From: an uncultured marine group I thaumarchaeote
GTDB lineage: Archaea > Thermoproteota > Nitrososphaeria > Nitrososphaerales > Nitrosopumilaceae
Direction of reading: 5' to 3'
NCBI GenBank assembly: GCA_902606965.1
Contig: CACLIK010000004.1
Coordinates: 1-49,146 of the forward strand
Length of the DNA stretch: 49,146 nucleotides
Shown: positions 1 to 49,146 of the stretch, piece after piece
How the letters are laid out: each line of letters begins with the position of its first letter
Numbering within the stretch: the first letter of the stretch is position 1
Translations under genes and position numbers: made by a program
The notes under the pieces: model-generated
The model's input: the letters and a program-made list of their open reading frames with translations, nothing else
Told to the model about the DNA's origin: nothing
The model's database searches: none

Positions 1-459
1 GCAAAGAAATTGCCAGAACACATACCAAATCTTGCAATACTAGACGGCGATGAAATGAGAGAGTTATTATCGCCAAACGAAGATTTTTCAAGAAGTGGTA
101 TTATCAATCACAACAAGAAAGTTGCTAACATAGCCAAATTACTTTTAGAACATAATGTTTCTGTATGTGTTTCAAAAATTAGTCCTTTTATTGAAAATAG
201 AGATGACGCACGTCAAATCTTAAAAGATCACAATTTTCTTGAGGTCTACGTTAAATGTTCTATTGATTCATGCGAGAAAAGGGATGTGCGTGGAATGTAT
301 AAGAAGGCACGCGGTGGTGAAATGTCTAATTTTATAGGAATTCATGTTACTTATGAACCACCAACCAATCCTGAATTAGTTGTGGATACTGAAAATTCTA
401 CAATTGATGATTCTGTACAAAAAGTACTTGACTGGATAGAAAAAAAACAAATTAAGTGA
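1..459 (+). CDS. cysC: Adenylylsulfate (APS) kinase, C-terminal part; 5' end off the window
   Basis: Phosphorylates adenosine 5'-phosphosulfate with ATP to give PAPS, the sulfate donor for sulfotransferases. The reading frame is open from base 1, so the gene starts upstream and the P-loop (GxxxxGKS) lies outside the window. Visible family motifs in order are LDGDEMRELL, ISPF followed by an R-rich helix, EVYVKCSIDSCEKRD, YKKARGGEMSNFIG, and YEPPTNPE ending in VDT. The usual DRxxNIRR stretch after the LDGD region is altered (RSGIINHNKK), so the enzyme is divergent. In a surface-glycan island it probably supplies PAPS for sulfation, but no sulfotransferase is visible here. The assignment is firm at family level; activity is inferred. 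Confidence 0.85.
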   Translation, partial: AKKLPEHIPNLAILDGDEMRELLSPNEDFSRSGIINHNKKVANIAKLLLEHNVSVCVSKISPFIENRDDARQILKDHNFLEVYVKCSIDSCEKRDVRGMYKKARGGEMSNFIGIHVTYEPPTNPELVVDTENSTIDDSVQKVLDWIEKKQIK

Positions 460-533
460 AAAATATAAAATAATTACAATATATTTTGATCACACTAAAT
501 AAATAGATAAAAAATTGATGGGAAGATATTCCA

Positions 534-1103
534 ATGCTAATTATTTCACAAAATTTAACAAATTATGAAGTAGATATCCCAAAGGATGCAGTTTTTAGAA
601 TAAACCTTGCCTGGGTTAATGATTTAAATGAATTACAGACAATTTTGAAAAAACATAAAACACGTAAAATATTTTTGGATTTACCCACGAATAGGACTAA
701 ACCACCAAACAACAAATACAGTATAGATGAACTCATTCCAATAATAAAATCTAATCAAAACATTAAGTACTTTGCAATATCAAATATCAACTCTCTTAAG
801 GATCTAGAGATATATGTAGATATTATTCCTAAAGATGTAATTCTTGTTCCAAAAATTGAAAGCGTAGAAGGTGTTGCAAACATAAAACCAATCACGGACG
901 CATTAGGTACTAACAAGATTATAATGCTTGATCATGATGATCTACATTCATCTATTATCAAGGCCAACCAACCAATATCAAAATTCTTAGAGTGTTTTAA
1001 TACGTTGACAGAATATTGCAAAAGCAATAATGTTATCTTATTGCGTACTATTGGCGTAGTTTTTAGTGATCAAGAGAAAAAAGTATCAGATTATATTGGA
1101 TAA
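534..1103 (+). CDS. Pyruvate-kinase-like / HpcH-like TIM-barrel mini protein (189 aa)
   Basis: A short soluble protein resembling the core barrel of pyruvate kinase without its B and C domains. It has RINLAW near residue 23, KIFLDLPTNR near 45, a FAISNINSLKDLE strand-helix near 80, and VPKIESVEGVANI near 103, which matches the KIE-x-EG metal/substrate motif of pyruvate kinase and HpcH/CitE aldolases. LDHDDL near 132 sits where pyruvate kinase has its second metal aspartate region. Real pyruvate kinases are about 470 aa, so this is not a housekeeping copy. It lies between APS kinase and a CDP-glycerol-type transferase, so a role with a PEP or pyruvate-like substrate in glycan modification is possible. 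Exact reaction unknown. Confidence 0.6.
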   Translation: MLIISQNLTNYEVDIPKDAVFRINLAWVNDLNELQTILKKHKTRKIFLDLPTNRTKPPNNKYSIDELIPIIKSNQNIKYFAISNINSLKDLEIYVDIIPKDVILVPKIESVEGVANIKPITDALGTNKIIMLDHDDLHSSIIKANQPISKFLECFNTLTEYCKSNNVILLRTIGVVFSDQEKKVSDYIG

Positions 1104-1119
1104 AAAATTTGAAGCCACG

Positions 1120-2526
1120 ATGTTAACGAAGTACAAAAAATTAATTTTATTTTCGGTTGGATTTCTAACATTACATCAGTTTTTTGTTTCTCCTGCGTAT
1201 GCTTACATTGATCCAGTTACTGGAAGCACAATTATTACATTAATTGCTGGTGCACTCGCGGCTGGTGCAATGACTTTGAAATACTATTGGTTTCGAATAA
1301 AATCAAAAATTTCTGGTGACCATTCTCAAGAAAATGAAGCAGACACAATTGACAAATCTGATTTAGAATCTGGTTTTGTTTCAGAATGGGCTGAATTAAA
1401 AAAAATTAATCGATTAAGTCAGGATGAACGTTCAATCATATTTTATGCTGAAAATAAGGCGTCAATGAATCATTTTCAGCTGTTAATCCATGAATTAACA
1501 GAAAAAATGAATTTGCAAATATGTTATGTTACATCAGTTAAGAATGATCCAGTATTATCTGCTAAAAACCAAAAAATTCTGCCATTTTATATCGGTGATG
1601 GTACAGCACGAACAAAATTCTTCTCTTCATTAAAAGCAAGAATTTTAGTTACTGATATGCCAGATTTGGGTAAATTCCACATAAAAAGATCTGAAGAATA
1701 TCCTGTTCACTACATTTACCTATTTCATTCAATGTACAGTGTTCATTCGTACCTAAGAAAAGGTGCAGTGGATAATTATGACACAATTTTTTGTGTTGGT
1801 CCTCATCAAGTCAAAGAAATTCGAGAAACAGAAAAGGTGTATAGTCTGAAAGAAAAAAAATTGATCAATTATGGATATGGTAGATTAGATACATTATTAC
1901 AAAATAAGAGAAAGTCTCAAACAACAAATTCTCATGCTAAAGATTTGATCATAATTGCACCATCATATGGAGATAATAACCTACTTGAAACATGCGGAAT
2001 CGAACTAATTGATATTCTATTAAAATCAGATTTCAGGGTTATAGTGAGACCACACCTAAGAACACTGAGAGATTCTACAGAACTGATTGATTCAATAAAG
2101 CAAAAGTTTGAAAAAAATCCTGATTTTGTTTTCGAAACAGGCGTGATTAAGTTTGATTCATTAAATAATTCTGTATGTATGATCTCAGATTGGTCAGGCA
2201 TTTCGTTGGAATATGCATTCACTTTCGAACGCCCAGTTATTTTTATTGACGTTCCAAAGAAGATCTTAAACCCAAATTGGAGCGATATTACATTAGAACC
2301 TATTGAAACATCCATTAGAGATCAAATCGGTCACGTAGTTTCACCCAATAATTTGCAAGAAATTCTAGAGCTCACTAAAATTTTAGGCAAAAACACTCAG
2401 GATATTAGTAAATTAATCAAGGAGATACGTGAAAAAACAGTCTATAATATTGGTGAATCAGCAAAAATTGGGGCTGAATATATTAGACAGTTACATAACG
2501 AATCTAAAAACTCCAAAAATACTTGA
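1120..2526 (+). CDS. Membrane-anchored CDP-glycerol-type glycerophosphotransferase (GT-B)
   Basis: Start chosen at the ATG at 1120. It gives a clean signal-like N-terminus (lysines, then a hydrophobic stretch ending SPAYA) and 16 nt after the previous stop; a longer frame from 1066 would overlap that gene. After the signal comes YIDPVTGS and a membrane segment ending in MTLKYYWFRIKSK, a module also present alone in the small protein at 22257. From about residue 85 it is a GT-B enzyme of the CDP-glycerol glycerophosphotransferase (TagB/TagF) type: YLFHSMYSVHSYLRKGA, then IFCVGPHQ, NYGYGRLDTLL, IIIAPSYGDN, RPHLRT and SDWSGISLEYAF. Family members transfer polyol-phosphate units to polymers. The 468 aa encode one catalytic domain. 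The substrate cannot be read from sequence. Confidence 0.75.
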   Translation: MLTKYKKLILFSVGFLTLHQFFVSPAYAYIDPVTGSTIITLIAGALAAGAMTLKYYWFRIKSKISGDHSQENEADTIDKSDLESGFVSEWAELKKINRLSQDERSIIFYAENKASMNHFQLLIHELTEKMNLQICYVTSVKNDPVLSAKNQKILPFYIGDGTARTKFFSSLKARILVTDMPDLGKFHIKRSEEYPVHYIYLFHSMYSVHSYLRKGAVDNYDTIFCVGPHQVKEIRETEKVYSLKEKKLINYGYGRLDTLLQNKRKSQTTNSHAKDLIIIAPSYGDNNLLETCGIELIDILLKSDFRVIVRPHLRTLRDSTELIDSIKQKFEKNPDFVFETGVIKFDSLNNSVCMISDWSGISLEYAFTFERPVIFIDVPKKILNPNWSDITLEPIETSIRDQIGHVVSPNNLQEILELTKILGKNTQDISKLIKEIREKTVYNIGESAKIGAEYIRQLHNESKNSKNT

Positions 2527-2538
2527 ACGTAATCCGAA

Positions 2539-3642
2539 TTATTTTTTTTCCTTAACTATAGGATTTACTATTGCTAAAAAGTCCTTAGCTAGTGTATTCC
2601 AATTGAATTTTTCAATAATTAATTTTTTTGCTGCCTTACCCATTTCTTTTGCAGCAATTTCATTTTCCAAAATAAACGAGATTTTTTCTATCCACTGTTC
2701 AGCATTTCCCTCGTCAATTAAAAATCCAGTTTTTCCATCATAAATCATCTCTGGAATTCCCCCAACGTTACTTGCAATGATGGGTTTTTCCATAGACATT
2801 GCTTCTCTACACGATAATGGTGTTGTATCTATTCCTGTTGCTAGAGCGTAAATATCAATTTCTGTTAGAAATTGTCTAACATTTTCGGGATATTCCTCCC
2901 ATGGAAATTTTCCTAACCAATGGAAATTATCAAAAGCATCTAGTTCTTGCAGAACACGTTCCTGATATTGTCCAAAGCCAACCCAATAGAAATGAATATT
3001 TGGCATTGATTTTATTGCTTTTTTTAGGACTAACATTTCTTTTGCTTTTCCCCAGACAAATGCATGTTGTAATAAACCTACACAAGGATGTTTCAGATTC
3101 ATACCTTTTGATGGATACCAACGTGATGTATCCAATCCTTCAAGAAAATGAAAAGTTTTGGTATTTGGATGATGTTCTCTGATCACATCATGAAGGTAGT
3201 CTGCAGTCATAAACACTCCATCACACTTTTCAAATACTTCATTAGCAATCTTGTGCCTTTGATTTGCTACAGCACGCATAACAGGATCTTTATAGATTGT
3301 TTCTTTGGCCCATTTATGCTCTAACCAAATGTTTCCCCTAAGATATACAAATAATGGTATTTTGTTATTTATCACTTCAAGACCAAACTTATTTTGCCTA
3401 TCAACAAATACAGCATCAGGAGAAAATTCTTTTATAATTTTTTTAAGTTTTTTATTACCTTCAATTACTTTTTTGATTTGTTTACTAGGAAAACCAACCA
3501 CATAATCCGTGTCTTTAATAAATTTGCATTCGACTCCTAATTTTGATAAGGCTATACCAAACTCCTTTAAATGAAAAAACTTATTCTCATCACCATATGC
3601 AATTAATAGTTTCAACTGTTTGTTCCACCTATAATTTTTCAA
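2539..3642 (-). CDS. Glycosyltransferase family 4 (group 1)
   Basis: A 367-aa retaining GT-B glycosyltransferase. The N-terminal domain starts with a beta strand LKLLIAYG. The C-terminal donor domain carries the family signature: FYWVGFGQ near residue 220, a helix FLTEIDIYALATG, then CREAMSMEKPIIAS followed by NVGGIPEMIYDGKTGFLID, the GT4 nucleotide-sugar binding loop with its EX7E-like acid. No membrane segment, so it acts at the cytoplasmic face. The start is a TTG; no ATG lies upstream of the first strand. It converges on the plus-strand gene ending at 2526 with 12 nt between stops and is divergent from the methyltransferase at 3706. Sugar specificity unknown. Confidence 0.85.
   Translation of the reverse strand: MKNYRWNKQLKLLIAYGDENKFFHLKEFGIALSKLGVECKFIKDTDYVVGFPSKQIKKVIEGNKKLKKIIKEFSPDAVFVDRQNKFGLEVINNKIPLFVYLRGNIWLEHKWAKETIYKDPVMRAVANQRHKIANEVFEKCDGVFMTADYLHDVIREHHPNTKTFHFLEGLDTSRWYPSKGMNLKHPCVGLLQHAFVWGKAKEMLVLKKAIKSMPNIHFYWVGFGQYQERVLQELDAFDNFHWLGKFPWEEYPENVRQFLTEIDIYALATGIDTTPLSCREAMSMEKPIIASNVGGIPEMIYDGKTGFLIDEGNAEQWIEKISFILENEIAAKEMGKAAKKLIIEKFNWNTLAKDFLAIVNPIVKEKK
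2542..2549 (+). terminator. Oligo-T run after the CDP-glycerol-type transferase gene
   Basis: Eight consecutive T residues begin 16 nt after the plus-strand stop, in the tail-to-tail junction with the minus-strand GT4 gene. Archaeal RNA polymerase terminates at such runs; use here is inferred. Confidence 0.3.
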
Positions 3643-3705
3643 TATAAATCTCTAGATTTTTAATAGATTCTATTCTTTCTTGGGAAAGTTAATTACTAAT
3701 TGGGA

Positions 3706-4455
3706 ATGTATGTTATCAATATGCCTGATTTTGATGAACAATGGGAAAAAGTTATGGAGGAAAAATATTTTAATAAAAAGAAAGGACAATTTGATTTTAC
3801 TCAGAAACGAGTGGAAGAATTTAAGAAATTAACTGGAGTTAAAGATAATGAATTTGTTGGGAAAGTTTGTTTAGACGCGGGATGTGGTCCAGGGATATGG
3901 ACTTATGCTATGCAAAAATTGGGCGCAAAAAAAGTAGATAGTTTTGATATTAGTGCTGAGGCAATTAAACGCTGTAGGAAAATTAATCCTGATGCATATG
4001 TGAGTGATATTTTAGATCTCAAATCTAATCCAGTTTATGATTTTGTTTTATGTTTGGGTGTGTTACACCATAATAGAAATACCCGTGAGGGTTTTTCAAA
4101 AATAGCTTCACAAGTAAAGACTGGTGGTATGCTACACGTAATGGTATATGATAAAAAACACGATCATGAATATGATGGATATAGAGGTAATACCTGTGTT
4201 GAAAAACACAAGGAATGGGAAAAATTATCATTTGAAGAAAAGATCAAAATGTGTGAAAAAAAGGTTGAAACAATTGGTGGTGATATACATGGTTGGTTTG
4301 ATGCATTCAATCCAGAGTTTAATTGGAGTTTTAGTTCTGAGGAAGTAGAGCAATGGTTTGAGGAAGAGGGGTTTGATAAAATGAAATTAAGAGTTAAAAG
4401 TCATTTTAATTCTATTCCCACATCTCAAGTCAATATGAATGGAATAAAATCTTAA
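3706..4455 (+). CDS. Class I SAM-dependent methyltransferase
   Basis: Soluble methyltransferase of about 249 aa. Motif I is VCLDAGCGPGIWTYAM near residue 60. The acidic end of strand 2 follows (VDSFDIS), then LCLGVLHHNRN and a post-motif GGMLHVMVYDK. The frame could begin at TTG 3700, ATG 3706 or ATG 3721; 3721 gives MPDFDEQW, a plausible N-terminus, so the first five residues are uncertain. The C-terminus (FNPEFNWSF, EEVEQWFEEEGF) resembles methyltransferases in polysaccharide loci that act on sugars or lipid-linked precursors. The divergent partner is a GT4. Acceptor unknown. Confidence 0.8.
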   Translation: MYVINMPDFDEQWEKVMEEKYFNKKKGQFDFTQKRVEEFKKLTGVKDNEFVGKVCLDAGCGPGIWTYAMQKLGAKKVDSFDISAEAIKRCRKINPDAYVSDILDLKSNPVYDFVLCLGVLHHNRNTREGFSKIASQVKTGGMLHVMVYDKKHDHEYDGYRGNTCVEKHKEWEKLSFEEKIKMCEKKVETIGGDIHGWFDAFNPEFNWSFSSEEVEQWFEEEGFDKMKLRVKSHFNSIPTSQVNMNGIKS

Positions 4456-4523
4456 TGTAAAATTTTAGAATATATTTTGCGTAAACGATTGAGTTAATTG
4501 AGAAGATTTTGTTCATAGTAATG

Positions 4524-4532
4524 TTTTAAATA
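4524..4532 (+). promoter_or_regulatory. TATA-like box for the hydrolase gene at 4552
   Basis: TTTTAAATA centred about 24 nt before the GTG at 4552 fits an archaeal box A serving a leaderless transcript. Seen in sequence; promoter activity inferred. Confidence 0.45.
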
Positions 4533-4551
4533 ATAAATTTTAACTCATTAT

Positions 4552-5679
4552 GTGAGAAATATAGTTTTAATTCCTTCATTGATTGTATTAATGGGAATTG
4601 TATTCATTTTTGGCCTAACAGTGGGCGTATACAAAATTTTTCCATATGAAATTTTCGACTCATCTGCAGACCTAGTAAAGAAAGAAACATCAATTGAAAA
4701 TAATCAATTTATCATGCAATCTGATTTGAACACACTAGTCAAAATTAATCAAGAATCAGACATTGAGAAAAAAAGAAATGATTTGATAGAATTTTTCTGG
4801 AATGTTGGAAGTCTACAACGCGTACAATATGCTGGACAATTACCAGAAGTTGAATCTGATATATACGATTCTAGGTATAATAATTTTCAGAATCTCAAAC
4901 GTATTGATAAACTAACTGTTGAAATGGAATATGGGATAAATTCAGTGTCTTATCTTCTACTACCGGAAGAGTCTAACCAAAAATTAATTCTATATCATCA
5001 TGGTCATGACGGAGATTTTCTTTTGGGTAGTGATACCATTCAATTCTTTCTTGAAAGAGATTTTACAGTACTTGCCATGACTATGCCATTAGTGGGTATG
5101 AACAATCAGCCAATTATAGAGATCGATGGATTTGGTGAAATGCATCTAATCTCTCATAACCAACTTAGTTTATTGGAACAAAATACTTTCAATCCTATGA
5201 AATTATTTATCCATCCAATCCAGGTGAACTTAAATTTTCTAGATAAGGAATATGATTTTAAGCGATATTCAATTATAGGATTGTCTGGTGGTGGATGGAC
5301 TGCTGTTGTATATTCTGCCATTGATGATAGAATTACAGATAGCTTTTCTATTGCTGGTTCAATCCCATTTTATCTCAGAGTAGATGAGAGGGACATAGGT
5401 GATTATGAACAAACAAATGTTGATTTGTATAAAATTGCGAATTATTTAGAATTATATGTTTTGAGTGGATATGGTAATGATAGAAAACATATTCAAATTT
5501 TCAATAAAAATGATCCATGTTGTTTCTCAGGGTATGGATATGAAACTTATGAGTATTTTATAGATAATAAATTAGCACAATTAGGTAAAGGTAGTTTCCA
5601 AATATTTCTAGATGATACACATAATCAACATAAAATATCAAACACCGCCTTGGAACATATTGCAAAAAACATAGGTTAG
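4552..5679 (+). CDS. Membrane-anchored alpha/beta hydrolase
   Basis: A 375-aa protein with one N-terminal membrane anchor (about residues 4-28) and an extracytoplasmic or membrane-associated alpha/beta hydrolase domain. The oxyanion-type segment is YHHGHDG (about 148-154). The nucleophile elbow is GLSGGG with Ser245. A likely acid is Asp321 in KNDPCC and the likely catalytic histidine is His357 or His360 in DDTHNQH. This is the esterase/peptidase fold, so it could remove acyl groups from a surface glycan or act on lipid. The GTG start is chosen because a TATA-like box lies about 24 nt upstream; the overlapping ATG at 4550 meets an immediate stop. Substrate unknown. Confidence 0.65.
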   Translation: MRNIVLIPSLIVLMGIVFIFGLTVGVYKIFPYEIFDSSADLVKKETSIENNQFIMQSDLNTLVKINQESDIEKKRNDLIEFFWNVGSLQRVQYAGQLPEVESDIYDSRYNNFQNLKRIDKLTVEMEYGINSVSYLLLPEESNQKLILYHHGHDGDFLLGSDTIQFFLERDFTVLAMTMPLVGMNNQPIIEIDGFGEMHLISHNQLSLLEQNTFNPMKLFIHPIQVNLNFLDKEYDFKRYSIIGLSGGGWTAVVYSAIDDRITDSFSIAGSIPFYLRVDERDIGDYEQTNVDLYKIANYLELYVLSGYGNDRKHIQIFNKNDPCCFSGYGYETYEYFIDNKLAQLGKGSFQIFLDDTHNQHKISNTALEHIAKNIG

Positions 5680-5716
5680 CTTTTCAATCCATTTTCTAGT
5701 AATTTGAGACATCTTA

Positions 5717-5744
5717 ATCAATTTCTATTAGTGGTGAAATTGAT
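5717..5744. repeat. Nine-base perfect inverted repeat
   Basis: Arms ATCAATTTC (5717-5725) and GAAATTGAT (5736-5744) flank a 10-nt loop. It lies in the 89-nt gap between the alpha/beta hydrolase and the next small membrane gene. It could form a hairpin in the transcript or be a protein site; there is no T-run directly after it, so it is not a classical terminator. Confidence 0.45.
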
Positions 5745-5768
5745 ATACTCGAATTAGACGAAAATTTT

Positions 5769-6227
5769 GTGGAGAAAAATCTAGGTTTTAGAGGATGGTT
5801 TTATTTTAGGACAGGATGGGCTACATATTTTGCCTTTATCGTGGCTGCAGTAAACACTTTAACCGTTACATTTTTCCTTGCGATTGAAAGGTATCCCATG
5901 TTAAGTGTAATTTTTCCTACTTTTTTTCATTATATTGTGATTATAGTAGGAGTAGGTATACCAATACTCATTCTTGTGGGTTATGTACATTTCAAGAGAT
6001 CAAAATCATATAGAGCCGAAGCAGATATCATTATTGAAACACATCCACATATTAGAAGAATACTGCAAAACACTGAAGTTCTTTTACCATCGTATCTAAA
6101 ACTTACTGAATTAGTGTTAAAGCTATCAGAAAATAAAAAATTAACAGATGATGAATTGGGTGAAGTATCTAAATTACAAAAACAATTAAACGAGCATATA
6201 GATAAAAGAGAAGTATCACTTGACTGA
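5769..6227 (+). CDS. Two-helix membrane protein of unknown function (152 aa)
   Basis: I do not recognise a family. The protein has an aromatic N-terminus (FRGWFYFRTGWATYF), a first membrane segment at about residues 15-40, a second at about 53-75, and a charged, probably helical cytoplasmic tail with KLTDDELGEVSKLQKQL that may form a short coiled coil. The start is GTG 5769. It sits alone between an anchored hydrolase and an AglD-like membrane protein on the same strand, so a membrane role in the same surface pathway is possible but unsupported. Confidence 0.55.
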   Translation: MEKNLGFRGWFYFRTGWATYFAFIVAAVNTLTVTFFLAIERYPMLSVIFPTFFHYIVIIVGVGIPILILVGYVHFKRSKSYRAEADIIIETHPHIRRILQNTEVLLPSYLKLTELVLKLSENKKLTDDELGEVSKLQKQLNEHIDKREVSLD

Positions 6228-6235
6228 TTTTTTTT
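6228..6235 (+). terminator. Oligo-T run directly after the stop codon
   Basis: Eight T residues immediately follow the TGA of the two-helix membrane protein, a typical archaeal T-stretch terminator candidate. Confidence 0.35.
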
Positions 6236-6298
6236 ACTTATGAGATAATTCTTCATTTAGATTATAATGGCATCTTTTCAATTACTTGTTGAATATTT

Positions 6299-7237
6299 AT
6301 GAAATTAGATAACAGATTAATTCTGATTTTTATTGCAGCAATTGGAATATATGCAATTTTCTTATTCTTATCAGATTTTAGTATAATCTCAGAAAAAATA
6401 TCCAATTTTAAAATTAATTATTTACCTCTAATCCTTTTACTTGTATCCGTTAGCTGGATTCCTATTATCATAAAATGGCATTTTTTACTTAAAAACTGTG
6501 AATTAGATGTGCCATTAACAAAAAGCATCGCTGTTTTTTTTGCAGGAATAGCTTTTGAAATCACACCAGGTCAAATTGGAACACTAATGAAATCTCAAAT
6601 TCTTAAAACAAGTTGTAATATTCCACGTACAAAAACTGTGCCAATTGTAGTGGTTGAAAAGATGTATGATCTTATTGGTGCTATTCTTGCTTCGATAATA
6701 GGAATAGTAATTCTAGGAATGGATTTTTATCTTATAATTATCGCGATTTTATTTTTGGCTGTAATTTTCTTCTTTATGTATTATAGACCTGCTTCTGAGA
6801 TATTTTTTAAACGAATAACAAAAACAAAGTTTTTTTCAAAGCATGTTGATAACATAACAGAATTTCATACAATTATCCAGAAATCTACACATGTAAAAGT
6901 TGCAACAATCTGTATTTTACTTTCGGTTACATATTGGTTTATAATTTCAATTGCGGTTTACTACGTTTTAATGGCTTTTGACGTCAATGTATTGGATTAC
7001 TTGACGATTCTTGCCATTTATACAACTTCCATTCTTTTAGGTGCCATATCATTTATTCCTGGTGGAATTGGGGTTACTGAGGGATCTATCAGTGGTCTAT
7101 TTACACTGAATGGGATCGATATTTCTACAGCATTGATTCTAAGTGTAATGATTCGAGTTTTTACTTTATGGTATTCAGTTGGTGTTGGATTCATTTCGTT
7201 GAAATTTACTGGTGGGTTCTCATTCAAAAATAATTAG
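6299..7237 (+). CDS. AglD/YbhN-type flippase-like integral membrane protein (UPF0104)
   Basis: A 312-aa protein with about eight hydrophobic helices of the lysylphosphatidylglycerol-synthase transmembrane family. Family marks are ITPGQIGTLMKSQIL near residue 93 (the PGxxGE/xxR-like loop), VVVEKMYDLIGA near 118 (the ERLxDLxA helix) and FIPGGIGVTEGSISGLF near 250. Archaeal AglD-type relatives take part in N-glycan assembly from dolichol-linked donors, and others act as lipid flippases or synthases; the precise role here is not readable. The last 14 bases overlap the 3' end of the convergent aminotransferase gene. Confidence 0.75.
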   Translation: MKLDNRLILIFIAAIGIYAIFLFLSDFSIISEKISNFKINYLPLILLLVSVSWIPIIIKWHFLLKNCELDVPLTKSIAVFFAGIAFEITPGQIGTLMKSQILKTSCNIPRTKTVPIVVVEKMYDLIGAILASIIGIVILGMDFYLIIIAILFLAVIFFFMYYRPASEIFFKRITKTKFFSKHVDNITEFHTIIQKSTHVKVATICILLSVTYWFIISIAVYYVLMAFDVNVLDYLTILAIYTTSILLGAISFIPGGIGVTEGSISGLFTLNGIDISTALILSVMIRVFTLWYSVGVGFISLKFTGGFSFKNN

Positions 7238-8369
7238 TTTTAGAAAAGGAGATTATTTTTCTGCATACATACTCAATGTCGTTTTCCTTTAATGTGGGTG
7301 AAGAAGGAAGCCATATTCCTCTGTCTGAAATTTTAGAAGTTATCTTAAATTTCATATCTTTATCCTTGTAGGGAGCCAATCTATGTATGGGCGGATAAAA
7401 TATTCTTGTTTCAACATGATTTTTTTCAAGGTGTTTTATTATAGCATCCCTTTTTCTCTTTGAATCCACCAAGACGTCAACCATCCATGGTGTGACTATA
7501 TCAAGATCTGTTTTGATGAAATTAACAAATGAAAGTTTGGATAACAATTCTTCATATATCCTAAACATTTTTTTCTTGATAATCATCCTTTTTCTTAGTT
7601 TTTTCATTTGAGCGATTCCAATTGCGGCCTGAAACTCTGTGAATTTAAAATTATATCCTATTGTAGGGTGTTCAAAAGCCATACGCATATTTTGTTTCGT
7701 GCCAGATTTTCGACCAAAATCTTTCACAGATTTGCATTTTTCATATAATTTTTTATTGTTAGTTACAATCATTCCACCTTGTCCTGTTGTGATTATTTTT
7801 GGTGTACTAAAAGAAAAAATTCCAATATCACTCATGGTACCCACATGTTTTTTATTATAAAAACAACCCAAACCATGAGCTGCGTCTTCTATTAGTGATA
7901 AATTATGTTTATTCGCCAGTTCGGTTATATTTTTTATATCAATACCACGACCATTAAAATCAACTGGCATTATTGCCTTGGTACGTTTAGTAATTGCATG
8001 TTTAATTTTTTTCAAATCTATATTTAGTGAATTCTGTTCTATATCGATTAAAACTGGTTTCGCTCCAACTTCTTCAACTGAGTTAGGACTGGCTACAAAA
8101 GTTAAATCTGGTACTATAACTTCATCGCCTCTACCAATTCCAAGTGCTTTTAATCCAACATATAGTGCTGTAGTACCACTTGTTACTGCACACGCATATT
8201 TTACACCAACAAAATCTGCAATCATTTTCTCAAACTGTCTAGTTTTTGAAGCTTCAGTAAACCAACCTGAATTGATTACTGAAATCAATTCTTTTTTTTC
8301 ATCATCATCCATATGTGGCTCAATTTGATTGATTTTTTTCAAAATATCACATGTTTTTTTATAGAACAA
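7224..8369 (-). CDS. DegT/DnrJ/EryC1/StrS-type sugar aminotransferase
   Basis: PLP-dependent aminotransferase that converts a nucleotide-linked keto-sugar to an amino sugar. It has SGTTALYVGLKALG (residues 64-77) for phosphate binding, VDFNGRG, the PLP-contacting EDAAH (161-165), and the Schiff-base lysine Lys191 in FSTPKIITTGQGG. At 381 aa it is full length. The first in-frame start is TTG 8369; the ATG at 8312 would remove the conserved INQIEP strand, so TTG is preferred. It is divergent from the SDR at 8379, only 9 nt away, so the two promoters must overlap each other's coding region unless the SDR starts at 8400. Probably works with the SDRs at 8379 and 9448. Confidence 0.88.
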   Translation of the reverse strand: MFYKKTCDILKKINQIEPHMDDDEKKELISVINSGWFTEASKTRQFEKMIADFVGVKYACAVTSGTTALYVGLKALGIGRGDEVIVPDLTFVASPNSVEEVGAKPVLIDIEQNSLNIDLKKIKHAITKRTKAIMPVDFNGRGIDIKNITELANKHNLSLIEDAAHGLGCFYNKKHVGTMSDIGIFSFSTPKIITTGQGGMIVTNNKKLYEKCKSVKDFGRKSGTKQNMRMAFEHPTIGYNFKFTEFQAAIGIAQMKKLRKRMIIKKKMFRIYEELLSKLSFVNFIKTDLDIVTPWMVDVLVDSKRKRDAIIKHLEKNHVETRIFYPPIHRLAPYKDKDMKFKITSKISDRGIWLPSSPTLKENDIEYVCRKIISFSKTNYF

Positions 8370-8378
8370 TAAATAAAG

Positions 8379-9395
8379 ATGACTTACAATTATTCAGGAA
8401 TGAGTAAATTTTCTAATATACTTGTTACTGGAGGAGCTGGCTATATTGGAAGTGTTCTTACAAGAAAGTTAGTATCATCAAAATATAATGTTAAAGTTTT
8501 AGATTCATTAATTTTTGGTCAAGATGGTATTTCGGATCTTGTTTCTAATAAGTCAGTAAAACTTTTTCCAGATGATATCAGAAATAAAAAAATTCTTACA
8601 AATGTTCTTAAGGATGTTGATTGTGTTATCCATCTTGCAGCAATTGTAGGAGAACCACTATGTAGTAAAATTCCGGATATTGCAAAACAGATCAACGAAT
8701 TAGCTACCAAACAAATTATAGAATCTTGTAAGGAAGCAGGAGTTCAAAGATTAATCTTTGCATCAACTTGTAGTAATTATGGCTCTGCATTAGAAACTGT
8801 TAATGAGGATACACCATTAGAATCACTTTCACTTTATTCTGAAACTAAAGTCAAATCGGAATTCAATATTTTAAATTCCCAGGACAAAAAATTCGAGCCA
8901 TGTGTACTGAGATTTGCTACAGCCTATGGGTTATCACCTAGAATGAGATTTGATTTACTTCTACAGGAATTTATCCGAGACGCACTAATAGATAATAAAA
9001 TATCAATTTTTGGGCCAAATCATTGGAGACCTTTAGTACATGTAGATGACATTGCATCTGCATGCATTACTGCAATTGAAAATTCAAAAAATATTTCTGG
9101 TGAAATTTATAATGTTGGTGACAACAAGCAAAATTATACAAAAAAAGATTTAGCTGAGATGATACAAAAGCATATTCCGTCATCAACCATAGAAATAACT
9201 GAAACCAAACAAGATCCAAGAAATTACAAAGTTTCTTTTGATAAAATAAAAAATAAACTAAATTTTAATGTCTCAAAAACTGCAGAAGATGGAATAAATG
9301 AAATACTAATTAGAATCAAATCTGGAGAATTAGATCCTAGAGACGGTGAATTCTCAAATCTATCTAAAGCAATAGAGCAGGTTAAAGTTTTTTAA
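8379..9395 (+). CDS. NAD-dependent sugar epimerase/dehydratase (extended SDR)
   Basis: Extended short-chain dehydrogenase acting on a nucleotide sugar. The Rossmann motif TGGAGYIG covers residues 17-24, IHLAAIVGEP follows strand 4, then STCSNYG and the catalytic YSETK (Tyr153, Lys157). FGPNHWRPLVHVDD and YNVGDNKQNYT mark the substrate domain. It starts at ATG 8379, or at ATG 8400 (MSKFSNILVTGG), which would leave more room for a promoter. This subgroup (GEPLCxK after the LAA motif) is common in O-antigen and nucleoside-sugar loci. The 9-nt divergence from the aminotransferase suggests a shared pathway to an amino sugar. Exact reaction unknown. Confidence 0.85.
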   Translation: MTYNYSGMSKFSNILVTGGAGYIGSVLTRKLVSSKYNVKVLDSLIFGQDGISDLVSNKSVKLFPDDIRNKKILTNVLKDVDCVIHLAAIVGEPLCSKIPDIAKQINELATKQIIESCKEAGVQRLIFASTCSNYGSALETVNEDTPLESLSLYSETKVKSEFNILNSQDKKFEPCVLRFATAYGLSPRMRFDLLLQEFIRDALIDNKISIFGPNHWRPLVHVDDIASACITAIENSKNISGEIYNVGDNKQNYTKKDLAEMIQKHIPSSTIEITETKQDPRNYKVSFDKIKNKLNFNVSKTAEDGINEILIRIKSGELDPRDGEFSNLSKAIEQVKVF

Positions 9396-9417
9396 ACTCT
9401 GATTTTTGCTTCGCAAT

Positions 9418-9426
9418 GTATAATAC
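9418..9426 (+). promoter_or_regulatory. TATA-like box for the SDR gene at 9448
   Basis: GTATAATAC centred about 26 nt before the ATG at 9448 fits a leaderless archaeal promoter in the 52-nt gap after the previous gene. Confidence 0.4.
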
Positions 9427-9447
9427 ATGTTTAACATTTGAATTTCT

Positions 9448-10413
9448 ATGCGTATTTTTATTACTGGCACGACTGGATTTTTGGGCCAGCAATTATCAAA
9501 TTCATTGCTAAAAAAAGGTCATAAAATTGGAACATTAGCTAGAAATGTAGCAAAATCCGATCGTGCAATTGCTTCAAATACTGAATCAATGATACAGGGT
9601 GAAAAAAATAAAGGAGTATCATATTATTTTGGTGATCTAACTGATTATCTTAACATTCAAGATGTTTTAGCCAATTTTAAACCAGATGTAATAATTCATC
9701 TTGCAGCACAAACGTCAGTTGCTTATAGTTTTACTCATACTACTGAAGTATTCAATGTAAATTTCCTAGGTGTTGTGAATATGGCAGAAGCTGCTCGTAG
9801 AGTTCTTCCTAAACTCAAGAGATTTATTTTTTCTGGATCTGTAGAAGAATATGGAATACAAACCAAATTTCCTACAAAAGAAACTGCAGAACTAAGAGCT
9901 GCGAGTCCATATGGTGTTGCAAAAATTGCAGCAGAAAAACATCTAAAATACCTGTATCAGGCTTATGGATTTCCAGCAATTATATTCAGGAATGCAAACT
10001 CGTATGGAAGAAGATACAATCATCAATTTGTAATAGAGAGTACAATCTATCAGATGTTGCAGGGAAAATCTCTAATTAAATTAGGTGATCCAACTCCTTA
10101 TCGTGATTTTATTTTTGAACCAGACTTACTTTCTGCATATATTTTAGCTACTGAAAGTAAGAATAAAAAAATTATTGGAGAATCAATTAATATTGGAACT
10201 GGAAAATCACTGTCAATTCGGCAACTTGCTGAAAAAATTCGAAAAATTACAGGATATAAAGGACAAATTAAATGGAATAGTTTTCCAAAAAGATCTCTTG
10301 AAATTCCAAAATTAGAAGTTGATAATTCGAAAGCAAAAAAATTATTGAAATGGAAACCAAAATATTCTCTTAATAAAGGACTACAAATCACTGCATCATA
10401 TTATGAGAAATAA
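9448..10413 (+). CDS. Nucleotide-sugar 4,6-dehydratase-like SDR
   Basis: Extended SDR of 321 aa. The N-terminus MRIFITGTTGFLGQQL gives TGxTGFLG, followed by HLAAQTSVAYSFTHTTE with the GDP-mannose/CDP-glucose dehydratase-like AAQxxVxxS pattern, FSGSVEEYG, and the catalytic YGVAK (Tyr155, Lys159). RNANSYGRR and PYRDFIFEPDL complete the substrate domain. The best guess is a 4,6-dehydratase or epimerase producing a 4-keto-6-deoxy sugar for a nearby aminotransferase. It starts at ATG 9448 behind a TATA-like box and is followed after 36 nt by a methyltransferase. Confidence 0.82.
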   Translation: MRIFITGTTGFLGQQLSNSLLKKGHKIGTLARNVAKSDRAIASNTESMIQGEKNKGVSYYFGDLTDYLNIQDVLANFKPDVIIHLAAQTSVAYSFTHTTEVFNVNFLGVVNMAEAARRVLPKLKRFIFSGSVEEYGIQTKFPTKETAELRAASPYGVAKIAAEKHLKYLYQAYGFPAIIFRNANSYGRRYNHQFVIESTIYQMLQGKSLIKLGDPTPYRDFIFEPDLLSAYILATESKNKKIIGESINIGTGKSLSIRQLAEKIRKITGYKGQIKWNSFPKRSLEIPKLEVDNSKAKKLLKWKPKYSLNKGLQITASYYEK

Positions 10414-10449
10414 ATTAAATTATTTCTTAATTTATTAGAGTAATTTAGA

Positions 10450-11121
10450 ATGAAAAAACTATCAAATCTGGAATTCAAAAAGAAATTTGATTCTATTGCA
10501 GATACGTATGAAAAAGTTTCAAATTCATATACTATTACCAGACGGGCAGAATCATTTAAAATAGATTCAGCGGAGGTCATACTTGAAACTGGTTCTGGAA
10601 CAGGAATAATTTCTGGATTGATTGATAAATCAATCATATGTACCGATATTTCTTACGAAATGTGTAAACAGGCTGTTAGAAATAACCGAGAAAATGTAAT
10701 TTGTTGCGATGCGGAAAAACTCCCTATACGTAGTAATATTCTAGATGGTATTTTATCGGCAGAAACGATTTATTATCTTGACAATCCACAGCATTTTCTT
10801 AGCGATTCCTATAGTGCATTAAAAAAAAAATCTAAACTTATGATTACAGTATTTAATCAAGATATGAAATTGGTAGATAGAATACGTTCATTCTTAAGAA
10901 TATTTGATAAAAATCAGTATTTTGATGATGGGCAAAGGGATTTTATTAGTATGGGTTATTTAAAACAAATTCTTGAAAAAAATAATTTCAAGATAACATC
11001 AATTAGAAAAAAAGTGATTTTTCCGTTCGGATCATTACATAAACTAAATTTGTACTTGGAGAAAGGCAGACTAAATTATTTTTGTTATTTTATAATAATC
11101 GAAGCTAAATGCATCAAATAA
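10450..11121 (+). CDS. Class I SAM-dependent methyltransferase
   Basis: A 223-aa soluble methyltransferase of the ubiE/Methyltransf_11 type. Motif I is VILETGSGTGIISGL near residue 38, then CTDISYEMC, CCDAEKLPIRSNILDGILS as the motif II region and LKKKSKLMITVFN as motif III. Glycine-rich loop and acidic residue are intact, so activity is expected. The C-terminal third is short and basic. It follows the SDR at 9448 on the same strand. The acceptor is probably a sugar or lipid-linked intermediate, by context only. Confidence 0.78.
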   Translation: MKKLSNLEFKKKFDSIADTYEKVSNSYTITRRAESFKIDSAEVILETGSGTGIISGLIDKSIICTDISYEMCKQAVRNNRENVICCDAEKLPIRSNILDGILSAETIYYLDNPQHFLSDSYSALKKKSKLMITVFNQDMKLVDRIRSFLRIFDKNQYFDDGQRDFISMGYLKQILEKNNFKITSIRKKVIFPFGSLHKLNLYLEKGRLNYFCYFIIIEAKCIK

Positions 11122-11154
11122 CAATTCATTATGAATTAGAATAAATCAATAAAT

Positions 11155-11166
11155 CGCTTAAAATAC
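11155..11166 (+). promoter_or_regulatory. TATA-like box for the GT2 gene at 11188
   Basis: CGCTTAAAATAC, with TTAAAATA centred about 27 nt before the ATG at 11188, in the 66-nt gap after the methyltransferase. Fits a leaderless promoter for the GT2/GT-C pair. Confidence 0.42.
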
Positions 11167-11187
11167 ACTCAAATTTTTCATTCATTA

Positions 11188-11853
11188 ATGAGCACAGCGA
11201 TTATTGTCCTAACTTTAGATGAAATTGATGGGGTTAGAGCGATTATGCCTAAACTGAATAAAGATTGGGCTGAAGAAATAATTCTTGTCGACGGTGGTTC
11301 AAAAGATGGAACCATTGAAGAAGCAAAAAAGTTGGGTTTTGAGGTAATTCATCAAAATAATAGGGGTGAAGGAAACGCATGTAGAATAGGAGTTGAAAAA
11401 ACCAATTCTGATTTTATTATGTTTTTTAGTCCAGATGGGAATGACGAACCAGAAGAAATTCCAAAAATGATTAATAAAATTAGTGAAGGTTTTGATATAG
11501 TTCATATTTCTAGATTTGGTAAATATTCAGAAAGTAGTGATGCTGGGCCATTTGATAGATTTGGTAACAGAATGTTTACATTTCTAGTTAACGTATTTTT
11601 TGGAGGGCATTACAGTGATGCACTTAATGGATTTAGAATTATTCGAAGAGATATTATGTTAAAACTAAAAACAGATGCACAGCATTTGAATATTGAACAA
11701 CAAATTTGTATCAGAGCAGCAAAAAAAGGTTACAAAGTTTTTGAAATTGATGGACGTGAGCCTAACAGGATTGGTGGTCAAAGAAAAATGAAACCTTTAC
11801 CTACTGGAGCTAGTCTTAGCTGGCAGATAATCAAAGAATTTATTTCTTGGTGA
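11188..11853 (+). CDS. Glycosyltransferase family 2, dolichyl-phosphate-sugar-synthase-like
   Basis: A 221-aa GT-A enzyme without membrane helices. It begins STAIIVLTLDEIDGV, has LVDGGSKDGTIEEA (residues 33-46) as the nucleotide-binding loop, and SPDGNDEPEEIP near 86 in place of the usual DADGQH metal motif. DALNGFRIIRRDI follows in the acceptor region. Such enzymes charge dolichyl phosphate with a sugar, which a GT-C enzyme then uses. A GT-C gene starts 9 nt after its stop, supporting that pairing. Confidence 0.8.
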   Translation: MSTAIIVLTLDEIDGVRAIMPKLNKDWAEEIILVDGGSKDGTIEEAKKLGFEVIHQNNRGEGNACRIGVEKTNSDFIMFFSPDGNDEPEEIPKMINKISEGFDIVHISRFGKYSESSDAGPFDRFGNRMFTFLVNVFFGGHYSDALNGFRIIRRDIMLKLKTDAQHLNIEQQICIRAAKKGYKVFEIDGREPNRIGGQRKMKPLPTGASLSWQIIKEFISW

Positions 11854-11862
11854 GTATTTTAA

Positions 11863-13494
11863 GTGAAAAAAATTATTTTTTTTCTTTTGATAGCAATTGT
11901 AATTGCATCTATTCCATTAAAATTATACACAGTAGATTTTTCAAGTCCTCCTCATACAGATGATTTTGGTTATATTTTATATGCAATACAATACAGTCAG
12001 GGTGATTTTTTCCTCAGTCAGAAAAAAAATCCTGGTTGGGCACTTTTTTTAACTCCATTTGTATCAGTATTAAATTCAAATGATTTTCTTGATTATTCAA
12101 GTATTGCTAGGATTCTAACACTGACAATTTCTACAATAACAATTTTTCCAATGTATATACTTGCAAGAAAATTTTTTAACGAAAAGTATTCTCTGGTTGC
12201 AGCAGGATTATTTGCGTTTGAACCACATCTGAATTATAATTCAGGAACTGCACTTTCTGAACCTTTATTGATTTTAGTTCTCATTACATCAATGATATTT
12301 ATTCTACAAAGTAAGACAAAATATCATTATCTAGCTTTCATTTTTACTGGTCTTTGTTGGTGGGTAAGATTAGAGGTCATATATCCTGTTCTTGCAATTA
12401 TTTTGATATATTTTGTAATTCATAGATCTAAATTAAATTCTCGAAGAAATTTTTCAATATGTATAATTATTCTGTTGATTACAATCTCACCACTCTTTAT
12501 TCAACGAGATCTGCAATTCGATGATCCTTTCTATGTATGGTATACTGGAACTATTCTTGCAGATGATTATTCTGAATTACTGACTAGCCCAGAAGATGTA
12601 GGGATAACCTCCTTTGTGGAAAAACATGGTGCTCTTGGATTATTGGATAGATTAGTAAACGGATTTGTAAATTTATTTAATATTTTATTCAGAATTTTAT
12701 ATCCATATTTGTTTATTTTAATACCATTTGGAATTTTATTTTCTTTAAGACCTATAGATCAAAAACTGAAGAACATTAAAGCAAACTGGATTATGATTTT
12801 AAGTATAATTACTGTATTAACAATTCCATTTGCAATAATAGATGAAAGAAGATTCCTATTTTCTTTATTCCCATTTTTGATCATTTTCTCAGTTATCCCG
12901 ATTCAAAGAGTAACAAATTATGGTCTGAGTACATTCAGTTTTAATAATAGACAAAAATCCATCTTTTTGATAGTAGTTGTTGGTGTAGTATTTCTTCTTG
13001 CTACTACATTTACAATGGGAGTGGGTGAGTTTGGTTATGGCTTACCAAATTCAGCTCTGGAACAAGAAAAACTTGAGTTTACCGAGTATTTGGTTGAAAA
13101 TTATGATGGTAGAATTTTGAGGGATCAAATAGTTACAGATTATCTAGCTTATGTATCTCTAACATCAGACGATAATGATTTTAAATCATTTAAATCTCCA
13201 CGAGGAAAGAATCCATACCCAGATCTCTATGAACCAGGAAAAATTGTATGGTTAAGTGTAAATGGAAAAACTATGAAAGAATTGATTATTAACGGAGAAC
13301 TTGTAGAACTAAAATATGTAGGAATTCTTGAAAGTGGAAGTTATTTTTTTCCATTTCTAAATGATTTGTATCATAATGAAGAAGAATATCCATTCATGAA
13401 AAAAATTTTTGATTCAGCCGAGATGAATTACAAAGAATTTAAAGTAAAAGTATTTGAAATTAACTATCAGAAATTTCATGAACTTAATGATTAA
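11863..13494 (+). CDS. Multi-membrane GT-C glycosyltransferase (PMT/ArnT-like)
   Basis: A 543-aa integral membrane protein with about ten hydrophobic helices. The first extracytoplasmic loop holds HTDDFGY (about residues 32-38), matching the acidic catalytic motif of GT-C enzymes that use polyprenyl-phosphate sugars. ARKFF, EPHLNYNSGTALSEPL and DERRFLFSLFPF are PMT/GT39-type marks. The C-terminal region of about 150 residues is soluble and probably extracytoplasmic. The GTG start lies 9 nt after the GT2 gene, so the two are probably cotranscribed. It resembles the convergent protein at 13503 in plan and motifs. Confidence 0.8.
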   Translation: MKKIIFFLLIAIVIASIPLKLYTVDFSSPPHTDDFGYILYAIQYSQGDFFLSQKKNPGWALFLTPFVSVLNSNDFLDYSSIARILTLTISTITIFPMYILARKFFNEKYSLVAAGLFAFEPHLNYNSGTALSEPLLILVLITSMIFILQSKTKYHYLAFIFTGLCWWVRLEVIYPVLAIILIYFVIHRSKLNSRRNFSICIIILLITISPLFIQRDLQFDDPFYVWYTGTILADDYSELLTSPEDVGITSFVEKHGALGLLDRLVNGFVNLFNILFRILYPYLFILIPFGILFSLRPIDQKLKNIKANWIMILSIITVLTIPFAIIDERRFLFSLFPFLIIFSVIPIQRVTNYGLSTFSFNNRQKSIFLIVVVGVVFLLATTFTMGVGEFGYGLPNSALEQEKLEFTEYLVENYDGRILRDQIVTDYLAYVSLTSDDNDFKSFKSPRGKNPYPDLYEPGKIVWLSVNGKTMKELIINGELVELKYVGILESGSYFFPFLNDLYHNEEEYPFMKKIFDSAEMNYKEFKVKVFEINYQKFHELND

Positions 13495-13502
13495 ATACTA
13501 TT

Positions 13503-15095
13503 CTAATTGTGTCCTATTAATTCAAATTTTTCATAATCTATCCTAAAAATTTTAAGATGATAATCATAATCATATTCTGATGAATCATATATTTTAGTCA
13601 AATATGGAATTCCTTCATTTTCAAAAACATCTTTAATGAAGTCAGGTCTGTTTGAATTTCCATCCGCAATAATATGCGTTAAACCATGATTCTTACCAAA
13701 ATCAATAAATTTATTCAATGATGGATAGTCATATTGCCTACATCCTGTTTCTAATTCTTTTTCTTTGAAGCATGTATCGTAATCAAATATTTTAATTCCC
13801 TTCACCTTTCGTTCAGTTTCAGAGCTTAATACTGGAAAAGTCCCTAGATTCCAAAACAAATCATCCTTACCATGAACATATTTTACTTCTGGCAAGTACT
13901 CATTGATTACAGATGCACTTTTATGAACTTCAAATCCAATTTGATATGCTTCCATCTCATGCTGGTAATCAATTTTTGTATATTCTAGAAAAACTACTGA
14001 TAATGATAAAACCACAAATATAGTAATAATGAAAATCAATTTAGTTCGATTGAATTTTCCAATAATTTCTTTTACAGTATAAATAGAAAAAAGTGAAAGA
14101 ATAGGAAATAAACTGAAAAGATATCTTGGTTCTGTTATCTCTCGTATTGATGCATAAATAATAGGTAATGTAAGAAAAGCTAAGAATAATAAAACTACGT
14201 ATTTATCAAAATTTCTCTTTCTGAAAAATCCATAAATTCCTAATGGTACAAAAATAAAAAATATCGGAAAAACTGCAAGACCAGTAGATTTTATTAAAGA
14301 GAAAACAGCTATACTACTGTGTATTATTTTTGTTCCACTTGTATAGACTTCTACAGCTGAAGTAGAGTGACTAAAAATTCCATCATAACCCATAGCGTCT
14401 ATTCTTAGAAAAAGCATTGGAAGTAAAACTATAGTAAAAATGGATATAGCAAGTAAAAATTTAGGAATTATTATTTTATTACTCCTATTTTCAAAAAGAA
14501 ACAAAAATGATAACGGTAAAATCAGTACGATTCCTTCATAACGAACAAGACATGCTAAAGCTAAAAATGCAAATGATATATATTTTAATTTCAAGTTATT
14601 TTGCAAAAAAAGAACAAGACATGATAATGTCAATAAAATAAAAAGCGGTTCGGTGATTCCTAGAAGTGAATTTTCTATAATTCTAGGCTGAAATACAAAA
14701 AATATTGTTCCTAGAAGAGATAGCCCACTTCCACAAAATTTTCTACATAAGACAAAAACTGGAATGATTGTAATTACAGAAATTACAATAGTAACATATC
14801 TCTGAAGATCCATATAATGAAAAAAATTATCTGAATTGAAAAGATAGAAAAAAATTGAAAGAAATGTTGGCCATCCATTATTCGCAATCTTGACGCCGAA
14901 AACATCTGTTGGAAAATTACCAGATAAGCTTAGGTCATTCGCATACCAAAAATACGTATAAGCATCAAAACTAACAGGTATTCCATCAGGGAAATAAAAA
15001 AATCTGATTACAAAAGCAACTAATCCAATTATTCCAAGATAGATTAAACTATTTCTAGAAAAAATTGGAGATTTTACTTCAATCAAATTTTCCAT
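13503..15095 (-). CDS. Multi-membrane GT-C glycosyltransferase (PMT/ArnT-like), second copy
   Basis: A 530-aa membrane glycosyltransferase built like the gene at 11863. The first outer loop has SFDAYTYFWYAND, an acidic residue pair in the GT-C position, then NNGWPTFLSIFF, a RKFCG turn, QPRIIENSLLGITEPLF and EPRYLFSLFPILS. The C-terminus is again a soluble domain. It lies 8 nt downstream of a dolichol-phosphate-sugar-synthase-like GT2 on the minus strand and converges on the plus-strand pair with 8 nt between stops. Probably transfers a sugar from a polyprenyl phosphate outside the membrane. Confidence 0.8.
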   Translation of the reverse strand: MENLIEVKSPIFSRNSLIYLGIIGLVAFVIRFFYFPDGIPVSFDAYTYFWYANDLSLSGNFPTDVFGVKIANNGWPTFLSIFFYLFNSDNFFHYMDLQRYVTIVISVITIIPVFVLCRKFCGSGLSLLGTIFFVFQPRIIENSLLGITEPLFILLTLSCLVLFLQNNLKLKYISFAFLALACLVRYEGIVLILPLSFLFLFENRSNKIIIPKFLLAISIFTIVLLPMLFLRIDAMGYDGIFSHSTSAVEVYTSGTKIIHSSIAVFSLIKSTGLAVFPIFFIFVPLGIYGFFRKRNFDKYVVLLFLAFLTLPIIYASIREITEPRYLFSLFPILSLFSIYTVKEIIGKFNRTKLIFIITIFVVLSLSVVFLEYTKIDYQHEMEAYQIGFEVHKSASVINEYLPEVKYVHGKDDLFWNLGTFPVLSSETERKVKGIKIFDYDTCFKEKELETGCRQYDYPSLNKFIDFGKNHGLTHIIADGNSNRPDFIKDVFENEGIPYLTKIYDSSEYDYDYHLKIFRIDYEKFELIGHN

Positions 15096-15103
15096 TTTGT
15101 ATA

Positions 15104-15988
15104 CTATTTTGTTTTTCCTTCTCTAACAACACTAACTAGTGAATAAAGTAAAACCGCAGTTACTATTAGTATTATTGCAATTAATAGTGTTCCAGCAGCA
15201 ACTATTGTGATATTTGTGTTCAGTCTTCCTATCTCTGCATAGTATTGAATAGATAAAAAAGTAAAAGTTAATCCGATTGTAAAAAATATCACTGATGGTA
15301 TACCATAAAATCTTAGAGGTCTTTCTATCGAGATATATTTCAGAGTACTCATCAATACTTCTGTTCCGTGAGAAACAGGATTTTGAGTGGATGTATCACC
15401 TGCATACTGTATTTCAGTTGGAACTTCCGCAATTTTCAACCCGAGATTGCTAGATTTAATGAGAATCTCAGTTGAGATTCCCATACCCGAGTCTGATGGG
15501 GTTAGTGATTGCAGTACTTTGTTATTGTAAGCTCTAAATCCACTTTGTGCATCAGTTATTTTCTCAGATAATGATGAATTTGTCACCTTTGTGATTATTT
15601 TAACCCCAAGTTTCCTATATCCAGGTGTATTACTGTCTTCCTTCAGAAATCTCGAACCAATTGAAATATCAGCTTGTCCATCAGCAACAGGTTTTATTAT
15701 GTTACCAATGTCTTCAATTTTGTGTTGTCCATCTGCATCAAGTGTCACAAGTATGTCTGCATTAATTTCTTTACCCTTCAAAAAAATACTTCGAATCGCC
15801 ATTCCATACCCTGAATTTTTTGTATGCTTAACAACAGTGGCACCTAACGATTCTGCTATTGCAGATGTTGAGTCAGTTGAGCCATCATCACATACAATAA
15901 TTTGATCTACTGTTTTTTTCAGCTCTACAATTATTTTAGCTATGTTTTTTTCCTCATTATAGGCTGGAATACCTACAGTTACCTTCAT
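15104..15988 (-). CDS. Dolichyl-phosphate-sugar synthase-like GT2 with C-terminal membrane helices
   Basis: A 294-aa GT2 with the classical layout: GIPAYNEEKNI at residues 6-16, VCDDGSTDSTSA near 32, LDADGQHKIEDI near 83 (metal-binding DxD is Asp84-Asp86), SIGSRF, then DAQSGFRAYN in the acceptor site. Two membrane helices follow at about 228-248 and 258-284, as in GtrB/DPM-type enzymes. It makes a polyprenyl-phosphate-linked hexose at the cytoplasmic face. Eight nt separate it from the GT-C gene it most likely feeds. ATG start. Confidence 0.87.
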   Translation of the reverse strand: MKVTVGIPAYNEEKNIAKIIVELKKTVDQIIVCDDGSTDSTSAIAESLGATVVKHTKNSGYGMAIRSIFLKGKEINADILVTLDADGQHKIEDIGNIIKPVADGQADISIGSRFLKEDSNTPGYRKLGVKIITKVTNSSLSEKITDAQSGFRAYNNKVLQSLTPSDSGMGISTEILIKSSNLGLKIAEVPTEIQYAGDTSTQNPVSHGTEVLMSTLKYISIERPLRFYGIPSVIFFTIGLTFTFLSIQYYAEIGRLNTNITIVAAGTLLIAIILIVTAVLLYSLVSVVREGKTK

Positions 15989-16052
15989 ACGATTTACCTT
16001 GCAATCTGCAGTAATAACATTGACGTATAAAATGTACTAACAAATGTTTTGA

Positions 16053-17225
16053 TCAAACTCTGTAATTTTTAATATTGTTGATAACCAGATCTTGCTGTTT
16101 TTTGGGAATAGCCGGATAAAATGGCAATGATAAACTTTCTTTATAGATTTGTTCTGAATTATCTAGTTTACCATATGTTTTTGTGAGATTCTTGTATCCT
16201 GAAAATCGATGCAGTGGTTTATAGTGTAATGAAACCTCTATACCCGCTTTTTTCAACTTTTTGAATACTTGATCACGATTTTGACCAAATTCATTTTTTA
16301 TTCTAATAATGTAAAGATGGTATGTGTGCTCTTTCTTCCTAAAAATTTCGGGTGTGATAATTTCAGGAATTTTTTCTAATTGTTTTGAATAATACTTGGA
16401 TGCTAGAAAACGTTTAGAATTTAACGAATCGATTCTTTTTAGTTGGCTTAATCCTAAGGATGATCTTATTTCATCAAGCCTATAATTAAAACCTGGTTCA
16501 CTTATATCATAATCCCATGGTTTTCCTTTTGAATATCTATTTGCTAGGCTTCTTGTTAAGCCGTGGGATCTAGCAGAAGTAACATATTCCGCAATACGTT
16601 TAGAACTTGTTATTACCATTCCTCCTTCAATAGTTGTGAAATTTTTTGTCGGATAAAAGCTAAAACATCCTATATCACCAAATGTGCCAGCATGTTTATT
16701 GTTTAGTTTTGTGCCAATAGCATGCGCACAATCTTCAATTAACAAAAGATTATTTTTCTTGGCAATTTTTTTTATTTCAGACATTTTACAAATCTTACCA
16801 GCTAAATGGACAGGTAAAATTGCTTTAGTTTTAGATGTGATATTTTGTTTTATCGAATCTAATGAAATATTCATATCGTTATAATTTACATCTGCTAGTA
16901 CAGGAGTTGCACCTGTTAATAATACAGAATTTGCTGTAGCAACAAATGTAATATCTGGAATTATTACTTCATCTCCCTTCTTTAGTCCTAAAGCTTTGAG
17001 AGCTAGATGTAGTGATGCAGTTCCATTCGAAACTCCAACCGCATATTTTGATCCAGTGTATTTTGCAAATTCTTGTTCGAATTTTCTTAGTTGTGGTCCA
17101 TCAGTTAGCATACGTGAGTTTAATGCATTCATAACAACTAATTTATCAGATTTTGAAATATCTGGTACAAAAAATGGCACACGTGTTTTTTTGTTGTGGA
17201 ATACATCTATCGTTTTCTTTGTCAT
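16053..17225 (-). CDS. DegT/DnrJ/EryC1/StrS-type sugar aminotransferase, second copy
   Basis: The start is set at ATG 17225 (MTKKTIDVF). A longer frame to 17339 would run into the PEP mutase gene and adds no conserved sequence. The 390-aa protein has VSNGTASLHLALKALG (residues 65-80), PVHLAGKICKM, EDCAHAIG (164-171) and the PLP lysine Lys194 in FYPTKNFTTIEGG. It makes an amino sugar on a nucleotide carrier. It lies 25 nt after pepM on the same strand and so is probably cotranscribed; whether it has anything to do with phosphonate is unknown, since the family acts on sugars. Confidence 0.88.
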   Translation of the reverse strand: MTKKTIDVFHNKKTRVPFFVPDISKSDKLVVMNALNSRMLTDGPQLRKFEQEFAKYTGSKYAVGVSNGTASLHLALKALGLKKGDEVIIPDITFVATANSVLLTGATPVLADVNYNDMNISLDSIKQNITSKTKAILPVHLAGKICKMSEIKKIAKKNNLLLIEDCAHAIGTKLNNKHAGTFGDIGCFSFYPTKNFTTIEGGMVITSSKRIAEYVTSARSHGLTRSLANRYSKGKPWDYDISEPGFNYRLDEIRSSLGLSQLKRIDSLNSKRFLASKYYSKQLEKIPEIITPEIFRKKEHTYHLYIIRIKNEFGQNRDQVFKKLKKAGIEVSLHYKPLHRFSGYKNLTKTYGKLDNSEQIYKESLSLPFYPAIPKKQQDLVINNIKNYRV

Positions 17226-17250
17226 TTGAATCTGTTTTGTATTTTTTCTT

Positions 17251-18141
17251 TCAATTAAGATCCATTTTTTTAACTTCTTCTTCAACAAAAGATTCGTGAT
17301 CTCTAATCTTATGCATTCCCTGTAATTTGAAAAGATCATCCATTGAAGCTAATTTTGTCTCCAAGTCGTCAAGACTTTTGATCTTTGACATTTGTTTAAC
17401 AACATCAGATATCGCAGAAAATGCTGCTAACGTAGTTTGATGTGCAAATACAACCATTTTCACTCCACGAGATTTTAATTCATCCAAAGTTACTGTGGGA
17501 AATGCTGTTGGGACAGACATTATTGGTATTTTTCCTTTCCATTTTTTGTAAAATTCGAAAATTTCAGCAGGATCTTTTTTTCGTGCATGAACGAAAATGA
17601 TATCAGCTCCAGCCTTCTCATACGTGTTAGCCCTATCTAACGCTTCTTCCACTCCTAAATCAGCAATCAATGCCTCAGTTCTGGCTATAATTACAAAATT
17701 ACTATCCTTTTTTGCATTTTTTGCAGCTACCAACTTTGCCACAAAATCTTTTTTAGAAATCATTTCTTGTTTTCCATCTTTAAACAAACTATTTTGTTTT
17801 GGAAATGTTTTATCTTCAATACATATACCACCTATGCCAGCGTTTTCAAATTTTTTTACTAAATGAGCCACATTACTAGGTCCACCATAGCCCGTATCAC
17901 AATCCGCAATTACTGGAATGTCACATGCTTCCGCCATGAATGTAACTGCATCTAAAAGTTCAGTCATAGTAAGTATACCAGCATCAGGTAGCGCTCTTGT
18001 TGAAGCTATACCAAAACCACTTGCCCAAATAGCATCAAAACCATTCATTTCTGCAAGTTTTGCAGACATAACATCAAATGCACCACAAACTTTTACAAAT
18101 TGTTTTTCCTGCATTTTCTTCATAAGATCATTTTTAGGCAT
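17251..18141 (-). CDS. pepM: Phosphoenolpyruvate phosphomutase (phosphonate biosynthesis)
   Basis: Converts PEP to phosphonopyruvate, the C-P bond-forming entry step to phosphonates. The diagnostic motif IEDKTFPKQNS (residues 108-118) separates PEP mutase from isocitrate lyase relatives. From memory of the Mytilus enzyme, D58, D85, D87, E114, K120, N122, S123, R159 and H190 all have counterparts here at a constant offset of five: D53, D80, D82, E109, K115, N117, S118, R154, H185. So it should be active. The start at ATG 18141 is decided by a strong Shine-Dalgarno; GTG 18153 lies inside that site. It sits between a sugar epimerase and an aminotransferase. No phosphonopyruvate decarboxylase is visible in the window. 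Confidence 0.93.
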   Translation of the reverse strand: MPKNDLMKKMQEKQFVKVCGAFDVMSAKLAEMNGFDAIWASGFGIASTRALPDAGILTMTELLDAVTFMAEACDIPVIADCDTGYGGPSNVAHLVKKFENAGIGGICIEDKTFPKQNSLFKDGKQEMISKKDFVAKLVAAKNAKKDSNFVIIARTEALIADLGVEEALDRANTYEKAGADIIFVHARKKDPAEIFEFYKKWKGKIPIMSVPTAFPTVTLDELKSRGVKMVVFAHQTTLAAFSAISDVVKQMSKIKSLDDLETKLASMDDLFKLQGMHKIRDHESFVEEEVKKMDLN

Positions 18142-18150
18142 ATGGGAATA

Positions 18151-18159
18151 CACCTCCTT
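18151..18159 (-). promoter_or_regulatory. Strong Shine-Dalgarno site of pepM
   Basis: Read on the minus strand, AAGGAGGTG ends 9 nt before the ATG at 18141. It is nearly fully complementary to the 16S rRNA tail and fixes the start. Most genes around it show no such site. Confidence 0.75.
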
Positions 18160-18205
18160 GATTTTTTTTCATTATAAAAAACATACTACTTTTTGCTTTA
18201 TTTGA

Positions 18206-19117
18206 TTATTTATCAGAATTAATTTCTTTTCTATGCTTTACAACTTTTTTAATTCCTTCATCCAGAGTAATTTTAGGTGAGTAATTAAGAATTTTTTTTG
18301 CTTTATTGATATCAGGAATTCTTTTCATGATTTCTGTTCTATTTCTATTAGATTCTTCAAAAGGGATAAATTTAATCTCACTCTCAGAATTAGTTAAAGA
18401 AATTATTTTCTCAGCTAGTTCTTTAATTGAAATTGGATTACTATCATTTCCAACATTTATGATTTCACCATTAGCTGTTTGTAGTACGCTTTGGAATGCA
18501 TCAACAATATCAGAAACGTAGCAAAATGCTCTAACCTGTGAACCATCACTGTGAATACTGATTAATTTATTTGATATCGCTTTATCAACAAATGCTGGCA
18601 ACACCCATTGTGTATCTTGCATAGCACCATACACGTTAAACAGACGAAATATAGTATATTGTATTCCATAACTCTTGGAATATGATTTTATGTATTCTTC
18701 AGAAGCAAGTTTACTTATTCCGTATGTTGTAATGGGAGTTATTGGATCATTTTCCTTGATGGGAATTTTTGCTGGTTCGCCATAAATCTCTGATGAAGAT
18801 GAAAATATTATTTTTTTAATATTATTAATCCTACAGGCTTCTAAAACATTTTTTGTTCCACCTAGATTGATATTTAGTGTTTGTATAGGATCTTTTTCAA
18901 CATTTACAACTCCAAGTGCAGCAGCAAGATGAATAACAAGATCACAATTTACTATTGAATTTTTCACATTTTCTAAATTTGTGACATCACCCTTGATGAA
19001 GTTTATATCACTCATATTTTTTTTTACATCAAATATGGTTACATCATGTTCTTGTTTTAATTGCATTGCAAGGTAGGAACCGATAAAACCTGAACCACCA
19101 GTTATAATAATTTTCAA
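18206..19117 (-). CDS. UDP-sugar 4-epimerase-like SDR
   Basis: A 303-aa extended SDR. TGGSGFIG spans residues 6-13, IHLAAALGV follows, then SSSSEIYG and catalytic YGISK (Tyr132, Lys136). RLFNVYG, CYVSDIVDAF and INVGNDSNPISI are typical of GalE/UDP-glucuronate epimerase-like enzymes. The start is TTG 19117, directly before the first strand; no ATG is available. It is upstream of pepM on the same strand with 64 nt between them. Likely makes the epimer of a UDP sugar for the glycosyltransferases nearby. Confidence 0.85.
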   Translation of the reverse strand: MKIIITGGSGFIGSYLAMQLKQEHDVTIFDVKKNMSDINFIKGDVTNLENVKNSIVNCDLVIHLAAALGVVNVEKDPIQTLNINLGGTKNVLEACRINNIKKIIFSSSSEIYGEPAKIPIKENDPITPITTYGISKLASEEYIKSYSKSYGIQYTIFRLFNVYGAMQDTQWVLPAFVDKAISNKLISIHSDGSQVRAFCYVSDIVDAFQSVLQTANGEIINVGNDSNPISIKELAEKIISLTNSESEIKFIPFEESNRNRTEIMKRIPDINKAKKILNYSPKITLDEGIKKVVKHRKEINSDK

Positions 19118-19202
19118 ATTATTTTTGATCTCAAATAAGGCTATAAAAGTTGAATGAAACTATAATACGTTTGTTACATACAGTACTGATTGTTTTTTAA
19201 TA

Positions 19203-20381
19203 TTATTTGATCATTTTTTCATATACTTTTAGTATTTTTTTAGCCATTTCCTTTGAATTACATTCGTTGTGAACAAATTCATAACCTTGCATGCCAAGAT
19301 ATTCACATTTTGTTTTATCGTTTAAAAGTTCAATAATCATTCTACTTAATTCTTCAAAATTTTCTGGTTCGATTAAAATTGAATCCTTCTTATCATGTAA
19401 TGTGTATGGTATGCCGTGAGCTTTTGTACTAATAGTTGGTTTCTTGAATGCAAATCCTTCTAGTGGTGTAAGTGGTGATAGCTCCCATCTTGATGGCAGG
19501 ACTAAAAATTTACTTTCATTATATGCAGAAAGCACATCCTCCCTAGGTGGATTATTAATTATTTTAACCATGTCGGCCAAATTCATTTCTTTAATCATAT
19601 GTAACATTTTTTTTTCAAACCCAAAATCGACTCCCATAATAACTAATTTCGTAGTAGAGATTAGAAAATGATTTTTTATCAAATTCATTGCATGTAGTAA
19701 CGTGTCAATTCCTTTGACTTCATGATATCTTCCCAGAAATAAAAAATAATCATCATTTATTCCATATTTCTTTTTAAAACTAACAGATGATTTCATATTT
19801 TCTAAATTTATACCATTTTTAATTATCTCCATTTTACTTTCATTAGTTAATTCAGAAAAAATTTTCTTTTCGTATTCATTTGCTGTTATGATTTTTTTTG
19901 ATTGCTTTATGATGAAATGAATAATAGGTAATTGCATTTTATAGAGAATTTTTGTCCATATTCCTTTATTTTGTAGATCAGGATGAGTTGTCAGACCCCC
20001 TTGATCAGAGATAATCAATGGTATTTTCTTTTTCTTTGCAACCAATGCCGCAATAAATGATTGAAAACTTCTAATCCCTATTGTATGTATAATATCATAT
20101 TCATCATTCATCATATGAAAATACATTCCAGGATTGATAAAGAATAATTTTATTGAAAACCATACGTGTGAACGCTTGATCTTGAAGTTTTGTATGTTTT
20201 CTTCCTTGGGTAATTTTTTATTGAATGTTTTAGAATTATTTGCAAAATCTAAATCTGTTGTGTAAATAGTTACCTCATGTTCTGCGTTGGATAATTCTCT
20301 TGCTAAGTCTACACCTAAAAATAAAATACCACCAAATTGTGTTGCTGGTAGTGATGCGGGACAAACTATTCCTATCTTCAT
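19203..20381 (-). CDS. Glycosyltransferase family 4 (group 1)
   Basis: A 392-aa GT-B enzyme. The N-terminus has the glycine-rich acceptor loop (PATQFGGILFLGVDLAREL), then IHTIGIRSFQSF. The donor domain has FLFLGRYHEVKGIDTLLHA near residue 212 and KFLVLPSRWELSPLTPLEGFAFKKP near 288, with the EX7E motif altered at its first acid but Glu present in LEGFAF. It ends with SKEMAKKILKVYEKM. No membrane segment. ATG start. It lies between a sulfatase-fold membrane protein and the epimerase. Sugar unknown. Confidence 0.87.
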   Translation of the reverse strand: MKIGIVCPASLPATQFGGILFLGVDLARELSNAEHEVTIYTTDLDFANNSKTFNKKLPKEENIQNFKIKRSHVWFSIKLFFINPGMYFHMMNDEYDIIHTIGIRSFQSFIAALVAKKKKIPLIISDQGGLTTHPDLQNKGIWTKILYKMQLPIIHFIIKQSKKIITANEYEKKIFSELTNESKMEIIKNGINLENMKSSVSFKKKYGINDDYFLFLGRYHEVKGIDTLLHAMNLIKNHFLISTTKLVIMGVDFGFEKKMLHMIKEMNLADMVKIINNPPREDVLSAYNESKFLVLPSRWELSPLTPLEGFAFKKPTISTKAHGIPYTLHDKKDSILIEPENFEELSRMIIELLNDKTKCEYLGMQGYEFVHNECNSKEMAKKILKVYEKMIK

Positions 20382-20506
20382 AGAAATTCTCTCAAATTAT
20401 ACTTTTTAGACTATGCTACTGAATCAGTTTGAAATGGTGACGGAAAAATGTTAACAGTCACCAAACGTTGATAAATCTGTTCTAGATCAGTTTTCCTTTA
20501 ATTTTC

Positions 20507-22141
20507 CTAGGTTCCCTCTTGAAGAATGAGACTAGTTACATCCTCAAACCAAAATGGTTTTTTTACAGATAAACCCCAATATGCTCGATCTTCCAGTATT
20601 TCGTAATTACTTCCATAGTACGCATTAAAAACAGTTCGAAATGTGTTCACATTAGTTCGATCATCAGTTAACATTTTTCTATGTTTTTCATCAGGAAAAT
20701 AGATTGCACTTAGATTGGATAATTTCTGAAAGACATTATCGTTTGTAGGATCCTCTATGTTAACACCAAAAGCAGAACCATGATCACTTTGAATAATTAT
20801 AATAGGATTTTTTTCTTTCTCAATGATTCTATCAATAAACTCTAATGATTTCTTATTTGCAAATTGTACTTGATACATAAATTGTGTTTTAATATCCCAG
20901 CTACTATCTGTAAATTCAGGATGATTCATAGCAATCAAGGGCTTTCCTGGAGTTACTGGTTCTCCATTAGGACCAAAAATCAATGGATAGTGTGGCAGCA
21001 TGATATGTGACCAAACAAATACAGGCTCTTCAAAATAATCACTTATTTTTGGTAATTCTTCAAAATCACATAGTATAATCTGTCTTTGTTGTTCCTCAGC
21101 CCATCTTTCTATGAAATATCCTATCATGCTAGTATTTCCTACTGCATCAAGCAATCTATTATCCATCAGATGAATACTTTTGTAACATGGAGAGAGATCC
21201 ACTAAAGGTAACTCATAAAGATATATTGTAGCCGTACCTAGCTTAACAGTTTTGTATCCCATAGACTTAAAATTTTTTATTACTTGATTATCTGGGTATA
21301 AACCATAATCTTTTCCTACTATTGGATTATAGTCTATTGAATCTTCTCCAAGATCATCAGCTAAAAAGTTTATGTAATCCATATTCATGGTAGAGACAAT
21401 TGACACACCACTAAAAGAATAATTTGCATAACTATTTTCTGCAATATGGAATCCTTTCTGTTCAAGGGCATTTGTAAATTCACTATTATCAAAATTCACA
21501 TATTCTTTGAGTACATCATTACGAGGATAACCATCTAAAATTATGAAATAAACATTGGGAAGTGAGTCATTTTCAGAAATTGAGAATGAATGATCTTCAA
21601 AATAAGAAGAGAAATCTATTTTTTCATTAGAGAAAAAGTCAAAGTACCAAGATGTGTTTCGTTCAATTAAACATTCATTACATGCAAATGTTTCAATTCC
21701 AACCATCACCAAAATGACAGATATGAAGACGATTGATACTGTATTTACAATTGATGTAGCATTATCAAGTGTTCTTTTAGTTTTAATGATTAAAAATGAA
21801 CCAAGTCCAAATAATATGATAAAGACAGGAAGTAGTATTTTATTACTACCCAAATCTATGTTGCCTACATCAACCTGATCCAGCACATTATAGGTATGAC
21901 CAAATGAGAAGAATACTATGAAAGCTAGTGATACAATAAGTGCTGCCTTTTTTGTATTTTTCAAAATATATTTTAGACATAAGAATAATAGTGTAGCACT
22001 TCCTACAATTAATAGAGTTGGGAGTATGAATTCTTCAAGCTTAATCAAACCAATATTTACAGAATAAATTGCTACTATTGGAAAAAATGCAATTAAAAAT
22101 GGATGAAAAATTTTTGGGTTTTTCTTTAACTCCACACTCAT
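20507..22141 (-). CDS. Membrane sulfatase/phosphotransferase-fold protein (LtaS/EptA-like superfamily)
   Basis: Start taken at ATG 22141; a TTG at 22183 would add a charged stretch before the first helix. About five membrane helices in residues 10-150 are followed by an extracytoplasmic alkaline-phosphatase-fold domain. Metal and nucleophile marks are YFIILDGYPRND, then NYSFSGVSIVSTMNMDYIN, where relatives have a Thr in YxxT and this one has Ser, WSHIMLPHYPLIFGPNG and IIQSDHGSAFG. The superfamily includes sulfatases and enzymes that move phosphoglycerol or phosphoethanolamine to glycans; helices plus domain favour a transferase or surface hydrolase. In a locus with PepM it could move a phosphonate group, but that is speculation. 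Confidence 0.72.
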   Translation of the reverse strand: MSVELKKNPKIFHPFLIAFFPIVAIYSVNIGLIKLEEFILPTLLIVGSATLLFLCLKYILKNTKKAALIVSLAFIVFFSFGHTYNVLDQVDVGNIDLGSNKILLPVFIILFGLGSFLIIKTKRTLDNATSIVNTVSIVFISVILVMVGIETFACNECLIERNTSWYFDFFSNEKIDFSSYFEDHSFSISENDSLPNVYFIILDGYPRNDVLKEYVNFDNSEFTNALEQKGFHIAENSYANYSFSGVSIVSTMNMDYINFLADDLGEDSIDYNPIVGKDYGLYPDNQVIKNFKSMGYKTVKLGTATIYLYELPLVDLSPCYKSIHLMDNRLLDAVGNTSMIGYFIERWAEEQQRQIILCDFEELPKISDYFEEPVFVWSHIMLPHYPLIFGPNGEPVTPGKPLIAMNHPEFTDSSWDIKTQFMYQVQFANKKSLEFIDRIIEKEKNPIIIIQSDHGSAFGVNIEDPTNDNVFQKLSNLSAIYFPDEKHRKMLTDDRTNVNTFRTVFNAYYGSNYEILEDRAYWGLSVKKPFWFEDVTSLILQEGT

Positions 22142-22227
22142 AATAATTTTCAAAAAAGCTTCTTTAAGTCTCTTGTTTAACAAAAATTAGTATCCGCCAT
22201 AAAATTAATCATTTAAACCGTTAAAGA

Positions 22228-22237
22228 TTATATATAC
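22228..22237 (+). promoter_or_regulatory. TATA-like box for the small membrane protein gene
   Basis: TTATATATAC is centred about 25 nt before the TTG at 22257, ideal for a leaderless transcript. The near-palindromic box could also act leftward for the sulfatase-fold gene. Confidence 0.55.
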
Positions 22238-22256
22238 ACAAAATAACTTTTTCACG

Positions 22257-22445
22257 TTGAGTTTTGAGCATATTTTAATTTATAATATTTTACTTGCTTT
22301 CTCTCTTTCAAAAACTAGTGGATACATTGATCCGGCAAGCATTAGTGTGATTATTGCCATGATTGTTGGTGTGCTAGTAGGAGCTGGAATGACTTTGAGA
22401 GTTTATTGGTTAAAAATTAAACATAAATTATTTAGTAAAAAATAG
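22257..22445 (+). CDS. Small single-helix membrane protein with YIDP motif (62 aa)
   Basis: A signal-like hydrophobic N-terminus runs to SKTSG, followed by YIDPAS, a hydrophobic segment IIAMIVGVLVGAG, and the basic exit MTLRVYWLKIKHKLFSKK. The same module (YIDPxS, membrane segment, MTLxxYWxxIKxK) forms the N-terminus of the CDP-glycerol-type transferase at 1120. Short proteins with this motif are found beside polysaccharide genes in many genomes, with no function I know of. The TTG start is supported by a TATA-like box at the right distance. It lies on the plus strand between two minus-strand genes, so it is its own transcription unit. Confidence 0.7.
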   Translation: MSFEHILIYNILLAFSLSKTSGYIDPASISVIIAMIVGVLVGAGMTLRVYWLKIKHKLFSKK

Positions 22446-22455
22446 ACACACAAAC

Positions 22456-23136
22456 CTACACTGATTTTTTATCAATTTCTATTACTGTCTGGGTCTCGCA
22501 AAAATTTTCCCACTTACCACGAGGGAGTCGACCACTTTTTTGGGATCGTATAACAAATTCATCATTTTTTAATCCTGCTTTGAGTAAGTTTTCTTTTAAT
22601 TCAATTACAGAGCAATCATTAAAGTAACAATGTTCCCCCTCATGCCATTTCATTCTATGTTTTTTTAAATCTGGGAAATAACCCATTTGCGTATTTATAT
22701 AAGCAAACTTTTTTGTGCACTTTACTATATTAGAAATAAATCCTTGAATATTATATACATGGTCAAGTACCGCATGTGAAAAAACTAAATCGAATTTTTG
22801 ATTGATGTCCATCGTGATAAAATCTCCGGCAATAAATTTAAACTGTGAATTTTTTTTACAATATTCTATATTTTCCTGCGAAAAATCAATTCCAGTATAT
22901 GACTTATTTGTAAATAACTCCTTTTCTCTTATTGGATATATCCCAGTTCCACATCCAACTTCTAGTATTTGTGTTACGGATTTTTCTTTGAAATATTTTA
23001 TAAAATCTTCATGTAATAAATTATTTCCATCATGCATATCTTCATACCAATCATTATTGGCTTTTTTCCATTCATCATTTCCATATTTTGATTTTCCAGC
23101 AATTTTTGTTTTTATTTTATTTTTAAATGTGCGCAT
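22456..23136 (-). CDS. Class I SAM-dependent methyltransferase
   Basis: Methyltransferase of about 226 aa from ATG 23136; TTG 23157 would add seven residues. Motif I is ILEVGCGTGIYPI, followed by YTGIDFSQENIEYC, AGDFITMDINQKFDLVFSHAVLDH and a C-terminal half rich in charged residues with HEGEHCYFND. Glycine-rich loop and acidic ribose-binding residue are intact. It lies 57 nt after a GT2 gene on the same strand. Probably methylates a sugar or aglycone in the glycan; nothing in the sequence gives the acceptor. Confidence 0.75.
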   Translation of the reverse strand: MRTFKNKIKTKIAGKSKYGNDEWKKANNDWYEDMHDGNNLLHEDFIKYFKEKSVTQILEVGCGTGIYPIREKELFTNKSYTGIDFSQENIEYCKKNSQFKFIAGDFITMDINQKFDLVFSHAVLDHVYNIQGFISNIVKCTKKFAYINTQMGYFPDLKKHRMKWHEGEHCYFNDCSVIELKENLLKAGLKNDEFVIRSQKSGRLPRGKWENFCETQTVIEIDKKSV

Positions 23137-23193
23137 AATCGCTTTTGTATCTTTCAATTTTCTATATGGAGAAATTATTCCTTTATTATTAAA

Positions 23194-24195
23194 TTATTTC
23201 TTAGATTCATCAATGGATTTAGTAATAATTAGTTTGTAAAGTATATCATCGGCATCTTTATCTGAATTCTTTAGCTTGTCAAAGAAGGTTTTGATCAAAA
23301 GTTTGTCAGTATTAAATAATGTACCACTTTCTTTGATTTTTGATAAAAGATGTGAAATTGCTTGTTTTTTACCATCGTTGTGTTGAAAGTTTTTCGCTGA
23401 AAATTTTATGAAATTGATTGCTCTGTATGTGGAGATTAAACCATAATTTACATCCAAGTTTGTTTTTTGTTTTATAATTTCAATCGTATCAGAATGCTCC
23501 TTGAATTCATCCTCGATCTTCACTTTTCCATGAAAACGACCCTTTGTAAGATCCCAGGTTATCTGTGGATACGGATTAAACATGATATTATCTCTCTTAC
23601 ATGATTCTTCAAAAGAAAAGATCTCATCTGCATTAATTGGGAATTCCTCTAAAAATTTATTCGAGTTATTTTTTATATCATCAATACGGTAAATTATTGA
23701 TTGGATTGGTCCAAACGGAAGTAAACCACGATTAAGACAATTTGAAGCAAATTTTTTTGAAGAACATTTTATTATTTTGTCAAAATATGATTTTTTTACA
23801 TATTGTTGGCTTTTTTCCTTTTTTAATAGGGATGAAACACACATTGAAATTGTCTCATCAGAATCTAAATTTTGTAGTACTTCATGAATATTATTTTCCT
23901 CATTGATCAAATCATTAGAAAATAAAAAAATCAAATACTTACTTTGAGTTTTTTCAATAACAATATTCCAATTTTGAATTCGACCAAGATTTGTTTCATT
24001 TTGAATAAGACGTATATTTGTAAATTCTTTCTTCATATCATTAACAATATCAATAGAATCATCAGTAGATTTGTTATCAGCTATTAAAATTTCATAATCA
24101 TTTCTTGGTACTTTAATCCATTTACAAGATTCAATAGATCTTTTTAGATTTTCGCCCCCATTATAATTTGGAATTGCTACTGTTAATTTCATCAT
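23194..24195 (-). CDS. Glycosyltransferase family 2
   Basis: A 333-aa inverting GT-A enzyme. It begins LTVAIPNYNGGENLKRSIES, has LIADNKSTDDSIDIV near residue 35, NLGRIQNWN near 70, and FLFSNDLINEENNI near 93 as the metal-site region (one Asp, no full DxD). The C-terminal half contains the HG and DE residues of an acceptor site. Two ATGs in a row at the start (24195, 24192). Its start lies 3 nt after the stop of the nucleotidyltransferase-kinase fusion upstream, so the two are coupled. Confidence 0.82.
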   Translation of the reverse strand: MMKLTVAIPNYNGGENLKRSIESCKWIKVPRNDYEILIADNKSTDDSIDIVNDMKKEFTNIRLIQNETNLGRIQNWNIVIEKTQSKYLIFLFSNDLINEENNIHEVLQNLDSDETISMCVSSLLKKEKSQQYVKKSYFDKIIKCSSKKFASNCLNRGLLPFGPIQSIIYRIDDIKNNSNKFLEEFPINADEIFSFEESCKRDNIMFNPYPQITWDLTKGRFHGKVKIEDEFKEHSDTIEIIKQKTNLDVNYGLISTYRAINFIKFSAKNFQHNDGKKQAISHLLSKIKESGTLFNTDKLLIKTFFDKLKNSDKDADDILYKLIITKSIDESKK

Positions 24196-24198
24196 GCG

Positions 24199-25851
24199 TT
24201 ACTCATCACTAGTATCTAATACTTCATTTAACCGTTGGATTCCAATACTATAGAATGCTAATTGGCGTTCAAAATGATCCTTGTGTAATGGTAACATTGA
24301 GATGAATAGCAATCCCTCAATTAGCTTTATTTTATTTAAATTCCATCGACTTTGAATTAATTCATCTAGGTATCTACAAATCTGTTGATGGTTTTTTGGT
24401 TCAAAAACTTTCATAGACACATGATTATTTTCAATTAATGATGCAGTGTACAAACCATTAACAATTGTGTCAAATCCACCTACTAGAGAATGACGCAATT
24501 TTGCCACATCATATTTCACATCACCAAACATAGTACTGCCCCATTTACCTCTAGGATCAATTAATTTGAAATCTTTACTTTTAAAATCACAAAAAACATT
24601 TGAGAAACATAAATCACCATGTATCAAGCAATTATCGTCTTCATGATGCAGATCATGTATTCGTAATTCAATATCTTCCTTAATCGCTGGCCAATTGCGA
24701 TATTTTTTTCCATTAATTAACAGAACATCTGTCGTTAATATTTTGTTAAATAATTCATTTGAATCAGTTAATTGATTTAATCGTTCTTCTGTTTTTGTTT
24801 TGTAAATAAGATCATAATCATCAACAGTAACTATTCCAGAATGTTTTTTGAATTGATTTAAAATTTCAAATAGTTCATCTAACACTTCCATCCAAAGTTT
24901 TGTGGAGAAATCACTGTATAACCAGAGTTCAGCTAATGTTGGGTATTTGATATATTCAAGTTTTAGAAATGGGTTTTTTGATTGATCAGTATCTATAATC
25001 TTGGGTGTTAGTCTAGATAAACTATCAGGAATTTTTAGGTACCATTCAATTTCATTAATTAATTTTGTAATATTTTGACTTGTTTTAGTAACAATCTTAG
25101 ATTCACGATCAAATTTTAATGAATTAAAATATCTAGCCTTTAGAAACATCTGTTTAGACACAAAATAATTTTCTACATGACCAGCATCATACCACTCATT
25201 GCATATTTCTGTTGAAATTGTTTTTTTCTTTTTGTATTTTTTAATTAAATCACTAATTTCTATGCGTTCCTGTCCATTAAATTCTGTACGTCTATGTTTC
25301 AATGATTCTAGATCATCAAAGTAGTACACACCAACTAATGCATATTGTTCATTAGTTTTCTGCAAATCTTTTTCTTTATCAAAAATTAAGTCTAATTTTC
25401 CATCCTTAGATGTTACTACACACCAGTTTGCCGGTCTTTCAAAATTATCTGACATTAGGACAAAACTATTATTGTTTTGAATAAGATTAGAAAGGTCATT
25501 TTCGACAAGTGTGTCACCTAAAATTACAAGAAGTTGTTGTTCTTCTATTTTCTCAATTGCAGTTAAAATTGAATTTCCAGGAGGTTTTTCAAAATCAGTA
25601 GTTATGAAATTTACCTTTATTTGATCCTCATATTGTTCTGAAATAATTTTTTCCAAGATTTCTTTTTTGAAACCGGTTGTTATTGATATTTTTTTGAATC
25701 CATCCTTCAATAATTTATCAATAATTCTAAAAATAGCAGGTTTTCCGTGTAACGGAATTAATCCAGATGGAATACTTCCAAAAATACTTTCTAATTCTTT
25801 TTCAATTTTACCTGCACTTAATATCAGTACATGAATGTTATCGTAATTCAA
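24199..25851 (-). CDS. Bifunctional nucleotidyltransferase-like / choline-kinase-like (APH) fusion
   Basis: A 550-aa fusion. Residues 1-235 have a sugar-nucleotidyltransferase fold: VLILSAG, PSGLIPLHGKPAIFRII, VILGDTLVEND (Asp113) and WYDAGHVENYF. The usual GxGxR loop after the first strand is missing, so this half may be degenerate or specialised. Residues 260-550 are an aminoglycoside/choline-kinase fold: Brenner motif HGDLCFSN (His411, Asp413, Asn418) and the metal Asp432 in IDPRG. The order matches LicC-LicA fusions that make CDP-choline, so a nucleotide-activated small alcohol or sugar phosphate is a fair guess. TTG start overlaps the upstream stop (TTGA), with GAAAGG just upstream as a weak ribosome site. 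Confidence 0.75.
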   Translation of the reverse strand: MNYDNIHVLILSAGKIEKELESIFGSIPSGLIPLHGKPAIFRIIDKLLKDGFKKISITTGFKKEILEKIISEQYEDQIKVNFITTDFEKPPGNSILTAIEKIEEQQLLVILGDTLVENDLSNLIQNNNSFVLMSDNFERPANWCVVTSKDGKLDLIFDKEKDLQKTNEQYALVGVYYFDDLESLKHRRTEFNGQERIEISDLIKKYKKKKTISTEICNEWYDAGHVENYFVSKQMFLKARYFNSLKFDRESKIVTKTSQNITKLINEIEWYLKIPDSLSRLTPKIIDTDQSKNPFLKLEYIKYPTLAELWLYSDFSTKLWMEVLDELFEILNQFKKHSGIVTVDDYDLIYKTKTEERLNQLTDSNELFNKILTTDVLLINGKKYRNWPAIKEDIELRIHDLHHEDDNCLIHGDLCFSNVFCDFKSKDFKLIDPRGKWGSTMFGDVKYDVAKLRHSLVGGFDTIVNGLYTASLIENNHVSMKVFEPKNHQQICRYLDELIQSRWNLNKIKLIEGLLFISMLPLHKDHFERQLAFYSIGIQRLNEVLDTSDE

Positions 25852-26930
25852 TCCGAGCGCCTTTCAAAGTTTTCAATATCCCCTGGTGTTCCTAATAGAG
25901 AGAAATCATCAGCTAAATCAATCACAAATTTTTTTCCTTGCTTGATTAAAATATTGTATAATTCGGAAACATAGTATTCATTATTAGTTTTTGAGTTATT
26001 TGACAGCATCAATTCTGCAGCATTGACAAAATCTTTACCCCTAGTGAATACGTATAATCCAGTAGACGCAATATTAGAAATTGCTTCTTTTTCCTTCGTT
26101 CTTTTAACAAATTCAGAATCTAATTCAATGAAACTTAGCTTGCTATCATGAGAATTAATGGCACCCAATAATCCATCTATATTTGTATTTTTTATAGTAA
26201 GCAGTTTTGATTTTAAACGCGTTGATTCAAAATATGTATCAATATTATAGATCACTAAGGAAGATTCATTATTGATATATTTTTTTGCATGTAATACAGT
26301 TTCTACTTGTCCATCAGTAGTTTTATCTAAAAGTATTATCTCATAATTCAAACTGGGAAATTTTTTTTCCATGTTTTTTTTAATGAAATTTTTAACTTCA
26401 TATTTTTTTTCATGTTCGTCTAAACAAATGAAGATAACCTTACTAGCAATATCTAACGGTAAACTTCTTACTGACCATTCAAATAAAGTTCGTCCCTTAG
26501 TTTCAATTAGAAATTTTGGTTTAAGAATACCTTGATCTTTAAACCTTTGTCCTTTTCCAGCCATTGGAATAACAAAAATTGGTTCAATCTCTTTCATTTT
26601 CTTTTCAAGTTGTTTTACAGATGAGAATGTAATACCTAAATCATCAATGTAAACATCTCCATATGGTTTACCATAATGAATTTCATCAAATTGGACATCC
26701 CATTTTTTTAACCATTCAGAGGTTACAGGACCAATTTTTTTAATTACTTCTTCAACATTTCCATCGCAAGTTTTCATATGTCTTCCAGTATGAATAATCA
26801 AATAATGACCATCTTTTTTCCATTCTCTCATTTTTGATATAACATCCTCATTTGGTTGCACTTCAAGGTATGTCTCGTTTGGTTTTTTCAATGAACAGAT
26901 CACTCCATCTAAGTCAAGTACTATTCGCAT
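25848..26930 (-). CDS. Bifunctional HAD phosphatase / nucleotidyltransferase
   Basis: Start at ATG 26930 (MRIVLDLDGVIC); a GTG at 26945 would add five residues. Residues 1-112 are a small HAD domain of the capsule-locus type: DLDGV with Asp6 and Asp8, HTGRH near 47-51 and DVYIDDLG near 92-99. Residues 116-360 are a nucleotidyltransferase with an intact loop PMAGKGQRF (Gly125-Arg129), LKPKFLIE and NIDTYF as the metal site. It likely removes one phosphate and activates a sugar-1-phosphate or similar, acting with the fusion that overlaps it by 4 nt. HAD plus nucleotidyltransferase pairs recall the heptose route, but no heptose isomerase is visible. Confidence 0.78.
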   Translation of the reverse strand: MRIVLDLDGVICSLKKPNETYLEVQPNEDVISKMREWKKDGHYLIIHTGRHMKTCDGNVEEVIKKIGPVTSEWLKKWDVQFDEIHYGKPYGDVYIDDLGITFSSVKQLEKKMKEIEPIFVIPMAGKGQRFKDQGILKPKFLIETKGRTLFEWSVRSLPLDIASKVIFICLDEHEKKYEVKNFIKKNMEKKFPSLNYEIILLDKTTDGQVETVLHAKKYINNESSLVIYNIDTYFESTRLKSKLLTIKNTNIDGLLGAINSHDSKLSFIELDSEFVKRTKEKEAISNIASTGLYVFTRGKDFVNAAELMLSNNSKTNNEYYVSELYNILIKQGKKFVIDLADDFSLLGTPGDIENFERRSD

Positions 26931-27041
26931 TCTATCACTAGTCACAAATCAAATTTAGGTCAAAAAAACCTTTAGAAGTAAAGCTCCGTATTGAAGCATA
27001 GATATCTTTAGATTAATCTAGCGTGGATTTCACCATATTAT

Positions 27042-27995
27042 ATGAAAATTATGATAACCGGTGGTATGGGTTTCATTGGAAGTCACTTATCTGAACAACT
27101 ACTTATCGAGAAACACAACTTGGTTATTCTTACGAAGAGTTTTGTTAAAAAACATAATATCACTAATATTTCCAAAAAAATTAAAATAGAAAAAATTGAT
27201 GTAACTAATTTTAAAAAACTTAGTCAAAGTATACAAAAAAATAAACCTGATGTTATTATTCATTTAGCTGGACAAACATCACACTCACAATCTTTTGAAA
27301 AACCACTGAATGATGTTGATTCTAATACTAAATCAACTTTATTCATTTTAGAGGAAATTAGAAAAAAGAAATTAAAATGTAGATTTATTCTAGGTAGTAC
27401 ATTCGTTGTAATTGGTCGTCCAGAAAAACTTCCTGTAGATGAAAGAACTACCTGCTTGCCAACTATGATTTATGGTGTAAATAGATTGGCAAGTGAATAT
27501 TATTGTAAAATATACCATGAGGTTTATGGCATTGATACTGTAGTATTTCGAATAACAAATTCTTTCGGTCCAAAGGAACAGGTTGTATCAAATAAAAACG
27601 CAGTAAACTTTTTGATACATCAAGCTTTCTTAGGAAAGACTATAACAATTTTCAAAAAGGGTAAATTTTTCCGAGATCTGATTTACATTTCGGACGTAGT
27701 TTCGGGCATTAAAATAATAATGAAAAAAGGAAAGTCGGGAGAATTGTATTGGATTTCTTCTGGTAGAAAAACCTGGTTTCATAACTTAGGAAAATCACTA
27801 GAGAAATTGACTGGTACTAAAGTAAAATTTGTCAAAGAACCCAATTATACAAAGAAAGTAGATGTAGGAAACTTTGTGGTTAATAATTCAAAATTAAGGT
27901 TACTTGGATGGAAACCTAAAATTAGTTTGGACCAAGGAATTAAAGAAACTCTGGAATATTTTAAATCAAAAAAATCGATTAATTATTTTCTGTAA
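27042..27995 (+). CDS. Extended SDR (NDP-sugar epimerase/reductase-like) with altered catalytic motif
   Basis: A 317-aa SDR. The Rossmann loop TGGMGFIG is intact at residues 6-13, as are HLAGQTSHSQSF and FRITNSFGPKE. The catalytic motif reads YGVNR (Tyr144, Arg148) where YxxxK is expected, and the strand before it is STFVVIG rather than SSxxVYG. Lysine to arginine at this site usually harms catalysis, so the protein may be a slow, specialised or binding-only member. ATG start. It stands between minus-strand genes, and its 3' end overlaps the deacetylase gene by 17 nt. Confidence 0.78.
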   Translation: MKIMITGGMGFIGSHLSEQLLIEKHNLVILTKSFVKKHNITNISKKIKIEKIDVTNFKKLSQSIQKNKPDVIIHLAGQTSHSQSFEKPLNDVDSNTKSTLFILEEIRKKKLKCRFILGSTFVVIGRPEKLPVDERTTCLPTMIYGVNRLASEYYCKIYHEVYGIDTVVFRITNSFGPKEQVVSNKNAVNFLIHQAFLGKTITIFKKGKFFRDLIYISDVVSGIKIIMKKGKSGELYWISSGRKTWFHNLGKSLEKLTGTKVKFVKEPNYTKKVDVGNFVVNNSKLRLLGWKPKISLDQGIKETLEYFKSKKSINYFL

Positions 27996-28812
27996 TATAA
28001 CGACTAAATGAAGTAAACTCGAATGATTTGAGTAGTTCTGACATTCTAGAATAGGCTTTGGATAAATTATGATATGTGGCAAATTTATCTTTGAATGGTA
28101 AATTCAGTTTTGGCATGAACTCAGGTGTTAGTTCCCAAGAATGAATGTAGAAACTTCCTGGTATGTTTTTATTTTGATAATCTTTAAGTGCATTTTTTAT
28201 GACTTTAATCGGTAGTGTTCTGAGATAGAATCCACCTGCGGCAGGAATTTTCTTACCTAGAAATGTTGTAACCAATAAAGGAAATTCAGTTAATTTTCCA
28301 GAAGAATCATTTTTGTCAATGGAGTTACTTGTAATTTTATATGGTTTATGCTCCGCATGTGGTGAACCATACAAACTAGTTTTAGCAGGAACAATACTGC
28401 TATCATATATGTAATTATTTTCTTCCAAAATATCAATCGCCCATGAGCTAAAATTATTTAATGAAAATGTTGGAGCCCTAAAACCTCGTGACTTACCATT
28501 TGTTAATTTTTCAAATTTTTTAACTTCATCAGAAAACTTTTCTTTAAAACCAGGTGAATCTAATCTATTATGATACATGGTATGAAATCCAATTTCGTGA
28601 TCATTCTCAATAATTTTATCAAGAATATCAGGTTGAATTTCTAATAATTCACCTACCACAAAAAATGTTGCAGACGTTTCATGTTTTCTTAGCAAATCCA
28701 GTATTTTGTCAATACCATTAATAACCGAAGGATCATGTTTTTCATTTTTAATATTTTGTTTAATTAATTCTGGATGGTACCACTCTTCAAAATCAATTCC
28801 TAAAATATTCAA
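27979..28812 (-). CDS. Polysaccharide deacetylase (NodB-fold, DUF3473-type)
   Basis: A 277-aa carbohydrate esterase 4-type enzyme. It begins with NILGIDFEEWYHPE, has the NodB-fold strands ATFFVVGELLE and NDHEIGFHTMYHN (metal histidines near residue 97), RGFRAPTFS and GSFYIHSWEL near the C-terminus. The family removes N-acetyl groups from amino sugars in polysaccharides or lipid-linked precursors; no signal peptide is visible, so it should act in the cytoplasm on a precursor. TTG start, which fits the first strand exactly. The acyltransferase gene is 9 nt upstream, suggesting deacetylation followed by transfer of another acyl group. Confidence 0.86.
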   Translation of the reverse strand: MNILGIDFEEWYHPELIKQNIKNEKHDPSVINGIDKILDLLRKHETSATFFVVGELLEIQPDILDKIIENDHEIGFHTMYHNRLDSPGFKEKFSDEVKKFEKLTNGKSRGFRAPTFSLNNFSSWAIDILEENNYIYDSSIVPAKTSLYGSPHAEHKPYKITSNSIDKNDSSGKLTEFPLLVTTFLGKKIPAAGGFYLRTLPIKVIKNALKDYQNKNIPGSFYIHSWELTPEFMPKLNLPFKDKFATYHNLSKAYSRMSELLKSFEFTSFSRYITENN

Positions 28813-28821
28813 TTTACCCTT

Positions 28822-29355
28822 TTAACGATTGATTTTTTTTACTACTCTTGCTGGATTTCCTACAGCAACGCAATAGTCAGGAATATCTTGAACTACAACA
28901 CTTCTTGGTGAAATTATAGAATTTTCACCTATTGTAACTCCTGCAATAACTATAGCACCAGGATTAATTACTGCACCAGATTTTATGTTTACTTTTTCTA
29001 TCTTTCTTGGATATTCTCCATTTTTTAAAAATAAATTTGCAGATGGATTGCTATGAGCAAAGATCATTGAGTGTGAACCTAAAGTAACATTATCACCGAT
29101 ATTTACTAATTCAGGATAGATTAGATCAATTAGAACATAGGGATTAAAATGACAATTACGGCCAATTTTTACACCTCGCATTTTTTGCATTTTTACAGCA
29201 AATCCTGAACTAGGGGTTGAATATGCAATAGAATGTAAAATCCAACTTCGCAAAAATTTTATCTTAAATTTTAAGCTGCCAAATCTTCCTGAATATCCAT
29301 AATACTCCATTACCTCTTTCTCATTTATTGGAAAGGGATTATCATCTTCAGTCAT
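28822..29355 (-). CDS. Left-handed beta-helix (hexapeptide) acyltransferase, WbbJ-like
   Basis: A 177-aa O- or N-acyltransferase of the LbH family. Hexapeptide turns run from about residue 65: RGVKIGRNCHFNPY, ELVNIGDNVTLGS, the catalytic-histidine region MIFAHSN, then INPGAIVIAGVTIGENSIIS and CVAVGNPARVV. The standard donor is acetyl-CoA. It is divergent from the FkbH-ACP operon and cotranscribed with a deacetylase, so an ACP-bound acyl group is a tempting donor; that is inference. ATG start at 29355; a second ATG at residue 16 is possible. Confidence 0.85.
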   Translation of the reverse strand: MTEDDNPFPINEKEVMEYYGYSGRFGSLKFKIKFLRSWILHSIAYSTPSSGFAVKMQKMRGVKIGRNCHFNPYVLIDLIYPELVNIGDNVTLGSHSMIFAHSNPSANLFLKNGEYPRKIEKVNIKSGAVINPGAIVIAGVTIGENSIISPRSVVVQDIPDYCVAVGNPARVVKKINR

Positions 29356-29409
29356 GGTGTAATCATGACTACAGAATACTTTTTGCTTGTAAAGCTTTCT
29401 GATAAAAAA

Positions 29410-29423
29410 TAGTAGAAATACTA
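29410..29423. repeat. Small inverted repeat in the divergent promoter region
   Basis: TAGTA-GAAA-TACTA lies just upstream of an A/T-rich TATA-like element (29427-29436) in the 111-nt gap between the acyltransferase and FkbH genes. Five-base arms are short, so an operator role is only a possibility. Confidence 0.25.
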
Positions 29424-29466
29424 CACAATATTTATTGTTGAATTTAGTACTTTACCAAATAGAGAC

Positions 29467-31212
29467 TTGGAAAGAAAATTATCAGAATACATCTCACTTT
29501 CACAAACTATTGATGTATCTAAATCTAGCAAAAAAATTAAAGTTGGAATATTATCTAGTTTTACGATTAATGGATTGAGCGAAACTTTAACTGTAAAATG
29601 TTCAGAATTAGATATTCAATGTAAAACCTATGTTGCCGGATATAACCAATATAATCAAGAGATTTTAGATTCGAAATCCAAACTTTACTCATTTTCACCA
29701 GATATTACATTTCTAATTATCGATATACGCACATTATTGAATAAAATATTCCACCATCCATATTCTATTTCTTCATCAGAGCGTAAAAAAATTGTAAACG
29801 AAAAGATTAGTGAATTAGGTAATTTGATTCTACAATTTAAAAAGAATTGTAGTTCTAAATTAATTATATCTAATTTTTCTTTGCCTTCCTATTCTCCAGG
29901 TGGTTTGATTGAAACAAAATCTGAATTTGGATTTCATGATATGATCAATGAAATAAATCAAGGACTTTCTAAAATTATAAAGGACGAATCTTCTGTTTAT
30001 GTTTACAATTTTAATCAATTTGTTTCTAAATTTGGTGAAAAGAATATTTTTGATTACAGACAGTTTTTCATAGGAGATATCAAAATTGCATTTGATTATA
30101 TTCCATATTTAGCTAATGACTTGATGGGTTATGTCAAGCCCATGTTAGGTCTTAATAAAAAATGCATAGTTCTTGATTTAGATAATACGTTATGGGGCGG
30201 CATTGTTGGTGAGGATGAATTTGATGGAATTGAACTTGGGCAATCATCAAATGGTAAGGCATTTGTTGAATTTCAAAAGCATCTTTTGTCTCTTTGGCAA
30301 CAAGGAATTATTCTAGCAATAAACAGTAAAAATAATTTTGAAGATGCAATTAAGGTTATCAAAGAACATCCAGATATGATTTTAAGAGAAGAACATTTTG
30401 CAAGCTTACAGATTAATTGGAATGATAAGGCACAAAATCTCAAAGCGATTTCTGAAGAACTAAACATTGGTCTTGGTAGTATTGTATATTTTGACGATGA
30501 TCCAGTTAATCAAGAGAGAATTAAACAGGAAATACCTGAAGTTTTAACCGTAGAATTACCAAAGGATCCGTCTCAATATACAGACATTCTAATGAGTTTA
30601 AATGATTTTAACGTCTTACAGAAAACTGATGAGGATCTAAAAAGAGGTAAAATGTATTCTCAACAAAGACAAAGATCAGAATTAGAGCAATCTGCAAAGA
30701 GCATTGATGATTTCTTAAAACAACTAAATATTAAAGTCAAAATAAAAAAAGCAGACAAATTTACTATACCAAGAATTTCGCAACTAACTCTAAAAACCAA
30801 TCAATTTAACCTCACAACAAAGCGATATCAGGAAGAAGACATTAACAAATTTTCAAGTGATAATAATATGATTGTGGGATGTGCACAAATCGAAGATAAA
30901 TTTGGGGATAGTGGCATTACAAATGCCTTCATAATTGAAAAAAATGATAAGGAATGGAAAATTGATACATTTCTGCTCAGCTGTAGAGTGATTGGTAGAG
31001 GAATTGAAGATGCTATAATCTCTTATATTTTAAAAGAAGCAAAGAATCAAGGCGTAGAAAAGATCAGGGCAGATTTTATTCCAACCAAAAAAAATAATCC
31101 TGCTGAATCATTCTTACCTAATTATGGATTCAAAAAGGAAAATGAATATTGGGTATATGACCTGAAGGATTCAATAAAAACTCCTTCTCATTTACTATTG
31201 GAGGTAGAATGA
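29467..31212 (+). CDS. FkbH-like glyceryl-ACP-forming HAD enzyme
   Basis: A 581-aa protein of the FkbH family, which in methoxymalonyl-ACP pathways takes the glyceryl group of 1,3-bisphosphoglycerate, removes the phosphate and loads it on an acyl carrier protein. Residues 1-225 are the SGNH-like N-terminal region. The HAD motif VLDLDNTLWGG has Asp237 as nucleophile and Asp239 as acid, then INSKNN and VYFDDDPVNQ. The C-terminus (about 430-560) is GNAT-like. TTG start. Its stop overlaps the ACP gene, which puts its expected partner in the same operon. Glyceryl is the known chemistry of the family; the real acyl group here is untested. Confidence 0.88.
   Translation: MERKLSEYISLSQTIDVSKSSKKIKVGILSSFTINGLSETLTVKCSELDIQCKTYVAGYNQYNQEILDSKSKLYSFSPDITFLIIDIRTLLNKIFHHPYSISSSERKKIVNEKISELGNLILQFKKNCSSKLIISNFSLPSYSPGGLIETKSEFGFHDMINEINQGLSKIIKDESSVYVYNFNQFVSKFGEKNIFDYRQFFIGDIKIAFDYIPYLANDLMGYVKPMLGLNKKCIVLDLDNTLWGGIVGEDEFDGIELGQSSNGKAFVEFQKHLLSLWQQGIILAINSKNNFEDAIKVIKEHPDMILREEHFASLQINWNDKAQNLKAISEELNIGLGSIVYFDDDPVNQERIKQEIPEVLTVELPKDPSQYTDILMSLNDFNVLQKTDEDLKRGKMYSQQRQRSELEQSAKSIDDFLKQLNIKVKIKKADKFTIPRISQLTLKTNQFNLTTKRYQEEDINKFSSDNNMIVGCAQIEDKFGDSGITNAFIIEKNDKEWKIDTFLLSCRVIGRGIEDAIISYILKEAKNQGVEKIRADFIPTKKNNPAESFLPNYGFKKENEYWVYDLKDSIKTPSHLLLEVE
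31200..31205 (+). promoter_or_regulatory. Ribosome binding site of the ACP gene
   Basis: GGAGGT lies inside the end of the FkbH gene. It is 6 nt before the second of two consecutive ATGs (31212) and only 3 nt before the first (31209), which favours 31212 as start. Confidence 0.6.
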
Positions 31213-31451
31213 TGTCCAAAAAACTTTATGATATTATTTCGAAAGTATTTTCCATCCAAATATCAGAAATAAATGATGAATCTAGCCCAGAAACAATTGA
31301 ATCTTGGGATTCCTTTAATGGATTAATTTTAGTTGATGAACTTGAAAATAGTTTCAATATTAAATTCTCAATATCAGAAATAATTGATGTTAAAAATGTG
31401 AAAGACATTAAAAGACATCTAAAAAATCATGGAGTTGATTTGAATGACTGA
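31212..31451 (+). CDS. Acyl carrier protein
   Basis: A 79-aa four-helix carrier protein. Ser34 in ESWDSFNGL matches the DSL-type attachment site for 4'-phosphopantetheine, here DSF. Flanking helices (KLYDIISKVF, ILVDELENSF, VKDIKRHLKNHG) and the acidic character are typical. It overlaps the FkbH stop and the MaoC start, so it is translationally coupled to both. Archaea do not normally make ACP for lipids, so this is a dedicated carrier for the operon. The gene holds the whole protein; an alternative ATG at 31209 adds one Met. Confidence 0.9.
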   Translation: MSKKLYDIISKVFSIQISEINDESSPETIESWDSFNGLILVDELENSFNIKFSISEIIDVKNVKDIKRHLKNHGVDLND

Positions 31452-31875
31452 AAAACCATCAGAATATTCTTTTGACGAAATCGAATTAGGTATGCAAAAA
31501 AGCTTCAAAGTTGATATCTCAAAAAATATGTTGGATGCATTTGGACGTGATACAGGAGATCATAATCCATTACATATGAGCGAAGAATATGCTTCTTCAA
31601 CTTCTTTTAAAAAAAGAGTTTGTAGTGGGATGTTTTTGTCCTCATTTTTCTCTAGACTAGTTGGTATGTATTTACCAGGCAAACATGCGCTTCACATATC
31701 TCAATCCTTGAATTTTGTCAATCCATGCTTTATCGGCGAAACGATCACTGTTGGAGGTAAAGTTATTGACAAAAGTCCTGCCACTAAAATCATCAAATTA
31801 GAAACTACAATTACTAATGAGTCAGGTAAGAGAATTATTGATGGAAATGCACAAGTAATTGTTAGAGATGATTGA
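31444..31875 (+). CDS. MaoC-like (R)-enoyl hydratase/dehydratase, hot-dog fold
   Basis: A 143-aa single hot-dog protein of the PhaJ/MaoC type, which adds or removes water across a 2-enoyl thioester. The catalytic signature is TGDHNPLH with Asp39 and His44, the same spacing as in (R)-specific enoyl-CoA hydratase, and FxxxxxSGMFL and LNFVNPCFIGETI follow. The start ATG lies 8 nt before the end of the ACP stop. In this operon the substrate is likely an acyl-ACP, for example dehydration of the glyceryl or a 3-hydroxyacyl unit; that is inference. Confidence 0.88.
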   Translation: MTEKPSEYSFDEIELGMQKSFKVDISKNMLDAFGRDTGDHNPLHMSEEYASSTSFKKRVCSGMFLSSFFSRLVGMYLPGKHALHISQSLNFVNPCFIGETITVGGKVIDKSPATKIIKLETTITNESGKRIIDGNAQVIVRDD

Positions 31876-32221
31876 AAATTTAGGAGTAGGAATAGATATT
31901 ATTGAAGTATCACGTTTTAGAAGAAAAAAATATGAAGAAAACAGGAATTTTTATAAAAAAATCTTTGTTAAATCAGAACTCGATTATTGTCTAAAATTTA
32001 AAAATTCAGCCGAACGGTTTGCAGGAAAATTTGCAATTAAGGAGGCAGTGATAAAATCAATATCAGAAAAAATCAGATTTCTTGATATAGAAACATCTCA
32101 TTTAAAATCAAAACCCATAGTAAGAATAAAAAAATCTCGAGAAAAATACAATTTCATTGCTTCACTTTCTCATGAAAATGATTTTGCTGTTGCAGTAGTC
32201 ATCTCAGAGAAAATCAAATAA
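31868..32221 (+). CDS. acpS: Holo-[acyl carrier protein] synthase
   Basis: A 117-aa AcpS-type phosphopantetheinyl transferase that moves 4'-phosphopantetheine from CoA to the serine of ACP. GVGIDIIEVSRF has the metal Asp10, and RFAGKFAIKEAVIK has Glu59, the second metal ligand. AcpS-size length and both motifs are intact. The start is set at ATG 31868, which overlaps the MaoC stop by 8 nt; TTG 31859 would add three residues. Its 3' end overlaps the convergent GT2 by 8 nt. An ACP plus its own activating enzyme in one operon makes the carrier system self-contained. Confidence 0.9.
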   Translation: MIENLGVGIDIIEVSRFRRKKYEENRNFYKKIFVKSELDYCLKFKNSAERFAGKFAIKEAVIKSISEKIRFLDIETSHLKSKPIVRIKKSREKYNFIASLSHENDFAVAVVISEKIK

Positions 32222-33254
32222 TTTTCTTTTTTACTTTTTTGCTTAATTTTGATAAAACTGAATTGAATGATCCATTCATAAAATTATCTGAAACATTTGT
32301 CGGTACAAAAATCTCATCAGGGAATTCTTGAATTAGCTTTTCATCTGGAACTATTTTTTTCTTTTCTAATTCTTGATATTTTGCTTCAATGAATTTTCTA
32401 TTTCTTCTAATATCTAATTCTGCTTTGATTTTTGCGCCTAGAAATCCCTTTGATATGTAAAAAAACCAAACAAAAAGATCTACCAAGCACAATGAAGAGT
32501 ACATTTTTGCATACGTGTTTTTAGAATAGTGAGTTAAAAGACAGTATTTTCTATTTCTTTCTAACCAATAGAATTTTTTTGCAGACCATTTCAGTGAATA
32601 ACTTTCAACATGATAAATTTTTGATTTTGGAACATAGTATGAATTTATTCCAATTTGTGATGCTCTCCAACCTAAATCTAAATCATCATGATATAAAAAA
32701 AGAAAAGAATCTAGCAATCCAACTTTATCCAAAACATTTCTTGAGGTAAACAAACATGTCCCTGACGCATAGCCAATTTTTTTAATTTTTTCATCAATCT
32801 CCTCATCTTTTTTACCTTTGTCTTTTGCAAAACCAAATCCAAAAACATGCAACATATTTCCAGTGCTCTGTAAAACTTGTTTTTCATTCAATGAAAGAAT
32901 TTTTGGTTGGTATAATCCCTCTCCAAATTTATTATATGCAGAAAGTAATTCTTCAATCCAATTAGATTCTACAATTGTATCAGGGTTAAGAATTATAATG
33001 TAATCTCCTTTCGCTTCTCTGATTCCAATATTATTTCCTTCACAATATCCAAAGTTTTTATCATTTTGAATTAATTTTATGTCTGGATATTTTTCTTTAC
33101 ACATTTTTTGACTTTTATCAGTTGAAATATTATCAACCACAATAATCTCTAAGTTTTTGTATATTGATTTTTTGATAGACTCTATACAATTTAGTAATAA
33201 CTCTCCTGCATTATAGTTCAATACTACTACACTAATTAACGGGTTTTCATTCAT
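32214..33254 (-). CDS. Glycosyltransferase family 2, rhamnosyltransferase-like
   Basis: A 346-aa GT-A enzyme. VVVLNYNAGELLLNCIES at the N-terminus, VVDNISTDKSQKM near residue 38, NFGYCEGNNIGI, and ILNPDTIVESNWI near 92 as the metal site. FLYHDDLDLGWRASQ near 190 is the acceptor/base motif seen in rhamnosyl and dTDP-sugar transferases. No membrane helix except a short hydrophobic patch near 255. It is upstream-coupled to no gene but lies 52 nt after rmlA and rmlB on the same strand, so use of an RmlA/B-derived dTDP-sugar is plausible. Confidence 0.85.
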   Translation of the reverse strand: MNENPLISVVVLNYNAGELLLNCIESIKKSIYKNLEIIVVDNISTDKSQKMCKEKYPDIKLIQNDKNFGYCEGNNIGIREAKGDYIIILNPDTIVESNWIEELLSAYNKFGEGLYQPKILSLNEKQVLQSTGNMLHVFGFGFAKDKGKKDEEIDEKIKKIGYASGTCLFTSRNVLDKVGLLDSFLFLYHDDLDLGWRASQIGINSYYVPKSKIYHVESYSLKWSAKKFYWLERNRKYCLLTHYSKNTYAKMYSSLCLVDLFVWFFYISKGFLGAKIKAELDIRRNRKFIEAKYQELEKKKIVPDEKLIQEFPDEIFVPTNVSDNFMNGSFNSVLSKLSKKVKKKII

Positions 33255-33306
33255 ATTTCAAATATTTTTCACTTGGATATTTACTCTTACTAATCAAAAA
33301 TTCTTC

Positions 33307-34287
33307 TTACAAAGTAATTTTTGTCCCTTCCCCAAGTAAGAAAACTTTCTTAGTTTTATCTTTATTATTACCATGTAGATGGCAATTTGCTGAAATTATA
33401 CTATCTTTGATGTTTAAACCACCATCTATTTTACAACCAGACATTATTATGGAATTTTCTATAACAACATCAGATGATATTATTGTATCATCACCTATGC
33501 TTACATTACGGCCAATCAGAGCAGATTCGTCAATCTTACAGTTTTTACCAATTATAGATCCTGTTTGGTTACAAATATTCTCCAACACTTGTCTATTTGC
33601 ATTTAAAATATCCTCTGGAGTACCAGTATCTTTCCAGTAATCTGTTATTATTTCGTAACCAATATTGTCATTTTGTTTTAATAAATTATCTAACGCATCT
33701 GTTATCTCTAATTCATTTCTCCAGGATGGTTTCAAATTATCTATGACTTCAAAAATTTGTGGAGTTAACAAGTAAATACCAGTTACTGCTAGATTTGATG
33801 CTGGTTTTTTTGGTTTTTCTGTGATTTTTACAATCTTTTCATTTTCAACATCCGCAATTCCAAATCTACTTGGGTTATCTACTTCACATAACAAAACTGT
33901 GGCATCATAATCTGATTTGGTAAAATTTTCTACAAAACCTGTGATGGATTTTTGTATAATATTATCTCCTAGAAAAACAAGAAATTTTTCATTATTGATA
34001 AATTCCTTGCATAATCTAATTGCATGTGCAATTCCTCTAGGCTCATCCTGTTCAATGTATGTAAGATTTACACCAAAGTTTTCTCCATTTCCATAATACT
34101 CTCTAACTTTGTTTGCACCTAGACCACCTATGATGATAGCAATATCTGTAATATCAGCATCACGAATTGATTCAATACAATATTGCGACATGGGTTTGTT
34201 CGCTATTGGTAAAAGTTGTTTTGGACCAGTATGGGTTAGTGGTCTTAATCTCGTTCCATGTCCACCATGAAGAATAATTCCTTTCAT
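33307..34287 (-). CDS. rmlA: Glucose-1-phosphate thymidylyltransferase
   Basis: Makes dTDP-glucose from dTTP and glucose-1-phosphate. The start at ATG 34287 gives MKGIILHGGHGTRLRPLTH, the canonical N-terminus; GTG 34305 or ATG 34302 are less likely. Residues 1-235 are the catalytic domain, with FLGDNI near 110 and DYWKDTGTPEDIL near 222. A C-terminal left-handed beta-helix tail (IGKNCKIDESALIGRNV onward) marks the long archaeal type, 326 aa. It follows rmlB by 30 nt on the same strand. Confidence 0.93.
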   Translation of the reverse strand: MKGIILHGGHGTRLRPLTHTGPKQLLPIANKPMSQYCIESIRDADITDIAIIIGGLGANKVREYYGNGENFGVNLTYIEQDEPRGIAHAIRLCKEFINNEKFLVFLGDNIIQKSITGFVENFTKSDYDATVLLCEVDNPSRFGIADVENEKIVKITEKPKKPASNLAVTGIYLLTPQIFEVIDNLKPSWRNELEITDALDNLLKQNDNIGYEIITDYWKDTGTPEDILNANRQVLENICNQTGSIIGKNCKIDESALIGRNVSIGDDTIISSDVVIENSIIMSGCKIDGGLNIKDSIISANCHLHGNNKDKTKKVFLLGEGTKITL

Positions 34288-34317
34288 TTTAATCACAGAC
34301 ATCACATAAAATTAAAT

Positions 34318-35304
34318 CTAATTTTTCCAAGGCGTTGGATCTAATATTTCAGGTGGAAGATTTTTCCATAGTTCTTCGTGATCTAGATACCATTTCACAG
34401 TTTTTTCAATGCCTTCTTCAAAGCTAATTTTTGGTTTCCATCCTAATTCTTTGGAAATTTTCTTTGAACTCATACTATATCTAAAGTCATGACCAGGTCT
34501 GTCTTCTACATATTCAATCAAATCCTCCGACATTCCCATAATACCTAATATCGTCTTTACAATTGTGATGTTATTAATTTCATTATTACCAGAAATATTA
34601 TACGACTGTCCAGATTTACCATCTAAAAGTGATGACATAATTCCATCGCAGTGATCACCAACATGAATCCAATCTCTGATATTTTTACCCTTTCCATAAA
34701 TTGGAATTTTTTGTTTTTGTCTTGCTAAAATAATTGCTTTAGGAATCAGTTTCTCAGGAAATTGTCTTGGACCATAATTATTAGTACATCTAGTAATTAT
34801 TACATCAGAATCATATGTAACAGAATATGAATTTATTAGAAGTTCAGCTGCTGCCTTAGTTGCAGCATATGGACTAGATGGGTTAAATTTTGATTCTTCA
34901 GTAGCTGTATCAGATGATAAACTACCAAATACTTCATCAGTCGAAATTTGTATCATACGTTTTTTTTGTTTAGTTACTATATCGAGAATAGTAAATGCAC
35001 CTCTAATATTAGATACTAGAAATGGATTTGCATCACTTATACTACGATCAACAAAAGATTCTGCGGCAAAATTTACAACTGCATCACATTTAGTGATGAT
35101 TTTTTCCATAACTGGTTTGTTTGTAATATTCGCTTTTACAAATTCATATTTTTTATTATCCTGAATTTCAGATAAATTAGCTTTGTTTGAACCATATAAT
35201 TCTGCATCCACATTAATTATCTCAAAATCATTTGATTCCTTTAACAAGTTTGAAATAAAATTACTTCCAATAAACCCAAGTCCACCAGTAACAAGTAATT
35301 TCAT
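34318..35304 (-). CDS. rmlB: dTDP-glucose 4,6-dehydratase
   Basis: Converts dTDP-glucose to dTDP-4-keto-6-deoxyglucose. It is a textbook RmlB: TGGLGFIGSN at residues 6-15, NFAAESFVDRSI, the triad in STDEVFG (Thr122, Asp123, Glu124), YAATK (Tyr146, Lys150), RCTNNYGPRQFPEKLIP, and RDWIHVGDHC. Full length at 328 aa, ATG start. It leads the rmlB-rmlA-GT2 run. No RmlD is visible in the window, so the end product need not be rhamnose. Confidence 0.95.
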   Translation of the reverse strand: MKLLVTGGLGFIGSNFISNLLKESNDFEIINVDAELYGSNKANLSEIQDNKKYEFVKANITNKPVMEKIITKCDAVVNFAAESFVDRSISDANPFLVSNIRGAFTILDIVTKQKKRMIQISTDEVFGSLSSDTATEESKFNPSSPYAATKAAAELLINSYSVTYDSDVIITRCTNNYGPRQFPEKLIPKAIILARQKQKIPIYGKGKNIRDWIHVGDHCDGIMSSLLDGKSGQSYNISGNNEINNITIVKTILGIMGMSEDLIEYVEDRPGHDFRYSMSSKKISKELGWKPKISFEEGIEKTVKWYLDHEELWKNLPPEILDPTPWKN

Positions 35305-35401
35305 ACAATCACAATTTTTCCAAACCTAATAAAATATTGTATATTTTAGTAAGTACCTTTGAATCCAAACTTTTATTGGCTAAAATCATTGGTTTTTTTA
35401 A

Positions 35402-35863
35402 GTGGAGAACAAAAATTTTTCTGTATGGGATTTAGAAAAGCATGAAACCAAAGATATCATAGATTCTCACATCAACGGCGAATTAACAGTAATTTGGAGG
35501 GATTGGGATAATCTTATCAAAAATCATCCCAAAATGGTTTATGTAAACTCTGTAAATCCAGAAGAAATTAAGGGTCCACATATTCATAAAAACAGAACTA
35601 CTTATTTTTCCTGCATTAATGGCACTGTAGTTTTGGTTATTCAAGATAATGATGGAAAATTTCATGAGATAAAAGCTGATTCAGATAAACCAAGTTTAAT
35701 TGAGGTATCAAATGGAATAGCGGCAGCAATTGTAAATCCTACAGCAGATGTTGCGCAAGTATTAGTTTTAGCTGACATTGCGTGGAAACCAAATGATAAC
35801 GAAATGCAGAATGTTTCATTCAACAATTACGATTGGAATAAGTGGAAAAAAATTAACAGTTAG
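35402..35863 (+). CDS. RmlC-like cupin, dTDP-4-keto-6-deoxysugar epimerase/isomerase candidate
   Basis: A 153-aa single-domain cupin. VIWRDWDNLIKNHPKMVYVNSV leads into GPHIHKNRTTYFSCINGTVVLVI (about residues 59-81), which holds the first cupin motif with paired histidines, then DIAWKPNDNEMQN near the C-terminus, a phrase shared with dTDP-4-dehydrorhamnose 3,5-epimerase-like and WxcM-type proteins. It could be a 3,5-epimerase or a 3,4-ketoisomerase working on the RmlB product; sequence alone does not decide. GTG start. It is divergent from rmlB with a 97-nt promoter gap. Confidence 0.75.
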   Translation: MENKNFSVWDLEKHETKDIIDSHINGELTVIWRDWDNLIKNHPKMVYVNSVNPEEIKGPHIHKNRTTYFSCINGTVVLVIQDNDGKFHEIKADSDKPSLIEVSNGIAAAIVNPTADVAQVLVLADIAWKPNDNEMQNVSFNNYDWNKWKKINS

Positions 35864-35879
35864 ACGTGTTTTTAAAGAC

Positions 35880-37766
35880 ATGAATAAAAATTCTGAATCT
35901 ATAATTTTATTTGATTCCATATCAAATTTGGCTGATTTAGCTAAAATGAGTAATAAAAATGCGTCAAAAATTATATCTTTTGATTATGACACACATAAAG
36001 CACTGAATGATAAAAAAATTAATCATGAAACTTCAGATAGATATCTATCCAAAAATGATCTAACAACTATACAAAAAACTGCATATTCTATTTCAGAATG
36101 GTATAACTCTGATATAATTTCAAAAGATATTTCCTATAATGGTGTAAATCTTGGCTCTTTGGTCAAGGCTGAATTAATTAACATTCTTGTAAATTATATA
36201 AAAAAATTCTTTGAGTTATACAAAATTTCAAACCAATTTACTAATTGTACTTTCATTGGTTCTCAGACATGTTGTAAAATTATGGAAAATTTTTCAAAAA
36301 AAATTATCGAATTCAAAAATTCAAACGCAGAAAATTTTCAGTTACATCCTTTAGATTCTCTTAAAACACCAATGAAAATAAGAATAAAAAATCATTCACT
36401 AGAATTTGGAATTTCAAACAATTTATTCAAAAAATTGAAAAGTATTTCTGAAAAATCTTCAAAATTTTTGTTATCACAAAACAATTCCATTGGAGAAACC
36501 TCTAAAAATATTCTTATTATTGAATTTGATCCAATAAAGTATCAATCCTTTTTTGAACGAATGCCCAGTTCTAACTTAAATTTTTTATTATATAATCGAC
36601 GTAGACCAGCAATATGGAATCTCCAAAGTTATGATCTGATAAAAAAATCTGGCTGCCTGATTCAAAATAAAAATTCACTCTCGAATTCTAATCTAAGCGA
36701 GATAATTGCAAATGGAAAATCTCAATTTGAAGAAAAAATTCCAAATTTATTTTTAAAAGAAAGTTTTTTCAAATCATTTTTCTCTATAGAGGGAATTTCA
36801 TTCTGGTCAAGTTTCAAAGAATATTTTCAGGAATATTTCAGAAAAAGGGCACTTGAATTCATTGAAGAAGTTGAGCTTACAAAAAAATTGATGAAACAAC
36901 ATACTTTCTCATCAATTTTGATTCTATCGGAGGTTGGTCCAAATGAAAGAATTGTTCTACAATTGGCTCGTCAAGAGCATATTCCCGTCTGTTTGGTACA
37001 ACACGGGATAAACTATGATACAAAAGAAAGTTATGATATGAATGCAGCCAAAGGAGCTCTTCCACTAGAATCTGATTATTTTCTTTGTTGGGGAAAAACA
37101 GGTGCAAAATTTTCTCAAAGCATGGGTATCAATTCAGAAAAAATTCATGTCACTGGTTCACCAATTTTTGATAAACTTCAATTTGATGAACAAAATTCCT
37201 TCAAAAATGATTATGTATTGCTTGCTACATCTGGACCTACCAAAGAACACGCTTCTGATTTAACTGTAGAAATAATTGAAAAATATATGGACGCTATAAA
37301 AAAAATTTGCCAACTTGTGAGCAAAAATAATAAAAAATTGATTATCAAAATACACCCATCCCCAGATGAATTAGATCCTTCCTTTATCACAAAACAATTT
37401 AATTCTCAAATTAAGGTAATTAAAGAAGGAAATATTTCCCCATTGATCAAATCATGTGCTCTTATGATTGTGATTGGTTTTACTTCACCTATTTTGGATG
37501 CACATATTTTGAAAAAACCTGTAATTTCACTTACTGTAAAAGATAATGGTTGGGGTATTGCAACTGCTTTAAAAAATAAATCATGCCTTATCACTGACTT
37601 TGACAAACTTGAAGATAGTCTAAATAATGTATTAAACAATGAACACACTAAAAACGAATTAATGCAAAATGGGACAAAATCATCTAACGAATATTTATCT
37701 CACCAGAATAATGGATCTACTAAATTAATTGAGTTTTTGGAAGAGTTGGTGAAACAAACTGAATGA
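35880..37766 (+). CDS. Large GT-B transferase, CDP-glycerol/capsule-polymerase-like (628 aa)
   Basis: Start set at ATG 35880, 16 nt after the cupin stop; a longer frame from 35778 overlaps that gene. The N-terminal 330 residues are charged and not recognisable. From about 345 there is a GT-B domain: LILSEVGPNERIVLQLA, VCLVQHGINYD, FLCWGKTGAKF, VTGSPIFDKL, LATSGPTKEH, IKIHPSPDE and VIGFTSPILDAHILKKPVISL. That is the layout of capsule and CDP-glycerol-type transferases. It is followed by the SpsF-like gene. Substrate unknown; might transfer a nonulosonic or polyol-phosphate unit. Confidence 0.65.
   Translation: MNKNSESIILFDSISNLADLAKMSNKNASKIISFDYDTHKALNDKKINHETSDRYLSKNDLTTIQKTAYSISEWYNSDIISKDISYNGVNLGSLVKAELINILVNYIKKFFELYKISNQFTNCTFIGSQTCCKIMENFSKKIIEFKNSNAENFQLHPLDSLKTPMKIRIKNHSLEFGISNNLFKKLKSISEKSSKFLLSQNNSIGETSKNILIIEFDPIKYQSFFERMPSSNLNFLLYNRRRPAIWNLQSYDLIKKSGCLIQNKNSLSNSNLSEIIANGKSQFEEKIPNLFLKESFFKSFFSIEGISFWSSFKEYFQEYFRKRALEFIEEVELTKKLMKQHTFSSILILSEVGPNERIVLQLARQEHIPVCLVQHGINYDTKESYDMNAAKGALPLESDYFLCWGKTGAKFSQSMGINSEKIHVTGSPIFDKLQFDEQNSFKNDYVLLATSGPTKEHASDLTVEIIEKYMDAIKKICQLVSKNNKKLIIKIHPSPDELDPSFITKQFNSQIKVIKEGNISPLIKSCALMIVIGFTSPILDAHILKKPVISLTVKDNGWGIATALKNKSCLITDFDKLEDSLNNVLNNEHTKNELMQNGTKSSNEYLSHQNNGSTKLIEFLEELVKQTE
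37748..37752 (+). promoter_or_regulatory. Shine-Dalgarno-like GGTGA before a CTG start
   Basis: GGTGA inside the end of the GT-B gene lies 6 nt before an in-frame CTG (37759), the spacing used in archaea. It supports initiation upstream of the first ATG of the SpsF-like gene. Confidence 0.4.
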
Positions 37767-38583
37767 TGATAGAATAGATTGCATAATACAAGCAAGGATG
37801 GGATCCTCTAGGTTACCTGGTAAAGTTATGAGTAAAGCAGATAATGAAAATACTGTTTTAGATTATCTCATTAACCAATTAAGACATTCTAAGCTTATTA
37901 AGAAAATAATCATTGCTACAACCACAAACAAACAGGATGATCTAATAGTAGAATCTGCTAAAAAAAATCAGGTTGAATTTTTTCGTGGGGAGGAGAATGA
38001 TGTATTGGACAGATACTATCAGTGCGCAAAAAAATTTTCGTTAACAGATATTCTACGAATAACATCAGATGATCCACTTGTTGATCCTACAATAATAGAT
38101 GATCTAATTAGAAATTATCAGAAAACTAATTGTGATCTTGTATCTATAGAAACTAGTGTAGAAAATAACATAAACAGTGATAGATCTAAAAATTTATCCG
38201 GATATCCATATCCTATAGGATTAAACGCACAGATTTTCTCATTCATTGCATTAGAAAAAACATGGAATGATGCAAAGTTGCCTTCTGAACGTGAACATGT
38301 TTCACCATACATGATGAAAAATTCAGATGAATTTAGACAATTTCATCTAAGGAATCCAATCAAAATACCTCCACTTAGATTAACAATTGATAAGAAAGAG
38401 GATTTAGAATTATTTAGAAATATAATATCTAAAATTTCTGAACGTCCAATACTATTACATCATATTTTAGAACTTTATAGTAATGAGCCTAAGCTCTTTG
38501 AAACCAATATTCACATAGATCCATTAGAGGGATACAATAAATCAATTAAATATGATGAAGAATTTTCAGATAAAAAATACTAG
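37759..38583 (+). CDS. SpsF/NeuA-like cytidylyltransferase, apparent CTG start
   Basis: Activates a nonulosonic-type acid or related sugar as a nucleotide derivative. The family opens with a strand and loop IxCIIQARMGSxRLPGK. Here that whole sequence is present in frame (codons from 37774), but the first ATG (37798) lies inside it, at the Met of ARMGSSRLPGK, and would delete the first strand. The only start-like codon upstream after the in-frame stop at 37750 is CTG 37759, preceded by GGTGA and overlapping the previous stop by 8 nt. RITSDDPLVDP near residue 105 is the metal site. Converges on the NeuB-like gene. Confidence 0.78.
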   Translation: MNDDRIDCIIQARMGSSRLPGKVMSKADNENTVLDYLINQLRHSKLIKKIIIATTTNKQDDLIVESAKKNQVEFFRGEENDVLDRYYQCAKKFSLTDILRITSDDPLVDPTIIDDLIRNYQKTNCDLVSIETSVENNINSDRSKNLSGYPYPIGLNAQIFSFIALEKTWNDAKLPSEREHVSPYMMKNSDEFRQFHLRNPIKIPPLRLTIDKKEDLELFRNIISKISERPILLHHILELYSNEPKLFETNIHIDPLEGYNKSIKYDEEFSDKKY

Positions 38584-39311
38584 AATTTCATTTTTTCTAT
38601 ATTTCTAATATGGCGTACAAGTTGTTTAAATTCATCTATATCAATTGACGACGATGCATCAGGTCCTTTTGAATTCTTTAATTTTACGTGCTTTTCAATA
38701 ATTATATTTTTTGCATTTTTTTGTTTTTTTAATATGGAAAAAATAATTGGAGCAATTATACCTAGAGTATGATCAGAAAATCCATCATAGTCAATTACTT
38801 TTTTCCAGTTTATTTTTTCGAATGGTGTTGGATACTCAGAAATACAATAACAAAATATGATGTTGTTTTTTGCAAATAATTTTTTAATTTTTTCTTTATT
38901 ACCCCCCATTCCCATACTAATAATCACTGGCTTTTTTGTCAATGATTTTTTTTTCAATGTTTCACGTGAAAAGGGGTCTTTAAATAAACATGTTCTAGAT
39001 GCAATTTTATATTTTTTAACATTCAATGATTCCAAGAAATCAACAGCTTCTGGATAAAAAGCACTGGCAAAGAATTCTATTCCGTGTTTATCAGAATATT
39101 CTTTGATTTTACGAGCCTTATCAAACGTCAGTTCAGATTTTTTAATATTTTCCCAATTTGGATGTGTTGTATTATAAAGATCCTTAGCCCTCCATATCTG
39201 AAATTTAACAGCATCTGCACCAACCTGTTTGCATTCAGAAACAATTTTTTTAGCCTTAGTTACACTTCCTTCCCAATTAGAACCAATCTCCGCTATAATC
39301 TTTATTTTCAT
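38580..39311 (-). CDS. NeuB/SpsE-type nonulosonic acid synthase, short form
   Basis: A 243-aa barrel enzyme of the sialic-acid-synthase family, which condenses PEP with an N-acylated amino sugar. IIAEIGSNWEGSVTKAK near residue 5, GADAVKFQIW near 31, FFASAFYPEAVDFLESL, YKIASRT, VIISMGMGG, YPTPFEKINWKK, DGFSDHTLGI and IIEKHVKL are in family order. The C-terminal SAF (antifreeze-like) domain of full NeuB proteins (about 350 aa) is absent. The stop overlaps the SpsF-like stop by 4 nt, linking the two convergently. Substrate unknown. Confidence 0.82.
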   Translation of the reverse strand: MKIKIIAEIGSNWEGSVTKAKKIVSECKQVGADAVKFQIWRAKDLYNTTHPNWENIKKSELTFDKARKIKEYSDKHGIEFFASAFYPEAVDFLESLNVKKYKIASRTCLFKDPFSRETLKKKSLTKKPVIISMGMGGNKEKIKKLFAKNNIIFCYCISEYPTPFEKINWKKVIDYDGFSDHTLGIIAPIIFSILKKQKNAKNIIIEKHVKLKNSKGPDASSSIDIDEFKQLVRHIRNIEKMKF

Positions 39312-39367
39312 TAATACTAGAATTTATTCACAAGATTTATTCTTTAAGAAGTATTAAAAGTGATAAA

Positions 39368-39790
39368 TTGTCCAGACACGAGTCATTAACTAAATTAAAA
39401 CCTGTTTCCAAATCGGACTATCGTTTTTTATATGATCTGCTGAAGGAACGCAACCCACGAGCAAATATTTCTCATAAAAAGATGCCAACTTACCGTCAAC
39501 ATGTATCGTTTATCTCTTCGAAACCTTATTCAAAATGGTATGTAATATTATATGATACATCAAAAGTAGGTTCGCTTTATTTATCAAAACAAAACGAAAT
39601 CGGAATTTGGTTTATAGATGACTCATTTCATGATAAACTTGCAAATTACGCAGTTAAACAATTGATAAAAAAAAATCCCAGAAAACGTTATTTGGCAAAT
39701 GTTAGTCCGCTTAACAAAAAATTACAGAGCTTTTTTGTTAATATTGGATTTACGCAGGTAGATCTAAGTTATGAATTGATGTCAGACTGA
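39368..39790 (+). CDS. GNAT-family acetyltransferase (degenerate), paralogue of 39769
   Basis: A 140-aa GNAT-like protein. It shares LKERNPRANISHKKMPTY, HVSFISSKPYSKWYVI and the C-terminal PLNKKLQSFFVNIGF with the convergent gene, but lacks the clear QGxGxG/A-type acetyl-CoA loop: the region reads HDKLANYAVKQLI. It may have lost activity or bind another cofactor. TTG start. Such N-acetyltransferases (PseH/SpsD-like) acetylate the 4-amino group in nonulosonic-acid routes, which fits its neighbours. Confidence 0.62.
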   Translation: MSRHESLTKLKPVSKSDYRFLYDLLKERNPRANISHKKMPTYRQHVSFISSKPYSKWYVILYDTSKVGSLYLSKQNEIGIWFIDDSFHDKLANYAVKQLIKKNPRKRYLANVSPLNKKLQSFFVNIGFTQVDLSYELMSD

Positions 39791-40236
39791 TTATCAAGTT
39801 CGTATAAAAGATAGTTAGGATATGTGATTGTTAATTTAAAACCTAATTTTTCAATCAAATATATTGCTGGCTTATTTTTTGGATTTATTGTTGCAACATA
39901 TTTAGATCTTTCATGCATCTGTTTTAATTTTGTAAAAGCTGGAATAACAAATCCAACTCCTTGATATTCTTTTTTGATCCACCATCCTACTTGATTTTTC
40001 AAATGTTTATCTTGAAAATTATTAATATAGATATGGCCAATTTTACGCGAATCAACTAGAATAATATACCATGCATCGTACGGTTTCGACATTACAAATT
40101 TGACATGCTCTTCAAATGTAGGCATTGTTTTATGAAATATAGTCATAGTCTCATCTCTCTCTTTTAGCATATTGTATAGAAATTCTAAATCATCATTCGA
40201 AACAGCCCTTAATTCAACAAGATCTTTTATGCCCAT
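39769..40236 (-). CDS. GNAT-family N-acetyltransferase, PseH/SpsD-like
   Basis: A 155-aa GNAT. After VELRAVSNDDLEFLYNML it has SKPYDAWYIILVDSRKIGHIYI, then GWWIKKEYQGVGFVIPAF, where YQGVGF is the acetyl-CoA pyrophosphate loop, and INPKNKPAIYLIEKLGF near the C-terminus, the typical GNAT end motif. It likely acetylates an amino sugar precursor of a nonulosonic acid. ATG start. Its last 22 nt overlap those of the plus-strand paralogue at 39368. Confidence 0.78.
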   Translation of the reverse strand: MGIKDLVELRAVSNDDLEFLYNMLKERDETMTIFHKTMPTFEEHVKFVMSKPYDAWYIILVDSRKIGHIYINNFQDKHLKNQVGWWIKKEYQGVGFVIPAFTKLKQMHERSKYVATINPKNKPAIYLIEKLGFKLTITYPNYLLYELDNQSDINS

Positions 40237-40423
40237 TAATACACCTTCAAAGTCTAAAATCTTCTTTTTTGTTTTCTAAAAAACCTTACGTGTAAAAGAT
40301 AGTAATTTTTAGTGACTTGTGGAATTATTTCTTAGTACCCCTTATAGATTTTGTAGTCATTGTTTCAAATGTGATTAAAAATTAACAAGTATAACTATCA
40401 ATACAGGAAAAATTTGAAATAAT

Positions 40424-41596
40424 ATGAATGAAAACAAAAAAGACGAAGATCAGACAAATCCTGAGAAAAAATTATTTGAGAATAAAGGATTAGCATTCAT
40501 TGGTTCAGCTGATATCGTCGGCATGATTATAACTGGAATTTTTTGGCTGACCATTGCTACTTTCTTAGAAGTAGAAGAGTTTGGCCAAATTCATTATTTT
40601 ATTGCAATCGCTGGTATTGCATATATTTTTGCATTAATAGGAACACAAAACACTATCACAGTTTATGCAGCAAAAAAAGTAAATATTGTATCTACACTAT
40701 TTCTTTTCTCTCTCGTAGCAGGATCCATATCAACCTTAGTTGTTTTTTTAATTACAAATGAATTTCATATTGGTTTTCTTTTGTTGGGATTTTTAGTAAA
40801 CGATTTATCATTAGGTTATATACTTGGGAAAAAAATATTTAAAAATTACTCGAAATATGTTTTAGTACAAAAAATTCTAACATTCCTTTTAGGTTTTGGA
40901 CTTTATTTTGCTCTTGGTCCAGAGGGAATAATATTAGCATTAGCATTATCATACATTCATTTTTTCGTTTTAATATACAAAGGATTGAAAAGTTCACCGA
41001 TGAATTTTTCAGCCATAAAACCTCATGCTGGTTTTATAATTAATAATTATGTAACAAGTATTTTTGGAGGTTTAAGAACAAATGTCGATAAGTTAATAAT
41101 TTTACCACTTCTTGGATTAACATTATTAGGTAATTTTGCATTAGCAATACAATTTTACATGATTCTTCAAATTGTTCCTTCTTTAGTTTTTAAATATACT
41201 CTGACACATGATGCAAGTAAAATTCCTACCAGGAAAGTAAAACTATGGACACTAGTATTTGCCATTATAAGTTGTATTTCAACTATAGTTTTGTCTCCGC
41301 ACATTATCCCAGTATTTTTTCCTAAATTCTTTGAGGTTGTTATAGCTATCCAGATCTTAAGTATTTGTATAATTCCTGATACAATAGCAAATATATTTTA
41401 TAAATCAAAACTTTTGGGATCAGAAAAAAGTAAAAACCCATTAATTGCAACCATAATTACAGTTGTAGTTACTGCACTTGGAATTATTATTTTGGGACCA
41501 ATGTATGGTATTATTGGTGTTTCATTTTCTTTCGTTTTAGCATCACTTGGACAATTTACATACTTATTTTTTACAAATAGGGAAGTCAAAACATGA
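40424..41596 (+). CDS. Wzx-type oligosaccharide flippase (MOP/polysaccharide transport family)
   Basis: A 390-aa integral membrane protein with about 10-12 helices after a charged cytoplasmic N-terminus of 28 residues. The polar helix 1 (FIGSADIVGMIITGIFWL), ATFLEVEEFGQIHYFIAIAG and the helix 7 region YVTSIFGGLRTNVDKLIILPLLG (Arg, Asp, Lys) match the polysaccharide-exporter family. It would move lipid-linked oligosaccharide across the membrane. ATG start. The 187-nt gap before it holds no gene that I can see; promoter elements there are unclear. Confidence 0.83.
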   Translation: MNENKKDEDQTNPEKKLFENKGLAFIGSADIVGMIITGIFWLTIATFLEVEEFGQIHYFIAIAGIAYIFALIGTQNTITVYAAKKVNIVSTLFLFSLVAGSISTLVVFLITNEFHIGFLLLGFLVNDLSLGYILGKKIFKNYSKYVLVQKILTFLLGFGLYFALGPEGIILALALSYIHFFVLIYKGLKSSPMNFSAIKPHAGFIINNYVTSIFGGLRTNVDKLIILPLLGLTLLGNFALAIQFYMILQIVPSLVFKYTLTHDASKIPTRKVKLWTLVFAIISCISTIVLSPHIIPVFFPKFFEVVIAIQILSICIIPDTIANIFYKSKLLGSEKSKNPLIATIITVVVTALGIIILGPMYGIIGVSFSFVLASLGQFTYLFFTNREVKT

Positions 41597-41616
41597 TTAA
41601 TAGAAATTAGTAATAC

Positions 41617-41629
41617 TAAAAATATTTAT
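41617..41629 (+). promoter_or_regulatory. TATA-like region for the gene at 41653
   Basis: AAAAATATTTATT is centred about 29 nt before the GTG start at 41653, in the 56-nt gap after the flippase gene. Candidate archaeal promoter. Confidence 0.35.
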
Positions 41630-41652
41630 TGTGATTATTCAATGATTGAAAA

Positions 41653-43698
41653 GTGAATAAACATATTCTGGGATTTTTAATTATATTTTCAGTAATATTA
41701 CTAAATCTTAGCAGTAATAACATTTTAGCATATGCTGAAGAGGAAAAAACTAACAGCATCGTTATGAAAGATTTAGATCTAATTGTTGAGGAATATGTTT
41801 CAGGATTAGATAAACCAGTATTAATTGATTTTATTGATGGGCAAATGTTAGTGATTGAAAAAGTTGGTACTGTAAGAATAATTAATAATGGTATTCTAAA
41901 CCCTAACCCAATATTAGAATTAAAAGTGAGTGAGGCAACCGAGGAGGGTCTAATCGGAATGTTAGTTGATGGTAATGATGTTTTTTTACATTATACCACA
42001 AGGGATACGAATGATGACTCAACATCAAATTGGTTTACAAAATATAGTTGGAATGGCAAAAAGCTGATTGACCCGATTGATCTATTATCATTTCATAAAG
42101 GAATTGGTATACATAATGCGGGTGTAATGATTAAGGATGAAAATGATGTAACGTTAGTTGCCATTGGTGACTTAGGACATGGTCAAAGTATGGACATGCA
42201 ACAAAGGGAAAACTTTCTAACAGAAGAAAATAACTACATAGGTTCAATAACATCTCTAAATGCACCAAATGAAGTCTATGCAATTGGAATACGTAATACG
42301 TTTGGATTAGATATTGATCCAATAACAGGAAAACTTTGGGATACAGAAAATGGTGTTGATACGTTTGACGAGATAAATTTGATAGAAAAAAACTTCAACA
42401 GTGGATGGAACAAAATCCAAGGGCCAATAAATGATAATGAAATACCAATGATTGATGGATACAAATATTCAGATCCTGAATTTAGTTGGGAAAGAACTAT
42501 TGGAGTGACAAGCATACATTTTATCCAATCACCATTATTCCCTGAATATGAAAATTCTGTTTTAGTAGGAAGTTTTCTAGGTGGACTATTGTATAAATTT
42601 GAGTTAAATGAGAATAGAGATGGTTTTAGATTTGATAATGATCAATTAAAAGATCTAGTTTTAAACAACGAAGACAACCCAAGTGAAATAATTTTTGGTA
42701 CAGGTTTTGCAGGAATTACAGATATTAAAGAAGGACCAGATGGTTCAATTTACATTGTAACTATAGGAGATGGGAAAATTTTTCGTATTTCACCAATGTT
42801 AACACCAACAGATTGGGAAGAACACATCCAAAATATTGTCGAATCAGACTGTCGTGATTTCACGAATTCAAAAATTTTTTCAGGATGTATTTATTCAGAT
42901 GAAGATTTTATTAGCAATGATTTTTCAAATAAGGATTTTAGATTTTCGGATTTTAGAAATTCTAATTTAACTGATGTTGATTTTCAAGATGCAAATTTAG
43001 TAAATGCAAATTTTTATAATGCAAAACTATCAAATGTCAATTTCTCAGGAGCGAATTTAGATTCAGCAGTTTTTCAAAATGCTGAATTAAAAAATATAAA
43101 TTTTGATGATGCAAGCTTAATTTCCTCTGATTTACAAAAAACCAGTTTGATAAATGTAAGTTTTATTAGCAGTAATCTAGCGAAATCATCTTTTGAAAAA
43201 GCGGTGTCAAACAGTCTACAATTAACTCATGCAAATTTAGAGAGGGCAAGTTTTGAGTACTCCAATTTGGAATTTGTGAATTTAGAAAATACAAATTTAT
43301 TTTTTACAAAATTTGATAATTCTGTATTAAAAAATTCTAAATTTAATGGGGCTAAATTATGGAAAACAAAACTAAATAATGTTGATTTGGAAAATTCAAG
43401 TTTTATTAAAACAGACAATTATTATACACAGTTTAAAAAATCAAATTTAAAAAATGTTGATTTTCAATCATCAAGATTAAGCCATGTTGATTTTACTGAT
43501 TCTAATTTGGTTAATGCGAATTTATTAGGTGTATATCCAGTTAATGCAATATTTGATAATACAAACTTGGATAATGCAGAAATAAACACATGCTTACAGC
43601 ATGATATAATTAGTAGAATTATAAACAAAATTTTAAGAAGCATTACAAACTTAAATTTTGAAGTTTTTGAACAATCATTGATCAGTGTTTGTAATTAA
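41653..43698 (+). CDS. Secreted glucose/sorbosone dehydrogenase-like propeller fused to pentapeptide repeats
   Basis: A 681-aa exported protein. Residues 1-27 are a signal peptide ending AYA. About 40-395 form a beta-propeller of the PQQ-dependent soluble aldose/sorbosone dehydrogenase family: LDKPVLIDFIDGQ, IGIHNAGVMI with the catalytic-type His, YAIGIRNTFGLDIDPITGKLWDTENG and DEINLIEKNFNSGWNKIQG, then GFAGITDIKEGPDGSIYIV. From about 410 to 650 there are roughly forty pentapeptide repeats of the ANLxN/DF type, forming a right-handed beta-helix. Such a fusion may bind or oxidise a surface glycan. GTG start. Confidence 0.78.
   Translation: MNKHILGFLIIFSVILLNLSSNNILAYAEEEKTNSIVMKDLDLIVEEYVSGLDKPVLIDFIDGQMLVIEKVGTVRIINNGILNPNPILELKVSEATEEGLIGMLVDGNDVFLHYTTRDTNDDSTSNWFTKYSWNGKKLIDPIDLLSFHKGIGIHNAGVMIKDENDVTLVAIGDLGHGQSMDMQQRENFLTEENNYIGSITSLNAPNEVYAIGIRNTFGLDIDPITGKLWDTENGVDTFDEINLIEKNFNSGWNKIQGPINDNEIPMIDGYKYSDPEFSWERTIGVTSIHFIQSPLFPEYENSVLVGSFLGGLLYKFELNENRDGFRFDNDQLKDLVLNNEDNPSEIIFGTGFAGITDIKEGPDGSIYIVTIGDGKIFRISPMLTPTDWEEHIQNIVESDCRDFTNSKIFSGCIYSDEDFISNDFSNKDFRFSDFRNSNLTDVDFQDANLVNANFYNAKLSNVNFSGANLDSAVFQNAELKNINFDDASLISSDLQKTSLINVSFISSNLAKSSFEKAVSNSLQLTHANLERASFEYSNLEFVNLENTNLFFTKFDNSVLKNSKFNGAKLWKTKLNNVDLENSSFIKTDNYYTQFKKSNLKNVDFQSSRLSHVDFTDSNLVNANLLGVYPVNAIFDNTNLDNAEINTCLQHDIISRIINKILRSITNLNFEVFEQSLISVCN
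42880..43600 (+). repeat. Pentapeptide-repeat coding region
   Basis: Fifteen-base periodic sequence encoding tandem pentapeptides with a central Leu or Phe, such as ANLVNANFYNAKLSNVNFSG. Interrupted near 43200 (KAVSNSLQLTH) and 43430 (NYYTQFKKSN). The units are diverged at DNA level. Confidence 0.75.
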
Positions 43699-43810
43699 CT
43701 AATTTAGATAAGTAAGATTCTGATTATTAATGATATTAAATAGGCAAAAACACTATTCAGCAAGATTTTTCATGAGAATATGTCTTGCGATGTGACGATT
43801 TGCTAGAAAT

Positions 43811-43820
43811 GTATAAAATT
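43811..43820 (+). promoter_or_regulatory. TATA-like box for the capsule-type gene at 43845
   Basis: GTATAAAATT is centred about 29 nt before the ATG at 43845 in a 146-nt gap, giving a predicted leader of only a few bases. Confidence 0.5.
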
Positions 43821-43844
43821 ATTGAGATAACGAGTTAATTAGAT

Positions 43845-45344
43845 ATGTCATCCGAGAAAATAATTTTCTGGGAATCAGGAAATTTTCTTTCCCTTTTTTT
43901 AGCTAATTCATTACAAAAAAAACTTAATGGTGAATTTTATGCAATAATTGATGTTCCAGAGAGACAAAAATTGTTTTATCAAAAACAAAAATTAGTTGAT
44001 TTTAAGAAAATTTGGTTTTTTCATGATGGTATATCTAAACCACGAAAAAATGTGGATATTGATTTTCTTACTTCTTTTGAGGAGAAATATAACATCAACC
44101 TTTGGTTACTTGCTTTGAATGAGAGATTATTCAATGAATATAACGAATTCTACAAATTTTCTAGGGAAGAAATTCTTTCTATTTTAGAGGATGAATGTAA
44201 AATGTTTGAAAAAATCCTAGCTTTGAAACCTAAATTTCTTATATCATACAAAAGCACATTTCACCATCACGAAATTTTTCATCAAATGTGTAAAATATCA
44301 GGTGTAAAACCATTAATTTTTAGTGCATCAGTTCTCGCAAATAGATGCATGATAACAGAAGAACCAAACATTCTTGACGATAAGAGAACCATAGAAGAGT
44401 TACAATCATCAAATAGAGATTTTGACGCACTTCAGAAATATTGGAAGAAATTTGAACTTAGAAAACAGTTTGGTGATACAACAGATACACTTAGAAAATC
44501 AAAAACACCAAAAATTAACGCGGGTTTAGATTTTGTTTTTTCACCGAATACTATTATAGAAAATAATTATGGCTATTATGGTCATACTAAGAGGAAGGCT
44601 CTATCAAATTATGTTGTTACTAGAATGAAGAAAAAAAATCGTAATGACTACATGGATAAGAACTTTTTAAAGGTTATAGACGATAGCACACCTTTTGTAT
44701 ATTTCCCATTACATCAAATGCCTGAACGAGAATTGCTTATAGCTTCTCCATTTAATACAAATCAAATCGAAACCATAAAACACATAGCAAAATCTTTGCC
44801 TATTGGATATAGATTATTTGTGAAGGAGCATCCAAGTCAGGTAACAAGAGAATGGAGAGACATCTCTTTTTATGAAGAAATTCTATCAATTCCTAATGTC
44901 CAACTTCTTCATTATTCAATTAAATCAGAGGACATTTTGAAAAAATGTTCACTGGTAATTACAATCCATGGAGCAGTTGGGCTAGAAGCTGCAATACATA
45001 AAAAACCAGCAATAATTTTCTCAGATTTCTTTTATTCTATTTTGCCTTCCGTACACAAATTACAATCCATTGAGGAATTACCTAGTGCTATTAGATCTTC
45101 GTTACGTACTAAAGTTCATGCATCTGATGTTGATAAATTTTTGAATTTACTTGAGGAGAACTCTATTGATTTTGATTTATTTGGATTTGAAGTAGATTAT
45201 CACAATTATTTTTTTAATGAAGGAAATCTATTAAATATTGAAATTGATGGAGAAAAAGTTAAACAGTTTATCAAAAAACATGAATCATCATTTGGTATGT
45301 TGGCGGATGAATTTATAAAGAAAATGCAGAAGATTGAGAAATAG
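43845..45344 (+). CDS. Capsule polysaccharide biosynthesis-type GT-B protein (KpsC/KpsS-like fold)
   Basis: A 499-aa soluble protein. The N-terminal half is helical and charged. The C-terminal domain has FVYFPLHQMPERELLIASP near residue 284, where a nucleotide-sugar-binding strand is expected, YRLFVKEHPSQ near 323, and VITIHGAVGLEAAIHKKPAIIF near 367, with the IxGxxGLEA donor loop of capsule-synthesis (Kdo-transferase-like) proteins. In bacteria such proteins build the Kdo linker of group 2 capsules; an archaeal version would use another acid sugar, for example a nonulosonic acid made nearby. ATG start with a TATA-like box. Confidence 0.75.
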   Translation: MSSEKIIFWESGNFLSLFLANSLQKKLNGEFYAIIDVPERQKLFYQKQKLVDFKKIWFFHDGISKPRKNVDIDFLTSFEEKYNINLWLLALNERLFNEYNEFYKFSREEILSILEDECKMFEKILALKPKFLISYKSTFHHHEIFHQMCKISGVKPLIFSASVLANRCMITEEPNILDDKRTIEELQSSNRDFDALQKYWKKFELRKQFGDTTDTLRKSKTPKINAGLDFVFSPNTIIENNYGYYGHTKRKALSNYVVTRMKKKNRNDYMDKNFLKVIDDSTPFVYFPLHQMPERELLIASPFNTNQIETIKHIAKSLPIGYRLFVKEHPSQVTREWRDISFYEEILSIPNVQLLHYSIKSEDILKKCSLVITIHGAVGLEAAIHKKPAIIFSDFFYSILPSVHKLQSIEELPSAIRSSLRTKVHASDVDKFLNLLEENSIDFDLFGFEVDYHNYFFNEGNLLNIEIDGEKVKQFIKKHESSFGMLADEFIKKMQKIEK

Positions 45345-45370
45345 ATTATGATAATAATATAGTGAAGCGT

Positions 45371-45824
45371 ATGGCAAATTTACAATTTACAATAAATTCT
45401 ACTCTTGAACCTGAGAAGTTGATGACTTTCATAACTGATTTTGAGTCTTACCAAAGTTTTTTTCCAGATCAAATAAAAGAAGTTAAAATATTAGATCGAC
45501 AAAATGGTGAAATCTTTACTGAAGAGACGATCGTGTTTTCTACTTTAATCAAGCGCCCATTTATTCAAAAATCACGTCATAAGATAATATCAGACAAAGA
45601 ATTATTCACGCAAATACTTGAAGGACCTGCAAAAAAACAGTACAGTTAAGATAACATGTATCAAAAATGAACAAGGAAGCCAAATTGAATTTGATGCTAA
45701 ACTGAAGCTGTCATTTAAAGCAAAATTTCTATCACCATTGATTAAAAAATTTTATAAACGATATCTAACTGCAATCATCTTTAAAATCACTGAACGCCAT
45801 CTTAAGTTACAAGAATCTAACTAA
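45371..45824 (+). pseudogene. SRPBCC (START/Coq10-like) protein gene split by a +1 frameshift
   Basis: The first frame, from ATG 45371 (GTG 45362 also possible), encodes the N-terminal strands of an SRPBCC lipid-binding fold (MANLQFTINSTLEPEKLM, FESYQSFFPDQI) and stops at 45649. The second frame continues the same domain (STVKITCIKNEQGSQIEF, SPLIKKFYKRYLTAIIF) to 45824. They join if one A is dropped from the A7 run at 45631-45637, giving LEGPAK-NSTVKI. It is either a real frameshift mutation, a sequencing error in a homopolymer or a slippage site. The joined product is about 150 aa, the normal length for the family. Confidence 0.8.
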
Positions 45825-45825
45825 A

Positions 45826-46530
45826 ATGGCTGAAAATTCACAAATGGTTAATTGGGACAATATTTTTCTCAATTCTAAAACTTTTCAAGAGAGAAAGCCA
45901 ACAAAATGGGCATTTCTTGAGGAGTTTTTTGTGAAAGATTTCTATGAAAAATTGTATGAAACTTATCCAAAAAAAGATGATAGCTGGTTTGTTGAATCAT
46001 CTAATGATAAATCAGCATATAGGAAATGGTGGGCAGGAAAAAAGAATGGTGATCATTTTGCAAGTGATGTAGAAGATCCAAATTTTAGCAAATCTTGGAA
46101 TGAATTTTACCATTATTTATTTTCCGATGAATTTCTGTCTAACATTCGTAAGTTTTCTGGAGTTCCTGTTAACAAAACAAAATTTGTAACGTTTATGCTT
46201 TTAACACGTGGAGGATACCAACTTCCCCACATTCATAATGTTGGACCTAATACATTGATCCTAATGTTTTATTTTAGTAAAAATTGGAAAAAAGGTGATC
46301 CTGGAGGAACATATGTAACACCAGAAGAGGATGAATCAAAAATGATCTTTGAGCCATATAATCTGGATAATAGTGTCATGATCTTTCATGATGGACCTCA
46401 TGCAGGACATGGTGTTAGATACATAGAGAAAGATGTTGAAAGGAGAGCTGTTCAGATTTATTTGGAAAAATATTCACCAGAAGAGGGTTGGAGTGCATAT
46501 CCTATTAAGAGAGAATTAAGAGAAATCTAA
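45826..46530 (+). CDS. 2-oxoglutarate/Fe(II) oxygenase-like protein with altered metal site
   Basis: A 234-aa protein of the prolyl-4-hydroxylase-like oxygenase type. The core LPHIHNVGPNTLILMFYFS (from residue 133) aligns with the HxD strand, and GHGVRYIEKDVERRAVQIYL (194-213) with the distal His (His195) and the 2OG-binding Arg (206 or 207). The first motif reads His135-Ile-His137, so the acid of the usual HxD is a histidine. It may therefore bind iron differently or be inactive. ATG 45826, one base after the SRPBCC stop. Substrate unknown. Confidence 0.68.
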   Translation: MAENSQMVNWDNIFLNSKTFQERKPTKWAFLEEFFVKDFYEKLYETYPKKDDSWFVESSNDKSAYRKWWAGKKNGDHFASDVEDPNFSKSWNEFYHYLFSDEFLSNIRKFSGVPVNKTKFVTFMLLTRGGYQLPHIHNVGPNTLILMFYFSKNWKKGDPGGTYVTPEEDESKMIFEPYNLDNSVMIFHDGPHAGHGVRYIEKDVERRAVQIYLEKYSPEEGWSAYPIKRELREI

Positions 46531-46573
46531 AACTAAGAAAAAGATTGTAGTAGGTTTTTTATAATCTGTTTTA

Positions 46574-47662
46574 ATGTGCATATCTATGGCTTCTAAAATG
46601 TATGCAACTGATTCAAAAGTACGATGGTTTGCGTCTGAAGGAGATATTAATTCTAAACTAGCATCAATCATAGGTAAAAAATTTGAAACATATAGAGAAA
46701 AATGGGATGCAGTAAATAGGTTTGAATTAGAAACTGATTTTCCTTTATTTTTACAATTAGAAACTAATCAGATCTGTAATTTGTTATGCCCATCTTGCCC
46801 AATTGGACAACCAGAGGCTTATACAAAATACATTTCTTCTGAAAAAATGGATTGGGAATTATATCAAAAAATAATTCTTGAAGGAGAAAAATACGACTGT
46901 CCATCTATGGAACCACAGGGGACAAATGAACCATTTCTTGATCAAAATCTTGAAAATTACATAAAGTTTGCAGCTGATCATGGTTTTATTGATATTATGT
47001 TAAACACAAATGGAACAATCCTATCCGAAGAACGTGCAAGAAAAGTTTTAAAATCTGGAATTACTCGGCTACGATTTAGTCTGGATGCTGCAACAAAAGA
47101 AACTTATGAAAAAGTCAGATTAGGTGCAAAATACGATGTGACTATGAAAAATATAGAAAGATTCCTCGAAATCAAAAAACAAGAAAAGTTTGAATTACCT
47201 ATGGTGGGTGTCAATTTTTGTAAGACAAAATTTAATGAGCATGAAGAGGATAAATTTATTGAAAAATGGATTGACAAAGTAGATTTTTTTGTCATACAAG
47301 ATTTCCAACCACCAGATCTAGATACAAATTATACAGCATTTCTACCGTCAAAATCTAACCTTAGAGAAAGCATTCAGGAGTCTGGTTATAACTGTCAACA
47401 GCCATGGCAACGAGTTTTAGTTCGAAGCAATGGAGAAGTTTGTCCTTGCTGTGCATTTTTTAGTACAGAGTTATCACTTGGAAATATGAAAGAACATAAC
47501 TTACACGAACTTTGGATCTCAAAGGAAATGCGTGAGCTACGCAGTATGCATAAACTAGGTAAATATGGGGAAAATCCATGGTGCAAAAAATGTGTTAATC
47601 ACATGGGTGGTGAATATGGTGATTCACAACTAATAGATATTAAAACTCCATCAAAAAATTAA
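46574..47662 (+). CDS. Radical SAM enzyme with SPASM-type C-terminal domain
   Basis: A 362-aa radical SAM protein. The cluster motif is CNLLCPSC (Cys68, Cys72, Cys75, CxxxCxxC), followed by EPQGTNEPFLD, LNTNGTIL and RLRFSLDAATKETYEKVR, typical of the SAM-barrel. The C-terminal part has paired cysteines in YNCQQPW, EVCPCCAFF and WCKKCVNH, a SPASM/twitch-like domain holding extra Fe-S clusters. Such enzymes do epimerisation, dehydrogenation or thioether chemistry on peptides and sugars. ATG 46574; ATG 46586 is also possible. Reaction unknown. Confidence 0.86.
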   Translation: MCISMASKMYATDSKVRWFASEGDINSKLASIIGKKFETYREKWDAVNRFELETDFPLFLQLETNQICNLLCPSCPIGQPEAYTKYISSEKMDWELYQKIILEGEKYDCPSMEPQGTNEPFLDQNLENYIKFAADHGFIDIMLNTNGTILSEERARKVLKSGITRLRFSLDAATKETYEKVRLGAKYDVTMKNIERFLEIKKQEKFELPMVGVNFCKTKFNEHEEDKFIEKWIDKVDFFVIQDFQPPDLDTNYTAFLPSKSNLRESIQESGYNCQQPWQRVLVRSNGEVCPCCAFFSTELSLGNMKEHNLHELWISKEMRELRSMHKLGKYGENPWCKKCVNHMGGEYGDSQLIDIKTPSKN

Positions 47663-47696
47663 TAATTGCAACCTGATTTCAATTTTAGTTTAAAAT

Positions 47697-48521
47697 TCAT
47701 CCTCTAAGTTTTTTCTTCACTGGTATTTCTGAATCCCACACTCGTTTTTTACCATCTCCCATTATAGCTTCTACACCATTGACATCTCTAACCATTCTTT
47801 CTAATCCACCAGGTTCTAATGATGCTGCTTGATCTGAACCATACATAGTTCTGTCTAAAGTAATATGCCGTTCTAATGAAGTTGCTCCAAGAGTAACTGC
47901 AATTAATGAGACTCTATAAGCACCAATTTCATGTCCACTATATCCTACATTACATCCAAATTCTTTCTTTAACATTGGAATGCATAAGAGATTTGCTTCT
48001 TCAATTTTCATTGGATATGAGCTATTTGTATGCATCAATTCAAAGGGACAACTATATTCTCTAAAGATATTTACTGCATTGCTAATTTCTTCCATAGTAC
48101 TCATACCAGTTGAAATGAATGTTTGTTTTTTTTCTTTAGCCACAGTTTTTAACAATTCATTATTTGTTAGCATCGCAGAAGCGATTTTATTATATTTCAA
48201 ATCATATTGGTGTAGAAATGATTGGCTATCTAGATCCCATGATGATGCAAACCAATCTATATCATAAAGTAGACAATGTTTATTGATCTCATCATATTCT
48301 TTTTTCCCAAATTCTAATCCTAGTTTCTGATCACGATTTGTATTTCCCCATGGACTTTCTCTTGGAGAATCTAGAACATCTTTAGAATAAACTTTTTCAA
48401 TTGTTCTTTTTTGAAACTTAACTGCATTACAGCCTGTTTTTTTTGCTATCTCTATTAGCTTTTTTGCAATTTCCAAGTCTCCATTATGGTTAATACCAAT
48501 TTCTGCGATAACGAATACCAT
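47697..48521 (-). CDS. neuB: N-acetylneuraminate synthase-family enzyme (NeuB-type) without SAF domain
   Basis: A 274-aa PEP-dependent nonulosonic acid synthase. VIAEIGINHNGDLEIAKKL near residue 4, CNAVKFQKRT near 31, YNKIASAMLTN, TFISTGMSTMEEI, MHTNSSYP, NVGYSGHEIGA and SLERHITLDRTMYGSDQAASLEP are all in place, covering the barrel and its metal and substrate ligands. It stops just where the C-terminal SAF domain begins in full-length NeuB (about 350 aa), ending PVKKKLRG. ATG start. It follows an SDR on the same strand, as in legionaminic/sialic acid gene sets. Confidence 0.9.
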   Translation of the reverse strand: MVFVIAEIGINHNGDLEIAKKLIEIAKKTGCNAVKFQKRTIEKVYSKDVLDSPRESPWGNTNRDQKLGLEFGKKEYDEINKHCLLYDIDWFASSWDLDSQSFLHQYDLKYNKIASAMLTNNELLKTVAKEKKQTFISTGMSTMEEISNAVNIFREYSCPFELMHTNSSYPMKIEEANLLCIPMLKKEFGCNVGYSGHEIGAYRVSLIAVTLGATSLERHITLDRTMYGSDQAASLEPGGLERMVRDVNGVEAIMGDGKKRVWDSEIPVKKKLRG

Positions 48522-48579
48522 ATTTTCGAGCGTCTTCTTTAATGTAATAAACTTATTTTATAATTACTATGTACTCTTA

Positions 48580-49146
48580 TTATTCGTCTTGAAGACCATT
48601 TGCTGACCATCCACCATCAACGTAAATATCTTGACCTGTCACATAGGATGAAGCATCAGATGCTAAGAATATACATGGTCCTAACAGATCATTTGTTTTA
48701 CCCCATCTTCCTAACATAGTATTTGCTTTCCTAGCTGTATACTTTTTTTTATTTCGATAGCTTTTCTCAGTCATTTTAGTAGCAATATATCCAGGTCCCA
48801 AATTATTTACTCTAATACCATATTTTCCACAATCTCTAGCTAATGATTTACCTAACATCTTTAATCCACCTTTTGATGCAATATATGCAGGATTATCAGG
48901 GAATCCAAATTCCGCATTAATACTTGTAATGTTAATAATTGAACCAGAACGATTTTTTTTCATTCGTTTCAAAACTTGTTGAGTAAAAATAAAAGCTCCT
49001 GTCAGATTAACGTCAAGTGTTTTAGTCCATGAATCTAAAGAATAATTATCTAGTTTATCTGGTATAGTTATTCCTGCGTTATTAATTAGAACATCTATTT
49101 TCTTATTCTTCTTAATTATTTCAGCACAAGTATTTTTTATCTCATC
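48580..49146 (-). CDS. Classical short-chain dehydrogenase/reductase, C-terminal part; 5' end off the window
   Basis: The frame is open to the last base, so the start lies to the right of the window. Visible parts are VLINNAGI, NVNLTGAF-like DVNLTGAFIFTQQV, NITSINAEFGFP, and the catalytic YIASK (Tyr-x3-Lys), then VNNLGPGYIATKMT and VTGQDIYVDGGWS at the C-terminus. FabG/SDR enzymes of this kind occur next to neuB in nonulosonic acid loci, where they reduce a keto intermediate. The TGxxxGIG cofactor loop is outside the window. Located 58 nt upstream of neuB on the same strand. Confidence 0.88.
   Translation of the reverse strand, partial: DEIKNTCAEIIKKNKKIDVLINNAGITIPDKLDNYSLDSWTKTLDVNLTGAFIFTQQVLKRMKKNRSGSIINITSINAEFGFPDNPAYIASKGGLKMLGKSLARDCGKYGIRVNNLGPGYIATKMTEKSYRNKKKYTARKANTMLGRWGKTNDLLGPCIFLASDASSYVTGQDIYVDGGWSANGLQDE

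Follow-up and report, generated by a model that had tools for sequence, protein, structure and literature searches.

A diverged PEP mutase gene of a marine thaumarchaeote, apparently relocated away from its decarboxylase partner within a surface-glycan island

A gene for PEP mutase (pepM) is the standard marker of phosphonate production, and an adjacent gene for phosphonopyruvate decarboxylase (ppd) is often used as confirmation; a decarboxylase gene is present in 86% of pepM genomes (PMC6697681, PMC8931226, PMC9381506). The stretch of DNA analysed here (the window; 49,146 nt) is the entire contig C4 of an uncultured marine group I thaumarchaeote genome (733 kb, 46 contigs, 63% complete) and carries a pepM-like gene among sugar genes. 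An earlier note had described a PEP mutase with a complete catalytic set and no decarboxylase in sight, the partner enzyme being either elsewhere or of a different kind. What does this gene encode, and where is the partner? The gene and the element upstream of it are as follows.

17251..18141, minus strand: pepM-like gene, PEP mutase-type, 296 aa, diverged (S51A, N239H and R243L, Mytilus numbering); from TIGR02320, PDB 5unc/1m1b, the residue table and the tree.
18151..18159, minus strand: Shine-Dalgarno-like AAGGAGGTG, 9 nt upstream of the ATG at 18141; read from the sequence.

The minus-strand ORF at 17251-18141 is a real gene; it encodes a PEP-mutase-type protein of 296 aa and starts with the ATG at 18141-18139. 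Among NCBIfam models its product scored highest with TIGR02320, PEP mutase (273.6 bits), followed by phosphonopyruvate hydrolase (PPH; 238.2 bits) and methylisocitrate lyase (190.8 bits). The top score lies below the curated cut-off of TIGR02320 (319.55), which is an automatic-annotation threshold and not a functional criterion; the canonical cassette PEPM of a relative (L052; 304.2 bits) is likewise below it, an indication that the cut-off is set too high for the archaeal lineage. The nearest solved structures by sequence were the PEP mutases 5UNC and 1PYM/1M1B plus the PPH 2DUA, and Foldseek returned the same relatives from an AF2 model of the window protein (pLDDT 79.9). The protein also contains EDKTFPKQNS, a match to the EDK(X)5NS motif that is the accepted PEPM marker and distinguishes PEPM within its family (PMC6697681, PMC8931226, PMC9381506). 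With TIGR02320 as top model, PEP mutases among the best solved relatives and this motif kept, the earlier assignment to PEP mutase stands, and the gene looks like one for a diverged archaeal PEP mutase, its enzyme activity being predicted.

All of W44, S46, D58, D85, D87, E114, N122, R159 and H190 of the Mytilus enzyme, which we take to be its mutational set, are present in the window protein together with K120 and S123, and a gap-free alignment with the Mytilus enzyme confirmed the constant offset that had been claimed for the nine. The description of the catalytic set as complete holds for these nine residues but overlooks three lost invariants. Across 37 other PEPM/PPH proteins, 32 alignment columns were invariant, and the window protein keeps 29 of them, the changes being S51A, N239H and R243L; in leave-one-out comparisons the other PEPM/PPH sequences broke 0-2 invariant columns, against three here. 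The beta8 motif AN[HQ]xLR is altered to AHQTTL. In the AF2 model (pLDDT ~80), N239 lies just past strand beta8 and R243 in the opening turns of the next helix, positions that the model places at the catalytic end of the TIM barrel. In the tree, the window protein grouped with the PEPMs of its own family (support 99/99), on a branch of ~1.0 compared with 0.04-0.37 for the other members; these others formed one clade at 73-74% bootstrap, with the window protein sister to them or nested. With three invariants gone and so long a branch, the mutase activity of the protein could be reduced or changed.

Consistent with the earlier note, tblastn revealed no ppd gene or relic in the 49-kb window. The genome-wide search for the decarboxylase that the note had proposed gave no Ppd in the recovered genome (63% complete): the only profile match was a 322-aa frame at E=2.7e-4, and as a positive control the identical search recovered split Ppd in 21 relatives. 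None of the usual cassette genes, ppd, the iron alcohol dehydrogenase gene (FeADH) and mpnS among them, was found within the 49 kb of the window. The sole FeADH of the recovered genome is on contig C5; it is flanked by core genes, and we took it as a housekeeping paralogue rather than a cassette gene.

A survey of 250 family genomes found PEPM of this lineage in 22, our own included, at 52-59% identity (the match in G141 is partial). Most other family genomes have only a ~33% identical paralogue, with the motif EDQ..KRCGH where it was read. The copy of this near-universal paralogue on contig C1 of our genome (33% identity) has EDQ..KRCGH and 21 of the 32 PEPM invariants; methylisocitrate lyase better fits this C1 protein and was rejected as the role of the window protein. 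Split ppdA-ppdB, recognised as a pair of short genes, each matching one half of phosphonopyruvate decarboxylase, lie directly downstream of pepM in 21 of the 22 other family loci. The exception is G141, where pepM is broken and no ppd adjoins; its locus (L231, G141:C2, 8313-11164) is a decayed cassette in which pepM has internal stops and ppdA/ppdB are gone from between pepM and a nucleotidyltransferase gene. The usual cassette neighbours are FeADH, a MobA-like nucleotidyltransferase and sulfatase-like proteins, and about half of the other family cassettes have an MpnS-like protein, a label based on protein length, HTH composition and known cassette order. G161 carries two complete pepM-ppd cassettes (L069, L070). 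Phage, viral-contig and plasmid homologues included nothing closer than the family's own PEPMs, and a genome-contig scan returned mainly bacterial EDKTGLKKNS-type PEPMs, ~40% identical.

Immediately around the window gene lie three sugar genes, part of a conserved glycan island.

16053..17225, minus strand: DegT/PseC-type sugar aminotransferase, beginning 25 nt past the pepM stop; from NCBIfam and relatives' loci.
18206..19117, minus strand: extended SDR of the sugar-nucleotide epimerase/dehydratase type, co-inserted with pepM; from a profile match and relatives' loci.
19203..20381, minus strand: group 1 glycosyltransferase (GT) on the far side of the interrupted DegT-GT pair; from relatives' loci.

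The aminotransferase matches TIGR03588 at 383 bits. In 17 relatives' loci, DegT and GT genes of these types abut, 0-39 bp apart, with no pepM between them, whereas in the window pepM and the SDR gene stand between the two. DegT was thus probably at the site before pepM, which makes it an unlikely dedicated coupling partner, and a partner of a different kind, the other option of the earlier note, is not needed. The SDR was also considered as a dedicated partner and rejected: its homologues in relatives (50-66%) sit in NeuB-type modules, among NeuB/NeuA/GNAT/DegT genes and not beside pepM. Judged by gene order, pepM appears to have moved out of an FeADH/pepM-ppdA-ppdB cassette and lies ~15-17 kb from the presumed cassette site, at the left end of the window, where four genes precede the part shared with the nearest relative or belong to it.

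1..459, plus strand: APS-kinase-like gene truncated at the left end of the contig, ~25 N-terminal aa missing; from relatives' loci.
534..1103, plus strand: 189-aa protein without a Pfam match; homologues adjoin the phosphonate FeADH in G057, G058, G065 and G073.
1066..2526, plus strand: CDP-glycerol glycerophosphotransferase-like protein (PF04464); homologues in relatives' Ppd/FeADH cassettes.
2539..3642, minus strand: group 1 glycosyltransferase; in G078, FeADH-ppdA-ppdB comes directly after its orthologue (82%).

G078 is the nearest relative (87% identity for GT2, 89% for the 5769-type and 82% for the 2539-type protein), and its contig C16 (L230) is collinear with the left third of the window (2539-11863). 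Beside the 2539-type gene, C16 reads FeADH-ppdA-ppdB-sulfatase-like-1066-type. Within L230 (9014-12687), FeADH and ppdA are 88 bp apart with no pepM between them, a clean loss of pepM from this place. Contig C43 of G078 ends just upstream of DegT with codons reading EIKKLDL*, compared with EVKKMDLN* for the tail of the window PEPM; this pair of tails scores 30, and none of 3652 other gene tails scores above 22. Canonical PEPM tails of the family mostly read KK[ML]GY. The matching tail in the DegT slot, a stretch of seven codons, suggests that G078 has the same pepM there and ppd elsewhere in the island.

Both contig ends that would flank the missing cassette break in genes of the expected kind. 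The APS-kinase-like gene at 1-459 has a homologue between FeADH and a 534-type gene in L066, and the order in G058 is FeADH-APS kinase-534; as a phosphonate marker the APS-kinase-like gene was rejected, being widespread in the genus and not specific. Contig C2 of our genome breaks inside a sulfatase-like gene, with 33 residues lost on the ppdB side, and this gene is orthologous to the one located 3 bp downstream of ppdB in G078 (61.6%, 624 bits; next 298). All orientations fit the arrangement reversed C4, gap (FeADH, ppdA, ppdB), reversed C2. The local order differs in that the G078 cassette lies between the 2539-type and 1066-type genes, while in the window 1066 is directly beside 2539. Taken together, the break in C2 and the left-edge break of the window in FeADH-adjoining genes lead us to predict Ppd in a gap of ~2-3 kb. 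Synteny thus makes it most likely that Ppd is absent because the assembly lacks ~2-3 kb between the right end of C2 and window base 1, and the missing partner is probably an assembly artefact rather than a sign of a Ppd-free pathway. The suggestion that the partner is elsewhere gains support and becomes specific, as synteny with G078 and genus relatives puts split Ppd just off window base 1. The sulfatase-like contig end (G000:C2:53862-55303, L272) stands beside core genes resembling TFE, tRNA methyltransferase and HflX; such core genes are also near the decayed cassette of G141, which suggests a shared chromosomal island site.

The explanation that we favour, and hold to be somewhat better than an even bet, is that the window gene encodes the PEP mutase of a phosphonoglycan island, with pepM relocated away from ppd and Ppd falling in the assembly gap. 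Under this explanation, pepM would have left the FeADH/pepM-ppdA-ppdB cassette and, with the sugar-SDR gene, entered the DegT-GT slot. The enzyme would isomerise PEP to phosphonopyruvate, and the split decarboxylase (PpdA/PpdB), presumably encoded with FeADH in the ~2-3 kb gap, would pull the mutase reaction; phosphonoacetaldehyde would then be reduced to 2-hydroxyethylphosphonate, which 1066-type and/or 20507-type transferases of the island may put on the surface glycan.

Alternatively, the window gene could be a diverged second copy that is redundant or whose role in the glycan operon has changed, while a canonical pepM-ppdA-ppdB lies beyond the left edge. The long branch, the three lost invariants, the two cassettes of the relative G161 and the cassette edge genes at the contig break all agree with this. 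We nevertheless regard it as unlikely, as G078 has both a cassette without pepM (88 bp from FeADH to ppdA) and the matching pepM tail in the DegT slot, for which a single moved pepM is the simpler explanation. It is a little less probable again that the relocated PEPM was re-tuned by S51A, N239H and R243L, with an altered substrate or coupling, as part of an amino-sugar operon; if so, the product would be a phosphonosugar or acid that the ordinary cassette does not yield. A full change of function, in which a mutase-fold enzyme acts on another 2-oxo/enol acid (for example as a C-C lyase or other-substrate mutase) in sugar-acid assembly with the SDR and DegT, would account for the relocation beside sugar genes and for changes at residues invariant in 37 PEPM/PPH proteins, two of them modelled at the catalytic end of the barrel. 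We consider it improbable, given that all mutase-specific residues, N122/S123 included, and 29 of 32 invariants are kept, that G078 keeps Ppd, and that the DegT gene was probably at the site before pepM. Very improbable is a Ppd-free pathway in which the adjoining aminotransferase turns phosphonopyruvate into phosphonoalanine in the manner of PnaA: a transaminase can couple PepM (PMC11867202) and the aminotransferase gene is 25 nt from pepM, but it encodes a DegT/PseC-type sugar enzyme outside the aspartate aminotransferase superfamily of PnaA, and loci that lack pepM also have this gene next to the same GT. Finally, a PPH in a phosphonoalanine-catabolic operon (aminotransferase plus PPH), an idea that draws on the second-best family score (238 bits) and on bacterial PPH genes adjoining aminotransferases, is scarcely credible and was rejected on Asn122 (the PPH-type residue is Thr), on the tree (the window protein lies outside the starred clade of the PPHs) and on context (no phosphonate transporter, and an aminotransferase of another class).

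If the favoured explanation is correct, what would the product be? Besides the genes at 534 and 1066, one further gene bears on this question.

20507..22183, minus strand: sulfatase-like membrane protein, a candidate phosphonyl/phosphoryl transferase; from orthologues and enrichment.

Orthologues of the 20507 protein at ~50% or more are present only in the pepM-positive genomes G057, G065, G073 and G165, and family-level enrichment gave p 9e-6, a p-value that ignores shared ancestry. Its homologue in L230 matches PF00884, and a low-confidence AF2 model (pLDDT 53) has a helical N-terminus. Homologues of 1066 occur inside the Ppd/FeADH cassettes of G057 (82%), G065, G168 and G078, and come after 534-type genes in G057 and G065. 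The 534-type gene directly adjoins FeADH in G057, G065 and G073; such genes are also present in 12 genomes that lack pepM, and the enrichment (p 4e-4) again ignores shared ancestry. The gene at 534-1103 is a possible accessory phosphonate gene. This family has no convincing PDB relative, and a KIES motif seen by eye resembles that of pyruvate-kinase/HpcH-type barrels. Marine microbes are known to carry phosphonate genes next to glycan genes (PMC8931226, PMC9381506).

The earlier expectation of a phosphonate on the glycan is plausible in view of the phosphonate-associated accessory genes 20507, 534 and 1066 in the island, and its link to methylphosphonate is not supported. The genome search for methylphosphonate synthase that the note had proposed gave no MpnS in our genome (63% complete) or in G078, nor in G058, G066, G073, G079 and G165, among them several Ppd-bearing relatives, and six other genomes did give a match to this query; genome incompleteness weakens this negative. 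Within that limit, a hydroxyethylphosphonate-type decoration is as likely as methylphosphonate.

Other parts of the window also have glycan-related features. At 29467-32221, inside the glycan island, stands a row of genes for an FkbH-like protein, an acyl carrier protein, a MaoC-like dehydratase and a holo-ACP-synthase-like protein; it is conserved, in part at least, in relatives (L193-L195, L226) and resembles an acyl-ACP module that would serve glycan decoration. At 24199-26945, a nucleotidyltransferase whose long C-terminal extension looks kinase-like by eye lies beside an HAD phosphatase-nucleotidyltransferase fusion, a pair conserved in G057 and G058. Two NeuB-like genes (PEP-using sialic acid synthase), at 38580-39311 and 47697-48521, encode 243 and 274 aa and so fall short of the 329 positions of the family model.

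The main interest of this locus lies in the apparent relocation of pepM, in the three altered invariants near the active site, and in the caution that it imposes on neighbourhood-based annotation: as pepM and ppd are unlinked here, neighbourhood-based surveys of fragmented genomes would misjudge the lineage. It also sharpens the phosphonoglycan idea for these archaea, with phosphonate genes embedded and apparently recombining within one surface-glycan island.

Compared with the archaeal pepM-ppdA-ppdB cassette of the methylphosphonate type (as in Nitrosopumilus maritimus; here L052-L071), the window has the same enzyme lineage (99/99), the glycan-island setting and shared accessory genes of the 534, 1066 and 20507 types. 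It differs in that pepM has been displaced and sits with a sugar SDR gene inside a DegT-GT pair, that ppd, FeADH and mpnS are absent from the 49 kb, and that three invariant residues are changed. The phosphonoalamide pathway (PnaD/PnaA; PMC11867202) is the precedent for a pepM that works without ppd through a transaminase, but PnaA belongs to the aspartate aminotransferase superfamily, whereas the window neighbour is of the DegT/PseC type and is conserved without pepM. The PPH of Variovorax (2DUA) is a close homologue of the window protein (38% identity in the Foldseek alignment), but it has Thr in place of Asn122 and a catabolic context, and the window protein has Asn. The PEP mutases of Mytilus (1PYM) and Streptomyces (5UNC) have the same fold as the window protein (Foldseek TM ~0.86) and share with it the nine catalytic residues and EDK(X)5NS, whereas the window protein is 36-42% identical to them and carries S51A, N239H and R243L. 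As a natural PEPM variant without three otherwise invariant residues at the predicted catalytic mouth, it offers a direct test of their role.

Follow-up and report, generated by a model that had tools for sequence, protein, structure and literature searches.

An acyl carrier protein cassette, apparently dedicated to surface glycans, in ammonia-oxidising archaea

Described acyl-supply systems and the archaeal cassette

Sugar acylation supplied by an acyl carrier protein (ACP) is already known, and what is new here is the archaeal setting and the swappable loaders. Nod-factor N-acylation relies on the deacetylase NodB, the acyltransferase NodA and the ACP NodF. The pathway that we propose would share with it a deacetylation followed by an ACP-dependent N-acylation, but would differ by an acyltransferase of an unrelated family and by a short C3 acyl group in place of a fatty acyl group; its deacetylase scores 46 bits against the NodB model TIGR04243, below the cut-off of 240. 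In the O-antigen wfp genes of Flavobacterium psychrophilum, wfpD encodes an ACP and wfpG a PglD-type acyltransferase, with a ketoacyl-ACP reductase alongside. As in the cassette, the ACP of this glycan locus is predicted to supply an acyl group, there to a PglD-type sugar N-acyltransferase. The wfp system is bacterial, and its acyl chain is predicted to arise through ketosynthases; the paper names no FkbH, and the part of the account cited here describes no deacetylase (PMC6519341).

FkbH gives glyceryl-ACP in described pathways (PMC7489565, PMC8949500). In the tetronate and methoxymalonyl-ACP pathways this FkbH/ACP glyceryl supply is destined for a polyketide (PMC7489565), whereas the cassette lies in a glycan locus with an acyltransferase, a deacetylase and a GT2-type glycosyltransferase. 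Both operons were rejected as identities for the cassette because required genes are missing: it contains no FabH-like gene of the tetronate glycerate-utilisation operon, ketosynthase-profile matches being weak, and it has MaoC and AcpS instead of the two dehydrogenases and the O-methyltransferase of the methoxymalonyl-ACP operon. Two Nitrospina loci (L089, L098) hold FkbH, ACP, MaoC, SDR, a hexapeptide enzyme, GT2 and a deacetylase as in the archaea, but their deacetylase is an unrelated PIG-L protein, their gene order is different and no AcpS is present in the stretch read. Our literature search found no published account of FkbH in glycan loci, and no genes assigned to a glyceroyl-derived sugar amide (pyruvoyl, lactoyl or inverted glyceroyl). 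Archaea mostly lack ACP and the enzymes that process it (PMC3533463).

The four-gene cassette and its archaeal origin

The stretch of DNA analysed here (the window, 49,146 nucleotides) comes from an uncultured marine group I thaumarchaeote of the Nitrosopumilaceae. The cassette consists of four genes:

29467..31212, plus strand: FkbH-type HAD/acyltransferase, predicted loader (TIGR01686, PF21211; DxD and Ser-Cys-Arg motifs)
31209..31451, plus strand: ACP (PF00550; carrier serine Ser35 in WDSF)
31444..31875, plus strand: MaoC-type (R)-hydratase/dehydratase, proposed tailoring enzyme on the ACP-bound C3 unit (PF01575; PDB 5cpg)
31868..32221, plus strand: AcpS holo-ACP synthase (PF01648, TIGR00556; earlier call from TTG 31859)

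The preliminary description of four intact genes with overlapping ends and intact catalytic motifs holds. Stops and starts overlap, with ATGA at the FkbH-ACP junction, and curated models are matched above their cut-offs: FkbH belongs to its family (TIGR01686, 321.8 bits, cut-off 146.65), the ACP matches PP-binding PF00550 (22.3 bits, cut-off 20.8), MaoC matches PF01575 (60.5 bits, cut-off 27) and AcpS belongs to the ACPS superfamily (PF01648, 53.2 bits, cut-off 25). For AcpS we claim superfamily and not equivalog status, since it scores 53.3 bits against the NCBIfam equivalog TIGR00516, below the cut-off of 59.8. The coordinates first given for FkbH, ACP and MaoC were retained, whereas the AcpS start was revised: ATG 31868 is more likely than TTG 31859 because the corresponding methionine begins most homologues. 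The nearest PDB entries are 3slr for FkbH and, for MaoC, 5cpg, an (R)-specific enoyl-CoA hydratase (E 2e-23).

The key residues are conserved across related loci. This is the case for D237/D239, K321, D343/D344 and Ser505-Cys506-Arg507 of FkbH (the DxD and Ser-Cys-Arg motifs being conserved in 22 archaeal homologues), for the metal-binding Asp13 and Glu62 and the Lys66 of AcpS and for Gly38-Asp39, Pro42 and His44 of MaoC; Ser35 of the ACP is conserved in 26 homologues. In the source assembly (733 kb, 63% complete, 0% estimated contamination), the sole AcpS and the sole PF00550 match are both cassette genes. Likewise, in a single-contig genome that is 99% complete (G025), the only AcpS and the only ACP match lie within the cassette.

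MaoC and FabG-like families also function in fatty-acid synthesis, and the ACP could on this account carry a longer or condensed, fatty-acid or polyketide-like chain. We regard this as very improbable: the cassette holds no ketosynthase, and the best ketosynthase-profile match in the 63%-complete assembly reaches 18.8 bits, below cut-off, a level of match also found in archaeal control genomes. Type II fatty-acid synthesis is thus disfavoured.

The scarcity of ACP and AcpS in archaea, where they have been ascribed to transfer (PMC3533463), might speak for bacterial contamination of the assembly. However, the cassette is carried by single-cell genomes (AC-665-F20, AC-647-G13, AG-319-N20), by Nitrosotenuis chungbukensis MY2 and by single-contig genomes. 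Moreover, FkbH proteins of archaeal loci form one clade in our tree, separate from a long-branched Heimdallarchaeal sequence, and the GC content of FkbH (0.29) equals that of the window (0.30). The gene order, which the preliminary description proposed to look for in other thaumarchaeal genomes, recurs in many independent ones, which excludes a chance alignment of unrelated genes. The likelihood of contamination or chance alignment is in our view negligible and, judged from the genomes that carry it, many of them of Nitrosopumilaceae, the cassette is native to ammonia-oxidising archaea, where a single conserved block holds it in most cases.

Among 101 relatives, 18 have an AcpS; for the phylum the figure is 40 of 398 genomes and for the family, by Pfam search, at least 43 of 250, a lower bound because this last search missed two full-cassette loci (L175, L180). 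Three AcpS matches in the family (G567, G568, G578) have no cassette genes around them and probably represent transferases of another kind. One FkbH that is nested among the archaeal ones in the tree comes from a contig labelled Nitrospina sp. SP265 (L084); this contig is probably archaeal and misbinned.

A conserved slot with exchangeable loaders

The cassette is flanked in the window by the following genes:

27042..27995, plus strand: NAD-dependent sugar epimerase/dehydratase (PF16363/PF01370), on the deacetylase side and at the same place in many loci
27979..28812, minus strand: NodB-family/DUF3473 polysaccharide deacetylase, which would free the amine for acylation (PF01522, PF11959)
28822..29355, minus strand: hexapeptide acyltransferase with a left-handed beta-helix, the putative transferase on the acceptor side (PF00132, fold, His101)
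32214..33254, minus strand: GT2-type glycosyltransferase (NCBIfam glycosyltransferase matches below cut-off; adjoins AcpS in most loci)
33307..34305, minus strand: RmlA-type glucose-1-phosphate thymidylyltransferase (TIGR01208, 365 bits, over cut-off)
34318..35304, minus strand: RmlB-type dTDP-glucose 4,6-dehydratase (TIGR01181, 425 bits, over cut-off)
35402..35863, plus strand: FdtA-type sugar 3,4-ketoisomerase, a cupin (PF05523, 58.4 bits; a frequent, not universal, neighbour)

In most loci read, the deacetylase and the hexapeptide enzyme diverge from the cassette, and GT2, RmlA and RmlB lie beyond its other side. Between these flanks the genes differ: FkbH-ACP-MaoC-AcpS, that set plus an SDR (ketoreductase; L034, and L151 in another order), FkbH-ACP-VOC-AcpS, or ACP and an AMP-ligase with AcpS. 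The nearest solved relatives of the VOC protein include methylmalonyl-CoA epimerases, and VOC genes near FkbH also occur in Acidobacteria and Lentisphaerae. Nitrososphaerales loci lack a third gene: they have FkbH, ACP and AcpS, next to a NodB-type deacetylase and a hexapeptide enzyme. In the loci read, MaoC accompanies FkbH loaders and never ligase loaders, an association that points to the product of FkbH as its substrate. This comparison shows the loader to be an interchangeable element of a conserved slot, and comparative genomics backs the earlier proposal that the archaeal glycan locus has an ACP system of its own. The preliminary description had noticed neither this interchangeability nor the varying third gene (MaoC, VOC, MaoC with SDR), nor that GT2 and RmlA/RmlB/FdtA are part of the block.

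Some loci have further genes. One genome (G018), which also encodes FkbH, has a second ACP locus with ACP, VOC, AMP-ligase and formyltransferase beside AcpS (L029, 7493-11846). In another (G005; L026, 12007-14694), a second ACP, an MBOAT and an unassigned protein adjoin the FkbH cassette, perhaps as a second acyl-transfer route. In L155 (G324) and L160 (G461), FkbH is spread over several reading frames through decay or sequencing errors.

The link first suggested between the cassette, the hexapeptide enzyme and the deacetylase is strengthened by co-occurrence. In 61 family genomes the three sets are nested, AcpS (17) within the hexapeptide enzyme (19) within the deacetylase (20), all 17 AcpS genomes having both partners (Fisher p 3e-13 and 2e-12, uncorrected for relatedness). 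One hexapeptide match with internal stops (G067) was left out of these counts. In both genomes with the hexapeptide enzyme but no AcpS, the contig breaks off next to the hexapeptide gene, and G035 is the one genome of this set with the deacetylase alone. Family-wide, 34 of the 43 AcpS genomes have a deacetylase match (p 2e-25, shared ancestry uncorrected). Nine genomes are deacetylase-positive and AcpS-negative: two do carry the whole cassette (G169, G608), three stop at a contig edge (G007, G022, G597), one is 54% complete (G538), one has only a divergent deacetylase (G565), and in two (G035, G566) the place between the deacetylase and GT2 is taken by a GNAT-type protein. In some AcpS-positive genomes (G059, G245, G388, G481, G564) a distance of at least 13 kb separates the deacetylase from AcpS, and one, with FkbH in pieces, has no deacetylase (G324).

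In G035 and G566, which belong to different genera, the single GNAT-type protein replaces both the cassette and the hexapeptide enzyme while the deacetylase and GT2 are kept; in G608, of the same genus as G035, this slot holds the complete cassette together with the hexapeptide enzyme. Such an arrangement is expected if the cassette and hexapeptide enzyme equal one acyltransferase step after the deacetylase. We count it as supporting evidence and no more, since the 70% identity between the two GNAT proteins means that one swap, spread by transfer, may explain both. Altogether, nested co-occurrence and the conserved block support a functional link between the cassette, the hexapeptide enzyme and the deacetylase.

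Proposed acyl transfer and its alternatives

We consider it probable that the cassette is a swappable acyl-supply module, in which an FkbH-derived C3 acid would pass through the hexapeptide enzyme to a deacetylated sugar amine in the glycan. AcpS would prime the ACP, as expected of its family, and FkbH would form glyceryl-S-ACP from 1,3-bisphosphoglycerate, as do characterised FkbH proteins. The C3 unit on the ACP would then be the substrate of MaoC, in the simplest case with loss of water to give 2-hydroxyacryloyl/pyruvoyl-ACP. This is the least certain step of the chemistry. To our knowledge, no dehydrated glyceryl group is known on a glycan, which counts against the proposal, as does the absence of an SDR gene beside MaoC in the window. 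In SDR-bearing loci a ketoreductase step may lead toward lactoyl, and in VOC loci the epimerase-like protein found in place of MaoC may lead toward the other glyceroyl enantiomer. The deacetylase would expose the amine of an N-acetylated sugar, the divergent hexapeptide enzyme would transfer the acyl group from the ACP to it, and the neighbouring GT2 would then use or extend the acylated product. We infer the acyl identity, the N- or O-linkage, the sugar and every chemical step from the protein families.

The deacetylase belongs to the NodB family (PF01522, 55 bits, with the metal-binding H77-T78-x-x-H81 conserved), and its HTxxH and RAP motifs are conserved across related loci; it is not of the XrtA-system type by TIGR03006 (188.4 bits, cut-off 276.2). 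The hexapeptide enzyme is a left-handed beta-helix acyltransferase, over the PF00132 cut-off and with an invariant His101. However, a QdtC/PglD-type N-acyltransferase identity was not borne out, its nearest sequences and folds being maltose/galactoside O-acetyltransferases: the model (pLDDT 92.7) aligns with these at a TM of about 0.7, and at about 0.45 with the N-acyltransferase AntD. The acyl group might thus be an O-ester on a hydroxyl, made by this enzyme or by the MBOAT proteins encoded in four loci (L026, L112, L153, L174). We hold this to be improbable, since a deacetylase adjoining the acyltransferase would then be hard to explain, and most loci have no MBOAT within the stretch read.

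A more serious alternative concerns the acceptor, which could be a nucleotide-linked amino sugar made de novo by RmlA, RmlB, FdtA and a DegT-type aminotransferase and acylated as by QdtC/FdtC, the deacetylase acting elsewhere in the glycan. RmlA and RmlB exceed their cut-offs, FdtA lies beside the cassette and DegT-type aminotransferases are also encoded within the window, which would provide an acceptor without need of a deacetylase; in addition, the hexapeptide enzyme has weaker matches to QdtC and to a WxcM-like protein. We regard this explanation as a serious rival, though an unlikely one. RmlA, RmlB and FdtA are not near the cassette in L030, L036 and the Nitrososphaerales loci, where the deacetylase is present. 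Moreover, the deacetylase is the tightest co-occurring partner and adjoins the GNAT-type protein in the replacement loci, and even the Nitrospina set includes a deacetylase, though an unrelated one.

When loci are labelled by acyl type, the labels cluster on the hexapeptide enzyme tree (p 0.011) and the GT2 tree (p 0.015), as well as on those of AcpS and ACP, and do not cluster on those of the deacetylase (p 0.80), RmlA (0.34) or RmlB (0.37). That the deacetylase tree does not track acyl type is in keeping with the amino-sugar alternative. The clustering fits acyl recognition by the transferase and GT2; we do not accept it as proof of acyltransferase specificity, because both genes flank the cassette and physical linkage is an equal explanation.

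Further genes lie elsewhere in the window. Two NeuB-family genes (38580-39311 and 47697-48521, minus strand) suggest nonulosonic acid synthesis in the same region. Also on the minus strand are a nucleotidyltransferase with an extra EcbF/BcbF-like phosphatase part (25848-26945) and another with, by eye, a C-terminal kinase-like part (24199-25851). The translation of 17251-18153 (minus strand) holds EDKTFPKQNS, which resembles the phosphoenolpyruvate mutase signature EDKxxxxxNS and may mark a phosphonate gene in this surface-glycan locus.

What recurs in ammonia-oxidising archaea is a pathway with a single ACP that seems to be dedicated to surface glycans. As a tentative extension of the acyl-supply module favoured here, Nitrosopumilaceae may vary the surface glycan by swapping whole modules of FkbH, AMP-ligase or GNAT type at a fixed position next to the deacetylase; the FkbH versions would then attach to a sugar an amide derived from glyceroyl, be it pyruvoyl, lactoyl or inverted glyceroyl. 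The Tannerella forsythia gene responsible for the glyceroyl group of pseudaminic acid was reported to be elusive (PMC6120980), and the cassette is a candidate for the kind of system that donates N-glyceroyl groups to glycans. A fixed slot with exchangeable loaders offers a directly testable model of surface diversification.
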